Below are positions 1-64,000 of a stretch of 64,000 nt of DNA, one piece after another (position 1 is the first letter of the stretch; each line of letters opens with the position of its first letter). Below the pieces are notes generated by a model, which made no database searches, was not told the DNA's origin, and saw only the letters and a list, made by a program, of their open reading frames with translations. This stretch comes from Gordius sp. MW1 (Eukaryota > Nematomorpha > Gordioida > Gordea > Gordiidae). Location of the stretch: the NCBI GenBank assembly GCA_964036665.1, contig OZ038532.1, positions 9,806,037 through 9,870,036 of the forward strand. Direction: 5' to 3'. The position numbers were made by a program, and so were the translations under genes.

Positions 1-711
1 CTTTAAAATTTTACCCTCAACAGTGTTTATAACTTTTATTTCATTATTAAATTAATTTTAATTATCCCAATAACTTCGTGTTCATGCGAAAGATCGTTCT
101 CATTGCTAAACGGATATTAACTTATCTTCATTCCATAATTGGACAAAATAGCTTATCTTCCTTAACTTTATTGAGCTTAGAACATGACTTTACAGATGCT
201 ATTCATCCCGGATGATATTATAAATTCGTTTGCAACATCGAGTAATAGGCGTAATGAACTACAATTTTCTAAAGACTAATTTTAATATTTAATGTAGAAA
301 TATCTGGGCTTTTAAACTCGTTTTTAAACTTTTTAACACTTTCAAAATATAATAAAATATTATTAAATTTACGAAAATCTCATCCTGGATTTAATTTATT
401 TGTCAGCTTATTGTTTAACATAACTTGCATATTTTTATGTACCACATGCACATATAAAGTCAATGAATGGCTTGCACACAATTTCTTCCCCTTTATTAGT
501 GATACCCCACCATAAGTTTGAGCACCACATATTGCTTTTAAATTTATATTAATAAAAAATTCCTGAATTTTATTGAAAATTGTTAATGCATCAAAACTTT
601 TAAGGGATAAAAATGTTAAAAAATCTTTATTTGTGTCATTGGATTTTACAAAATGTACACAAACATCAAGTTGTTCTGTGCACCTCACATCTCTAATTTC
701 ATCTCAAATTA

Positions 712-1623
712 CACTGTTCTACAAATAAAGGTCTTGTGTAATCAACCTGGAAACGGTTAACATATTCTGATAAAGTTTTTTGTGGTGAACACAAATATGT
801 TTTTCGTTGTTTTCCTATACGTCAAGTTTTTTAGATATTTCGATTCAAAGTTGCGAAAATGACCGTTTTCGACGCTCAATAGAGCGATATTGAATAGCTA
901 AAAAAAAATTTACACCTCTAAGTGGTAGAACCAACTTAGGGTAACATTGAAAAATGATTTTTCCCCTATTGTTTTTACTTTTTCCAATATATCAAAAATG
1001 TAATTAGTCCCTATGCGAAATCGCGGCTTCCTTTGAGCCTCCCTCCCTCTCTATCTAATTGGCTTATATGCTTGCTTATATAACACTATACCCTTAGTGC
1101 ATGTAAGTGATTGATGAGTGTGGTGGGTGCAGTGTAAGAGTAGTGGGTTAATACGAACTATTCCTTCCTACTACTACGCCTGTTATCCTCCCTATCTACT
1201 AGAGGAATAGCTCGTATTACGCCACTACTTTTGCACACCCCCACATCATCCATCAATCACTCACATGCACCAAGAGTATAGTGTTATAAACCCAATTAGA
1301 TAGAGAGGGAGGGAGGGGGAGGCTCAAAGAATGCCGCTTCGCATAGGGACTAATTGAAATTCGATATATTGGAAAAAGTAAAAACAATAGGGGGAAAAAT
1401 TATTTTTCAATGTTTTACCCTAAATTAGTTCTAACACTAACCATTCAATATCGCTCTATTGAGCATCGAAAAGGGTCAAAAGCGGTTATTTTCGCAACTT
1501 TGAATCGAAATATCTAAAAAACTTGAAGTATAGGAAAAAAACGAAAACATATTTGTGTTCACCACAAAAAACTTTATCAGAATATGTTAACCGTTTCCCG
1601 GTTGATTATTTTGTAGACCAGTG
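712..1623. mobile_element. Foldback hairpin element with TTA target duplication, copy 1
   Basis: The two halves are near-perfect inverted repeats of over 400 bp: 'cgattcaaagttgcgaaaat' on the left returns as its complement on the right, around a short spacer near 1165-1197. Ends are CACTGTTCTACAAA and TTTGTAGACCAGTG, flanked on both sides by TTA (709-711, 1624-1626). A homologous host sequence at 15568-15570 has a single TTA at this point and no hairpin, which confirms boundaries and target duplication. It has no coding capacity. CAC ends plus a 3-bp TSD recall CACTA/EnSpm or Harbinger elements; the superfamily is not settled. Confidence 0.88.
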
Positions 1624-2283
1624 TTATTAAATAAAATTTTGATTCATATAATCTTGACAGAATTTTAAGGATCATTTTAGCCGTTAAATTTATTAGTTCA
1701 TTTTAAATTTTTGGTGGTGTGGGGTTTGTGCAAATAAATTTATAATATTATGAGGGACAATAACTTTTAAATACTCATTCTCGCATTTGCGGGTTCTGAT
1801 TTCACAATTAAGTTTTTTTTTATATTTTATGTTATAATTTCGCTTTTTGATGATATAACCTTAAAAAAGGCTTTTAAATGTTGTCATTGTTTTTCCGATA
1901 TAAATGCTGCTACCAATATCGCATATGTAAAATTAAGATTTGCTATATATATGGCCACTATATTTTTGGAGCTTTGTTGTATAGTTTTCAAACTATTTGT
2001 ATTATTTTTTGTAATATTAAAGCTTTCTTGTCAATATCCCCGTTCCACTTTCTGCTTTTACAATTCCTAAATCATTTATACACATGTGAATTTTTTTATA
2101 TTGTCTTGTTATAATCGTTTCAACTACATTACTTTGTTTTCTTTATGGATTTATTTTATTTATTTTATGCCCTATATAGATGAGAAATCTGAGACATACC
2201 AATGTCTTGTTATAAGAAAAAATACACGAAGTAGTAGCGGAATTTTAAGTTTGACTAACGTTTATGAGGGCAAAAATTTTCAA

Positions 2284-2520
2284 TTCCATTTGATGGGCTT
2301 AGGCAGGTTTTGCATCAGGTGGGGGGGGGCGAAAATGTTTTACATTCAATTGAGGGGGGGGGGGGGGACAAAACATATTTTATTAATTTTCAAAGGTTTT
2401 TGTATTGAAATTTTTTTATTTAAGGGGGGGGGGCGTCCCATCTGACCCCCGGCGTCCCATCTAACCCCCCCCCCCCCCCCCCCCCACCCCTAGCTACGCG
2501 CCCCCCACTCCTGGCTAAGC
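2284..2520 (-). mobile_element. G-run MITE (GGGCGTAGCC family), expanded copy
   Basis: Reverse-oriented copy with several runs of 9 or more G or C, the motifs 'aaaatgttttacattcaattga' and 'aaggtttttgtattgaaattttt', and a right end CTGGCTAAGCCCAT. Copies B and C of the surrounding hAT-like element carry a similar segment at the same place, so it was probably inside the ancestor. The C tract at 2466-2485 and repeated 'cgtcccatct' make the exact length uncertain. Confidence 0.65.
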
Positions 2521-2679
2521 CCATAGTTTAACCCTTTCCCGTTCGTGTGAAATCAAAGCTTCCCCCCCCCAAGGCAAAAGGGCTGGCTACACCACTCACT
2601 AGCACTAGGGAATAGCTGATTATCAGGATTGACAAAACGCTATAAAAATACTGTTTAAATCGTCATCGACCCTACTTAC

Positions 2680-2847
2680 CATGGGCGGCCAAGAGGAAGA
2701 TAGGGGGCAGCCGCCGCCCCCCTGATTCAAAAAAAAATTTAATGCACAAACCCTTAAAAATTAAAAAAATTTATGTTTTTCCCTCCCTAATTGAACTTTT
2801 AAACGTTTTGCCCCCCCCCCATAATCCAAAATCTGGCTACGCCCATG
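2680..2847 (+). mobile_element. G-run MITE, long-AT subfamily
   Basis: Starts CATGGGCGGCC and ends CTGGCTACGCCCATG. The interior has the family hallmarks 'gcacaaacccttaaaaatt', 'attgaacttttaaacgtttt' and two poly-C tracts. Confidence 0.75.
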
Positions 2848-2940
2848 ATACTTACTGTCTAAAATTTGAGTTCGCCTCCCCCCCCCCCCAAGAAAAAAAT
2901 GCTAGCTACACTTCGGCCGTCTATAGTATTATTAGTCTAT

Positions 2941-3662
2941 GCATAGGCGTAGCCAGGATTGTCTCATGGGGGGGGGGGGGTTTCCAAATTTTTTCCCTAA
3001 TGATACTATTAAACAAAATTTTATTAAGCTTTTATATAGTAGTGACGGAGGTAGGACGTAGGACTATCTAATTAATGGGGGGGGGGGGGGGGGGGTTAAT
3101 TTTGTTTAAAGAATTTCGATTAAACAAAAATTCATTAAAATTATATAGATTCAATATCTACGATGGGTGTTTGGTCAAAATGCATTAATAATATATTCAG
3201 AGACGCAAATTGCAAGTAGCTCTTACCAATTTTTCTGCTTGCGCTAATTAGGGCCATTTTTTTAACCAGACAATTGCATTGGCCTTTTAGGCTCAAATTT
3301 CCCATCGGAACCAATAATTTTCTCGCCCGGGACCGTTTAAATAAAATTATAAGCCCATTATTTGGCTTGTATCAGCATCTTCCTCGTTGAATTTAGAGGT
3401 ATAGATTTTTAGAGAAATTTTTAAGAATTAAATTTCTTTTTATTAGAAAACACGCACTCGGAACATAAATTTTTTGCATAAATAATGTTATAATTAGTAG
3501 ATTTTATCTAAAATTAAATATCAAATATATTAAGATAATATCTATATGCGCAACACACACAAGACTCTTATTAATATTTTTTCCGTATAATTAAAAAAAT
3601 ATATTATTTTTTCAATGGGGTGGGTCCTAACCCGAAAACCCACCCCCCTTGCCTACGCTACT
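2941..3662. repeat. Decayed G-run MITE fragments and AT-rich filler
   Basis: 2941-3100 starts GGCGTAGCCAGG and holds runs of 12 and 18 G, ending without a clear right terminus. A second stub at 3613-3662 ends GCCTACGCTAC. Between them I see only AT-rich sequence with no gene. Confidence 0.5.
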
Positions 3663-4475
3663 GTAGTCTATGTATAGAAATATTATGAGTTTGTTTTTTG
3701 AAACCAAGAAAATTCTTTTTATGTCAATAAAACTTATAAAATCTTTTGTTGCATAAATTTTGTGTTGATTGAAATATATACTCAGATATTAAACTCAGCG
3801 ATATAAGACTTTACCTTTGTTATCATTAGATTAGCAAATAAATACGTGGATAACGTGGCTGCAGTGTTTAGACATTGGCGACATTAAGTAGCCAATTGGA
3901 TAAAATCGAATTGTAGCGAATTGGATAAATCGGATGATTTTTTGTTGTAGTTTGTTCTACACCATTTCCAGAATATTCGAGGATCTAAATTAGGGACTAT
4001 ATGCCACTGCATTTGGAATTACCAGATCCGTAATTCTTCTGATCCTCACAGGATTACTTTACCCCATCCCATTTATTCTTGTTACATATCTATTCATATG
4101 TTTTATAACTACATCTTCGCTGCATTTGTTTAATCTCGCGTTTTGTCCTTTTATCTCAAAATTGTATTCGCATGATATGTCTCTTTAAAATAAAGATTAT
4201 CTCATCCTCACAGACTGACATGCTTTTCATCCAAACACCACTAAGTTGGTGATATAGCAAAATAAGTGATTAATATATCCTCCTAAATACAATCACTAAA
4301 TGGCCTCTGGTCTAATTAATTAATAAATGAGTTCTTCAAAATTTTAAAGCCAACTAAGACTTATTGATTTGGGAAGGGAGACAATTTCCTCAAATTGCTT
4401 ATGTAATTTTTGGTAATTTTTATATTTATGATGGAGCAATCACCTAGACGGCTGCCTTGCTATCCTAGCGTGAAC
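3663..4475. other. Intergenic, no feature recognised
   Basis: AT-rich sequence with no convincing exon, repeat family or RNA. A slightly more complex patch at 3960-4110 has no open frame of note. Confidence 0.4.
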
Positions 4476-4482
4476 TTTTAAA

Positions 4483-4725
4483 GGGGACCGTGTCCAAATA
4501 GCAAAAAAAAACAGCAGAATTGGTCAGAACTGGTCAGATCAAGATTGGTCAGGAGGGTTAAGGTTCGGGTTAGTGTTTTAGGTCAGCGTTTTAGGTTAGG
4601 TAGATGCACATCAAATTCCCTCCCCATTTGAGATTTAATTCTAATATATTGATTATCTAAAATCTTGTTCTGACCAGTTCTGACCAATTCTGCTCTTTTT
4701 TTTCTGCTATTTTGAACCCGATTCC
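4483..4725. mobile_element. MITE with long inverted repeats, upstream of the Tim8-like gene
   Basis: Terminal inverted repeats of about 58 bp with mismatches: the left arm contains CAAATAGCA, CAGCAGAATTGG and TCAGAACTGGTCAGA; the right arm is its complement (TCTGACCAGTTCTGACC at 4670-4686). Flanks TTTTAAA at 4476-4482 and 4726-4732 look like a 7-bp (or 8-bp) target duplication. No coding capacity. It ends about 60 bp before the ATG of the downstream gene and may overlap its promoter. Confidence 0.75.
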
Positions 4726-4785
4726 TTTTAAAGATGAATGTAACGATATGGCATCGATATTTAAAGTTTGTCTTTTTGTTTTATA

Positions 4786-5049
4786 ATGGGCGATCGGAAA
4801 AATGTGACTTTAAATAATGAAGAACAAAAGGATATATTATTAGAACAACAAAAGGCTCAGTATTCTTTAATGGTGCACCGACTTAATGATTTGTGCTGGG
4901 AAAAATGTTTATCAACTTCAAAATTATACGAAAAATTGGAATCCAAGCAAGAAATTTGTATTTCATATTGCATTGAGAGGTTTATAGACACATCGTTATT
5001 TGTTACAAATCGGTTTGCAAATTTATTGCAAAAAAATATTCAAAACTAG
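4786..5049 (+). CDS. Tim8-type small TIM chaperone, mitochondrial intermembrane space
   Basis: The predicted protein is 87 residues with the twin CX3C signature of small Tim proteins: C37-WEK-C41 and C58-ISY-C62, 16 residues apart, which would form two intramolecular disulfides in a helical hairpin. The second Cys pair is followed by ERFIDTS and a helical tail, typical of Tim8 rather than Tim9, Tim10 or Tim13. Family knowledge: Tim8 pairs with Tim13 in a hexamer that escorts hydrophobic precursors such as Tim23 across the intermembrane space. No signal peptide is expected, because import uses the Mia40 relay. The frame is open six codons further 5' but without an ATG there, so ATG 4786 is chosen. 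It is a single exon with a polyadenylation signal 45 bp after the stop. Which Tim8 paralogue it matches cannot be told. Confidence 0.9.
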   Translation: MGDRKNVTLNNEEQKDILLEQQKAQYSLMVHRLNDLCWEKCLSTSKLYEKLESKQEICISYCIERFIDTSLFVTNRFANLLQKNIQN

Positions 5050-5093
5050 TTTATAAAATGTCTTCAAATTCATAGTAATTTGATTTGTTATAT

Positions 5094-5099
5094 AATAAA
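5094..5099 (+). terminator. AATAAA polyadenylation signal of the Tim8-like gene
   Basis: The first canonical AATAAA after the stop codon, 45 bp downstream, a normal distance for a short 3' UTR. Confidence 0.6.
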
Positions 5100-6347
5100 T
5101 GGAAATTGGATGCACCCTACTTCCAAATTTTTGTCCCATAGTTTTAAATTGATTTCATAGTTTCCCTTGTAATATTAAAATGATATAAATTTTATCAATT
5201 GTTATAAAATTAAAATACCTTAAATGCAGATACATCAAAAGGAAGTGCCATTGTAAAATTGTCAATTGCATAGTTTCCATTTTGGATTGGGCATGTGCAT
5301 GGAAAATTTTTGAATCCCAAGTTTGATTGGCAGATGTTTTTAAAATATTTGTCCATTAAGGTGCATAGTTTAAATATGCTAGATATTATAATATAATTAA
5401 TAACTAAAAGCAATTGTAATAATATTTTAGATAATTTTTTAATTTAGTTTGTGATCAAATTCTATATGTTCCATAATAGTGTATTTTAGGATACTTTTAA
5501 TACATATTTCCTGTTTTAAATTAACCTGGCCTTATTTAAGAATTATTTTTTTAATTTTAAATGCTAATGCCTGTTTAACATGTGACTTATTCTTCACTAA
5601 AATGTTATTAGGTATTTACAATTAAGATACTTTTGTTAGCCAAAATTTTGCATCCAATAAAATGACTTTGCTGCCATATTATACCAGTAAAATAAAACTT
5701 TATTTGTTAAACCCACTCTGGCGCATTTTTTTATCTTAACTTTTGGCTTTTTACATTTGATGCAATCGATATTGTTAACTTATAACTATTAAGTTTTTAA
5801 ATTTTGATGAGTAAATTTGCTTTTAAATATCCTATTGTTTTTTTAACTTTCAATAGTTACTTATTACACATATAGCAGATTCCTGGATAGATTGCTCAAA
5901 ATCAGTTCAAAAACTTAAAATAATTTTGTGTTGGGGTTAAAAATAAAAAGAATTTGGTTTGGGTATGCTAGAAATAAAATGATCCCACAGAACTTTGCCT
6001 TGCATTTTTAGATCCTGTAAAGAAAGTTAAATTATTTTTTTGAATGCTATTGCGTTTGACTTATTTCTCAATCTAAAGCTAAATACTTTGTTATTTTAGG
6101 AAAGGGTAAATTCAGATTTGGGTAATGGGTTTCTTAAATTATTTTTGGAGTAATTAAGAATTAGTTTTGGGTTTAAATTAAAACTTAATAGCGTTTAGGT
6201 TTAGGTTGAAAAATAAAACAAAATTTAACGGTTTTGACTAAAAATATTATAGACAGGGATGAGGGACTGGAGTTTATGACCTATAAACTTTTCTAAAATT
6301 CTATTTTTTTTTAATTAAAGGGTTATATACATAATAATTCAAATGCT
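5100..6347. other. Intergenic, AT-rich, no feature recognised
   Basis: No exon, repeat or RNA recognised. The 67-codon frame on the minus strand at 5210-5413 has no protein-like features. Confidence 0.4.
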
Positions 6348-6356
6348 GTATTCTAG

Positions 6357-6670
6357 GGCCAATGTTACACGATCCAAATTCTTGGACTGTATAAGCGATC
6401 TGACATTCCATTTTCTTATTCGATCCAAAAAAAGTAATTATGTATCTTGAACCTAAAATGACTTAACCCTAACCCTACAAAACCTGCCCTTGCGAGTCCG
6501 AAATCACAATATGAAAACGTGAGTAAGAAATTTTGTTTATTTCTTACGATTTGTGTTTTTCCGAATGCGAAAAACACTAATCGGCGCTTCGTTATTTTTT
6601 GGATCGAATAAGAAAATGGAATGTCAGATCGCTTATACAGTACAAGAATTTGGATCGTGTAACATTGGTC
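6357..6670. mobile_element. Foldback MITE with 9-bp target duplication (Mutator-like)
   Basis: Arms of about 73 bp are almost perfectly inverted: 6359-6432 (from CCAATGTTACACGATCC) and 6595-6668 (to GGATCGTGTAACATTGG). The sequence GTATTCTAG occurs immediately outside both ends (6348-6356, 6671-6679). A 9-bp duplication and terminal G suggest a Mutator/MULE-type non-autonomous element. The spacer is non-coding and contains a short telomere-like CCCTAACCCTA at 6466-6476, probably coincidence. Confidence 0.85.
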
Positions 6671-6679
6671 GTATTCTAG

Positions 6680-7193
6680 GGCTTTCTTTAATTTGGGCGA
6701 GGCCAAATTTTTTTTTTGATTCTTGTATAAGCTTCCTAAAACTTATTGGTCCGAGTTAAGGCTGGGCCGCCTGTGCAGGGCTTTTATTGTCGGTTTTTTA
6801 TCAAGTAAAATATGCGTAAATTGGTTATTATTACAAGTTTTTGTATAGATTAATAAATATCTAGATTTATTAGTCAAATTTTTTTTAGATTCTTATTTAA
6901 AACTGACAATTGGCAATTATTAATTTCATTATTATGCTCTCCTTAACACTGCAAAATGTAGTTTCTCGTTTTTAAGTAGCCCTTACCTTTTCTAATCTTT
7001 ATCAGCTCAATTAAGTTAAAACCCATTGCAAAAATGAACTTTCCTTTAGTTGCAAAAAGAAATTGTTTTATTCTTTGGGTGGGTCATGTGTGTGGGGTAC
7101 AATTAAATTAAAAAAAGGGTTTGTAACTTACTTGAACTACTGCAATTTTAAATTTGCACCCTGTCTTGAAATATTACCAACACATAAACTATT
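6680..7193. other. Intergenic with a short shared motif
   Basis: No gene seen. The stretch GGGCGAGGCCAAATTTT at 6696-6712 recurs near 45522-45540 as CTCGCCCGAGGCCAAATTTT, so a small unclassified repeat may be present. Confidence 0.35.
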
Positions 7194-7306
7194 CATGGGC
7201 CCACCCCCACCCCCCTTAAACGACGAAAAAGAAAATTTTCGAAGCAAAAACCCTAAAAAAATTACGTTTTGCCCCTCCCCCACAATCCAAAACCTGGCTA
7301 CGCCCA
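7194..7306 (+). mobile_element. G-run MITE, 113 bp
   Basis: Starts CATGGGCCCACCC and ends CCTGGCTACGCCCAG. AAACTATT precedes it, and follows it after one base, consistent with an 8-bp hAT-type target duplication. Confidence 0.75.
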
Positions 7307-7478
7307 GTAAACTATTCATTCTAGCTTTTTTAAATTTATAATATAGTGATTAATGCAAAATCCAGTAGTGGTAAAATAGTCATGTTTTGATAAAATTTAA
7401 ATTAGAGCCTGTGTCATAGAGAAAAAAAATACAGGTAGACCAGTCTAAATGCCTATACTGTAATGGTAGATCAAAAGT

Positions 7479-7616
7479 CATGGGCGTAGAGGGAGGCAGA
7501 GAGGGGCGGGTGCCCCCAATAAATTTTTTAAAATGTCATATTATGTCTATTAAAAAATTGTCATTTTACTCCTCCCTAAATCATGCCCCCACTAGTTCCA
7601 ATCCTAGTGACGCCCG
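7479..7616 (+). mobile_element. G-run MITE, GGCAGGGAGGGGCGG subfamily
   Basis: Starts CATGGGCGTAG, then the subfamily hallmark 'gaggggcgggtgccccc', the AT core 'aattgtcattttactcctccctaaatcat' in part, and a mutated end AGTGACGCCCGT. Confidence 0.7.
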
Positions 7617-7654
7617 TTGTATATGTTACTCTCGTACTACTACATTTATCGTCC

Positions 7655-7730
7655 CCCCCAGGAGCAAAAACCGGGCCCCATGCCCCCCCCCCAAGGGAAA
7701 AATCTTGGGTTCCTTAAGCCATTTTTTTGA
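7655..7730 (+). repeat. Fragment of the left end of the long hAT-like element
   Basis: 'gagcaaaaaccgggccccat', 'cccccccaagggaaaaat' and 'aagccattttttt' match 14144-14215 at the left end of the complete copy. Confidence 0.65.
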
Positions 7731-7735
7731 TTTTA

Positions 7736-8475
7736 TTAATTGCTATGCAATTTATGGGCTCGTTTTTTGGTGTCCGTTGTCCACCAAGTTATTTGCCCCA
7801 TCTTTTTGACCTGGAGGTTCGAGTTCAAGCCCAGGAGAGGACAAATTTTTTTTTTAAATTAATTAATATATTGTTCTTGTTAATACCATTGATAATATGA
7901 CTTTTTGACCTTCCGCTGGCTACTGACCAAAGAAAAAAATGACCATGGGCCAAAGTATAATTCGAATTTTTTTTTTCGTTTTTGAATAGTTAACATTAAT
8001 AATTACCCTGTGCCCTCCCCTAGAAGGGCCTATGCCTCTATTGATATCGGTCCCTGTGCCCCTACAAAAGCCTTTGCCTCTACGATGTGGGTTCGAATCC
8101 CGGCGTGAGCAAATTTTTTTTTTTTTTAAATTAAATTAATTTATTGTTCTTGTTAATACCCTTGATAATATGACTTTTTAACCGTGTCCTGGCTACTGAC
8201 CAATTGAAAAAATCACCATTGGCCAAATTGTGAATCGAAATTTTTTTCGTCTTTTTTTCAAATTAATATATTGTTTTTGTTAATACCATTGATAATGTGA
8301 CTTTTTGGCCGTCCGCTGGCTACTGACCAATGGGTATAAATCGAAATTTTTTTTTCGTTTTTTTTGACTCGTATGTATTTATAGACCGTCTCTTGGTACT
8401 GATCAATGGAAAAAAATGACCATTGGCCAAATTGTGATTTGAAATTTTTCTCGTCTCTTTTTATTTTACATTTTA
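7736..8475 (+). mobile_element. tRNA-derived SINE-like repeats (two or more partial copies)
   Basis: The first copy starts with the family head TTGCTATGCAATTTATGGGC, has a tRNA-type B box (GGTTCGAGTTC near 7817), a poly-T-rich link, then the tail motifs 'gataatatgactttttgacc', GTCCGCTGGCTACTGACCAA and the palindrome TGACCAT..GGCCAAA, and ends 'ccctcccctagaagggcctatgcctcta' in part. A second copy follows from about 8043, with a better B box GGGTTCGAATCCCGG at 8084-8098 and an internally repeated tail. The A and B boxes imply RNA polymerase III transcription in the ancestor; no intact tRNA fold is present. Confidence 0.7.
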
Positions 8476-8868
8476 ACAATTTTCGCATTGATACCTATGC
8501 TTAAATGACTATTTTTAAGTAAAGGTACAATTTTCGCATTGATACCCATGCTTAAATGACTATTTTTAAGAAAAGGCTAAAATTTCAAAAATTATCATCT
8601 TGCCCCTCCCTAAATCATTAATGTGCCCCTCTAATGCCAATGCTGGCTACGCCCATGTTAACTATTTTATTATACATTTTAACAATTTTCGCATTGATAC
8701 CCATGCTTAAATGATTATTTTTAGGTAAAGGCACAATTTTTGCATTGACACCCATGTTTAAATCACTATTTTTAAGTAAAGGCTAAAATTTCAAAATTTA
8801 TCAGTTTGCCCCTCCCTAAATCATTATTGTGCCCCTATAATTCCAATGCTAGCTACGCCCATGTTAAC
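8465..8868 (+). repeat. Tandem duplication (~205 bp unit) ending in a MITE right half
   Basis: The segment running from 'acattttaacaattttcgca' to GCTGGCTACGCCCATG occurs at about 8466-8656 and again at about 8673-8863. Each half itself contains a doubled 'aattttcgcattgatacccatgcttaaatga' unit (in part), and ends with the 3' half of a G-run MITE whose 5' half is missing. Confidence 0.7.
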
Positions 8869-9544
8869 TGGAAATATTTCCTGACTTTGAATATAATCAA
8901 GTAATTTGTTGTATTTTTCTATTTCAATCATTTTTAAAAATGGTAGATTTTGTCCCTTCACCTATTTATTTTAAAATTTATTTTTAAATATCTTTTTGGT
9001 TTTAGCTAGCCTTTACAAAGCTTTACTATATCAGTCCTCTTTATTAATACAACTTTTTTTATTCATTCTAAAGCTTAAAATTATTTATATTGCCGATATG
9101 ACATTATTAGTTTACTTAGGAACTCTTTTTAATTGCTGCCAAAATTTGTGTCATCGCAGGCACAGTATTTATTGGTTTTTTCCTCCTCACTTTCTAATAT
9201 AATAATTCTAGCAGAGAGGGAAATCAATGGGAAAAGTCAATTCTTAAAATCGATAATTCTAATCAATTAATTGCTATGCGATTTATGGGCTGAATCTTTT
9301 TTAAAATAAAAGATTAAAGATTATTACCTAGCCCTAAATATAGCATTAAGATGGCAACCTAAATGAAATTGGCTATTTTATATTAAAAACATGAGAATTC
9401 TTATATTTATTTAAAAATACGTATTTCTACATTTTAGACGGATTAACTATTTGCGTTCCTTTCGTAATTTTGATTAATTTAGAAGTTGATAAATAAGAAT
9501 GAATGAAAAAAAATATTTCCTCAATAAATAATAAAGTATTATTA
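8869..9544. other. Intergenic, no gene recognised
   Basis: AT-rich. A SINE head-like stub TTGCTATGCGATTTATGGGC lies at 9271-9290; nothing else supported. Confidence 0.4.
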
Positions 9545-9619
9545 AGTGTTTTGAAAAAAATAACCATTGGCCAAAGTATAAATCGAAATTTTTTTTCGTT
9601 TTTAAATTGGTATATTAGG

Positions 9620-10808
9620 TAGAGGCCTGCAAATTCACTTTTTTTCAACCCGAACCCGACTCGACCCGAAAGCGTTTTTAAATTTTCAACCCGAACCCGA
9701 CCCGACCCGAAGCGTTTTTAAAATTTCAACCCGAACCCGACCCGACCCGAAAGCGTTTTTAAATTTTCAACCCGAACCCGACCCGACCCGAAAGCGTTTT
9801 TAAATTTTCAACGACTCGAACCAGTAGAAAAATTTGAGGATGAAAAATGTATTCGACAGAAATGATCATACAAAATTTGATTAATAAATTTATTAAATTG
9901 ATTTACTATAATTATGTATAAATATTATGGCGTCTACAATTTCGGGGCGTAAATTAGACCTTCTCTCTTCTATAATTCTTCCAGCAGTGGAAAAGGACCT
10001 CTCACTACTGGTAGAAGAAGCTGGTATGGCCAAAAATTTACGAGCCAATAGGGACAATGTCGGATATTTACATGAATTAATCTTCCACCATTCCAAAAGC
10101 TTTTTGAAGCTGTATACACATTTTTTTTAAGCATATTCTTTATCTTATGTTGCATATTTTCATTTTGGTCATTCTTATTCACTTAAATAAAATTAGTGTC
10201 ATTATATATATTGGTAGGGCAGGATGTAGGAATAATAGATTTACTTTTTTGTTGATTTATAAGTATGTAGTTATATCTTTTTTTAGTTAAATTTCTAATT
10301 TACTCTAAAGACTATAAACAATAATAAATAATCATTTGTTAATATTTTACCTTTCGTTATTCGACTTTAAATTGAATAATGTAGTTAAATTTATAATCTT
10401 CTCTATAGAGTATAGAATAGACTATAAACAATTAAAAAATACTCATTTGTTAATATTTTACCTTTCGTGATTCAGCTTTAAATTTAAATTTGCCTCCAAA
10501 TTAAACGAATTAAAAAATCGAAAAGGAAATTGATTCTATGAATGAATGAATATAATTAGTTTAGTCATACAATTCGATATTGTATAACTAAAATTATAGA
10601 AAATAGCATTAATTTAACAAATACGTTTCGTTCATTTTGTAATGTAAGATTCATATCCTTTGATCCGACTCTATAAATCCAACCCGACCCGACATGAATG
10701 CATTCTAAAATTTTCAACCCGAACCCGACCCGACCCGAAAATTTTTAACTCTAACCCGACCCGACCTCGGGTCGGGTTCGGGTTTCGGGTGACCCGTGCA
10801 GGCCTCTA
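9620..10808 (-). mobile_element. hAT DNA transposon, 1189 bp, internally decayed
   Basis: Perfect 8-bp duplication ATATATTAGG-type core ATATTAGG at 9612-9619 and 10809-10816. Terminal repeats TAGAGGCCTGCA / TGCAGGCCTCTA, followed on both sides by arrays of 'cccgaacccgacccgacccga'-like units (about four on the left) that are typical subterminal transposase-binding repeats. It contains the C-terminal end of a hAT transposase on the minus strand, so the element's own orientation is minus. Confidence 0.92.
9893..10096 (-). pseudogene. hAT transposase C-terminal dimerisation domain, remnant
   Basis: The 67-codon minus frame carries the hallmark of the hAT C-terminal domain: a WW..N...YP.LSLLARKFLAIP stretch followed by ASSTSSERSFSTAG and R.NLRPE...AIIFIHN. 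In active hAT transposases this segment mediates dimerisation and completes the RNase H-like fold. The upstream part, including BED finger and catalytic residues, is not recognisable between here and 10700, and the frame is broken just upstream (overlapping frame to 10182), so this is a dead remnant inside the hAT element. Confidence 0.88.
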
Positions 10809-11071
10809 ATATTAGGTTGCCATTGATAATGACCTTATGCCCTCCCCTACAGGGGCCTATGCCTCTACTTTATGATAGTATATTATATAATTGCAATAAA
10901 ATAAATAAATAATTTGTATATTTACTTGTTTTTTGTAACAACGGTTGCATTCTTTTTTTTAATATTTAATAAATACTTATTTCTAAGTTTTAGGCGGTTT
11001 GACATTAATTAATAATATTTAAAACTTGAAGATTCTTTTTTTTTATTTAATAAATATGTATTCTGATTGAC

Positions 11072-11165
11072 GATTGCCCCCCCCCTAGGCATTCTCGCCC
11101 CTTCCCAAATTGCATAGCAAATATGCTACTTTTATACGGAGTATAAAAGAGTTCCCCCTTCCCCC
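11072..11165 (-). repeat. Short dispersed repeat, also at 23468-23565
   Basis: 'aggcattctcgccccttcc', 'attgcatagcaaatatgct' and 'atacggagtata' occur here and, inverted, at 23480-23560. Part (TTGCTATGCAATTTATGGGC) is the SINE head motif. Confidence 0.6.
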
Positions 11166-13404
11166 CTTCATTGTTTTTTATCTTAATTAAAAATCGATTA
11201 AAATGCGTAATGAACTATTTTTAAAAGACTAATTTTAATATTTAATGAAAAATTATCTGGACTTTTAAACTTGTTTTAAACTCTTTTTTCAAATTGTATT
11301 CAAATATTATTAAATTTACGAAAATTCCATTCCTAGATTCAATTTTATTGTCCATACACCATCTCACATCACATGCTTATTGTTTAACATATCCTGCATG
11401 TTTTTACTGCACATATGAAGTCAATGATTTTCCAAAACATAGTGTGTACACCATTTTTATCATAAGTTTATAAAAAAATTCCTGAATAATATAGACAATT
11501 GTTAATGCATCAAAACTCAAGGGATAAAAATCCCAAAAAATTCTTTTGGTGTGTCATTGGATTCAACAAAATGTACAAAACGCTAAGTTGTTCTTTGCAT
11601 CTCACATCTCTAATTTCTGAAATTAAACTAGTCAACAAATAATGGTCTTGTGTAAATAACCGGGAAACGGTCAACATATTCCGATAGAGTTTTTTGTGGT
11701 GAACACAAATATGTTTTTCGTTGTTTTCCTATACGTCAAGTTTTTTAGATATTTTGATTCAAAGTTGCGAAAATGACCGTTTTTGACCCTTTTCGATGCT
11801 CAATAGAGCGATATTGAATGGCTAAAAAAAATTTTAACCGTGGTAGAATTAACTTAGGGTAAAACATTGAAAAATGATTTTTTCCCCTATTGTTTTTACT
11901 TTTTAATATATATCAAAAATGCAATTAGTCCCTATGCAAAATCGCGGCTTCCTTTGAGCCTCCCTCTTTATCTAATTATCTTATATGCTTATGATGCTTA
12001 TATAACACTAAACCCTTGGTGCATGTAAGTGATTGATGAGTGTGGTGGGTGCAAGAGTAGTGGGTTAATACGAACTATTCCTACTACTACGCCTTTCATC
12101 CTCCCTCTCTACTAGAGGAATAGCTCGTATTACGCCACTACTCTTACACACCCACACCCCCACATCATCCATCAATCACTCACATGCACCAAGAGTATAG
12201 TGTTATAAACCCAATTAGATAGAGAGAGAGGGAGGCTCAAAGGATGCCGCTCGCATAGGGACTAATTGAAATTCGATATATTGGAAAAAGTAAAAACAAT
12301 AGGGAAAAAAATCCTTTTTCAATGTTTTACCTTAAGTTGGTTCTACCACTTAGAGGTTTAAAAAAAATTTAGCCATTCAATATCGCTCTATTGAGCATCG
12401 AAAAGGGTCAAAAACGGTCATTTTTGCAACTTTGAATCGAAATATCTAAAAAACCTGACGTATAGGGAAAAAACGAAAACATATTTGTGTTCACCACAAA
12501 AAACTCTATCGGAATATGTTGACCGTTTCCCGGTTTTTTTGTTGGCCAGTGTTATTAAATAAAATTTTGATTCTTTTAATTTTGACAGAATATTTTTAAG
12601 GTTCATTTAGCAGTTAAATTTATAATTTTATTTTTAAGTGGTGTAAGGGGGGGGGGGGGGTGGTTGTCCAAATATAATCTATAATATCATCAGGGGCAAT
12701 AACTTCTAAATACTCACTCTCGAACAAATTTTAATTTCCTAATTAGTTTTTTTTCATTATATGTTATAATTAGGATCTAATCATTATGTTCCTGAAGCAG
12801 CCTGAAAATGCCGCCAGTTTTGTATATGTAAAATTAAAATTTGTTATATATATGGCCAAGATTTTTTGGGGTTGTGGCAATAAAATATTTTTATAAAATT
12901 TTGTTGTATAGTTTTTATACTATTTGTATTATTTTTTAAAATGTCAAAGATTTCTTGTCAATATCCCCGTTTCACTTTGTGCTCTTACAATTCATATATA
13001 CAAAATGTTAAAATACCATTTGAATTTTTTACATTATTTCAACTACATTACTTTGTTTTATTTTTGAAAATTTTCATTTATTTTATGCCCTATAAACATG
13101 AGGGTCTAAGACATATGAGCGGGATGTTATTAGAAAATATACACAAAGTAGTAGCGGAATTTTAAGTTTTTCCAACGTTCATGAGGGAAAAAAATTGCGT
13201 TTGACCCATGTGTATATCCAGGTTTTGGATTGGGGAGTGTCGAAAATGTTTTACGCTCAATTATGGGGGGGGGGGGACATAATTTTTTAAGTTTTAAGGG
13301 TTTTGTACTGAAAATTTTTTTTGCCCCCCCCCCTACATACGCCTAAGGTTTGACCCCTTATCAAAACTCGGCCCCTCAGGGCAAGAAGGCTAGCTACGCC
13401 ACTC
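11166..13404 (+). mobile_element. Long hAT-like non-autonomous element, copy B
   Basis: From about 11205 ('gcgtaatgaac') to the end CTAGCTACGCCACTC it follows copies A and C. The left part is shortened relative to copy C and its precise left end is unclear; a stretch 'ttttttatcttaattaaaaa' at 11175 resembles 14215-14235. It contains the second foldback hairpin at exactly the site used in copy A, and a G-run MITE-like segment near the right end. Weak ORFs inside are not shared between copies. Confidence 0.7.
11626..12551. mobile_element. Foldback hairpin element with TTA target duplication, copy 2
   Basis: Same sequence and architecture as 712-1623: over 400-bp inverted arms, centre near 12080-12110, ends AACTAGTCAACAAA and TTTGTTGGCCAGTG, TTA on both sides (11623-11625, 12552-12554). 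It occupies the identical position in its host repeat, so copies 1 and 2 descend from one insertion event followed by amplification of the host element. Confidence 0.87.
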
Positions 13405-13931
13405 GTATCATTATTAAAATCTTTATGGAAATTGTAAACAAATGTTTAAAATCAAACTCCTCAATAAATATGGTAGAAATAATTAAAATAAATGTAAATT
13501 ATACCATTTGCCATCTTTATCAATGGCGTGGGGGTCGGGACAGGGTAAGGGTAAATCCAGGGTTAAAGTCTCCCGACTTATGACTAAATCTGCGTAGGTA
13601 TCATTTGAGAGTGGTCGCGTTATATTAACCTCCAACCAACTCGACAGTATTCCCGGGATGATAATTGGGTCTGGTGTTATGTCAAATTTGGCTATTGTTA
13701 TAATCCCTTTCTCTGAACCTTGGTTTATATTATTAAATATAAAAAATAATTTTAGTAAGGTAAATGATAAAAAAATTTTGTTGAAAGAAATCTTTAGATT
13801 AGAAATAATATAATTTGGTTTGGGAACGTCCTTTAATGGGGCATCAAAAATGTAAAATTAACAATATACTTTTAAAAGTGTTCTTGATTTTTAGTTTATA
13901 TTATTTAAGCCTAATTCTAATCGGTGCTTTA
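13405..13931. other. Intergenic, no gene recognised
   Basis: AT-rich, no repeat family or exon recognised; a 77-codon + frame at 13350-13583 starts inside the copy B terminus and is not protein-like. Confidence 0.35.
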
Positions 13932-14097
13932 CATGGGCCTAGCCACCTTTTGGGTTCCGGGGGGCGGAGAAAATTTTTAAAGTTCACTTAAGGGGGGGGG
14001 GGGGGGGGAAGGGCAAAACATCAAATTTTTTAATTTTTAAGGGTTTTTTTTGGAATTTTTTTTGTCATTTAGGGGGGGGGGGAGGCCGCCCCCTGCC

Positions 14098-16384
14098 CAG
14101 TGGCGTAGCTAGGGGGGGGCCCAGGGGGCCCGGGCCCACCCAAGAGCAAAAACCGGGCCCCATGAGCCCCCCCAAGGGAAAAATTTTGGGCCCCTGGGCC
14201 CCGTAAGCCATTTTTTTTTATTTTATCTCAATTAAGAAAAAATATGAAGATTATAATTATCTTTGAATATAGCTTTTAATTATAAAATAAAGCCTAAATA
14301 TTTGTTTAATAAATGCAATTTCAACGGTTAATAGCCTTATATTAACTTTAAATGATATTAGAAATGAGGATCACTATCAAATTCTTTATAAAGGCGAAAG
14401 ATTTCGCTTCAATTTTTGATTTAGTACCTTATAAACGTTTTAAAAAATCAAAAAATTATGACACTTTTTACTTTTTTTAATCTACCAATTCATTAATGGA
14501 TTTCGAAATTGATATATATTATCCTATCATCTAGAATAATAGCAGAATTAAACCTAAGATTTTCGAAAATAATTTGTAATCTATATAGGTCCTTAGAAGG
14601 TTTCATGGGCATAGCCAGAATTTGAATTAGAGGGGGGCAATAATGATTTAGGAGGGGGCAAAATGATTATTTTTTCAAATTTCAGCCTTCAACAAAATTT
14701 TAAATTTAGAGGGGGGCGGCCGCCCCTCTGCCCTCCCCCTCCTTGGCTAAGCCCATGGAAGGTTTAAAGAAACCCTTCATCCCCTTTTTTGAGATAAGTC
14801 TTTTTATCAGAGTAATTAACCATTATGAATTAAAACTGCAAGATGCCGAAATAATAATGACAAAAAATATGTAAATTAAATGCAATGATTTTTTTTCACT
14901 TATTAAAATTTTGCCCTCAATAGAATATTTTTAACTATCCCAATAACTTCATGCTCATGCGAAGGATCGTCTCATTGTTAAAATGGATTAAAAATATCTT
15001 CATCACATTTGGACAATATAGGTTATTTTCCTTAGCTCTATTGAGCTTAGAACATGACTTTAAAAATGTTATTCCCCGGATGATATTATAAATTCGTTTG
15101 CAACATCGAGTAAAAGGCGTAATGAACTACTATTAAAAGTCTAATTTTAATATTTAATGAAAAATTATCTGGGCTTTTAAACTTGCTTTAAACTTTTTAA
15201 CAATTTCAAAATATATTAAAAAGTATTAAATTTACGAAAATTCCATCCTGGTTTCAATTTAATTGTCCATCTCACATGCTATTTGTTTAACTTGCGTATT
15301 TTTATGTACCACATGCACATAATAAAGCCAGTGATTTTCCAAAAAATAGTTTGGACACCATTTTTCCCCCTTTATTAGTGATATCCCATCAAAAGTTTGA
15401 TAAATTAATATTAATAACAAATTCCTGAATTTTGTAGACAATAACGCATCAAAACTTTCAAAGGATAAAATCCCAAAAAAATCCTTTTGGTGTGCCATTG
15501 GATTCAACAAAATGCACACAAACGCTAAGTTGTTCTGTGCATCTCCCATCTCTAATTTCATCTAAAATTATTAAGTAAACTTTTGATTCATTTAATTTTG
15601 ACAGAAGGTTCATTTAGCCGTTAAATTTATTAGTTCATTTTAATTTTTATACGGTGTAAAGGGGGGGGGGGTGCAAATATATCTATAATATCATCATTCA
15701 CAAACGAATTTTATTTCATAATTAATTTTTTTTATATTTTATGTTATAATTACGCTTTTTGAGGATCTAGCCTTAAAAAAGGCTTTTAATGTTCTCATTG
15801 TTTTCCTGATATAAATGCTGCTTGAAAATGCTGCCAATATTGCATATGTAAAATTAAATTTGTTATAATATGGCCAAGTCTTTTTGGGGTTGTGGCAATA
15901 AAATGTTTTTATAAAAACTTTGTTGTATATTTTTTTCACTATTTGTATTATTTTTTAAAATGTCAAAGATTTCTTGTCAATATCCCAGTTCCACTTTGTG
16001 CCCTTACAATTCATTTATACAAAACTTATAATACCAAGTGAAATTTTCTATATTGTTTCAACTACATTACTTTGCTTTATTAATGAATAAATTTTATTTA
16101 TTTTATGCCTATAAACATGAGGTCTAAGACATACCAGTGTGATGTTATTAGAAAAAATACACAAAGTAGTAGCGGAATTTTAAGTTTGTCCAACGTTTAT
16201 GAGGGAAAAATTTTTCATTTGCGTTTGACCCATGGTTGTATCCAGGTTTTGGATTAGGGGGGGGGGGGGGGCAAAACATAATTTTGTTAATTTTTAAAGG
16301 TTTTAGTAGTTAAAATTTTTTTGTCTCCCTCCATGGCTTGACTAGCTCAGCCCCCCCAAGGCAAAAAGGCTAGCTACGCCACTG
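14098..16384 (+). mobile_element. Long hAT-like non-autonomous element, complete copy C (2287 bp)
   Basis: Perfect 15-bp terminal repeats CAGTGGCGTAGCTAG / CTAGCTACGCCACTG and a perfect 8-bp target duplication CCCCTGCC (14090-14097, 16385-16392) define it. The CAGTGGCGTAGC terminus with 8-bp TSD is characteristic of hAT elements in many animals. No transposase remnant is recognisable; frames at 15259-15561 and 15739-15939 are short and not conserved. It carries a MITE at 14604-14757 and lacks the hairpin present in copies A and B; the unfilled site is at 15568-15570. Confidence 0.92.
14604..14757 (-). mobile_element. G-run MITE, 154 bp, perfect TSD
   Basis: CATGGGCATAGCC ... GGCTAAGCCCATG flanked by GAAGGTTT at 14596-14603 and 14758-14765. 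Interior has the reverse form of the subfamily core including 'gaggggggcggccgcccctct'. Youngest layer of a three-deep nest. Confidence 0.93.
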
Positions 16385-17039
16385 CCCCTGCCCTCCCTGG
16401 CTACGCCCATGATGCTTGACAGAAAATCTTTAATCAAAATAATTTTAAACTTAAAATTTTGTTATCATTTTTTTTACTCGAAAACACACAATTTAATCTT
16501 AGGTATAACTTGTGTTTTTGGGAATCACAATATAATTATCTATATAAAATGTAACTCCGTTTTCTTTATTCTCTAATAACTTCTAAAGTTCTTGACCGAT
16601 TGCCACCAAATTTGGCTTGCCTTAGCATCCTAGAGGTTTATATGTACTTTATATCGACCTGCGACAGCTGTAACCCTGTTTTTTAGTAGTGCTTACCGTC
16701 CGGACGTAAGATACTTCGATTTTATACTTATTTAGCGTTATGGTGCTACTTATTGCCTTAAAAAGCTTTCCCACGATTGTTTGTCGTTTGTGTCTCAATT
16801 TTTTACTCAACTATGCCCGTTTTTTTACAATATATAAGCCTGCGACAAATAAATAATCTCGATGCCCTTAAACATCACCATTTTCTTAAATAAAAATAAC
16901 GCGCGCTAAACATTCTCACGTTTCGTTCTTTTCGTATTTTTACGAAGTTTGGTTATTAATATTACAAGTATAAAAACATTATTTTAACGTTAAGATGATA
17001 AATGCAGACAATGGTTAACCGACAAACTTAAAATGAGTG

Positions 17040-18425
17040 CCATGAACTATTATTCCTAAAGAATAATGCTGAAACTTTCCTAGTGACATTGTTCCTGCTA
17101 CTATTCATTCCCAAATGAATTAGCCGTGGCTCTAGCGTCTTCCGAAATGGCTGCCACGGGGTTACCCGGAAACTGCTTATTCAGCATTAACCTTGCCTTT
17201 AAACGCTCATTGTGAAACTTGAATATGCAACATTTCTAGAACATATGGAATGGGTAAAGTATTACAGAAGTGCAAACTTATCGTTTGGGATGAATGTACA
17301 ATGGCCCATGATAAATCGCTCGAAGCACTAATCGGTCATCGCAAGATTTACGAAGAACTCTCAAACCTTTTGGTAATATTATTGCTTGCAGGATCTCTTA
17401 GGATCCACCCCAGCGGACTTAATTAATGCCTGCCTAAAATATCTATTTTATAGCCTTATGTCAAAACGTTACGTCTAGGCGTTCGTGATGACGCGCGAAG
17501 CGAAAAAAAGCGAAGTTAATTTTTGGGCTAATTTATCAAACTCTTCATTTTTTTATTAATATCTTTATATTCATCGTGAAATTTATAATATATATCACGA
17601 AAATAACAATTGTAGATAGGAGGTGTTCATAGTGAAACCGCAGATGATTATTTTCGCCTGCGGCAAAAAGCGAACGAAAATAAGATACAAATTATTTTGT
17701 ACTTTTCGCGCAATGGTTAAAAAATTGAATTTGGTATGTATGCATTTTTTATATGTTTATAGAATAATTATGATCTTATCAATGAATACCATTAATATAT
17801 GATAAATTTCACGAGATATTAATAAAAAAGAGAAGAGTTTAATAAATTAGCCCAAAAATTAACTTCACTTTTTTTCGCTTCGCACGTCATCACGAACGCC
17901 CCCTAACTACTAAAATGCGTGTCTATTACAAAATCATCCTGCAAGTGAAATATTCTCCCATCAATTGCTAGAAATTGGGAAGGGAAAGGTGCTTGATATA
18001 TGCTTAGGACGGATTTCTTTTCTACCAACATCTGCAATTTTATCTCGTCTAAAACAGCTTTGGCTGAAAAATGTTTTTAAATATTAACGCCCATTATTAT
18101 AATCGAATTTGGCTCCGCCAACGGGCCCCCAAGAATGAAGACGTCCATGAGCTTAACAATCTCATTCTGTCTAACATTCAAGGCAATCCAATTACTTTCC
18201 AATCGGTTGACACTGTTGTTGTTAAGCTATTAACTATCCAATCGAGTTTTTAGATTCAAATGATCTGGCAGGGATACCACCTCACATTCTGCATTTGAAA
18301 ATTGGCTTACCGATTTTCTTGATACGCAAAATCAGTAAGTCAAAACTTTGAAATGGTTTACGTCTCGCTGTTGAGCGCTTGATGTGCAACGTTGTTAAAG
18401 CCACGATTCTGACTGGACCTATGCA
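17040..18425 (+). pseudogene. Helitron Pif1-type helicase domain, frameshifted and interrupted
   Basis: In shifting + frames the conserved blocks of Helitron helicases can be read in order: ELAVALASSEMAATG (near 17115-17160), GMGKVLQKCKLIVWDECTMA (about 17250-17315; helicase motif II, DEC), a TPADLINACLK block near 17410, and after the MITE insertion LAPKNEDVHELNNLILSNI with the preceding A.R.R (ORF 18071-18253), then AGIPPHILHLKIGLP and the downstream AVERLMCNVVKATILTG block near 18365-18415. Several frameshifts, a stop-containing link and a 426-bp insertion make it inactive. The Rep/nickase HUH part and the N terminus of the protein are not recognisable upstream. Confidence 0.88.
17478..17903. 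mobile_element. TA-target MITE (Tc1/mariner-like), 426 bp
   Basis: Inverted repeats of about 75 bp: GGCGTTCGTGATGACG..GCGAAGCGAAAAAAAGCG at the left and CGCTTCGCACGTCATCACGAACGC..CC in pieces at the right, bounded by TA (17476-17477, 17904-17905). Non-coding centre. It splits the Helitron helicase reading region, so it is younger than the Helitron. Confidence 0.85.
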
Positions 18426-18782
18426 TTTTTAAATTTTATACCTCCATAACAGGTTTAGCTATATATATCTTCATCTTAACCCATATACTAATACCAATAT
18501 GTTCATCGCAAAATCTTCCCCACCAACCATATCAATCTTTCAGCTTTATTCTTATCCCAACTTAATTTCAGGTAAAAAGCATAGTTTTCTTTTTTTATCA
18601 CCTTTAATTAGAGCCATGCCCGGTCTGGACCGAGCCCCGCCCAAAAATAAACTATAAATTGTCAGGCTCGGGCCGAAGAAATTCCATTTTACCTTTAATA
18701 TATTTATATATTTAAAAAATAAATTTTAACATCTCTCAGTTACACTGAAACCCGTATGTATACAAACTATTATTATACTTAA

Positions 18783-18932
18783 AGGCGTAGCCAGAGGGAG
18801 GCAGGGGGGCTGCTCCCCCCCCCTCTAAATCAATTTTTTTTAACTTATTAAAATTATTGTTAACATTCAAAAAATTTACATTAACCCTCCCTAAATCACT
18901 ATTTCCCCCTTCTAATTCCAATGTTGGCTATG
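18783..18932 (+). mobile_element. G-run MITE inside Helitron
   Basis: Starts GGCGTAGCCAGAGGGAGGCAGG, core 'ttacattaaccctccctaaatca' in part, ends 'ccaatgttggctatggg'. The CAT at both termini is lost. Confidence 0.7.
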
Positions 18933-19201
18933 GGTATAAATATACCGTAAGTCCCTCCTTCTTTAACTAAACTTGCAGGTATAAACTTATTATATATATA
19001 TTAATTTTTTTTATTTAAAATTTTTAAGCCATTTTTTATACTGATTTTTATTATAACCAAGCCTCACCTAAGACACCATTACCTGATCAAAATTTTACTA
19101 GGTATAACGATACACACCTATATTTCTATTTTTTTCTCATACATAATATTTCGCATTACTTATACTCGTGGAAATTATTATTATTTCTAATTAATTCTGA
19201 C

Positions 19202-20296
19202 TAGAGATCTGCACGGGCAGGCCCGGCCCGCGGGCGAGTACGGACAGGCTTTGTATCATAAAAAATTTACCGGGCCGGGCCCGGACGAGCTTAACATTTA
19301 ATGGAACGGGCTTGGGCGGGCCTGAGATTTTTTCGAACGGGCTTGAACGGGCCTGACATTTTATAAACGGGCTTTAACGGGCCAGATACTATATAAACGG
19401 TCATGGAATCACAAAGGTCCTTAAAGTCAGACAATTACGTAAATATATAACTTTTATTAAATATATAGATTATTAAATGCTTAATTTTTTAACCTCTAAT
19501 TTTTGTATATTTTGTACCATTTACAAGCACAAAATTTGACTTTAAACATTTTTATCTATTTGCTATAGATTTTAGTTTACATAATTTAAGATTGTAGCTT
19601 CTTATATTCTTTTATAAGTAAATTCAATTACTTAGTTACAATGCACCAAAATTTTGTGTTTAATTTTATCACAAATAAAACTGGTATAATTATTATTAGG
19701 CTATATAATTTTATAAACATTTTGTATATAAACTAAAACTTAGGTGCATTAACTGATATAAGTTAACCAAATCAATGTAAACTGCTTATTAAAGTTGAAT
19801 ATTCTCATAATTTTATTAAATTAATTTAATTGTGATAGTGAATTTAGGTGTATTAACTTAAATTAATCCAATAAAAGGTAAATTGTTAAAAGTGGAATTT
19901 TCTCATGTAATTTTTATAGTAAGTACTATATAGAAGTTTCTTATGTGTATTAACTGCGGAAATAAATGTAATTTATTATTTTTACATGATAATTATTGAT
20001 GTTTTCTATGAATATGTCATAAAATAAAATTATGCAACATTTTTGATGAATAGGGCCGGGCGCGGAGTTCTTTTAAGAAGATTTTAACGGGCTTAAGCGG
20101 GCCTGATGATTTTCTACACGGAGACAAACGGGCCTGAAAAATTTAGGGACGGGCTCGGACGGGCCTAAAAAATTTACGTACGGGCTCGGGCGGGCCTGAA
20201 GTGTTGGAAAAAATTTACGGGCTGGCTCGGACGGGCCTTGAAGTTTTGAAAACGGGTACGGGCGGGCCAACCTTCTAGGCCCATTGCAGATCTCTA
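19202..20296 (+). mobile_element. hAT-like non-autonomous element (TAGAGATCTGCACGGGC family), copy 1
   Basis: Ends TAGAGATCTGCACGGGC and GGGCCCATTGCAGATCTCTA. Both termini hold clusters of 'aacgggc..gggcctga' subterminal units. Flanks ATTCTGAC and TTTCTGAT share six of eight bases, a worn 8-bp TSD. The AT-rich middle (TTGTATATTTTGTACC.., CATGTAATTTTT..) is the inverted match of 62359-63513. No transposase is recognisable. A minus frame at 20073-20312 is only translated terminal repeat. Confidence 0.85.
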
Positions 20297-20751
20297 TTTC
20301 TGATTCAACCAAATATCGTAAAAGCCTTCATTTAACCAAATTTGAAGGATATTTTCTGATACTATAGATTTTAGGCTATGACATTACACTATTATAAACG
20401 CTATACTAAAATATTTTCTACAGGTCAAACATTATCATTGACATTTATACACCAGTGGTACCTTTTGTGACCCAATTATGCATATTATCGTTAACACTTT
20501 ACATTTTAACCTATAAAATTAACAAATACCTTTTATTAAAACTCTTACAAATCTATATATTTATGAATAAATATGCCTTTTCTGATTATTAAATTAAGTA
20601 TATTTATTTCAATAATATAGCAATATATTTTCTACATCATAAACTCTCCTACCGATGACCCAAAATGTTTCATATACGTTCTATTAATTCATGCTAATAA
20701 TTTAGCTGATTAAGGACTATGCCAAAGCAACGCTCGGCCGGGCACAGCTAG

Positions 20752-22246
20752 TAAATCTATAAAAATGAAGGAAAATTCCTCCCTAGACTATTTAAATGTT
20801 AGGTTTAATTCGAAAGCTTGAGGTGCAAAGTTCTGTATCTACTTCGCCCTTGTTAAATTCAAAAGGAAATACAAATTTTTCATTCGAGCTAGGAATTCAA
20901 CTCAATTGGGGATTTTTAAAGTGTCAATGGGCGCCTTATAAAAGTCAGGCATTATTTTTAATATTGCACTTTAAGCCATTCCAATCCATTTAGACAAAAG
21001 ACTTGACTCCTAACTATGAATAATCTTAAACACTGTATTTAACTTGCTAAAAATTAATTACAATAGAACTACACCCGGAATAAATGTTCACGCGATATGC
21101 CCATCTAAACATTTTAAATAAATATTTTATCATTCTATTTCAACTTAGTTATTGTTACTAGCTAAATTTGAAACGCATGACCTTTTAACATCGTTCAATG
21201 CTGACTTTAAGTTTGAGTAACATTTAAAACAAATCAAATCCTTAAAAAATTATAATTATTAAAACTGTGTAATTGAGAAATGATAGAGGAAACCGAGCAG
21301 CTGCCCTCTCGAATTCAAATATTCTTAACAATTTAATATAATTGTGGCTAAAGTTAGTAAAAATCATCATTTTGCCCCTCTCAAAATCTTTATTGTCCCC
21401 CTCTATAATCCAATCCTGGATATGCTCATGTTAAGGAGTCATATAAATTTATAACGTGTTTAAAGAGAAACATATAAGTTTTAATAAAAAATTGTGTAGG
21501 ATTATATTCTACAGGTCTTTTTCAATTAAAGGAAGTGACAACTATTTACCCATTTCACAACATGTTTAAGCCAATCTTCATAAAACGACATATTAATTTA
21601 TAACTCATTTTATATAGCAATTATCATTACTTTTGTTATTTTCATCATTGATTTTTACAATTGGAAACATTTAAAGCGACCAATAATATAAAAAAGTTTT
21701 TAAACTATAGCAAATGCTTGCTTACTACAATCGTTCCATTTGAAGGCAGCTATATTGCAACTGGCTATTAGGATGAAAATATGTATTTTAAAAATCATTT
21801 GGTAAGCAAAATTTAATATAATTGCTAAAAATATTTATAGTAATATGGAGGGAACAATGTCAATAGATAAATAGGTCATTAGTCTGAGCTTTTTGCAATT
21901 TATCTTATTTAACACTTAATTAGCCTGTTTAATAATTCAGTTTATGTTTGATAGAGTTTGTGGCTAAACTCAAAATGGAACCTACATTTGAGGGGACACT
22001 GTCATTTTTTCCCTTGACCTAATTTAGATATACAATTATTATAAATTAAAAAGTAACCTGATAAAACCTTCAAAATTATTCTCTACTGACATATATAATG
22101 ATGATAATGGCTATTTCAGTAAAAAGACTGATATTTTTAAAAATACTGATATACCAGTTGTCTCCAAATATGTTTATCTTACCAATTGTTAAAGACAATG
22201 TAAATTAGCACCTATCTTTTCCAACCCATTGAATTGATTTAGATAA
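20752..22246. other. Intergenic, with one decayed MITE
   Basis: No gene. A frame of 65 codons at 20796-20993 is unrecognised. 21293-21432 is a decayed G-run MITE ('cagctgccctctcgaattc', 'catcattttgcccctctcaaa', end TCCTGGATATGCTCATG). Confidence 0.5.
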
Positions 22247-22635
22247 CAGAGAGCAGAAAAGCCCTGGCGGGGTAACTATCAATTTTGATTTTCGGGCGTG
22301 CACCATAACAATATTCTGCTTAATGACATTTTTTATTTAGTGTATTATTTTGTTTTCGTTTATTATTTTGTTTCTTTTTGATTTGATTGTATAATATGAA
22401 CTAATCATAGTTCTATCCCAAAATAATGGAGAATTAAGGTTACAATTTTTCGAAAATAACGAAATTGATGCAATAAAATTAAAATATCATTTTGGATCGG
22501 GCAGGTTGGGCAGCTCTAATGATTCGGGTATGGCCGGGCAAATACCTATAAGGGTTCCGGCTGGCCTGGACGCTCAATTTAATAATAAAATCGGACCGCG
22601 GGTCAAGGCAAAGAATTTGAACAATCCGACCTCTG
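22247..22635 (+). mobile_element. hAT-like element (CAGAG...CTCTG family), short copy 389 bp
   Basis: Begins CAGAGAGCAG and ends CCGACCTCTG, flanked by TTAGATAA and ATAGATAA (7 of 8). Termini carry 'cgggc'-rich subterminal repeats; interior 'gtattattttgtttcttttt..atttgattgtat' pieces match the longer copy at 33462-34545. Confidence 0.78.
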
Positions 22636-23400
22636 ATAGATAACTTAACGATGACTTTATAGCTTTAGCTAGCTAAGAAATAATTTAAAATCTTGATCCC
22701 TGGATCTATGTCGGCCATTCATATAATATATTTCATAGTCATTTATATGTAAATATTCTTTAACTCATTATGTTCAAGTAATGAATTTTATTAATGTTAA
22801 TAACATAATTTTATGTAAATAAATTAAAATATGTCGTTAGGTAGAAACTCCTTATAAGGGTTCGTTTAACTTTATTATCTTTATTAAGAAAACGATTAGA
22901 AACCAATTGCTAAACATTAATCTTACAAAAATTTAATTCTTTTTTTCATAAATGAATGAAAATAGGGAACACCTGTAATGTTTATGCTTTTTCTGGAGGT
23001 CATAAATTGGATATTTTAAGATAGATGAATATTATTTGGCGTATATTTTGTTTATAAAAATTATTTTAAAAATACTAAATGAAACTGGTGTGATAAAATA
23101 TGCAATTAATATAACTTATAAAATCGATGAGTCTTTTAACTTGTACGATGTTATCACTTTTTAAGAATACCACCACAACTATGACTAGTCAGCTTTAAAA
23201 ATAAGAATCTTTACACTAATTTATACCTTTTAAGTCAGGTCAAAGATTAATTTTTTATGCAATTATATCAAACGTGGCAATATTTTAAAGCCCCTTTAGA
23301 CCCTGAGACCCTTGAAAAGCGATATTATATATTATAGTTTCAAATTATTATTATCTAAATAAAAATAAAATCAATGTGAAACAAAATAGACGGTAAGTTA
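22636..23400. other. Intergenic, no feature recognised
   Basis: AT-rich; nothing supported. Confidence 0.4.
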
Positions 23401-23600
23401 ATAAAAACTCGGGCCTTCGGCCCTCGTGGGAAGGGGGAGAAGAGAAGGGAGTAGGGGAAGGGAAGGGGGGGGGGGACTCATCTATACTCCGTATAAACGT
23501 AGCATATTTGCTATGCAATTTATGGGCGAGAAAGGTAGGAAGGGGCGAGAATGCCTATAGGGGGGTATTAAATGCAAAATAATTAGTTATAGACCCTTGT
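23401..23600 (-). repeat. G-rich tract and dispersed repeat
   Basis: A purine-rich tract (gggaagggggagaagagaagg..., run of 11 G) leads into the inverted copy of the 11072-11165 repeat, including TTGCTATGCAATTTATGGGC. Confidence 0.55.
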
Positions 23601-24080
23601 TGTAGGGGAGGGCATAGGGTAATTAACAATGTTAACCAATTCAAAAACGAAAAAAAAATTTCGATTTATTTGGCCAATGGTCATTTTTTCCATTGGTCAG
23701 TAGCCTGCGGACGATCAAAAAGTCATATTATCAATGATATTAACAAGAACAAAATATTAATTTAATTTAAAAAAAAATAAAAATTTTGCCCTCTCCCGAG
23801 CTTGAACCAGGGATATCCAGGTCACCCTGTTTACAAGCCGTGCGCTATAACCCGTCACACCATGCTGGTATTAAAATAGTAGAAGTTATTATGTTATTTA
23901 TATAGATAATGAAATAATAAAGTTCTGTTTTATGTTTAGAAAATCAATATATTTCATCGGTCAGTAGCCAGCGGACGGTCAAAAGGTCAAATTATCAATG
24001 GTATTAACAAGAACATACTATTAATTTAATTTTAAAGAAAAAAAAATAAAATAAAAATTCCTTTTAGTTTTAAAAAAGGG
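23601..24080 (-). mobile_element. tRNA-derived SINE, best-preserved head, plus tail of another copy
   Basis: Read on the minus strand, about 23795-23875 looks tRNA-like: TATAGCGCACGGC (A box) followed by a 5'-CTTGTAAACAG-3' anticodon-arm-like stretch and GGTTCAAGCTC (B box) about 45 bp later. The tail then shows a T-rich link, TTGTTAATATCATTGATAAT, the CCGCAGGCTACTGACCAATGG block, the CCAATGG/CCATTGG palindrome and the terminal 'taccctatgccctcccct'. 23940-24080 holds part of a second tail. The tRNA-like head with both pol III boxes is the strongest evidence that this abundant family is a SINE. Confidence 0.72.
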
Positions 24081-24600
24081 GCTAAATTCTGAAACTACCC
24101 GCCCGATTCGCTCGAAACTTTACCCGTAGGTGCCAAGGGGCCAGGGGTAAATAGCCTTTTCCGACTCCTAAAATACCTTTTTGTTTTAAAAATATCGGAC
24201 ATTTCCCGGCCACACGTGCGGTGTAATATCTATGACACGTAGAAAATTTTACTAATTATATAAACTTACGCGCGCCATCTAATAAAGTACAATTCGTGTT
24301 TTAATAGTTTAATAGTAAGTAGATTGAATTTAATTAGAAAGAACGGGCTGTGATTATACCTTTGAAGGAGGTTTCGAATTTTGTGTTAGTTTCTATCAAT
24401 ATATTGTATCGTAAATTAGAATCTAATACCTATATTTTTTTAACTATTACTTTTTAGGTTTTCTATGAAATCACAATCTAATTAAATGAAATATATTAAC
24501 CCAATAAAAAAATATATAGGCATTTATAAGTTTAAAAATATATATTACATAGTTGGCTGTCTGTTAGACCATCTATAATAAATTTTTAGGTTATATATAA
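24081..24600. other. Intergenic, unclassified
   Basis: Contains a moderately GC-rich block at 24090-24230 (for example 'cccgcccgattcgctcgaaa', 'ggccacacgtgcggtg') that is unlike neighbours but has no frame or family I recognise. Confidence 0.35.
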
Positions 24601-25290
24601 AATTTGGCCAATGGTCATTTTTTTCATTGGTCAGTACCAACAGATACTCTATAAATCAATGATAGCCAAAAAAAACGGAAAAAAAATTTTTGATGCTCAC
24701 TTTGGCCAATGGTCATTTTTTTCCATTGGTCAGCAGCCAGCGGACGGCCAAAAAGTCATATTAGCAATGGTATTAACAGGAACAATCATAAGAGTCAAAA
24801 AAACCGGAAAAAAAATTTCGATTCACAATTTGGCCAATGGTCATTTTTTTCTAATGGTCAGCAGCCAGGACACGGTAAAAGTGGATATAAATTCATAAGA
24901 GTAAAAAAAAACGAAAAAAAATTTTCGAATCACATTTTGGCCAATGGTCATTTTTTCCATTGGTCAGCAGCCAGGACACGGTAAAAATGGATATAAATTC
25001 ATAATAGTCAAAAAAAAACGAAAAAAATTTTTCAAATCACATTTTGGCCAATGGTCATTTTTTTCCATTGGTCAGCAGCCAACGGACTGCCAAAAAGTCA
25101 CAATAGCAATGGTAGTAACAGGAACAATCATAATAGTCAAAAAAAACGAAAAAAATAATTTCGATACACATTTTGGCCAATGGTCATTTTTTTCCAATGG
25201 TCAGCAGCCAGCGGACGGCCAAAAAGTCTTATTATCAATGGCAGTAACAAGAACAATCATAAGAGTCAAAAAAAACTCCGGGATTCGAAC
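24600..25290 (-). repeat. Tandem array of SINE-tail units (~105-130 bp, about six)
   Basis: The block GGCCAATGGTCATTTTTT..CCATTGGTCAGCAGCCAG repeats at about 24605, 24703, 24831, 24938, 25045 and 25174, each followed by 'ggacggccaaaaagtca..atcataagagtcaaaaaaaa' variants. Each unit contains the palindrome CCAATGG-N9-CCATTGG. The array is the amplified middle of the SINE seen singly at 23650-23760. ORFs running through it (24611-25354) exist because several units have lengths divisible by three. Confidence 0.85.
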
Positions 25291-25324
25291 CCACAAACTA
25301 GTTAAATTAATTAAAATTAAAAGT

Positions 25325-25440
25325 AAACAGCGTGAGAAGACATTCGGTGTGTGACAAGACATTCGGTGCAAGACACCGAAGAGCGTGACAATATATAGAT
25401 TCGGTGCAAGACATTCGGTAGCGTGACAAGACATCGGAAA
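25325..25440. repeat. Short degenerate tandem repeat (GTGACAAGACATTCGGTG-like)
   Basis: About five imperfect copies of gtgacaagacattcggtg / gcaagacattcggt between two SINE copies. Confidence 0.75.
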
Positions 25441-25465
25441 ATGGAAAGTGAGCCCATAATGAAAC

Positions 25466-26130
25466 ATAGACCCTTGTAGGGGAGGGCATAGGGTAATTAT
25501 CAATGTTAACCAATTCAAAAACGAAAAAAAAATTTCGATTTATACTTTGGCCAATGGTCATTTTTTTCATTGGTCAGTAGCCAGCGGACGGCCAAAAGGT
25601 CACATTATCAATGGTATTAACAAGAACAATATATTAATTTAATTTAAAAAATAAATAAAAATTTTGCCCTCTCCGGGATTCGAACCCACATTAGTAAAGG
25701 CATAGGGTTTGGTAAGGGGCACAGGGACCCATATCAGTAAAGGCATAGGCTTTGGTAAGGGGCACAGGGACCCATATCAGTAGAGGCGTAAGCCCTTGTA
25801 GGAAAGGGCATAGGGTAATTATCAATGTTAACCTATTCAAAGACGAAAAAATACCATAAATTGCATACAGCAATTAAAAATTTCGCTTTATTTGGCCAAT
25901 GGTCATTTTTTTCATTGGTCAGTAGCCAGCGGACGGTCAAAAATTCATATTATCAATGGTATTAACAAGAACAAAATATTAATTTAATTTAAAAAAATTA
26001 AAAAAAAATTCGTCCTCTCCCTGGCTTGAACCCGGGATATCCAGGCCACAAAGCTGGCGCCAATAACTTGGTGGACGACGGACGACGACGGACAACCAAA
26101 AACGAGCCCATAAATTGCATAGCAATTAAT
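25466..26130 (-). mobile_element. Two further SINE copies flanking a 44-bp tandem duplication
   Basis: 25466-25690 runs from 'cttgtaggggagggcatagg' through the CCAATGG palindrome to a B-box complement CCGGGATTCGAACCC at 25673-25687. 25694-25790 has 'aaaggcataggNtttggtaaggggcacagggacccatatcagt' twice (in two 44-bp units). 25790-26130 is another copy ending in a head with 'ggcttgaacccgggatatcc' and the complement of TTGCTATGCAATTTATGGGC at 26108-26127. Confidence 0.72.
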
Positions 26131-26289
26131 AATCTAAGCTTTATCATTAGCAAAACGGGTCCGTAGCTATTCCTAAATGTCGATAATATGAGTTAATGGA
26201 TTTTTAATTAATAATTCTATGGAAAACATTCCTTTGTAAATTCTCACAATGGCATCAAATAAAGCTCTCAGTCCATCTTGTAATAGGAA

Positions 26290-27110
26290 GTAATTATCAA
26301 ACAAAAATAATTATTACTTCTTACATGGCCTTAAAACCCGTAGTTGCCCTTCATCAAAAAGAAAAGGCACTACCAGATATTCTTTAATCGCCTCTAACCC
26401 TTAATGTAACGATTGAGCCCTCCAATCTCATAGTCATTTTCCATTATCAAATCAGTGATCTAGAGCCTAATTTTATTTGGAGCAATGCCTTTCTAGTTCA
26501 ATCCTCCTAAGTGGGCGTTGAAATCCGCCCAATAATTAGCTTTTCATTTTGTCTTATTCCTTGCATTTCCTATTCCAATGAATCGGAGAATATGGCTTTC
26601 TCTGATTCCATTCACCCAACTTGTGGAGCATACGCGCACATAATGGTTAGGAAGACCCCTTGATCTGCAATCTTCACCCACAATAGCTTGTCGGAACAAC
26701 GCTTGACTTCCACCACCTTGTCCTTGAACGAATCGCTTAGAACGATACCGACCCCGTTTCTACGATTTGGTGACCTACTGTAGAAAAGCTTGTACCTTCT
26801 CCTAATTTCCGAGCTTTCATTCCGTTCCACCTCGTCTCTTGTAAGCAGGCGATGTGTGTACCTTTCTTCTTTTTAGCATTTGTGCGACTTCGATGCTCTT
26901 CCCCGTCAACGTTCCCACATTCCAGCACGTTATTTGCATTCTTTCCACAACTAATTTCCTTACCCACCTATGTTGTGAGTTGGGCAGTAACCCTAGTGTA
27001 TTTTTCACATTGCACGGGAGGGGTATGCAGTGCGCGTCGTTTGTGGAGGACGCCCTAGCTTTCTGTTGTAAATCTTGTTTGAAACTATTATGATTTTGGA
27101 GTTGGTTTTT
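26290..27110 (-). pseudogene. RTE-type LINE, apurinic-like endonuclease remnant
   Basis: Read on the minus strand in broken frames, an endonuclease/exonuclease/phosphatase fold N terminus is clear: MQITCWNVGTLTGKSIEVAQ near 26935-26880, then HIACLQETRWNGMKARKLGE (the catalytic Glu of the LQETRW block) near 26860-26800, then NRRNGVGIVLSD, a KLLWVKIADQGVFLTIMCAYAP block near 26700-26640 and a degenerating tail including a WNRKC-like stretch. The family matches RTE/BovB-type LINEs (often misannotated as craniofacial development protein 2). At least two frame changes and stops are present and no reverse transcriptase is found, so it is a 5' fragment. Confidence 0.85.
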
Positions 27111-27538
27111 ATAACCCGTTTCCGACCTGACGCCAACCCTCCACTTTTTGCACACGAACTTGGGACCGTCGTAGGTAGTGTAAATTAAAAGACCACTACA
27201 TGTTTTTTCGCTAATTTTTAATGAAGCATAGCCATCCAATTGACTTTTATTTCGTATGTGTTTTATCTCTAGCCATACTATTATTAATAGATATATTGCT
27301 ATAAAATCAGAAAAGATAATTATTTTAGCTTAACACATTTTAAAAATTTAAAACTATAGTGTTTAAATTTTTTGGTATGTCTAAAAAAATTTGTGTAGAA
27401 CTTTTAGGACAAATTCGTGTTTGATCCAAATATTGACACCCATGTACCAATTTTTATAGGAAATAATTACCCCACATGACAATATGATCAAAATAATAAG
27501 ACAATCCATTTTAACTGATTTAGTTGTTTGTTCTTATA
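27111..27538. other. Intergenic, no feature recognised
   Basis: AT-rich, 27111-27240 may continue the LINE 5' region (an open minus frame without recognisable domain); the rest shows nothing. Confidence 0.35.
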
Positions 27539-27546
27539 GTTGATAC

Positions 27547-29933
27547 TAGTGTTGTAAAAAACCAAGGCTTTAGATTGGTCGCCTGCAAGGGTTACCGTTT
27601 TTCCACACCAAACCCTTTCAGTGTTAGGTGAATTTTTTTGGTTCACCCTTGGTATTTGGCGCTTTTTACACCCATACACCAAGAGTGTTTGGGTGAATTT
27701 TTTTGGTTCACCCTTGTGTATTGGCGCTTTTCACACCCATACACCAAGGGTGTTTGGGTGAAATTTTTTGGTTCACCCTTGGTGTATTGGCTCTTTTCAC
27801 ACCCATACACCTATGGTAACCTTTGGGTTTGGTTTTGGCCGTTTTGGTTTCTGTATGGAAATATGTGAAGTTTTTAATTTTTGTATTTATACTTATTTAT
27901 TTTTGTAATGAACTTTTATTAATGGGTAATATGAAATGACGTCACTAAGTGGAAAGTATCATACTTGCTAGTTATAATCAACTTATAATTTGTTCCAATT
28001 GGTATGCGATGCATCATTCATGCAGATCATTAAAGGTGTATTATGAAAATATTTTTTTACCTGTTAAATGTGAAACAGGTGGCAAATTCCAAAATCTTTA
28101 ATATCTATTGAAACGATGGAAATTGGTTCATTATATGACTAAAACAACTTTTAAACTCGAAAATAATATTTTTTCACCTGTTAAATGTGAAACAGGTGGC
28201 AAATTCCAAAATCTTTAATATCTATTGAAACGAATATTTTTTTTTGGAAATTTGTTTATTATATGACTAAAACAAGTTTTAAACTAGAAAATAATATTTT
28301 TTCACCTGTTAAATGTGAAACAGGTGGCAAATTCCAAAATCTTTAACATCTATTGAAACGAATATTTTTTTTTGGAAATTGGTTCATTGAAACAAGTTTT
28401 AAACTCGAAAATAATATTTTTCACCTGTTAAATGTGAAACAGGTGACAAATTTCAAAATCTTCAATATCTATTGAAATGAATATTATTTTTTGGAAATTG
28501 GTTCATTATATGACTAAAACAAGTTTTAAACTCGAAAATAATATTTTTTCACCTGTTAAAAGTGAAACAGGTGGCAAATTCCAAAATCTTTAATATCTAT
28601 TGAAACGAATATTTTTTTTTGGAAATTGGTTCATTATATGACTAAAACAAGTTTTAAACTCGAAAATAATATTTTTTCACCTGTTAAATGTGAAACAGGT
28701 GGCAAATTCCAAAATCTTTAATATCTATTGAAACGAATATTTATTTTGGAATTTGGTTCATTAAAACAAGTTTTAAACTCGAAAATAATATTTTTCACCT
28801 GTTAAATGTGAAACAGGTGACAAATTTTAAAATCTTCATTATCTATTGAAATGAATATTATTTTTTGAAAATTGGTTCATTATATGACTAAAACAAGTTT
28901 TAAACCTGAAAATAATATTTTTTCACCTGTTCAATGTGAAACAGGTGACAAATTCCAAAATCTTTAATATCTATTGAAATGAATATTATTTTTTGAAAAT
29001 TGGTTCATTATATGACTAAAACAAGTTTTAAACTCGAAAATAATATTTTTTCACCTGTTCAATGTGAAACAGGTGATAAATTCCAAAATCTTTAATATCT
29101 ATTGAAACGAATATTTTTTTTTATAAATTGGTTCATTATATGACTAAAACAAGTTTTAAACTCCAATATAATATTTTTTCACCTGTTAAATGTGAAACAG
29201 GTTATAAATGTCAAAATCTTTAATATCTATTGAAAATTTTATTTTTTTTTGAAAATTGGTTCATTTTCTGACTAACGAACCAATTTCCAAAAAAAATATT
29301 CATTTCAATAGATATTGAAGATTTTGGAATTTATCACCTGTTTCACATTTAACAGGTGAAAAAATATTATTTTCGAGTTTAAAACTTGTTTTAGTCATAT
29401 AATGAACCAATTTCCAAAAAAAAATATTCATTTCAATAGATTTGGAATTTGTCACCTGTTTCACATTTAACAGGTAAAAAAATATTTTCATAATACACCT
29501 TTAATGATCTGCATGAATGAGGCATCGCATACCAATTGGAACAAATTATAAGTTGATTATAACTAGCAAGTATGATACTTTCCACTTAGTGACGTCATTT
29601 CATATTACCCATCAATAAAAGTTCATTACAAAAATAAATAAGTATAAATACAAAAATTAAAAACTTCACATATTTCCATACAGAAACCAAAACGGCCAAA
29701 ACCAAACCAAAAGGTTACCATAGGTGTATGGGTGTGAAAAGAGCCAATACACCAAGGGTGAACCAAAAAATTTTACCCAAACACCCTTGGTGTATGGGTG
29801 TAAAAAGCGCCAAACACCAAGGGTGAACCAAAAAAATTCACCTAACACTGAAAGGGTTAGGCGTAATTTATACACCAATTACCAAGCTTGGCAACATGCT
29901 GGGAAAAACCAGCCAGCCGTTTTTACAACACTA
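27547..29933. mobile_element. Palindromic hAT-like element, 2387 bp, with central tandem array
   Basis: Terminal repeats TAGTGTTGTAAAAA / TTTTTACAACACTA and a perfect 8-bp duplication GTTGATAC (27539-27546, 29934-29941). The outer ~470-530 bp on each side are inverted copies of one another, including 'accctttcagtgttaggtg', the repeated 'ttggttcacccttggtgtat' units (three on the left, two on the right), 'gttttggccgttttggtttc', GACGTCACTAAGTGG and 'ttggtatgcgatgc'. The middle is a tandem array (28050-29475). No protein coding is apparent; frames at 27638-27868 and 29666-29878 are translations of the inverted arms. The same terminus occurs on a small MITE in the RFC4 intron. Confidence 0.93.
28050..29475 (+). 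repeat. Central 125-bp tandem array, ten direct units then two inverted
   Basis: Unit: 'tttttcacctgttaaatgtg', 'aaacaggtggcaaattccaa', 'aatctttaatatctattgaa', 'ggaaattggttcattatatg', 'actaaaacaagttttaaact'. Ten direct units start near 28050, 28170, 28300, 28422, 28548, 28677, 28795, 28922, 29049 and 29176; after 29275 the strand flips and two inverted units follow. Every unit holds the hairpin CACCTGTT-AAATGTGA-AACAGGTG, whose arms are E-box sequences. Units are very similar, indicating recent expansion or homogenisation. Confidence 0.92.
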
Positions 29934-29941
29934 GTTGATAC

Positions 29942-31020
29942 AAATTATTGATTTACTGCTAACCAAATTGATTCGTGTAAAATGAATCAGCATCATATTT
30001 AGAGCAATATTTGATTTTGTTTTAGAGTTATAACTGTTACAAGATTTGTAAAAAGCGAAAAAGATTAATTGAATATTATGATTACTTTTTAAGAAATTTG
30101 TTAATAAAATTTATATGTGCTCAAGTCCCGGAAATTAATAGTGTAGGTAGATGTAGTGCTATTAAATTATTTACTTTTGTCAATTTAGTGTCAAAAATCT
30201 ATTCATTTATGTGTCACTTATAGAAATTTTTTGATAGATTACTAATTTAAAATAAATAATTAAGTTTAATTTCAAACAAAATTTTTACCGATAAATTACA
30301 TTATTAAACAATTAGTTCTAAACCCGATCAAAAACTGATGCAATCTTAAAACTTAATTTTCTTATTATATAAAATAGGTCAAGCAGATATTAAATAAATT
30401 AATATGTATTGACTGCATATGTAAGTTGTAACTCAAATCGCATGGCAGATAATTAATTTTTTAATTTCATAAACATCATTTTTAATTAAAAATTAATTAT
30501 TTAACATTCCACATAGTAAATAACGGAGTACAATACACTTTTAAAACTATTTATAATCTAAAGCTAAATCTAAATTGTATTTTTTAAAAAGCTTATAATT
30601 ATTTTTAAAATTGCATATGAAATTATTATTTTTATTGCAATTTTTATTACTTCGAAAATTTCAATTTAAAGGTAAGTTGCTATCCCAGTGTCTTACACAA
30701 TTCCTTTTTAGTTACGAAAGATTTTAGTCAAGCATTTAAAGGTATTAAAAATGAAAAATTTATATTGTATATGTAGAGAGAAAGAGAGAGAGTTTTCCAA
30801 AATTGCTTTTAACGGCTCGAGTCCCATTTTAGACTTATTTTCTGACTCAAACTCATAACTCAAAATAATTAAATTTTATTTTTAATTGTTTACTTATATA
30901 TAGCTATCACACATAATAGTGATGTGAATTTAAAACCCTGCCCCTTAAACAATATAAAACCTTTAGATTTTATAATATTATTATTATTGTTTAAAGTTAT
31001 TTAAATTGATGCTTTTAAAT
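29942..31020. other. Intergenic, AT-rich, with a small GA microsatellite
   Basis: No gene seen. 30776-30792 is a short (GA)n tract. Confidence 0.4.
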
Positions 31021-31380
31021 TAGATTTATGCACCAATGGCTAACTAGTTCGCTTTTTCTGAACTTTAACTGAACTAGTTACCTTTCCTAAAATTAAACTA
31101 TGAACTTTAACTAGTTTGTTTATTTAAAGTTGAGCTATGAACTTGAACTAGTTCTTTTTTTAATATTCTGAACTTGAACTCTGCAAAAACTAGTTTATCA
31201 CAAAAACTATAATTTAAAATGATTTTATAAGCCGAGTTTGATTGTTTTTAGTGTTTCGATCTCGTCTCATATCGGTCTCCAAAAAGTCTCGTCTCGTCTC
31301 GGGAGCGATTATGAGAATCTCGATCTCGTCTCGGTGTAAAAAAATCTCGGTCTCGACGAGATATCTCGACTTGACTCGAC
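31021..31380. repeat. Subterminal-type repeat clusters (AACTAGTT; TCTCG)
   Basis: 31035-31195 has repeated 'gaacttNaactagtt' units and 31255-31380 has repeated 'atctcgtctcg' units. Such clusters of short degenerate repeats are typical of hAT element ends; boundaries and partners cannot be set. Confidence 0.5.
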
Positions 31381-31552
31381 TTTTTTAAAAAATGTTATAC
31401 TAAATAGAAATTTCTCTTGATGTTATAAAATTATAAAATAAGTGAAAAATCAAAAATGACAAACTATATTATTTTTCAAAAATTTTCATACACAAACTTG
31501 GTAACGATTTAGTGCGACATGTCATTGTCAATATAAAGATATGAAACAATTA

Positions 31553-32450
31553 CACAGCTCTACAAATATTGACTTTGTGACTTTATCCCGCTATCTAACC
31601 TATAATTCTGATAGAGAATTTTGCGCTGATTAATAATTTTTTTTTAGTTTTTTCCCAAAACCTTCCTTTTTTTAGATAAACGAGGTTGAAGGTGCAAAAA
31701 ATGCCCATTTTACCCCTTTTCGAGGCTCAATAGTCACGAAATTTTTCATTTATATCAAAAAATATTAATTTATTCCTGTAGATTAAAGTTTCATCTATAC
31801 GTCCATTATTTTATTTTTTTTTATATTACCCTTATATTTAAATTTATTTGCGTTTATGTAAACCCCTTCCCCTTATCAAAATTCGTCCCGCTATGTCTAG
31901 AAAAAGGAGTACATTAGAGTTCATTCTACACACGCGCTGTTTACTAACACATCTCTCTCTCCCTTTCACCATCTCTTCCACTCCCGCCCCCATATCTATC
32001 CAAGCACACATGAAGGGGGCGGGAATGGAGGAGAATGAGAGGAGAGTATGTGAAGGGAGAGAGATATGTGTTGGAAAACATCGCGTACGTAGTATGAACT
32101 CTAATGTACTCCGTTTACCAGACATCGTGGGACGAATTCTGATAAGGAGAGGGGGTTTACGCAAACGCCTAAAAATTTTAATATAAGGGTGATATAAAAA
32201 AATAAAATAATGGACCTATAGATAAAACCTTAATCTACATGAATATATTACTATTTTTCACTAAATATTAAAAATGCCGTGGCAATATAGCCCAAAAAGA
32301 CTTAAAAAAAGCATTTTTGGCACTTTCAACCTCGTATACCTAAAAAACTGGTAATTGTAGAAAAAAACTAAAAACATTTTATTTTTCAGCGCAAAATTCT
32401 CTATCAAAATTATTGGTCGGATTGCGTGATGTTTTTTCTGTAGACCTGCA
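31553..32450. mobile_element. Foldback hairpin element with TTA target duplication, divergent copy 3
   Basis: 898 bp, arms of about 430 bp inverted around a centre near 32000 (CCCGCCCCCAT..AAGGGGGCGGG). Ends CACAGCTCTACAAA and TCTGTAGACCTGCA, with TTA at 31550-31552 and 32451-32453. It shares short blocks with copies 1 and 2 at equivalent places ('cgaggctcaatag' compare 'cgatgctcaatagagcg'; 'gcaaaattctctatcaaaat'), so it belongs to the same family but a different subfamily. The two opposed ORFs at 31844-32186 are mirror translations of the arms. Confidence 0.85.
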
Positions 32451-32453
32451 TTA

Positions 32454-33461
32454 TTTGTGACAAATCTATTTAGAAGCTAAACTTTAACTTTTGCCAGTTT
32501 TTCTAATTCAATCGCAATTAAAATATATCACTAAACGGTTGTAATTTATAATAATATAAAAAAACCAAATGAAAAGTCGGGTTTAAATCTGCTTCTAGCA
32601 GTGACTGGTAACTCCAGAAACCTTTAAAGGGTGATAATGCTTAAAAAACTTGTTCAGCTTATTTTACTTTTTAAAATAAATGTCGAGCCATCAAGTACAC
32701 TTTTTGTTTCACTGATAAAATAATATTTAGGAATGTTTTAAGCATTTTATTACGCCTCTTCCATCTTGGTACAAATGAATAGACTGGCTTAGTTTTTACC
32801 AACATAATCCCTATATTATTTCCTTTCAATCCTTTGAGTTTATTGAAGCCGAGAGAAGTTGAGCCTTACATAATCAATTTTTGGCTTAAGCCCGGTCCAA
32901 TGTTTTTCTTTTTACTTTGTTCTAACCCAACCCGAACCTGAAATCCCTTTTATTTCTGCCCCGAGCACGAGTTCGGCCCAATATTTTTTATAAATAAACT
33001 TTTGGGTAAAGTTTACCCTATAAATATTTGATAAATAAAACTTCTAATTTACATTTTAATTAATTAATGAAATGTGGTATATGGCAAATGTTGTAATTTT
33101 GCATATCATCTTGAATATATTGCTTAACAGGCTCAAAATACAAAAAAATGTCTTAAAATTTATTCTTAATAAAGTTTAAACAATTTTTACTGATTATAAC
33201 TGTTGGTGGAGAGATATAATGTTTGACAAAGGGGTTTAACACTGATAAAAGGTTAACTATGCAGGAACGGAACCGTGGGTTTTACTGTAGATTGAAGAGC
33301 AAGAGCTACGAGTTTGATAATAGTGTTAAGAGGATAGAGCACAAAAATTAGGGACAACAACCATCATATAACAAATTAACAAAGCTTGTAGCAAAAAAAA
33401 TCCAAATGATGTATTTTTGTATAAAGAGAATGTCGGCCATGTTGGAAATAATTGAAGAGAC
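32454..33461. other. Intergenic with a small hAT-terminus-like fragment
   Basis: No gene. 32885-32985 has 'taacccaacccgaacctgaa' and 'ccccgagcacgagttcggccc', resembling subterminal repeats of hAT elements. Confidence 0.4.
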
Positions 33462-34545
33462 CAGATCAGGGCCGGGCCGGGCAACTGTTCTAAATTTTTA
33501 TTTTCGGGCGGGCCCCGGGCGGGCACGATGATAGGATTCGGGCAATTGAGGTTTAATAAAATTTTAGATAATGTATTATTTTGTTACTTTTTTATTTGAT
33601 TGTATGTAAAAATTCTAAGAGTTAGTAAACTTGATTTTGCCATCTCCCTAAGTTATTTCTATAATTTTTGCCCGAACCACTATTTCTATCAAGTCCCTAT
33701 CCCTAGCTACGTTCATGGAATATTTATGTTATGTAACCCTTTCATTGTTCTTAATTCATAGGTGCCGTCTATACATAATACAAAACGTCATGCCCAAATT
33801 GACACAATGCATGCTAGTTGTTAACATTTAAACTCTATTGATAAATTATTGTTTTGTATCAAAAAAGTAAGTTCTAAGAGCACAGATTGACTAATTGAAC
33901 TAATTTTATTCATATAGAAGTTTATTTATAGGGTAGGGGCTTAAACGGGTTAACCCAAAAGGGGAATATAATTTTTTATTGAAAGAGTATTTATAAAATA
34001 TGTAGACTTTAAACTTAATTAAAAAATTGCTATATAGATATTTTCAAAGACATCGGCTGCATTTAATTAATACTTTACTGTTATATGATTTGTAAACGTT
34101 CTAACATGTTTGTACCTAAATGCATTAGCAATTAATATATTAAATTATTATAACCTAGAGCGGTTTTGCCAGTGACAACAATATTTTTAAGAAACTGGCC
34201 AAATTTTAAGACCAAATACTAAGTTTTTTGACCCATTAGGATTAAAATTAAAGGTCAAAAGTTTTATTTGAAAAAATCATGACTTTTAAATAATATACGA
34301 AATTTGATCTTGTCCGGGATGATAAAATATTGCTATATTTGTTTGATTCAATATGCCATTAATTTAATGCTTATTTTTTAATAGTGGTTGATTTCGGGCC
34401 TAACATTCAAATTTAATATTTCGGGCAGCTCTAATGTTTTGGCCGGGCCCGGGCAAACACCTAGAAGGGTTCGGGCGGGCAATGAGGTTAAAAAATTGAA
34501 CCGGGCCGGGTTCGGGCATAAAATTTCAAACAAATTTGACCTCTG
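33462..34545 (+). mobile_element. hAT-like element (CAGAG...CTCTG family), long copy 1084 bp
   Basis: Starts CAGATCAGGGCCGGGCCGGG and ends AAATTTGACCTCTG; flanks GAAGAGAC and AGTGAGAC share the last five bases. Both ends carry GGGCGGGC-type subterminal repeats. The interior shares 'gtattattttgtta' and 'atttgattgtatg' with the short copy at 22247-22635. No transposase recognised. Confidence 0.78.
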
Positions 34546-34902
34546 AGTGAGACTGCAGTGAAAGAGGTTTATACAAACATAGGTGGGATTGAAAGATTAA
34601 GAATTATATAAAAATTTATATGATATCTAGGAAGCGTGTAAAAGAGACAGATTAATTATTCTATAAAAATCTTTTAAAGCCTAGACGATAAGTAATGGTC
34701 AAAAAAGATGGCTTATAAGAAAATTAATATCGTTTGCATTGTAAAAAAATGTTTTTGGCGAGAATAATAATACTCTTAAACTGAGTGGCATAGTTACCCA
34801 ATGACTTTACCCTTACTAATTTAATTAATAGTTGGTGATCATTAAAATATTGTAATCAGCTGTGTACTGTTTATTAAAAGATACAAATTGCGTTATTATA
34901 AA
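34546..34902. other. Upstream region of the RFC4 gene
   Basis: AT-rich, no repeat recognised. No clear TATA box can be singled out; the 5' UTR start is unknown. Confidence 0.4.
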
Positions 34903-37713
34903 ATGGAGGCATTTTTGAAGAAAAATGTTAAGGATACGAACAATGATCTTCCCTTAAATCAGAAATTTAAAAATAAGCAAATTAAAAAGTCTATCCCTTG
35001 GGTGGAAAAATAGTAAATACATTTTTAATTTTTTTTTACTGTATTTAGTCGTCCCAAATCAGTTGCTGATATTTCATGCCAAGACGAAATTGTAGCCGTA
35101 TTAAAAAAATCAATTGAGAGATCAGACGTAAGTTAAATTTTTTTTAGAAATTTTACTATATGCCACCTATTTACATATAAGATTCTATTAAAACATAAGA
35201 TATTGTTTTCCTATGAATTAATTTGATTTCTATAGATATTGTATGAATTATTTATTAGTTACCAAGTCTTTTGTTTTATGGGCCACCAGGCACTGGAAAA
35301 ACATCAACCATAATTGCTGCTGCTAAAGATCTATTTGGTACAGATTTGTTTAAGGAGCGGGTCCTTGAATTAAATGCATCTGATGAACGTGGTATTAAAG
35401 TTATAAGAGAAAAAGTAAAAACATTTGCCCAACATGCTGCCTCGTCCCATATATTGCCGAAGTATTAATACTTATCTTATAATATAAAATTTTAAGTGGA
35501 AAAACTTGCCCTTCTTTCAAAATTATTATACTTGATGAAGCGGATTCTATGACCACATTTGCTCAAGTAAAATTAATTAAAGTTAAAATAATTTGTTTTT
35601 AGGCTGCATTGAAAAGAATAATGGAAAAAGAATGTAAAACTACCCGTTTTTGTATTATCTGCAATTATTTAAGCAGGTTTTTTAAAAGTCACTTTTTAAA
35701 ATACGTGCTTTTTTATTATTAAAATTTTAGGATTATTGAGCCAATTACATCAAGATGTGCAAAGTTTAGGTTCAAACCTTTAGCCAGTGATTCCTTAATA
35801 TTGAAGCTCAAAAATATATGTAGCCAAGAAGGTGTGAACTCAGAGAATGATGGAGTAAATTTTAAAATATTTATTGTTAAGAGAATATTAAATTGTCAAG
35901 CATTTTTTTGAATAACCTATTTAAGCAAATTTTTTAGTTATGAAACTTAATTATTTAGCAAATTAATATAATAAGTTATTACATAATATATGTCAAGACT
36001 AAAAATATTATTGGATTTGACCTTTATCATAAAAGTTTTATTGTATAAACCCCTATCAGGTTTAAATCATCTGGTTTCAGAGTTGTAATTTTCCCTCATT
36101 TTAACATTGTAAAATCTTTTAAAGTTAAGATTTCAAACTAACTAACCCAAAAAGGAATACTTAAATTTCATATAAATCTATTTGCTTTCTATCAGATTTA
36201 CTTGACCCAAACTCTATTAAAGGTGGTTTTTAAGCATAGGGTGAGTAACAAAAATTGAATATTAGATAATTAACTTGCCTAAGGTTAGTTTTATAAATAA
36301 CTTGAATCAACCATTTTTTGCTTATTAACACCTTTTTAATTATACACTTTTAATCTGAATTTGATCTAAAATAATGACGGTATGCAGAAAAAGTAAATGA
36401 ATTAAGTGTGAAATGGCAAGCAAAGCAAATACCAGACATAGTGTTTAATAATGGCTGGGTTTTGCTGGGTAGACCTTTGATTTAACAGATAAACAGTCGA
36501 CTATGGTCTGTTTTTCATATCTCTACTGAGCCTGGAGGTCGAAAAAAAGCAGACCAAAAACCTATGGTCTATTTAAGTTTAGTCGACCAAACAAAACCCA
36601 TCCGTTTTTACAACACTACTGGCAGACATTGTTGTTAATTCCGAATTTGATGTAGGTACTCGATTTTATAGTGGAAGTTAGTGAAGGAGACATGAGAAAA
36701 GCCATCACTTACCTTCAGAGTGCCTACTTGTTCAAAGGTCTCAATGGTCAGTTAACCACGAGTGATATTTGCGAGATTGCTGGGGTATTTTTGTTTCATA
36801 CATTTGTTTTTTTTCTCAATATTTAAATGGAATAACAACCTTAAAGCGTCTCTTTTAACAAATAAAAACATTTTAAATCCGAAGTGTATTTCATCCCTAT
36901 TTTTTGCCTTGTAAAATTGTTTAGAATTGATTGAACAAATATAAATTAAGCTGGGGCTATAATGTTTGCTCTTTTTTATTTAGGTAATTCCAAATGAATG
37001 GCTTACCAAAATCATACTGTTTTATCAAAATGGCAAAGTGGATGACTTGACATCAATATCCCAGGTAAAGCCCAATGTTAATATTGATGCATAAACTATT
37101 TTGGTTAATTCTGAATCTTATAAACTTGTAATATCATTAATAATATTTTATACAATGACTAAGCAATGATAAATTTAATTTTGCATTGTTTTATAAATGA
37201 TGTAATAATAGATTTTAAAATTTGAGGGGGAGAGGTTTATATAAATTTATTTACCTTAAGCATTATAGTATTCCTAATTTATTAAAAACACCAAACAGGG
37301 GGGGGGGGTCACTTTTGGATCAATCTGTAGCAACAGTCTCATGTATCCACTCTGTAAGATACCCTGTCCTTAACACTTGATAAACTTTCTACCTGTAAAT
37401 TTTAGTTTTTAACCTAATATTTTCTTGTGCAACTCATATGAACATTTTTTTATATGCTATTATAGTTTTATCATTTATGTTGTTTGTGATATTGATATAG
37501 GATTTTATGCTAACTGGTTGGTCAGTTGTCCAACTAGTTTGCCAACTGTGCCCGCACCTAATCCATAAAGTAGATGAGTCTGTTATGTCTGATGTACAGA
37601 AAGCTAAAGTGCTGGAAAAATTGGCCTACACTGAGTACTGCCTACAAGATGGCGCAGATGAAGAACTCCAACTTATGAATTTATTAGCCTACATAATTGA
37701 TATTAGGGATTGA
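34903..37713 (+). CDS. RFC4: Replication factor C subunit 4 (clamp loader ATPase), nine exons
   Basis: Exons 34903-35012, 35049-35127, 35259-35461, 35497-35566, 35603-35676, 35731-35854, 36656-36784, 36984-37064 and 37501-37713 join, all at GT...AG borders, into one 360-residue frame, near the 363 of human RFC4. Landmarks: an IPWVEKYRPK start (31-40), Walker A GPPGTGKT (71-78), LNASDERG, Walker B LDEAD (143-147), sensor-1 region CNYLSR, the arginine-finger SRC box (186-188), VSEGDMRKA, and a helical C-terminal collar ending ...IIDIRD. Family knowledge: RFC4 is one of the small subunits of the nuclear RFC complex that opens and loads PCNA at primer ends, and it is shared by alternative loaders. 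Introns 1, 3 and 4 are only 36, 35 and 36 bp; intron 6 is 801 bp and contains a MITE. All catalytic motifs appear intact, so the gene is probably functional. Confidence 0.95.
36439..36618. mobile_element. MITE in RFC4 intron 6, same termini as the palindromic element
   Basis: Ends TAGTGTTTAATAATGG and CCGTTTTTACAACACTA; inner parts GGGTTTTGCTGGGTAGACC and GGTCGACCAAACAAAACCC (right, in part) are inverted. ACCAGACA before and GGCAGACA shortly after suggest a worn 8-bp duplication. It ends 37 bp before exon 7, close to the branch-point region. Confidence 0.75.
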
Positions 37714-37746
37714 TTGTTGTTTAAAATTTAAACATTGTAAATAGTT

Positions 37747-37752
37747 AATAAA
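37747..37752 (+). terminator. AATAAA polyadenylation signal of RFC4
   Basis: First AATAAA after the stop codon, 34 bp downstream. Confidence 0.65.
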
Positions 37753-38448
37753 TTTATTCTAATATAATTAGTGATTAATTACTAATGATATTTAAATATG
37801 GAGTTGTTAAATAGTTCTATGTGATGTTAGTATAGCAGACGTTGCGAATTTTAATTTTACATATCGTTGAAAGCAGTTAATGTCACTACCAAATAAGCCT
37901 AAACAATGACTTTAACACGCTACTTGGTTTGGACGTTTCAATAAGCATTCTTTAAAATAATAAAAGATATAAAAGGTTGTTATTTCTGCAAAATATATTT
38001 TCCATACACATTTATCGATAGAAACCCTAATTTAAAGTTTAATGGGAATGTAAAATTTGATTACAGAATGATAAATTAATTGTCTAAATCAATCCCGTTG
38101 TTTCCCATTGTTAATGGAGTCTAAATGTCTATTCAATTCGGCAATAAAGTGATAAAATATTTAATTCTGCCACATAATATATTATGATTGTCTAATATAG
38201 ACGCAAAAGTAAGCTATATCATTACCTTTAAAATTATCTCTACGTGCGATATTTAAAAAATAAATTGGCACTGACGAACTCGGTCCGTGGGCTACCCGAT
38301 CCGCTAGTGGCCTCAGGGTTTTATACTAAAAGGTATAACGGATTCGAGCGGGTAAAACAATTTCAAATAGGGACTCGTCAAATTTTTTAACGGTTTTGGT
38401 ATCATAATCAATTCTGAATATACAAAAAAATAGACTTTGATTTATTTT
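37753..38448. other. Intergenic, no feature recognised
   Basis: A small GC-richer patch at 38270-38350 ('ctcggtccgtgggctacccgatccgc' in part) has no frame or family I recognise. Confidence 0.4.
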
Positions 38449-38563
38449 ATTGGAAAAAATTTTCCATACAAAAACCCTAAAAATTTAAATGATTATTTTC
38501 CCCTCCCCTAATTGAATTTAAACAACTTCCCCCCCCCCAATCCAAAACCTGGCTACGCCCATG
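38449..38563 (+). mobile_element. G-run MITE, 5'-truncated
   Basis: Has the long-AT subfamily core 'acaaaaaccctaaaaattt', poly-C tracts and the right end CCTGGCTACGCCCATG; no left terminus. Confidence 0.7.
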
Positions 38564-38744
38564 AATCTTGATGACTATTTTTTTTACAATCAGACAAATT
38601 ATGTTGACGACAAAAAATATAGAATATAACATGTTTAAGCTAAAAAAAAGATGTCATTGATTTGAGTATAAAAATTGCATTATTTTATTATATGATGCTA
38701 TTAAGACGCATTCTTATCTCTCATTCGTTTCCTTCTGTCGTTAT

Positions 38745-38871
38745 CATGTGCGTAGCCAGAGGGTGGCAGGTAAGGGCGGCTGCCCCCCTTTAAACCCAAA
38801 AATGTTTAAAAATTTAATATAATTATGGCCTATAATTATTGCCCCCTCTTTTAATCCTGGATATGCCCATG
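38745..38871 (+). mobile_element. G-run MITE, GGGGCGG subfamily
   Basis: CATGTGCGTAGCC ... CCTGGATATGCCCATG, flanks GTCGTTAT and GTCGCTAC (6 of 8). Confidence 0.78.
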
Positions 38872-39657
38872 GTCGCTACATTGGTTTTAACAATTGGCTT
38901 TATTTTAATTCTATTCTACATCACATAACAGAGTAGCATATCTATTTCAAAATTAACTTTAAATATTAATGAGATTACGGAAAAAATAGGTTATAATGTT
39001 ATAAATGAGAGGTTAAACAAATTGCAACTTTTGCAAGAATTTTACGTTTTAAATTTTATGGAAGGTACGATTAATGTAAAACCCTTAGATTATCTAACGC
39101 CTCAATTGCTAGGAGCACTATTGGCGGGGCCGATCTTAATAGGAGAGCGAGCCTGAACTGCATGGTAAAGCAAATGGACGGGCCAGGCTTTAAAATTTTT
39201 AAAAACGGGTACGGGTGAGCCTGAAACTACGAACGGGCTTAGGCGGTATTTAAGTTTCTAAAAGTACGGGCCGTTTTTAAGCTTGTTAGTCATATTATTT
39301 GCACCTTAGCGACAAAGGGGTAAAGATCAAAGGTCAGTTTGAATGTTCCTTTAATGATACCGCCCAGATTATAAATTTATTTATGATGGATGATAAAGAA
39401 CTCACAATTTTCATATTTCAACGATGAGACATCCGTCATACCTTTAATTTTTCACATTTACATAATCTCAGCTAGGGCACATCCAAATCAACGCTTTTAC
39501 GAAAGTAGGGCTACAATTTAAAAAATCATTATTTTTCCCACCCTAATAATCATTACCTAACTTGTTATGTCCCCCTCGCTATCCAAATTGTTAAACCCAC
39601 GCATGTCTAGAAACAAGGTTGATATCAAAATAAACCATACATAAATGGACAAGTATA
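38872..39657. other. Intergenic with hAT-like fragment
   Basis: 39166-39285 holds 'gacgggccaggctttaaaat', 'aaaacgggtacgggtgagcc' and 'aacgggcttaggcgg', a right-end fragment of the TAGAGATCTGCACGGGC family. No gene. Confidence 0.5.
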
Positions 39658-39665
39658 ATCGTGCT

Positions 39666-39835
39666 CATGGGCGTAGCCAAGGGGGCAGGGGCCCCCCTCC
39701 CTAAATGCCAAAGAAAATTTCAATACAAAAACCCTTTAAAATTAAAAAAAAAATTATGTTTTGCCCCTCCCCCCCCCCTAATTGAACTTAAACAACTTTC
39801 GCACTCCCTCAATCCAAAACCTGGCTACGCCCATG
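39666..39835 (+). mobile_element. G-run MITE, long-AT subfamily, 170 bp
   Basis: CATGGGCGTAGCC ... CTGGCTACGCCCATG with flanks ATCGTGCT (39658-39665) and TTCGTGCT (39836-39843), 7 of 8. Confidence 0.9.
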
Positions 39836-39908
39836 TTCGTGCTTATTATGATTTTTGTTTTGTGATGCTAGATCCGATTAGTTAATTTAAAGGTGGGTAA
39901 TATGTGGT

Positions 39909-40083
39909 CATGCCGTAGCCAAGGGGGGGGGGGCGGCAGGGAGGGGCGGCTGCCCCCCTCTAAATCCAAAATTTTGTTGAAATTTATGAACTAAAATTTC
40001 AAAAAAGCTTATTTTGCCCATCCCTAAATCATTATTGCCCCTCCCTAAACCATTTTCTATATTTATTATATATGCTCCCATAT
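39909..40083 (+). mobile_element. G-run MITE, GGGGCGG subfamily, right end worn
   Basis: CATGCCGTAGCCAAGG followed by a run of G, GGCAGGGAGGGGCGGCTGCC, core 'tttgcccatccctaaatca'; the right terminus is replaced or decayed near 40060-40083. Confidence 0.75.
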
Positions 40084-40473
40084 AGGCATGCACGGTGTGT
40101 TTCCTAAATTTTATATGGCGACACAAATGCATCGCCTAGCTAAGATTTAAACCAGATGGAGCTAAAAAATTTGTATTTATGAAAGTTTTGACCATAATTG
40201 TTATTAATTTATAAACTGTTTTTTTCTATTTAAAAGGACATCACACCCTTCTCCTGCCTTAATTGTGCTTCGGCGATGCAAGAATGGGGACTTGGTTGAG
40301 GCAGCACAGAAAAAGGAGCTAAAACTCGTCACGATCATCACATTTCGTTACTCTCGTCACGAAAACCATATGAAAAACCATATGAAAATTGATATGGTGA
40401 AAGTGAATCTGGGCATCAGACTTATAAAATGGTGAAATTATAATATGTAATTATACTTAATAAAAGGATACTA

Positions 40474-40953
40474 TAATTATTAATTAAAACAAAATAAGGT
40501 GTATCAAAATGTATAATACTATTTTATAAATAAATACATATTATCAAATAAATCACTAAATCAATTTTATTATAGATTCTAAATAAATCATGTATACAAT
40601 ATTTATTAAAATTCAGTGTACAATATGTATTATATATAATTAGAGAGTAATATGTAAATGAACATTTTGTTCTTCGTATTTCATGTAAGAACTCATGTGT
40701 TTCAAATATGTTGTAATTATTAATTAAAACAAAATAAGGTATATCAAAATGTATAATACTATTTTATAAATAAATACATATTATCAAATAAATCACTAAA
40801 TCAATTTTATTATAGATTCTAAATAAATCATGTATACAATATTTATTAAAATTCAGTGTACAATATGTATTATATATAATTAGAGAGTAATATGTAAATG
40901 AACATTTTGTTCTCCGTATTTGATGTAAGAACTCATGTGTTTCAAATATGTTG
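40474..40953. repeat. 240-bp tandem duplication inside the MULE
   Basis: 40474-40713 and 40714-40953 are almost identical (differences such as ggtgtatc/ggtatatc and ttcgtatttcatg/tccgtatttgatg). The second copy includes the last codons of the transposase frame. Confidence 0.93.
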
Positions 40954-41709
40954 ATGCATCTATTTCATGATTTCTGTAATGATCTTGCAAATTTTTGATG
41001 CAAGTTTCCTTTTGTATTTCTATCTTCGATTTAAGATTGATCATTTTCCCTTGATTTATCTTTTTGATGTTTGAGTCACTTTCTCGTTGTATTGCTTTAA
41101 TGTGATCTATGAACTCGTAGATGTTAGGGTGGGATTGTTTTATCATGTGTTTTAATTTGTTGTGGAATCCTTCTATATGATTATTGGTTCTTGGCAGACA
41201 ATTCTCTTCATATCTTCTTCACATTTTGTATTTAAATTGGGCATCTTCTCCTACCCATGATTAAATTATAACATTTAGTAAAAATAAATACTCTGCTGCT
41301 CGTTGGGGTTTGCTTGATCTATAGATGTAATATCACTACAATCATTTTTTGAGCTGGAACCTGGATGATTAATAAGATCTTTTGATTTACAAAGGTTACT
41401 TGAGGAAGGCAATGCTGAAGATACATCACAAGTATGCTCTTTAGTTATATCAAAATTCTCTTGTTGAAGAATCCCTTTCCCATTACATTTAGTTTTTCGA
41501 CACCTATAATATATTTGTTGGTTTTTTCCTATCTTTGCTTTGGTATAGGAGTATCGGCCATAAGTCAACGCCTGACCATTTCTTGCTGACTTCGTAAATT
41601 CTAAAAAATATGTACAGCTTATATAATTACATTTACTTGATTTATCTTTCGCTAGAAAATTTCTAAATTCTTGCACAAATGCCATGTAACAATATGCAAA
41701 CGATAACAT
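40880..41709 (-). pseudogene. MULE transposase remnant: FLYWCH zinc finger plus C-terminal part
   Basis: The upstream part (41709-41275) has a FLYWCH-type finger: FTKSARNGQALTYGRYSY, then YYRCRKTKCNGKG and ...TKEHTCD, giving the C-x4-C...H-x-C spacing of the family. After a stop and a change of frame comes GEDAQFKYKM, an in-frame TGA where family members have Trp, RRYEENCLPRTNNHIEGFHN and then the frame 41146-40880 (MIKQSHPNIYEFIDHIKAIQ). That second block matches the segment just after the catalytic core in FLYWCH-MULE transposases. The DDE core itself is missing. It is bounded by MULE termini, so it is transposon-derived rather than a host FLYWCH gene. Confidence 0.85.
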
Positions 41710-42837
41710 AGACTAAGTCTATGAACGATAAGCTAGGTAATCGATAAAATACGAACCTAATTTTATGCTGCTTTTTTGTGACGATTGTGCTGCCTCAACC
41801 ATGATCCGCAAGAATGTATTTAACACCAAAATAGGGTGTTTATTGATATATACGAATTGTACTTATTCTAAAAACTAGTAATCCACAATGAAAAAGAACA
41901 TTGCTTTTCGGGATTATACAAATTTCCCTTAATTGGATGGTGGAAATTAGTAAGTTTAGACGAACTTACTGGAAAAACAGGAGATCAATTTAACATTAAT
42001 TTCAAACCAACGCTATATTTTTAATTTTTAGCAAAACAAAAATTCCCAGATATCTAATCATTTTAAATTTATCACTAAGGTATTTAAAAAGGATGTTATT
42101 TAAATGCTCAGTAAAAAAATCAAAAATGCTCAGTAAAATATGCTCAGTAATTTATTAATGTGCTCAGTAAAAAATTCAAAAATGTTCAGTAAATAATCTT
42201 AATATCTCAGTTATAAATCCAAAATGCTCAGTAAATAATCTTAATATTGCTCAGTTATAAATCCAAAATGCTCAGTAAATAATCTTAATATTGCTCAATT
42301 ATAAATCCAAAATGCTCAGTATTTTTAAAAAAATGCTCAGTAATTTTAATAAATAACACTCAATCTTAATCTGTTTAGCACTAATATTTTGTAAATATAA
42401 AGTTAAATTGAGTGTGTGGAAATTGAAATAGTTTATTTTGATTGTTAAATTTTTAAAGGTTATAAGGTATCTTAGTGTCTTGAATTTTTTCCCTTTAAGT
42501 CCTCCCTTCTCTCAATTCAAACAAATAAATAAATGGCAAGTTAAAAAAGCTATAAAAAGTAATGACCTATAATTCCAATTCTAAATGCTCTGCCTTCCCC
42601 TTCTTAAATTTTACATGTTTATAATGAATTTTTTTGCAAATTTTGTTGAGATTTATCAATCAAAGGGAAAATATAAATTTTTTATTTAAATATAATCACA
42701 AATATTTACAAATACAGATTAATAATAATAATTAACAATTTAAATGAAAAATAGACAAATTTTGCTGGAGGCAACTTTCATTTGAAAAACCTAAAATTTG
42801 TTATATAATCAATGTTAAATAATCTAAACTTACCATT

Positions 42838-43013
42838 ATTCAACAATAAAGGCTGATTTAGCCTTTAAGGGTCTGCCTCGTTTTTTTTGCCCTATAGGCA
42901 CACTTTTGGCTTCTTTAGGTGGTTGGCAAAAATTAAGTTTAATTGATAACCCAACGACATGTTTGCAAATATATTGTTTACAAAACGATGGACAATTGCA
43001 CTTGGAGGAGGTA
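42838..43013 (-). pseudogene. MULE transposase C terminus: SWIM zinc finger and AT-hook
   Basis: On the minus strand one frame reads KCNCPSFCKQYICKHVVGLS, a SWIM finger (C-x-C ... C-x-H), followed by KEAKSVPIGQKKRGRPLKAK, where RGRP is an AT-hook core, and a TAA stop. This order is typical of the C terminus of animal MULE transposases. The N-terminal and catalytic parts are absent within the element. Confidence 0.88.
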
Positions 43014-43072
43014 GTTTAGGAAATAAAATTGATTTTAATTAACATATAAACAAAAATAAACCATTTTTCAGG

Positions 43073-43148
43073 CGAGCACTTTGATTCCATGGGAAACACG
43101 CAAGATTCTCACTTGGATATCTTGGGTTCGAATCTCGCTCTAGGATTT
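43073..43148 (+). other. tRNA-like stub with B box
   Basis: GGGTTCGAATCTCGC at 43122-43136 matches a pol III B box. The surrounding 75 bases do not fold into a convincing tRNA (acceptor stem and T stem do not pair), so it may be a SINE or tRNA relic. Confidence 0.35.
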
Positions 43149-43391
43149 TATTTTAAAAACTAATTCTTAGTTACTTTGCATAAATAAAAAAATTACTAAG
43201 CAAGATTTGAATAAAAAACTGAACAAATGAATATTATACTGAACAAATAATTAAATTACTGAACATTAAATTATTTACTGAGCATTTAATTATTCTACTG
43301 AGCATTTGTTTATTCTACTGAGCATTTGAATATTCTACTGAGCAAAATATGAATTAATTACTGAGCACAATAATTTGTTCTCATTTAAAAA

Positions 43392-45311
43392 GGGGTCACG
43401 TTGACCCCAAAATGAAATTATTTGCCTCTTAAGGGATGGGTAAGCTTAAAGATCGATTCCAATTCAATATAAAAAAGCGTGAGGGCTTTTAGGTCGGTGG
43501 CTTTTCACATGTCAACGCTCCTCCTCAAATTAAATTTCCTTTAAAATGGGTTTACCCTATATCATCAAATACCATGGGTCCTCTTAACACTAATCTCATC
43601 AAAATCCTGTTTATCGAGGCCACGTTTATAGTCACAAATATATACACTTTATTTACCCTTTTCAGAGCAAAATATAATGATATTTACTCGTACAAAAAAC
43701 TTATTTAAAGTTTTGGTGTAAATTTGCGATATATAAATTGAATTTTACTTGCTAGCGATTTATATAAGAAAGATATTAAGTTGTAAATAATTTAGGTACA
43801 TATTGAATAAGGTAAATAGCTGAATATGAATAAGGACATGTTTCGCTGCCATTTAAATTGCCTTTATCTGTAGTTATTATAGTTTGTAAGGTCAATCACG
43901 AAAAATTTTATGCATTGATTGCTAATTAAAGTAGATGAATGTAAGGAAATGAATTAATAATTTTGTAATTTATTTATCTCACCTTCACAAAATATGTAAT
44001 TCTTTTTATAAAAATAATGAATGATTAAACATTTAAAAAAAATAGATGTTAAATATATTTGTAAAATTAATTGGTATTGATTTATTGTACTTGTACAGCA
44101 ATTCTTGAGATGACTCGAACCAACATTTGTGATTACATTTTATATTAATCTGAATTTTTAATAAATCAAGCATTTTGCGTTTGCCAGTTAGCAATTATAA
44201 ATTGTGTCATCGCTATAAGACGTTTATTTCTTTATTAAAATGTGTCATTTGATCAAATTAAATTTTGTCTTCCTTCAACACCTATCAAATTACAAGTCCC
44301 GTAGCAATGAGACTTTAATTAAATTTACCAAATCGAAATAAATTTAAAAAAATCATAAAATCCTATTAATACCGAGTTAAAAAAATAGATATATAGTTGG
44401 CTTATAAATGCCATAACTTTAAGGTTTCTTTAAAAATGATCATTTTATGGAGTAAATAAAAGTAACACAAAAATTTCAGCAAAACCAGAAAAATATGTTT
44501 TTAATTTTAATCAGCCTGCCTGCACTGAATATTTTCCAGCCATAATATTTTTTAACGCAAATTAAAACTAGCATTTAATTAAGCATGATGATACATAAAA
44601 CATTTTGTAAAATTCATAGCTTAATTAATAGATTATAGATATTATGACACAAAACCAAATGCGTAAGTAATATTTAGTATGCTCGGAACATCTGACTTTA
44701 CTTATTTTCCATCGTGTACGGCTCAAAGAATTAATTACGGTGCTGATTTCTTGAGACATATTAGTATTTTAGACCTTATTTATTAGTAATGATCTGGGAA
44801 TAAACTAAATTTTATAAGACTGGATAAGCCAGCATTCATAAGCTATTTCCGATAAATGCTTTTAACCTCTTTTGTAGGTGAATAAATGAAAGCTGCTGAT
44901 TGATTATAAAATGGCACGTGTACGATCAATCACACCGGTCATCGACTTAAGTTGTCCTTGTCAAAGTTTGTGCAGCGAATGTAGTATTATAACAAATTAC
45001 ATGGGTAGATCATGAATTAAGTCAACACTCTTGTGTAATTTCGATATGAATGCAAGTTTTGCAACGTCAAGCTTTGCAAATCGAAGTTTCTGGAACATTA
45101 AAATTATTAAAGATCCCTGAATAAATAAATCTAAATACTAGACTTAACTCATAAAACATAGCGTCTAAAAGTTCAAAATCATCAATAATTCCTAATATAG
45201 TTTTAAAATAAATTAATTAATTTAGTAATTTTCGAAGCTAGATTCTCAGGTGTTTAAATAAAATTATTAGTTTGAAATTGCAAAACAAATCAATGATTTA
45301 TAGGTTTAATT
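43392..45311. other. Long intergenic stretch, no feature recognised
   Basis: AT-rich and free of the abundant repeat families. No convincing exon; a patch near 44900-45080 is more complex and could be regulatory, but nothing specific is supported. Confidence 0.4.
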
Positions 45312-45390
45312 ACTCTTAATTGCTATGCAATTTAGGGGCTCGTTTTTGGTGGTCTCCGTCCGGCGTCCGCCCTGTCCTATCCAACCTGTA
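45312..45390 (+). mobile_element. SINE head fragment
   Basis: TTGCTATGCAATTTAGGGGC followed by TCGTTTTTGGTGGTCTCCGT, the 5' head of the SINE family, cut off before the B box. Confidence 0.65.
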
Positions 45391-46075
45391 ATTTTTAAAT
45401 AAATTGCTGTGGAAGACGGATTTTTAATGGCTGTGGATTATACTTCTGTAAAAGACTTTGCTTTTGCATATAGACTAGATAATGACCCCCGGTTGGCTTA
45501 AATTTTTTCGACCTCGCCCGAGGCCAAATTTTATTATTTTTTATGTGCCCGACCGATTACTTTTATATAAATTATTCCTTTTGGTAATTTGGCTAGGTTG
45601 TTGCCTTGCCTTATAACGGATAATTGCGAAACTGGCTAATTAATTCCCTGCAATATAATTTATTTTCTAATTCCAATGCAAATTTTATCCTATACAGGTT
45701 TTTACAAGTACCTGATCCAAAATTACAATCAAATATTCCGTTTTCTTCCCCAGCGCAGGAATGTGATAAAAATGGATGGAATATTACTCAAGACATGATA
45801 ATTTTATTTACATAATTTGATAAAACTTCTTTTACTCATAAATTATTCATACGAAAATCAATTTGATATCAAAAAAGAAAAGTTTTGCGGGTTTACGATC
45901 TTATAGACATTTTGTAAGAATTTTCAAGGTTGAGGAATAAATTAATAAGTATATAAAACTTTTATAAAAAATGTTCATGGCTTTTAATTGTATTTTATTT
46001 TAACTCCCTATATCGATATAGCGCTTGCCTCTTCACCAAACCATATATCCCTAAAGGACGTGCATTATTTCCTTA
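45391..46075. other. Intergenic; one weak possible exon
   Basis: A + frame at 45624-45815 (63 codons) includes a CAG border near 45698 and the stretch VPDPKLQSNIPFSSPAQECD, which reads more protein-like than its surroundings, but no partner exon or family is recognised. Confidence 0.3.
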
Positions 46076-46077
46076 TA

Positions 46078-46404
46078 CAGTCGAAACTTCTTAATCGCAA
46101 ATCGGATTATCGCGAAAAAATTTTAATCGCGAAGTTAAAGCCATTTTTTTTAAACGATAATATTAACAAAAACATAGCTTATTGACAAATCGCTTAATAG
46201 TACAATATAGGATATTCACAAACATTTTTGAATCCTTAAATCAACCGGATAATTATATAAAATATCTTTTTCTTATGAATTGAAAGAAATAAATATTTAA
46301 TATAAAGTACATATACTTTAATTTCCATCGTTTAATCGCGAAATATCTGTTAATCGCGAATTTTCTTTCAGGCCCAAGGCTTTGCAATTAAACGGTTTTG
46401 ACTG
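46078..46404. mobile_element. pogo/Tigger-like MITE, 327 bp
   Basis: CAGTCGAAACTTCTTAATCG at the left and CGGTTTTGACTG at the right, bounded by TA (46076-46077, 46405-46406). Repeated TTAATCGCGAA units lie near both ends (46130, 46325-46362). These termini are typical of pogo/Tigger elements. Confidence 0.85.
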
Positions 46405-46570
46405 TATTAGCTATAAAATTAAAAAATGTTGTGCTGAAACAGTTGTCTTATTTTAACGTTAAAGTTTTCCTCCCGTTTAAAAAAGTAGAGATATAAATTA
46501 TCAAACCGTGTTTTTTTAAATACAAAGCAAAAAAGTCCTTATTGTCAAACAAAGTAAACAAATTTTTATA

Positions 46571-47526
46571 GGGGAGACCGGGGCTAGTCGTAGCCCGGGG
46601 TTACTATTATCTTTGTAATTATTTTTTAAAATAATGATGTTATAAAATTAAAATTTAAACTATATGTGTATTTTTTCATACGGTATAAGCAAAAAAATTT
46701 TGTTGATAAAAATAAAATTTAAAATTTTTATAGAAGAAAAACGGGTTTTTAGGGCTATTAGCCTTGACAAAATTTGTATTTTGCACATAAAATTTTTTGG
46801 CTCTTTATTTTGGACTAATTTATGTTTTATCTTATAAAGGGATATTTTTTATAAAAAAATCAAATGATTAAATTTTTATTCGCAATATAACATGTTAAAT
46901 TATTAATTGTTGCTAAAAATAGGAATCATGGCTAGTCGAGGAGGGGCTAATCGGAGAGGGGCTAATTCTAGCCATTTTATTGGGTCTTACAAATGACAAG
47001 ATTTAAAAAACAAAAATTTTGTTTATAATCCTACTTAGTGTAATTTAGAAAAATTAGAATAGAAATAGACTATATTATACTTAAAAACACGACTAAAAGT
47101 TTTTTTCATTGCAGAATCTGTCTTTTAAGTGTACTTAAGTCAGATTATAATCTTGATCTTGACCCTTTTTTATTATTATAAAAAATACAATGATATTATA
47201 TTTGCATTTTCTATGTTTTTCATAATGTAACAATCTTGTTATTGATTTGAGTTAGCAAACACTATCAAAAAGTGAAAACGTTAGGGTTAATCTTTCCCCT
47301 GAACAGGGCTATAACCAGCCCCAGGCACTTTTAAAATTTCTAAGATTTTTGATTTTTTTAAATTCAATTTATGGAAAAACTATCTAATCACTTTTTTCTC
47401 CGTTTTTTTTCTTATAGTAGAATTAGACTATAAAAATGTATTTCAATAAAAAAATTATAAAAATCTTTATTAGTCTTTTTTTAAAACGATTTAATTTTTT
47501 ATGGCCATTTAGTCCCCGGTCTCCCC
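46571..47526. mobile_element. TA-target DNA element with GGGGAGACCGGGG ends, 956 bp
   Basis: Ends GGGGAGACCGGGGCTAGTCG and TAGTCCCCGGTCTCCCC, each next to TATA. Further internal 'ggctagtcg' and 'gggctaattctagcc' units occur near 46930-46980. No coding recognised. A TA (or TATA) duplication suggests Tc1/mariner-type mobilisation, but this is inferred. Confidence 0.8.
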
Positions 47527-47530
47527 TATA

Positions 47531-48675
47531 CTTTTTTTTAATAAACTGGCCATTCTAATATCAAAGCAGCGTAAAATTTTTTTTTGCATCCCGTCATTTT
47601 TTTAAAACTTTATTATGATATCTTAATTTTAATATAATTCAAAATTAATAATCTTATTTCCTTTATTAAACATTATATTAAATTTCTGTAAAGTAAAAGC
47701 ATAACAGTTTTCAAACAAAATTGTTAACGTATATTTAATTCCTATGGTGATCGATCAATACATCAATACTTTTGTAATTGTAACATATGAACTATTAATT
47801 GACTACAATATCGCCGATGTGGAATAAAAAAAGTGATTTAAACTATTACCTAACTCTATCAATGGCAATACGGGGTTATTTTGTGTAAATCTTAACTAGG
47901 TCGTTGTAATGTGTCATTCAATTTGACGACAATTAATTATGATGAGAACTACGATGCGCCCTTTTCCCTGCTCTTCTGCACCAATCTACATCCAATTTAC
48001 CCACCCACAATTTATAATTGTCAGACTCGCAAATAAATTTATTCTATTTTACGAGAGGGTGCCTAGATCATGTAGCGTTTTTCACAACAAGTCAAGTGAA
48101 AGAAATTAAATATTTAACACAATCAATTTAAACTAACTGTAAGTGTAATGTATTCGAGACAACTATTTACACCTACATGCACACCATAGGCACATGTCGC
48201 AATCACAATGCTGCAATAAAATAAAGTCTTACAGAAGTGTATTTCCCTAATCCCACCTTATAAATAAGTTACACTATTCATAGAGATTAAGGTTATTTAA
48301 ACTAATCACGGGCTAGAACCCGAGAAGGCCGTGGTTAAGGGCAAGTTTTCGAGATTATCAATTGAAATTCAGTAATTTAATTTACAACCTTCATCTCTTT
48401 AGTGAGTATAAAGCATAACCTGTCGTAGTCCTAGTTTGCTTCATCCCCCTATGTCGTAGTCCTAGTTTGCTTCATCCCCCTAATTCAAAAATTTCTTTAA
48501 AATTAAATAAAATTGTGGTTCATTTAAATTAATAGTATTTTGACCCCCTCCTTCTAATCCAAATCCCCGGGCTGATTGTTTAAATGTAAAAATGCTGACA
48601 ACTTCTTAATTAACATTAAAAATAAGATAAAATATTCCTAAAAACAAAATTAATTTGGTCAGTGGATATAAGAAT
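47531..48675. other. Intergenic with a 33-bp direct repeat and a worn MITE
   Basis: 48421-48482 is a tandem pair of TGTCGTAGTCCTAGTTTGCT...CATCCCCCTA. 48480-48570 resembles a decayed G-run MITE core. No gene. Confidence 0.5.
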
Positions 48676-49862
48676 TAGATATCTGCACGGGCGGACGGGC
48701 CATAACCCCGGCTCACGGGCGTGTATGGATGTGAAAGTAAAAAATTTAACGGGCCGAGGTCGGGCGGGTCAAACAAGTTTAATAACGGGCCTTAAATTTT
48801 ATAAACGGCTCTAGAATTTAAAGAATTTAACCGATCACAATCAGGGGAATTTTTTTAAATTTTTCTTAACATATGGATACCTAATTACTATTTAAAATAA
48901 AAAATTTTTGTTAATAAAATATAATTAGAAGACCTTCATCCTTAGATAGAAACATGGGCGTCCCCATAAATGTCGAAAAAAAAAGTTTTCAATGCGAAAA
49001 GCCTCAAAAATTAAAAAATTTTATGTTTTGCCCCCCCCCCTAATCTTTTGAACGTTTCGCCCCCCCCCCCCCCCCTAATCCAAAACCTGGCTACGCCCAT
49101 GGATAGAAATAGTGTTATATTTATTTAATCAATGCACTTATATAGGGAAATATTACACGTCACATTCATTCATCTTGCATCTCGTCTCGTGCTATAATAA
49201 TTCTAACCCTTTTAGACTATTTGCTCCTATTTTATTCTGTTTTTTAATATATGACTACACTTTTATACAACTTATAAAAGTGGCGACTACGTCTAAAACT
49301 AATTACTAATCGTGATATTTATAATGTAATTCAAAATTTATATATAAAATGCTAATTAATTCGATTTAGTATTTTAGAGATTGGAATCTTTATTAAAATT
49401 TGCCTAAATAAAAATTACACTAAAAATGATTGTGTACGCTAAGGGTATGTGATGTGAATATCGGTTACACAAATATTTTTTACGCTTAGCATCCTATGAA
49501 AAATTCTTTTTTAAACCCCCATTTTGTAAATAAAAGCAGGGTATATAATTAAAAATAATGTTGAACAATCACAACATTTGGAGTAATTAATCGAGAAGAA
49601 TAATAATTTTCAAGGATCAAGATGTGGAATATAGTAAAGCCCTTGAAAAATCCACCTTGAACGGATATTTTATTAAAAATAGCAATGAATGTTGCATAAA
49701 TTTTCGTTTTTTGTAGTGAATGCGCCAGGCGTACGTGCAAATCTTGGTGGGGTCTGGGTCTGAAGTGCAAAAAAAATATGGACGGGCTGGGGCGGGCCTG
49801 AAAGTTTTCTAAACTTGTACGGGCGGCTCGAGCTTCTAAAAACGACTCATTGTAGATCTGTA
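48676..49862 (+). mobile_element. hAT-like element (TAGAGATCTGCACGGGC family), worn copy
   Basis: Left end TAGATATCTGCACGGGCGG, right end CATTGTAGATCTGTA; the GGGC-rich subterminal units flank an AT-rich middle. AAGAAT is present next to both ends but the full TSD is unclear. A MITE is inserted at 48953-49101. Confidence 0.7.
48953..49101 (+). mobile_element. G-run MITE, 149 bp, perfect TSD
   Basis: CATGGGCGTCCCC ... CTGGCTACGCCCATG flanked by GATAGAAA (48945-48952, 49102-49109). Nested in the hAT-like element. Confidence 0.93.
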
Positions 49863-50063
49863 AAGAATTTCGAGGGGCGAAAAAGCCCTTAACACCTTTA
49901 TCTAGACGAGGTTGACCGATTGATAATAGACTTGGTAAAGCATATAGCTTAGTATATATTAGCTCTTTGACGCGTCGTCGTTCTATATTTATAACACACA
50001 AAAGATGCTCTGCAAATTTGCTCAACACAGATATTTTTAAAATTGTTGATTGTGGGTGTAAGG
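49863..50063 (-). other. Unclassified stretch, possibly repeated near 58060-58260
   Basis: A minus frame (part of 49549-50079) is open here but passes through the hAT-like end and a MITE, so it is not a gene. 'agacgaggtt', 'gatt' and 'agacttagtatat'-like words recur at 58070-58125. Confidence 0.3.
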
Positions 50064-50220
50064 CCATGGGCGAAGCCAAGGGGGGCAGGGAGGGGCGGCT
50101 GCCCCCTCTAAATCCATTTTTTTTTGAAATTTATTAAAATTATGGCTAAAATTTCAAAAAATATCATTTTATCCCTCCCTAAATTACTATTGCCCCCCTC
50201 TAATTGCTGGCTATGCCCAT
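50064..50220 (+). mobile_element. G-run MITE, GGGGCGG subfamily
   Basis: CATGGGCGAAGCCAAGG ... TGCTGGCTATGCCCATG with the full subfamily core. Flanks both contain TGTGGGT but are out of register. Confidence 0.82.
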
Positions 50221-52157
50221 GTGTGGGTAAAGTATATGATTAGAAATCAAACCCATAGTAAATTTATATCGAATCGGGGCAAGCCCTCCATTAACGAATT
50301 ATTTTACTCGGAACAAGAAAACCAGTTGAACAATTTAAATAAAATTGCCAAAGTAACGTTAATTTGCGCTGTTTATAAATTATTTATAAATGATGACCTT
50401 TGTGAACGAACACAATTATTCACTTAACTATCACGCCATCTCGCAACTCTTGCTTCTTCTTGGCACACAACACTCTTTACTTAAATGAATAAGATATTAA
50501 TTATTATTATTATAAGTGAGTAAAAATTTGTAGCCTTCCTTCCAACATTTTCACTTTGCATATGCATGTGGTGAGAAAAAAATTAAAAGTAAAAGTTGCT
50601 TGTTTTATAGGGGAAAGAGAGGAAAATTTTTACAGTTCATTTAGAACTAATTTTAATCAGCCGGGAAGTTTATTTTGATGGAGGAAAGGGAACACGAACC
50701 ACTTCATCCGTAAAAGGGTGGATTAAAGTGGAAAAAGTCCTTAGGAAAACTTTCCGCTACAATTAACACACATGGTTTCCCCATTTAGGTAAACCTAATT
50801 GCGCTACTTATACTTTATATAAACATGATCCTGCCAGTTCATTTCTAATATGTACGCTAAATAACGGTTCACATAAAGCAATATTTTTTTAAAGTTTTCA
50901 ACTAGTCTAAATATTCCTTGATGGATACATACTTACAACAAGGTCCTTAGATTTTTAAAGCGCCGTTGCAATTTAATAATTTAATATTATTAGATTTTAT
51001 AACAAGAGTTTTGTCTAAATATATTTGCCTAAAATTTTAACACCATTTAAGATAAGAAGTGCCACTATGAAAATCATAAATTGTCCTAAAACACTTTAAA
51101 AGGCCAAGTATTGATAAATTTAACAGCTATAAATTGCTATCACATTTTATTTCAAGAATACACTAAGTCTCTATAAGTTTCATTAGACAAAATAATTAAT
51201 TACCAGGAATACACTACCATGAAAAATGATTGAAACTTTATATTCGGCCAAATCAATTTCATTTGCTGCTAAAATATATATTTCGGTGCAAAATGATAAC
51301 TTTTATTAAATCAATAAAGTTTTTGAAATATATAGTAGTTTTTTCATTAAAAAATACTTTAGGGATTGGCTTGTGGTAGAAATTGACAAATCACTGTATC
51401 GCTTTTATACTACCTCCGTGATCAGAATATTAATTAACCTGTCCATTTTGTATCAATAGTTGTTGTGCTGCTAATAATTTTACTATGCCCCATCCCGGTA
51501 AACTAATCCATTTTTAAACCTTTCTTACTATTTGTAAAACTATATGCAACTTAACGGATTTTTTTGTACAATTTATTAGTTTTATATTGATTTTTGGAAG
51601 CGTTCGGTTTGGCGTTATTTTGTTTTAAGCGCGCGACCTACCAAAGATCACAACCACGAGCGCATTTGCCTCATAAATTCTTGATAATAATAATAATAAT
51701 AATTTGTCCCGCAATAAAAAAAACAGAATTCCTTCTCGGGGTCGGAATGTGGAAGCTTCACATTAACAGATATCATTATTTTAGTTAATAAGATAATTTC
51801 ACCTTTGGCCATCAACCCACTTCCCCCTTCCCTTTTTATTTTCTCCAAATTTATGATGACCAAATCAAAAGACAGCTATGCGATGCCCTGTCTGGTCAAA
51901 GCAACAGAGGACATTAATAATATTAATTTTAACAGGCGAGGGGTTTACTTAAATTCTACAATCTATTTTGTGTTACGTAATATTTTCTCTTTGACAACCG
52001 AGCACGATAAAGTGAGCTATTTTATTTGTAAACTAGAAATATGTCTGGCATTTTGTATAGTAACGAAAATTTTTGGCTAATAAATGCACGTTCAATTTCT
52101 GAAATTTAATTTAGAGGCAATATGGTATAATTTTATTAAACAAAATGAATGGAAGTC
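50221..52157. other. Long intergenic stretch with a small AAT microsatellite
   Basis: (AAT)n at 51684-51703. ORFs at 50221-50427, 51594-51788 and 51805-52080 have no recognisable features. No gene supported. Confidence 0.4.
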
Positions 52158-52315
52158 ATGGGCGTAGCCAGGAGGAGGCGGGGGGGCGACGAAATTTTTT
52201 TTTTTTCACTGCAAAAACCCTTAAAAATTAAAAAATTTAGGTTTTGCCCCCCCCCTGATTGAACTTTTAAACCTTTCGCCCCCCCCCCCTAATCCAAAAC
52301 CTGGTTACGCCCATG
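52158..52315 (+). mobile_element. G-run MITE, long-AT subfamily
   Basis: CATGGGCGTAGCCAGG ... CCTGGTTACGCCCATG; flanks ATGGAAGT and GTAGAAGT agree at 6 of 8. Confidence 0.85.
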
Positions 52316-52429
52316 GTAGAAGTCATGAAGTAAATAACATTATCACATTCCATTTATTATTAGTGTTACTTAATTTTAAGTTCATAAATAAAAAGGGTAA
52401 AATAGTTAAAAAGATTTAATTATTATTAA

Positions 52430-53035
52430 CCCTCGAGAGCACAAGTGGGGTCTCACAGACCCCACGATAGTTACAAACTTGAATAAAAAACGCATTTCAA
52501 AACGAATTGATCTGGCCTTTTCAGTAGTCCATTATTTTATCAAAAACTAGGTTTGGGTAAAATTTTATAAGTTTTGGTCCATTACTTTTGGAGTTATAGC
52601 ATTTTGGGGTCCTGTGGACCCCACATATGCCCTCACGTAAGTTTTTTTCTATTGGAAAAAATGTATGTATTTTTTTTCGTTTGATGATATCTTTTACAAT
52701 TTGTGTTTTTAATACATTTTGAACATTCTTTTAATAAAAAATCACGTTTATTTTGATTTATTTCATAATATATGATGTTGAGAGACAAATTTAGGAGAGG
52801 CATTTTAATTTTAAGAAAAAAAAGGTGACTTCAGAAAAATGTTAATAACTTTGGTAATATTATTTAACTGTTCCTCAAAAATTATATTTATGATTAAGAG
52901 TCTTCACCTAACATAAATTCAAAATTTGAGTTGTTTTTAATTAATAGTTTTAAAATTATAAGCAGTTAAAAAATGGGGTCAAATAGACCCCACCTGTGCT
53001 CTCGCGTTCGGGATTTTGAGGAATGCTCTCGAGGG
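52430..53035. mobile_element. piggyBac-like MITE with three GGGGTC/GACCCC hairpins, 606 bp
   Basis: CCCTCGAGAGCAC at the left and GCTCTCGAGGG at the right, bounded by TTAA (52426-52429, 53036-53039): the CCCT start and TTAA duplication typical of piggyBac. Inside are GTGGGGTCTCACAGACCCCAC, GGGGTCCTGTGGACCCCAC and GGGGTCAAATAGACCCCAC, near 52447, 52609 and 52976, the outer two beside 'gtgctctcg' repeats. Non-coding. Confidence 0.92.
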
Positions 53036-53336
53036 TTAATAATTTTTCGCTTTGTAATTAATGATCATCATTGAATAACTTAACGCTAAGTTCTAGTATG
53101 TGCTTAATTGCATTGCATCTAAAAATCGTAAAATGAATTAGCTGTATTGCATTAATGGTTACCACCAGCAACACGCTCCTGTCTGCTTTTTAATTTAATT
53201 ACCCCATTAAGGTATAAAATGCACAGAGCATAACAAATTGCAAAATTAATCACTCGTCTCATTCAAGCTTTTAGCCAGTGTACTAGGCTTTATATTTGAT
53301 ATAAAATTCCCATTTGAATACTAAAATATAAGCACT

Positions 53337-53467
53337 CATGGGCGTACCCATGTTTTGAATTGGGGGGGGGGGGCGAAACGTTTAAAAGTTTATTTAGAGG
53401 GGGCAAAACATATTTTTTTTTAATTAAGTTTTTGCATTTTCTTCGTAAATTAGGGGGGTACGCCCAT
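53337..53467 (-). mobile_element. G-run MITE, reverse
   Basis: CATGGGCGTACCC ... GGTACGCCCAT with 'gcgaaacgtttaaaagttta' and 'ggggcaaaacatatttttt'. Confidence 0.78.
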
Positions 53468-53687
53468 TTAATTCTAAGCATGCGTTTTTACATATTAAAA
53501 ACTTTCCGTTACAAGCACTTTATGCACGATTTGAAATCAAGGTGATTAAATGCGAATAAGGTTCTGCATTTAAAAACTTTTAATATTCAAATTTTTAAAG
53601 CATAAATAGTGTACAATCTAAGGTTCACAAATTAGAGGAGACATTTTCCACCACTACATTGTATGTATGGGTATATCTGAAATTAGG

Positions 53688-53804
53688 CATGGGCGTAGCC
53701 AAGGGGAGGCAGGGAGGGGCGGCTGTCCCTCCTCTAAATCAAAAAACTTAATATAAATATGGGTGAAATTTCAAAAAATTAGCATTTGGCCCCCTATGCC
53801 CATG
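53688..53804 (+). mobile_element. G-run MITE, 117 bp, perfect TSD
   Basis: CATGGGCGTAGCCAAGG ... GCCCCCTATGCCCATG flanked by AAATTAGG (53680-53687, 53805-53812). Shortened by an internal deletion near the right end. Confidence 0.93.
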
Positions 53805-53915
53805 AAATTAGGTATTCCTAAATTTCAATTGAATTCCTAGTTCTTTGGTCGAACCAAATAATATGCTTATAAGCATTAGTATCATTAAATATCAAAATTG
53901 TAATAGCTTAGTAGT

Positions 53916-54080
53916 CATGGGAGTACCCAGGTTTTGAATTAGAGGGGGGCAAAACGTTTAAAAGTTCATTTAGAGGGGGGCAAAACATAAATTTTTTTAA
54001 TTTTTCAATGTTTTTGCATTGAATTTTTTTTCCCGTAAATTAAGGCGGGGCAGCCGCCCCCCCCCCTGCGTACGCCCATG
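53916..54080 (-). mobile_element. G-run MITE, 165 bp, perfect TSD
   Basis: CATGGGAGTACCCAGG ... TGCGTACGCCCATG flanked by TTAGTAGT (53908-53915, 54081-54088). Confidence 0.93.
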
Positions 54081-54088
54081 TTAGTAGT

Positions 54089-55619
54089 TAAAACTAATCA
54101 TTCATTAATCATTTTAACCTCCCACATCTGATTCTGAACTGGGCACCTAGGTTTGATTTATAACTAAAACACTAATTGCTTTCAACAACAGAACTAATAT
54201 TCTAGAAAGTTTTTGAACACATATAATCTCATACATAATTGCACAGAGGAATAGAGGTATAAGCATTTGGTTGAGGAAACAAAGATACATGATAGCTTAG
54301 CAAAAATGAGGTTGTTGGTTAGGGCAAAATGGAATGAGAAAGATGATTATTTCCCCCTTTTCATAGCTAAGCTCAGATTAAGACAATTAAATGTTTCAGC
54401 TGTCCATTCTGGCGAGTATTCTGTATACGCTGTGTAATTAATTAACATCCTTAATTCATTATAAACCCCAGTCTGCTCTCTCTTAACAGGGCGAGGTAAG
54501 AGTGTAATTTAAATTAATTTACTTTGGCCCGCCTTATATAACACATTTTATTATTTAACAATGGGCATTATATCATATTAAGCTTTAGTGTGGTGTTCAA
54601 TCAAAGGAAATAAGCCTATATATTATAACAGTAACAATTCTTCACAATAGCCGTTATTGATTATATAGCAAGATCCATAGCGAATACACTGCACCGAACA
54701 GACCGAGACTGACTGAGTAACTGAATTTTAAGTTTTCTCCTTTATTTGTTTTAGCCGCAACGCATCGGAATCAACAATTGTTCATAAAAGCGAAGGATTG
54801 GCTTACCACTACCACACTACCCTTCCTATTCCCTTTCCAAACTAAACATAAATTAGTCATTGATTAACCTATTCACACTTTTATTTACCACCAGTTCTGC
54901 ATATATATTTGCATTAATATGATTTAAAGCGATAAATTATCACGGGAAAATAAAAATCGAGAATTCTTGAGAAAGATAGAGGCTTGGTGTCAGTTAGTCA
55001 CTTCGTTCAGCTTGGGGGAGAGATATCATGCGACCTTCCATTTCTAACAACATAGATATAAAATAGTAAAATGACAACAATATTTTTCACATCACCTCCT
55101 TCCCTCCCCCCCCCCCCCTCCTAACCTCTCCATAGTAAATTTATAATAAACTAATACGACCTCCGCCCCCCCCCCCCTTCCTTAACCTAATACTACCATT
55201 CCACAGTTGTCGCTCGTTATATTGCTTAAACTTGACTCGCAATTTTCACATGTTAATTTTATCGAAAGAGCAGCTATTATTTTTCAAACTTTGCTATAGT
55301 TGCCGCCAACCCCGTTCCATTCAACAATAACAAAGAATCCTCAAAAAAATTGATCAATCGAAATTTGATATCTGCTCCTGAAGAAATCCAATTTTCACCT
55401 CTCATCATCCCCTCTGCACCGCACCCCTTGTTTCTCTGGCATTTTACATATCGTTCCCCTAATTAATTTACCGATACACCAATAGATATAGGGGCAATAT
55501 AATATTTTTCTGCGAGCGAGCGAGAAAGTAAAGGAAGGGGACTGATGCCTGTTGCTTTTGGCAAGATTTACTTTATTATTTCGCCCAAACCCAATATTAA
55601 TTTTTAAATATATCAATCA
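54089..55619. other. Intergenic, possible upstream region of the 55620 gene; C tracts
   Basis: Free of the common repeats. Poly-C tracts with 'cctaacct' neighbours at 55095-55135 and 55160-55190. A TTTTAG border at 54749-54754 could mark an upstream non-coding exon, but no promoter element is clear. Confidence 0.35.
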
Positions 55620-56613
55620 ATGGCATCGGAGGGTGCGAATTTAGATGGAAATTGTGCGGATATTTATAAAACAAAATCGAGCATCGATAGCGGTTACTAT
55701 GACGCCCCTTCCCTCGTTTCATCGTCTACTAGGTCTTCCTCAACATCAATCCTATCATTCTCCGGACCCGAAAGTGAAAGTCATAAAATATCCCAAAACA
55801 TCATTTCGGATGAGCAACATTATGGAGTCAGGAATGAAAGTAGTAGAGATTTGCTGAAACACGTTGGTAAAACGATGCCCGATATTGATTGGAAATTGTT
55901 AGAAACTCACCTGAAAGTATCCCAATTAGAAAATGACCTTCCAAGTTATATGGTAAGAAAAGCATTTTTACCATATTTTTCCCCCTCTTTTTATATGCTA
56001 TATTACGATTAAACGTGTAAATTAATTGTTAGATTCTCGCCCCTTGGTTTGGCTAATTAGATTGTAGTAAATATATGTGTGTAAAGCAAAAAAATTATCC
56101 AGAATTTGATTCGAAAGGGCGAAAAGTTCTATTAAGGTTTGGAGGAAGGGCATTTTTAAATTGATTATATAAAATAAGCGGGGGGGGGGGGGGAGGAGGA
56201 AGGCAGCTTTGGCTTGTCTCCTCTTGGTTGCGTTTTGGTTATAAATTTATTTCCGGTCATGCCCATCCATCCAAATTTGTCAAAATTACTTTTTTTATAA
56301 ATAAACTTTATGCTATTTTATATATCTGTAAAAATTAGTTTTTAGTTCTAAGAAACTTATTTGAATGCCGCAAAAAACTGAGTTTTTCGTCTATTAATAG
56401 TTAATACTAACTTATATCTGCAGGTTCAAATAAGAACCTTGAATAGCCAATGCAAATTTTAATATTTTATGCGGCGAGAACAAGAGTTATTTTGTTTTTA
56501 TATGAAAACCTAAAATCAAAATTAAAGTTTAGATTGGCAAAAAAAGCTTCATCGACCATTTTGTCAGGAATGACATATTGGAAGATGATGAGAGCGATAT
56601 ACAAAAAATTTGA
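55620..56613 (+). CDS. Probable two-exon gene, unknown serine-rich protein (137 residues)
   Basis: Exon 1 (55620-55952) opens with ATG and gives 111 codons up to a strong donor (ATG|GTAAGAAAAG, phase 0). I propose exon 2 at 56533-56613, after AAAGTTTAG, which continues the frame with IGKKSFIDHFVRNDILEDDE and SDIQKI then TGA, 43 bp before AATAAA. The N-terminal half is rich in Ser/Thr (SSSTRSSSTS near 34-43) and holds SSIDSGYYD; DSG recalls beta-TrCP phosphodegrons such as that of I-kappa-B, but the expected second serine spacing is not met. The middle block DLLKHVGKTMPDIDWKLLET is probably helical and the C terminus is acidic. No known domain is recognised. An alternative acceptor at 56424 (CTGCAG|GTTC) would end after 12 codons. 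Existence of exon 1 is fairly secure; the exon 2 choice is inference. Confidence 0.55.
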
Positions 56614-56655
56614 CCTGATAATATGCGTTCAAAAATTGATATAAATAATTTTTCA

Positions 56656-56661
56656 ATAAAT
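56656..56661 (+). terminator. AATAAA polyadenylation signal after the 55620 gene
   Basis: AATAAA 43 bp after the proposed stop, with a second one at 56669-56674. It supports, but does not prove, the proposed last exon. Confidence 0.5.
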
Positions 56662-56674
56662 AATTTATAATAAA

Positions 56675-58674
56675 TGCGTTATGGTGTGCCCGTTACCCTT
56701 AAATCACTAGTTAAATTTCTGCGCAGTAATTATTTTGTCACAAATGAATACAATTTTTGCACACTGTGTTGTGTGTAGTGTAGTGTGAGTAAAACGTGCC
56801 TGAGAAAAATTAATGAGAAATCACAAATATAAGAGAAATCGGCATTTGACGATGAACAGGACAACAGATCAGATGAGGGGAGATCGTCATATATAATGGC
56901 AATAGTAGTAATAATAATAATTAGGTTAATGGTAATGCGTTTAATGTTTCAACAGCTAGGATAAAAGTCCGAGTTGACCCTTATCGCTTATTTCCATCAT
57001 GGTTCAATTATCTTTAAACGATTTTCTCTCCCGCCCCCCCCCCCCTTTTAATGCCTTCATGTCTGCGTATTTGGAAATTCGGTTTTTTTGTTATGTTACA
57101 TATTGATAAAAATAAGAATTCTTTGTCTTTAGATAAAGTGACCATTTTGCCCTTGGATTCTTGCAATAATTTTTTGCACTTCCAATTGGAATACATAAAT
57201 TAAGAGTAGAGTGGGAGGAAAAGGGAAATGCATGTTGCAATTGCAGAGCATGACATGGCATGGATACAAATTAAATAACTTTGGTGAGAAATTCTCAACG
57301 GAGGCATTGTCGTAGAGTTTATAAGAAATTATTTCACTCATTCTTAACTTTATTGTAAAGTGCGTTAAGTCTTTCTACTTTACTTACTATTCTATTATGT
57401 AGAGACACTTTTAATGGTTTCCGCATATACCAACTACTCTTTAAGGATATTAGGTAAATGTCTTGGATGTGGGGGTGGGGGGAGGATACTGAATTAATTA
57501 TAAAAATAATAGTAAGTTATATATAATGGGTCCTCCAGTCCAGCCCTTTTCAAAGTAAAAACCTTTTTACTCGCATATTGACAGCACAGCACAGATTATG
57601 TATGTAAATTAGAAATGCGACAAGAATGTAAGGCAAAAAGGCAAGTTATAATTTTATATATTCGAGTGTCTTTAATTTTTCAGATGTAAGGTTGTGTTTA
57701 GTTTATAGAGAATCAAGCAGAATGTTAAATCATGTTTTGAAAAAAATTTTTTTTTTTAAATTATTAGATCCGACAGAAAAAAATACTAAGAATATATATT
57801 ATTACAGGAAACAAAAAAGTAAAAACATGTATTTGTCAATTTAAATGGTTTTACAACCTTTATAGATTTCCCTTCTAGCTAATTTAACCAGTAAATTGCT
57901 ATAAATATAATTTCAATTTGAGGGCATGCCAAAAATTGCTATCGTGTTATAAATACTAATTGTTAAATAAGATAAATATTATTCAATTTAATTATATTTC
58001 CTCGTATTATTTCTAATTTTTTAGCAAAATCCACACTGAATAATTACCGAACAAAACCTTGATTGCTAATAGACGAGGTTTTTAGACTGATTAAGTTGAG
58101 CTTTGAGAGCAAAAGACTTAGTATATTCCTTCAAAAAAAGTAAAAAAAAAGTTGTGTGTGCATAAATTGAGAAAGATGATAAAGATATTGCCGTATGATA
58201 TATGAGAGATAAAAGCCGAGCAAGGCCTTTTTCGCCTCTCGATCTGCAAAAAAGATTGCTAATTATATTCATATACAGCTCCCTTTTTGCCTCAATCCCT
58301 TCTAAGTGTGCTCACAAATAGTTATGCTTTTATATGCATAATATTCACTTTCGGCCACTAATGTAATCCCCACAGACCTAGCACGGATTACTTGATTTGA
58401 TGCCATTCCCCATGGGAACTTTTCACTCTTTCGTCCACTCCCTTGCAAATGACCACAAACTTTGAACGTTGGATATCAACATAGTCTGGTTACGTCTTAT
58501 TCTCCGATGGGCTAATTTGATTAAGACCTCATTAAATAACTACGTACATTGGGTGGGGCCGCTTAATTAGATTCAAATATTCGACAAATGCTTTGATGCC
58601 TATTATTTTTGTTATTAATAATAAGGGTGGCAATCAGTATAAATTCGTGATAGTCGACCGACATAAAAAAAATT
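56675..58674. other. Long intergenic stretch, no gene recognised
   Basis: Contains (AAT)n at 56909-56922 and a poly-C tract at 57033-57046. Small ORFs on the minus strand at 57014-57341 and 58066-58272 are not protein-like. A possible relation of 58060-58260 to 49863-50000 is noted in the findings. Confidence 0.4.
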
Positions 58675-58787
58675 GTTTAATAAAAAAAACCTTAAAAAAT
58701 AAAAAAAAATTATGTTCCCCCCCTCTCCCTAACTGAACTTAAGGCATTTTTGCCCCCCCCCCTAATCCAAAAACTGGGTACGCTCAG
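58675..58787 (+). mobile_element. G-run MITE, 5'-truncated
   Basis: Core 'aaaaaaaccttaaaaaat', two poly-C tracts and the end AACTGGGTACGCTCAG. Confidence 0.65.
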
Positions 58788-59947
58788 ATTAAGATAAGCC
58801 TTTTTGCAAGCAAGTTTTCTGAAATATATTTTTCTAAACATTAATACTAGTTGCAGATTAATATGGCTGAAGTAAGGTTTCGAAAGTCATAATTGCTAAC
58901 TACTTCGTGACTGTGAGATCTACTTATAAAATAATTGTAATTTTTCCCTTGTTTAAAAAGAGTGGCGTGAGACCAATTTTTTCTAACAAAGCCTCCCCCT
59001 CCTAATCTACTCGGTCTCCAGTGAGATATGAGAGATTTATGTAAGGTTGCTTCAGCGTGTACGATGTAAGCCAAAAAAGGCGATTCAATTTTATCGGATT
59101 TTCCCTTAACTCACTACCCCGCCTTTTGAGGACCTCTTGATCTACTACTACTACACAAACCGCAAAGCCTTAATAGGCACCACACTACTCTTAATACGCG
59201 CACCGCTTTATTCTTCCATTCCATTGTCGTTCCCGAGGTTTTAGTTAAATGAGTGCATGAAAAATTACACAATACACATTCAGCTTTACCTCGGTTGCTG
59301 TACAGCATAAATATATATTTATTGCCTTTCCCCCGTCCTTTTTATACTAATGATAAATATGCCATAACGAACACTTTTGCCACGTCGCGCAACTCTGATT
59401 TATTTAATGTGCTGGGGTAAAATTATTATTATTACTTCTGTGATATTTGTTGTTTGATGGGAGAAACGCGGTTACTTTATTCCTGGAACCCGTGTATCAT
59501 ACCAATTCCCAGGCACAGGAACCGTAGGGTACATATCTAATATACGCTACTTAGAAATTTAAAACTTTTCCTTTCTCAATTTGCAGCATAATTTTGTTCT
59601 TCGAGAATATCATTTTTCAATTTAAAAAATAACGCTGGGAAGGGACTTGCACCCCTAATTTAAGATTTTTCATTAATTTACAAAGTTATCGTTAAAATTA
59701 AAGAATATCATTTTCCATCTTTAAAACTAGTCCATATCAAAGAGACGATTTACAGGAAAGTATATCGCTCCTTCAAATTTGAATTTATTTTAGGGCATTA
59801 TTTTCTGTAGACTAATGCTTGAGTACTTTTAGCCTACACTCAAAGCATTTGATCACACGGAGAGCACGGATTATCACTTTTGGGCCAATGTGGCAAAACA
59901 TTGTAACGACAACACATTTAATAGCAAAGTGTCAAATGAGGCTAGGG
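58788..59947. other. Intergenic, no gene recognised
   Basis: 59105-59310 is less AT-rich and open on the minus strand for 64 codons, but with no family resemblance. Nothing else supported. Confidence 0.35.
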
Positions 59948-60115
59948 CATGGGCGTAGTAAGGGAGAGGCAGGGAGGGGCAGCTGCCCCCTCTGAATCTT
60001 AAAAAGCCTTTAAATCCAATAAAATTATGGCATAAATTGCAAAAAAATCTTCATTTTGCCCCTTCCTAAATCATCATTGCTCCCGTCCTCTATTCCAAAT
60101 CCTGGCTACATCCAT
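59948..60115 (+). mobile_element. G-run MITE, GGGGCGG subfamily
   Basis: CATGGGCGTAGTAAGGG ... TCCTGGCTACATCCAT with full core; no clear TSD. Confidence 0.8.
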
Positions 60116-60544
60116 AAAAAGGTGATTAAATTATGTTTATGCTTCTTATAGCCTAAATGAACCCTGTAAATTCCGCTCCAGCATTTTTTTGGACAATTTT
60201 AAATGGGCATCTGTAATGGCATCAACTAAGTCGAGCAGATGTACTGTACTGTTCCCTAAATATGATGATGATGGTTGCCTATTTGTGAGGTAAAATCAAT
60301 AAAGTCCGCTCCTAATTTAATGATGAAATAATTGTTTCTTTTTAATTTTGCTAAAAGCTGTCTATACACTTCACCACACCATAATAGTTGAATGATGTAC
60401 GATTTATCATAGGAACAATTAATTCGTTTATCACCACAGGGACTAATAAAAAAGATTTGGGAACGTCAGGGTGCAAATTTGCTCAAAATGAAGTATAAAA
60501 ATTAATCAGTTTTTTAAGAGAAACAAAACTCTTATTGATTGGCA
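60116..60544. other. Intergenic, no feature recognised
   Basis: Nothing supported. Confidence 0.4.
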
Positions 60545-60552
60545 AGTAAAGC

Positions 60553-60710
60553 CATGGGCGTAGCCAAGGGGGGGGGCAGGGAGGGGCGGCTGCCACCCTC
60601 TAACAAAAATTTGTTTAAATATGTTAAAATTATGGCTAAATTTTCAAAAAATGTTTATTTTGCCCCTCCCTAAATCATTATTGCCCCGCTCCAATGCTGC
60701 TACGCCCATG
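60553..60710 (+). mobile_element. G-run MITE, 158 bp, perfect TSD
   Basis: CATGGGCGTAGCCAAGG ... TGCTACGCCCATG flanked by AGTAAAGC (60545-60552, 60711-60718). Confidence 0.94.
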
Positions 60711-60718
60711 AGTAAAGC

Positions 60719-61714
60719 ATTTGAAATATTTCTCCAAACCAACTTTTTAGAAATGAACTTTCATAATTATCTTGGTCGGCGCCATTCAAATCTAATTAAT
60801 GTATCTGTTTATATAATAATTTTTAATTTTTCACCGCTATAAACGTTTTTTTTGTTATTTCCTTCACAAATTTTTTTCTAACCTTATCGATTCTTAACTA
60901 CTGAGTCCCTGAGAACGTTTAAAAAGCAATAATAATGTACGCTTCTTACCTATCTTTGGTGGTTGTTAACTGTTACTTGCTCACATTCTTAAAGTAAAAA
61001 GATAATTTAATTTCAAACTTGATGTAGGTTTAAATATAAGCCTTAAAGCATGAATGATCGAATTTAAGGCGGACAACAAAATTAATAACGGAGGGGCAAA
61101 ATGTTAAAATGAAAAAGCTTGACCTTAAACGATATAAGAATAAAACCTATTTTTTACGTACGCCCCCTTCATAGACACAGGATGGGCTAAAATTTTGCAT
61201 AGGTCACTTTTTGCTACCTCAACATAACTCAAAAGCATTTTCAAGGAAGTTCGGGTCGTTTGTAAATTATTCTATTTATTTTTATTTGATTTAATAAGTG
61301 TTTTATCATTTGCTTTGCTTCTATGGCATCTCAGAAAACTCGAAATTAAGTGCTGTTCGAATGAGCTGTTTTGTGGGTGAGATAACTTTCCACGCACTCC
61401 CCCCCCCCCCCCACACACCAGAGTTGACGGTTAGTCTAAGTTCAACCTAAGGTCGACCAAACAAAACCCAGCTGTTTTTATAAACACTAGTTAAGTAGGG
61501 TAAATGCCATTTCCACACATTCGTTTAAAGGATCACCTTCCGATCGGTGGGAAGATGATTTTTAATAAACTCATCTCATAGCTATTATTGATAATGAGGG
61601 TATATATTTTAAGCCCACAAATCAAATTTTTACGAGTTTATAATGTTATAAAAATAATAGTTAGACGATAGGTATATAATATAAACATGGCGTTCAATTT
61701 CAGAATTAAGAGGC
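60719..61714. other. Intergenic with a fragment of the palindromic-element terminus
   Basis: 61450-61489 reads GGTCGACCAAACAAAACCC..CTGTTTTTATAAACACTA, matching the right end of the RFC4-intron MITE. A poly-C tract lies at 61399-61412. No gene. Confidence 0.5.
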
Positions 61715-61879
61715 GAGGGCAAGCCAGGATTGTATATAGGGTGGGGGGTAATAATTATTTAGGGAAGGGCAAAATAATAATTTTTTAAAATTTTACCCAT
61801 AATTATATTAAATTTTAAAGAATTTTCGGAATTAGAGGGGGCAGCCGCCCCTTCCTGTCATCCCCTGGCTACGCCCTTG
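61715..61879 (-). mobile_element. G-run MITE, reverse, worn left end
   Basis: 'gggcaagccaggattg' at the left, 'ggaagggcaaaataataatt', 'agagggggcagccgcccctt' and the end CCTGGCTACGCCCTTG. Confidence 0.78.
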
Positions 61880-62350
61880 CGCTAAGGGGCGACTGGACAA
61901 AATTTATTAATAAAAACTTTGTTTATTGATTCATTAATTCACACTTATCGCTCACCACCGATCTTCAGCCAATTAGGCTGAAAGGCTGAAGTCCGTGCAC
62001 AAAAATCAATACAAGCCCCTTTACTAATTGCACCGAATTTTAATTAAAACAACCTGATATGGAATAGTCAAGGTTTTATACAACCGCGGTGAGCATGTAG
62101 CTATCTAATTACCTTCACCCGCTAGGCTGGACACCATCTAAGCTAAAATTTAGGTTACATTCTAACAATTCAGATCAAATTGCGTTTGAGCTTATTTAAT
62201 CTGTTTTCTTCTTGAACTTTACTTAAAACCTGCATGGGCAGAAAAAGAGTGAATCTTTTAAGTCTAAAAAATGTATTGTTTATGCGAAGATCTATAAACT
62301 TGTAAGGAGACTTAATAAGGGCCAGCAGCCCCCAAATTCCACAAGATATA
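61880..62350. other. Intergenic, no feature recognised
   Basis: Nothing supported. Confidence 0.4.
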
Positions 62351-62358
62351 ATATATTT

Positions 62359-63513
62359 TAGAGATCTGCAACGGGCCGTTTTTAGAAGGTCGGCCCGCCC
62401 GTACCCGTTTTTAAAACTTCGAGGCCCGTCCGAGCCCGCCCGTAATGTTTTTTCAACACTTCAGGCCCGTCCGAGCCCGTCCGTAAATTTTTTAGGCCCG
62501 TCCGAGCCCGTCCGTAAAAATTTGAGGCCCGTTCATACCCGTTTAGAAAAAGGTCAGGCCCGCCAAAACCCGTTCAAATTTTTTTAAAGAACTCCGCTCG
62601 GCCCCATCAAAAATTTCATAAAATTTTATTTTATTTTTTGACATATTTATAAAAAACATCAATAACTATCATGTTAAAATAATAAATCATCAATTTATTT
62701 CTGAAGTTAATACACCTACAAAATTTTAATATAGTACTCTTATTAAATTACTTTAAAAAATTACATGAGAATATTCCACTTTCAATAATTTAACTTTTAT
62801 TTGATTAATTTAAATTAATACACCTAAGAAGTTAGAATATTACCATTAAATTAAAATACTTTAATACAATTACATGAGAATATTCAATTTTCAATAAGCA
62901 GTTTACATTGATTTGATTAATTTATATCAGTTAATACACCTAAGTTTTAGATTAGAACAAAAATATTAAATTATTTGGCCCTAAATTATACCAGTAAATT
63001 TGTGATAAAATTAAAAACAAAAATTCTAATTTTGATGCATTGTAACTAAGTAATTGAACTTAATTATAAAAGAATATACGATGCATAATCTTAAATTATG
63101 TAAACGAAAATCTATAGCAAATAGAATTAAAATGTTTTAGAGTCAATTTAGCGCTTAAAAAAGTAATGAATGCTACAGGATATACAAAAATTAGAGGTTA
63201 AAAAAATAGAGCAATTAATAATTTATATATTTAATAAAAATCATATATTTATATAATTGTCTGACTTTTAAGAACCTTTATAGTCCATGACCCTTTATAT
63301 AATCTTTGACCCGTTCAAGCCCGTTTATTAAATGTCAGGCCCGTTCAAGCCCGCTAAAAAATTCTGAGGCCCGCCCGAGCCCGTTACATTCATTGTTAAG
63401 CCCGTCCGGGCCCGGCCCGTTGAAATTTTTATAATAAAAAGCCCGTCCGTACCCGCCCGCGGTACGGGATTTTAGACCCGTCCGCGGGCCGGGCCTGCCC
63501 GTGCAGATCTCTA
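62359..63513 (-). mobile_element. hAT-like element (TAGAGATCTGCACGGGC family), best copy 1155 bp
   Basis: Perfect 8-bp duplication ATATATTT (62351-62358, 63514-63521). Ends TAGAGATCTGCAACGGGCC and GGGCCTGCCCGTGCAGATCTCTA (in part). Several 'aggcccgtccgagcccgtccg'-type subterminal units lie at both ends. The AT-rich middle is the inverted match of 19400-20040. No transposase is recognisable. Confidence 0.94.
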
Positions 63514-63524
63514 ATATATTTAAC

Positions 63525-63678
63525 CATGGGCGTAGCCAGGGGGTGGCAGGGAGGGGCGGTTACCCTTCTCTAAATCCAGAATTCCTATAAAATTTTATAA
63601 ATTTTCAAAAAATTATCATTTTGCCCCTCCCTAAATCATTATTGCCCCCCTCTACTTCCAAACCTGGCTACGCCGATG
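63525..63678 (+). mobile_element. G-run MITE, GGGGCGG subfamily
   Basis: CATGGGCGTAGCCAGGGGG ... CCTGGCTACGCCGATG with full core, inserted directly beside the hAT-like element; no clean TSD. Confidence 0.82.
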
Positions 63679-63821
63679 TCAAATAAATTTTTGATTAAAA
63701 TTTAAATTATTTTTTCTATGTAAGTTATCACCAAACTAGCCGCCCCGATTCATCCTGGATACGCTACGCCCATAATACTAATTTACGTGTGAAAATAAAA
63801 CGTGCTTTTTAATGCCTTGCT

Positions 63822-63983
63822 TCCCCCCCCCCCTCCCCCCCCCCCCCCCCCCCCCAATTTACGAGAAAAAAAAATTTCAATGTAAAAACTCTGAAAAATT
63901 AAAAAAAATTATGTTTTGTCCCCCTCTAATTGAATTTAAACGTTTTGCCCCCCCCCCTAATCCAAAACCTGGCTACGCCCATA
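63822..63983 (+). mobile_element. G-run MITE, long-AT subfamily with long C tract
   Basis: Begins within a C-rich tract of over 30 bp (63822-63855), core 'caatgtaaaaactctgaaaa', 'ctaattgaatttaaacgttt', end CCTGGCTACGCCCAT. The left terminus is lost in the C tract. Confidence 0.72.
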
Positions 63984-64000
63984 AACACAATCAACCTTTT

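Follow-up and report, generated by a model that had tools for sequence, protein, structure and literature searches.

Two palindromic elements of about 0.9 kb, here called A and B, lie at one and the same base inside two copies of a single hAT-type transposon, and a third copy of that transposon is empty at this base. This raises the question of whether the host element acquired one hairpin and carried it along while it multiplied, as an initial annotation of this DNA had concluded, or whether the hairpins arrived separately and, if so, what led them to the same base. We analysed a window of 64,000 nucleotides (contig C6, 9806037-9870036) and searched the 211.8-Mb assembly of 12 contigs to which it belongs. 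The reading we favour, at a probability of about 0.8, is that A and B are ~0.9-kb palindromic, non-autonomous DNA transposons with Chapaev3-like ends and target, and that they and a third hairpin, D, were inserted separately.

Structure of the palindromic elements and their host

Recomputation returned the coordinates of A and B between TTA duplications that had been given before, and placed both at the same position within copies of one hAT-type element (Table 1). Likewise, copy C held a single TTA with uninterrupted flanks, as described. Copy C begins with CAGTGGCGTAGCTAG and terminates in the inverse of CAGTGGCGTAGCTAG, with the host ends reading CAGTGGCGTAGCTA and a flanking 8-bp repeat of CCCCTGCC. 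Both ends lay within the stretch in 23 of 29 other host loci examined, and an exact 8-bp duplication was present in 18 of these 23, where the pair of ends was chosen for the best match between its flanking repeats. The CAGTG-type ends and 8-bp target duplication bear out the description of the host as hAT-like, and by these two features we class it as a hAT element. The A and B copies of the host are identical at 80.3% of aligned bases.

Table 1. Coordinates of the palindromic elements, their target duplications and the hAT host copies in the window
Feature	Position	Strand	Remarks
Palindromic element A (912 bp)	712..1623	+	Subfamily with left end AATAAAGGTCTTGTGTAATCAACC
Left TTA duplication of A	709..711	.	
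Right TTA duplication of A	1624..1626	.	
Palindromic element B (926 bp)	11626..12551	+	Second subfamily, with AACTA as a mutated left terminus
Left TTA duplication of B	11623..11625	.	
Right TTA duplication of B	12552..12554	.	
Element E (898 bp), an older palindromic relative	31553..32450	+	TTA at 31550-31552 and 32451-32453
hAT host copy A, left of insertion	1..711	+	Extends upstream of window
hAT host copy A, right of insertion	1624..2596	+	
hAT host copy B, left of insertion	11190..11625	+	Similarity to other copies begins at 11190
hAT host copy B, right of insertion	12552..13403	+	
hAT host copy C, complete, empty	14098..16384	+	Ends CAGTGGCGTAGCTAG, 8-bp duplication CCCCTGCC
Empty target TTA of copy C	15568..15570	.	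Within AATTATT

The hairpins had been called near-perfect, with a stem of over 400 bp, and both descriptions proved too strong. Over their full length the two arms are 78.3% identical in A and 81.0% identical in B, and the predicted folds contain 375 and 383 base pairs, respectively. None-the-less, folding energies were -532.5 kcal/mol for A (shuffle mean -193) and -568.2 kcal/mol for B (shuffle mean -197), with none of 20 shuffles as good in either case. The predicted folding of both elements far exceeds chance, and on this modelling we regard the palindromic structure as real. The left end of A has one mismatch in 13 bases and that of B three, and the hairpins are 86.7% identical to each other when gaps are counted and 93.2% over aligned bases. 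No open frame of at least 110 amino acids was present inside A or B, and the family must therefore be mobilised in trans. As in MITEs, coding capacity is lacking and many near-uniform copies occur. Foldback elements have long inverted arms and little unique centre, and their arms often carry tandem repeats; A and B have the long inverted arms, but Tandem Repeats Finder returned no tandem repeats inside either.

A third palindrome in the window, element E, was absent from the initial annotation. It forms 349 pairs in the predicted fold and shows 71-72% identity with A and B across 130 alignment columns.

Copies, ends and classification of the hairpin family

The genome was searched with A, and the best 40 of 1481 first-look candidates were scored. 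A genome search for further copies had been proposed, and a 34-base piece of the hairpin centre, at up to 3 mismatches, matched at 209 places genome-wide with none in the control, which by sequence match puts the centre in at least 209 copies. We surveyed ends and duplications in 33 copies, comprising A, B, D, L064 and L002-L030, and not all of these are independent, as L015, L017 and L020 represent one insertion copied with its flanks. CACTG..CAGTG-like ends were located in all 33, with 0-5 mismatches per 13-base end, confirming the family ends proposed earlier, with the left end of B itself mutated; these ends can be searched for as CACTGGTCWACAA. Length was 910-944 bp in 32 of the 33 copies, the other being L064, at 1391 bp with a further insert. 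Exact 3-bp duplications flanked 29 copies (18 TTA, 8 TAA, 1 ATA, 1 GAA, 1 TAT) and duplications were unequal in the remaining four, so that 26 of the 29 exact duplications were TWA and three were not. The preceding base was A and the following base T in 31 of the 33 copies.

At 30 loci that were cut out, host sequence lay on both sides at the shared position in A itself and in no other; L024 lies outside a host copy, about 150 bp from its right end. Copies all confined to the host, and never flanked by TTA duplications, had been put forward as the pattern to be expected if the hairpin were an internal part of the host, and with one of 30 loci host-flanked this is not what we found. The earlier claim that the hairpins are mobile thus stands, on the best 40 of 1481 candidates, the 3-bp duplications and the 98 empty sites among the 100 host right flanks listed (see below). 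Some of the 30 loci have pieces of other repeats in common in their flanks.

Chapaev3 transposons, a group within the CMC superfamily, are described as having CAC..GTG ends, TWA duplications and insertion between A and T (PMC4079192). Our 33 copies have CACTG..CAGTG-like ends that conform to CAC..GTG, TWA in 26 of 29 exact duplications, and A..T neighbours in 31 of 33 copies; judged by ends and target alone, the family likely belongs to Chapaev3. Two other groups have features in common with it. PIF/Harbinger elements also duplicate TWA and have their own terminal motif and transposase, and CACTA (En/Spm) elements have CACTR ends and 3-bp duplications without fixed sequence. That the hairpins belong to one of these groups instead is unlikely. 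The TWA duplication is all that they share with PIF/Harbinger, and although CACTR ends and 3-bp duplications are likewise common to them and CACTA, the strong TWA and A..T preference is at odds with an unfixed duplication. The combination of CAC..GTG, TWA and fixed A..T neighbours, at 26/29 and 31/33 here, is the one described for Chapaev3 (PMC4079192). The Transposase_21 profile (PF02992) found no match in the genome, but as it was silent in the control genomes too, this counts neither way.

The Chapaev3 MITEs Merrow, Garfield and Conan, as described in PMC4079192, share with our family the CAC..GTG ends, insertion at A-TWA-T, status as non-autonomous derivatives and paralogous empty sites. 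In that description, however, two of the MITE families are direct internal-deletion derivatives and MITEs are generally <600 bp, whereas the hairpins here are whole-element palindromes of about 0.9 kb. The Made1 MITEs, source of hsa-mir-548, are likewise nearly whole-element palindromes whose RNA folds as a hairpin, but according to PMC1784062 they measure 80 bp (two 37-bp arms and a 6-bp middle), compared with 375-387 pairs in about 0.9 kb here; our hairpins are >10 times as long and have another superfamily signature, so that the likeness is one of palindromic structure and predicted fold. Another palindromic repeat in an animal genome, Unknown 6 of Calliphora vicina, is palindromic over 1-465 of 488 bp at 92% (PMC3630058); it is half the size, is unclassified in its source paper, and is likened here by description and not by sequence. 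Among the titles and abstract openings listed by our literature searches, no full-length palindromic Chapaev3 element appeared.

A full-length partner with CACTG ends and a transposase had also been suggested as a target for searching. When the end pattern was filtered against the inner sequence of the hairpin, 43 places remained, of which about 17 were judged by eye to be hairpin ends altered by small indels and 26 were not, and we read 10 of these 26 over 4 kb each. No transposase was seen among these ten loci, with eight frames from L066 and L068 submitted to Pfam and those at the other loci judged by length and eye. L066 contained a reverse transcriptase frame (RVT_1, E 5.8e-8), with nothing else above cut-off in the eight frames, and a 442-amino-acid frame in L070 resembles reverse transcriptase by eye. 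A possible second end with matching TAA was present only at L065, 302 bp away. L066, L067, L069, L070, L073 and L074 have about 175-230 bp of arm in common with one another and resemble A or B over shorter stretches. Among these six, L073 is itself a short palindrome and L074 one of about 0.9 kb. As six of the ten loci share arm sequence, several families use the hairpin end.

Carriage with the host or separate arrival

We next compared filled and empty host sites. A spanning query from copy C gave 40 uninterrupted places out of 40 scored, a selection that favours empty places. The host right-flank pattern, at up to 2 mismatches, matched 365 places with none in the control; among the 100 of these listed, 98 were preceded by host-like sequence, and are thus empty, and two, A and B, were filled and preceded by CCAGTG. 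Extended by CCAGTG at its start, and with as many as 3 mismatches allowed, the pattern matched eight places, of which three (A, B and D) were filled and the other five read host-like. In D (L061, contig C4) the hairpin occupies the same TTA in the same orientation with host on both sides. Two near relatives of host A were also identified: L063 has exactly one TTA and is empty, and the flanks in L062 are only 13 bases apart, so that it is empty too.

Trees were built for hairpins (32 rows, all turned to one strand) and hosts (35 rows), the subfamily difference between A and B having been suspected from their ends before this. In the hairpin tree, A and 18 other copies stand on one side of a branch with 100/99 support, and B, D and 11 more on the other; the best topologies uniting A+B, A+B+D and B+D were rejected at AU p 0.005, 0.00035 and 0.043, respectively. 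In the host tree, A, D and two empty relatives, L062 and L063, are separated at 100/100 support from B, C and a further 29 copies that are empty, and topologies uniting A+B and A+B+D were rejected at AU p 5e-7 and 1.2e-4, respectively. End branches were 0.027, 0.029 and 0.038 for the A, B and D hairpins, and 0.096, 0.097 and 0.093 for their respective hosts, where the host lengths depend on the relatives sampled.

Acquisition of a single hairpin by the host, which then multiplied with it, copy C being an empty branch or a loss, would account for A, B and D at the same base in the same orientation with TTA duplications, and co-copying does occur in this genome, where a unit spanning 9.66 kb or more, present on contigs C1 and C8 at 98.99% identity, has two hairpins inside. 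Within that unit, however, divergence is 0.85% in each hairpin and 0.64% in the remainder, which is about equal. Hairpins that were carried have thus kept pace in divergence with the DNA around them. This is not so at A and B, where the hairpins share 93.2% identity against 80.3% between their hosts, which makes the hairpins much younger than the host split and leaves carriage unsupported. Moreover, both trees reject A+B, empty copies adjoin both A and B in the host tree, and the two trees disagree with each other, a conflict from which carriage could be rescued only by later conversion overwriting the hairpins. We consider carriage by the host, as first proposed, very improbable.

Covariation at paired positions gave 54 two-sided complementary cells against 7 two-sided non-complementary ones, with 32.5 two-sided changes expected under independence. 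Four pairs supply 36 of the 54 complementary cells, which looks like subfamily inheritance, and covariation therefore says little about RNA selection. A single ancestral insertion, with ectopic gene conversion replacing the A or B hairpin and many precise losses, is equally improbable, since the complementary paired changes make homogenisation between arms conceivable but the scheme needs precise, footprint-free loss in 98 of the 100 right flanks listed, and L063, near host A, has exactly one TTA.

Separate insertion of the A and B hairpins at the shared host site is most likely on these comparisons. At least two separate arrivals would fit best, or three if the weaker B versus D result (p 0.043) is accepted; the independence of B and D is weakly indicated.

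Target choice and implications

Under separate insertion, a Chapaev3-like transposase supplied in trans would cut and paste the hairpins, A, B and D would each have entered a hAT copy at the shared TTA, and this TTA would have been hit because few other places in the hAT sequence match the target as well. We derived a target weight matrix from 28 other insertions, leaving out A, B and D, and obtained the motif AA-TWA-TT. Under this matrix the shared site ranks 1st in host A and 2nd in each of hosts B, C and D, and the preference so modelled explains the use of the shared TTA within the hAT element. From preference alone, 0.1-0.35 insertions would be expected at this site genome-wide, assuming 209-400 hairpins and 365-700 host copies, compared with three seen (P of at least three hits, 0.0001-0.0055). 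The excess is to be taken lightly, because the site had already drawn attention when the calculation was made and comparable cases might have turned up in many other repeats, and we suggest only in that spirit that preference does not fully explain the three hits.

A further proposal, that a longer target of ~7 bp (AA-TWA-TT with something extra) is recurrently hit in one orientation (3/3) and that the hairpins feed small-RNA pathways acting against both transposons, is unlikely. The initial annotation had proposed that read-through transcripts of the hairpins would be a source of siRNA, and of this proposal our analysis covered the fold. In the window, Rfam returned nothing at gathering scores, no tRNA was found, and Pfam on eight frames gave only FLYWCH, an animal domain, above cut-off. 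CCCTAA repeats stand at the starts of contigs C1 and C6 and were not seen at the C8 end. Since these contig starts and FLYWCH point to an animal and away from a plant genome, the 24-nt plant small-RNA class is not relevant.

The hairpin family is a well documented and fairly ordinary non-autonomous element, and it is the recurrent insertion that is instructive. Nested transposons at the same base resemble one copied event, which calls for caution, and here the histories of hairpin and host disagree. The locus also offers a natural replicate for Chapaev3-like target choice, in which many paralogous empty sites, their sequences known, can be set against three hits, with the co-copied unit on C1 and C8 as an internal control.

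A multi-kilobase unit and clustered host-flank matches

Two loci cut out of the assembly, on contigs C8 (L075, C8:33681000-33690900) and C1 (L076, C1:26249300-26259200), are copies of one unit of at least 9.66 kb, with 99% identity between them and with two hairpins inside the unit, separated by 5.85 kb. One of these two hairpins is also seen in a third copy, on C3 (L015), and in the C1 copy we detected a single frame of ≥110 aa, of 126 aa. Among the matches listed for the right flank of the hAT-type host, nine fall on one strand within C2:6646174-6696193, spaced about 4–9 kb apart, and this region is perhaps a tandem array containing the hAT element.

Additional features of the window

The older hairpin relative has frames resembling each other on its two strands, which is because the element is a palindrome. 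By eye, the frame following the FLYWCH frame resembles the end of a transposase, and this pair is possibly a MULE-type element.

Repeats and frames in the window
Feature	Window position	Structure	Remarks
Older relative of hairpins	31553-32450	Palindrome	Absent from the initial annotation
Large inverted repeat	27684-29849	Arms about 617 bp, 91%	Encloses tandem arrays, 128-bp unit
FLYWCH domain frame and second frame	40880-41712	Same strand, second frame downstream

Palindromes within a hairpin copy or sharing the hairpin end

One hairpin copy (L064, C2:17510400-17512100) holds a smaller inserted palindrome at 873-1328 of the locus, which starts with CATAGACTAC, finishes with the inverse of CATAGACTAC and, judged by eye, has an 8-bp repeat on either side. 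Further palindromes, in L074 (about 48-970) and L073, resemble the hairpins in their CACTGGTCAACAA end and along part of an arm, but their centres differ from the hairpin centre, which indicates that this end is common to several families.
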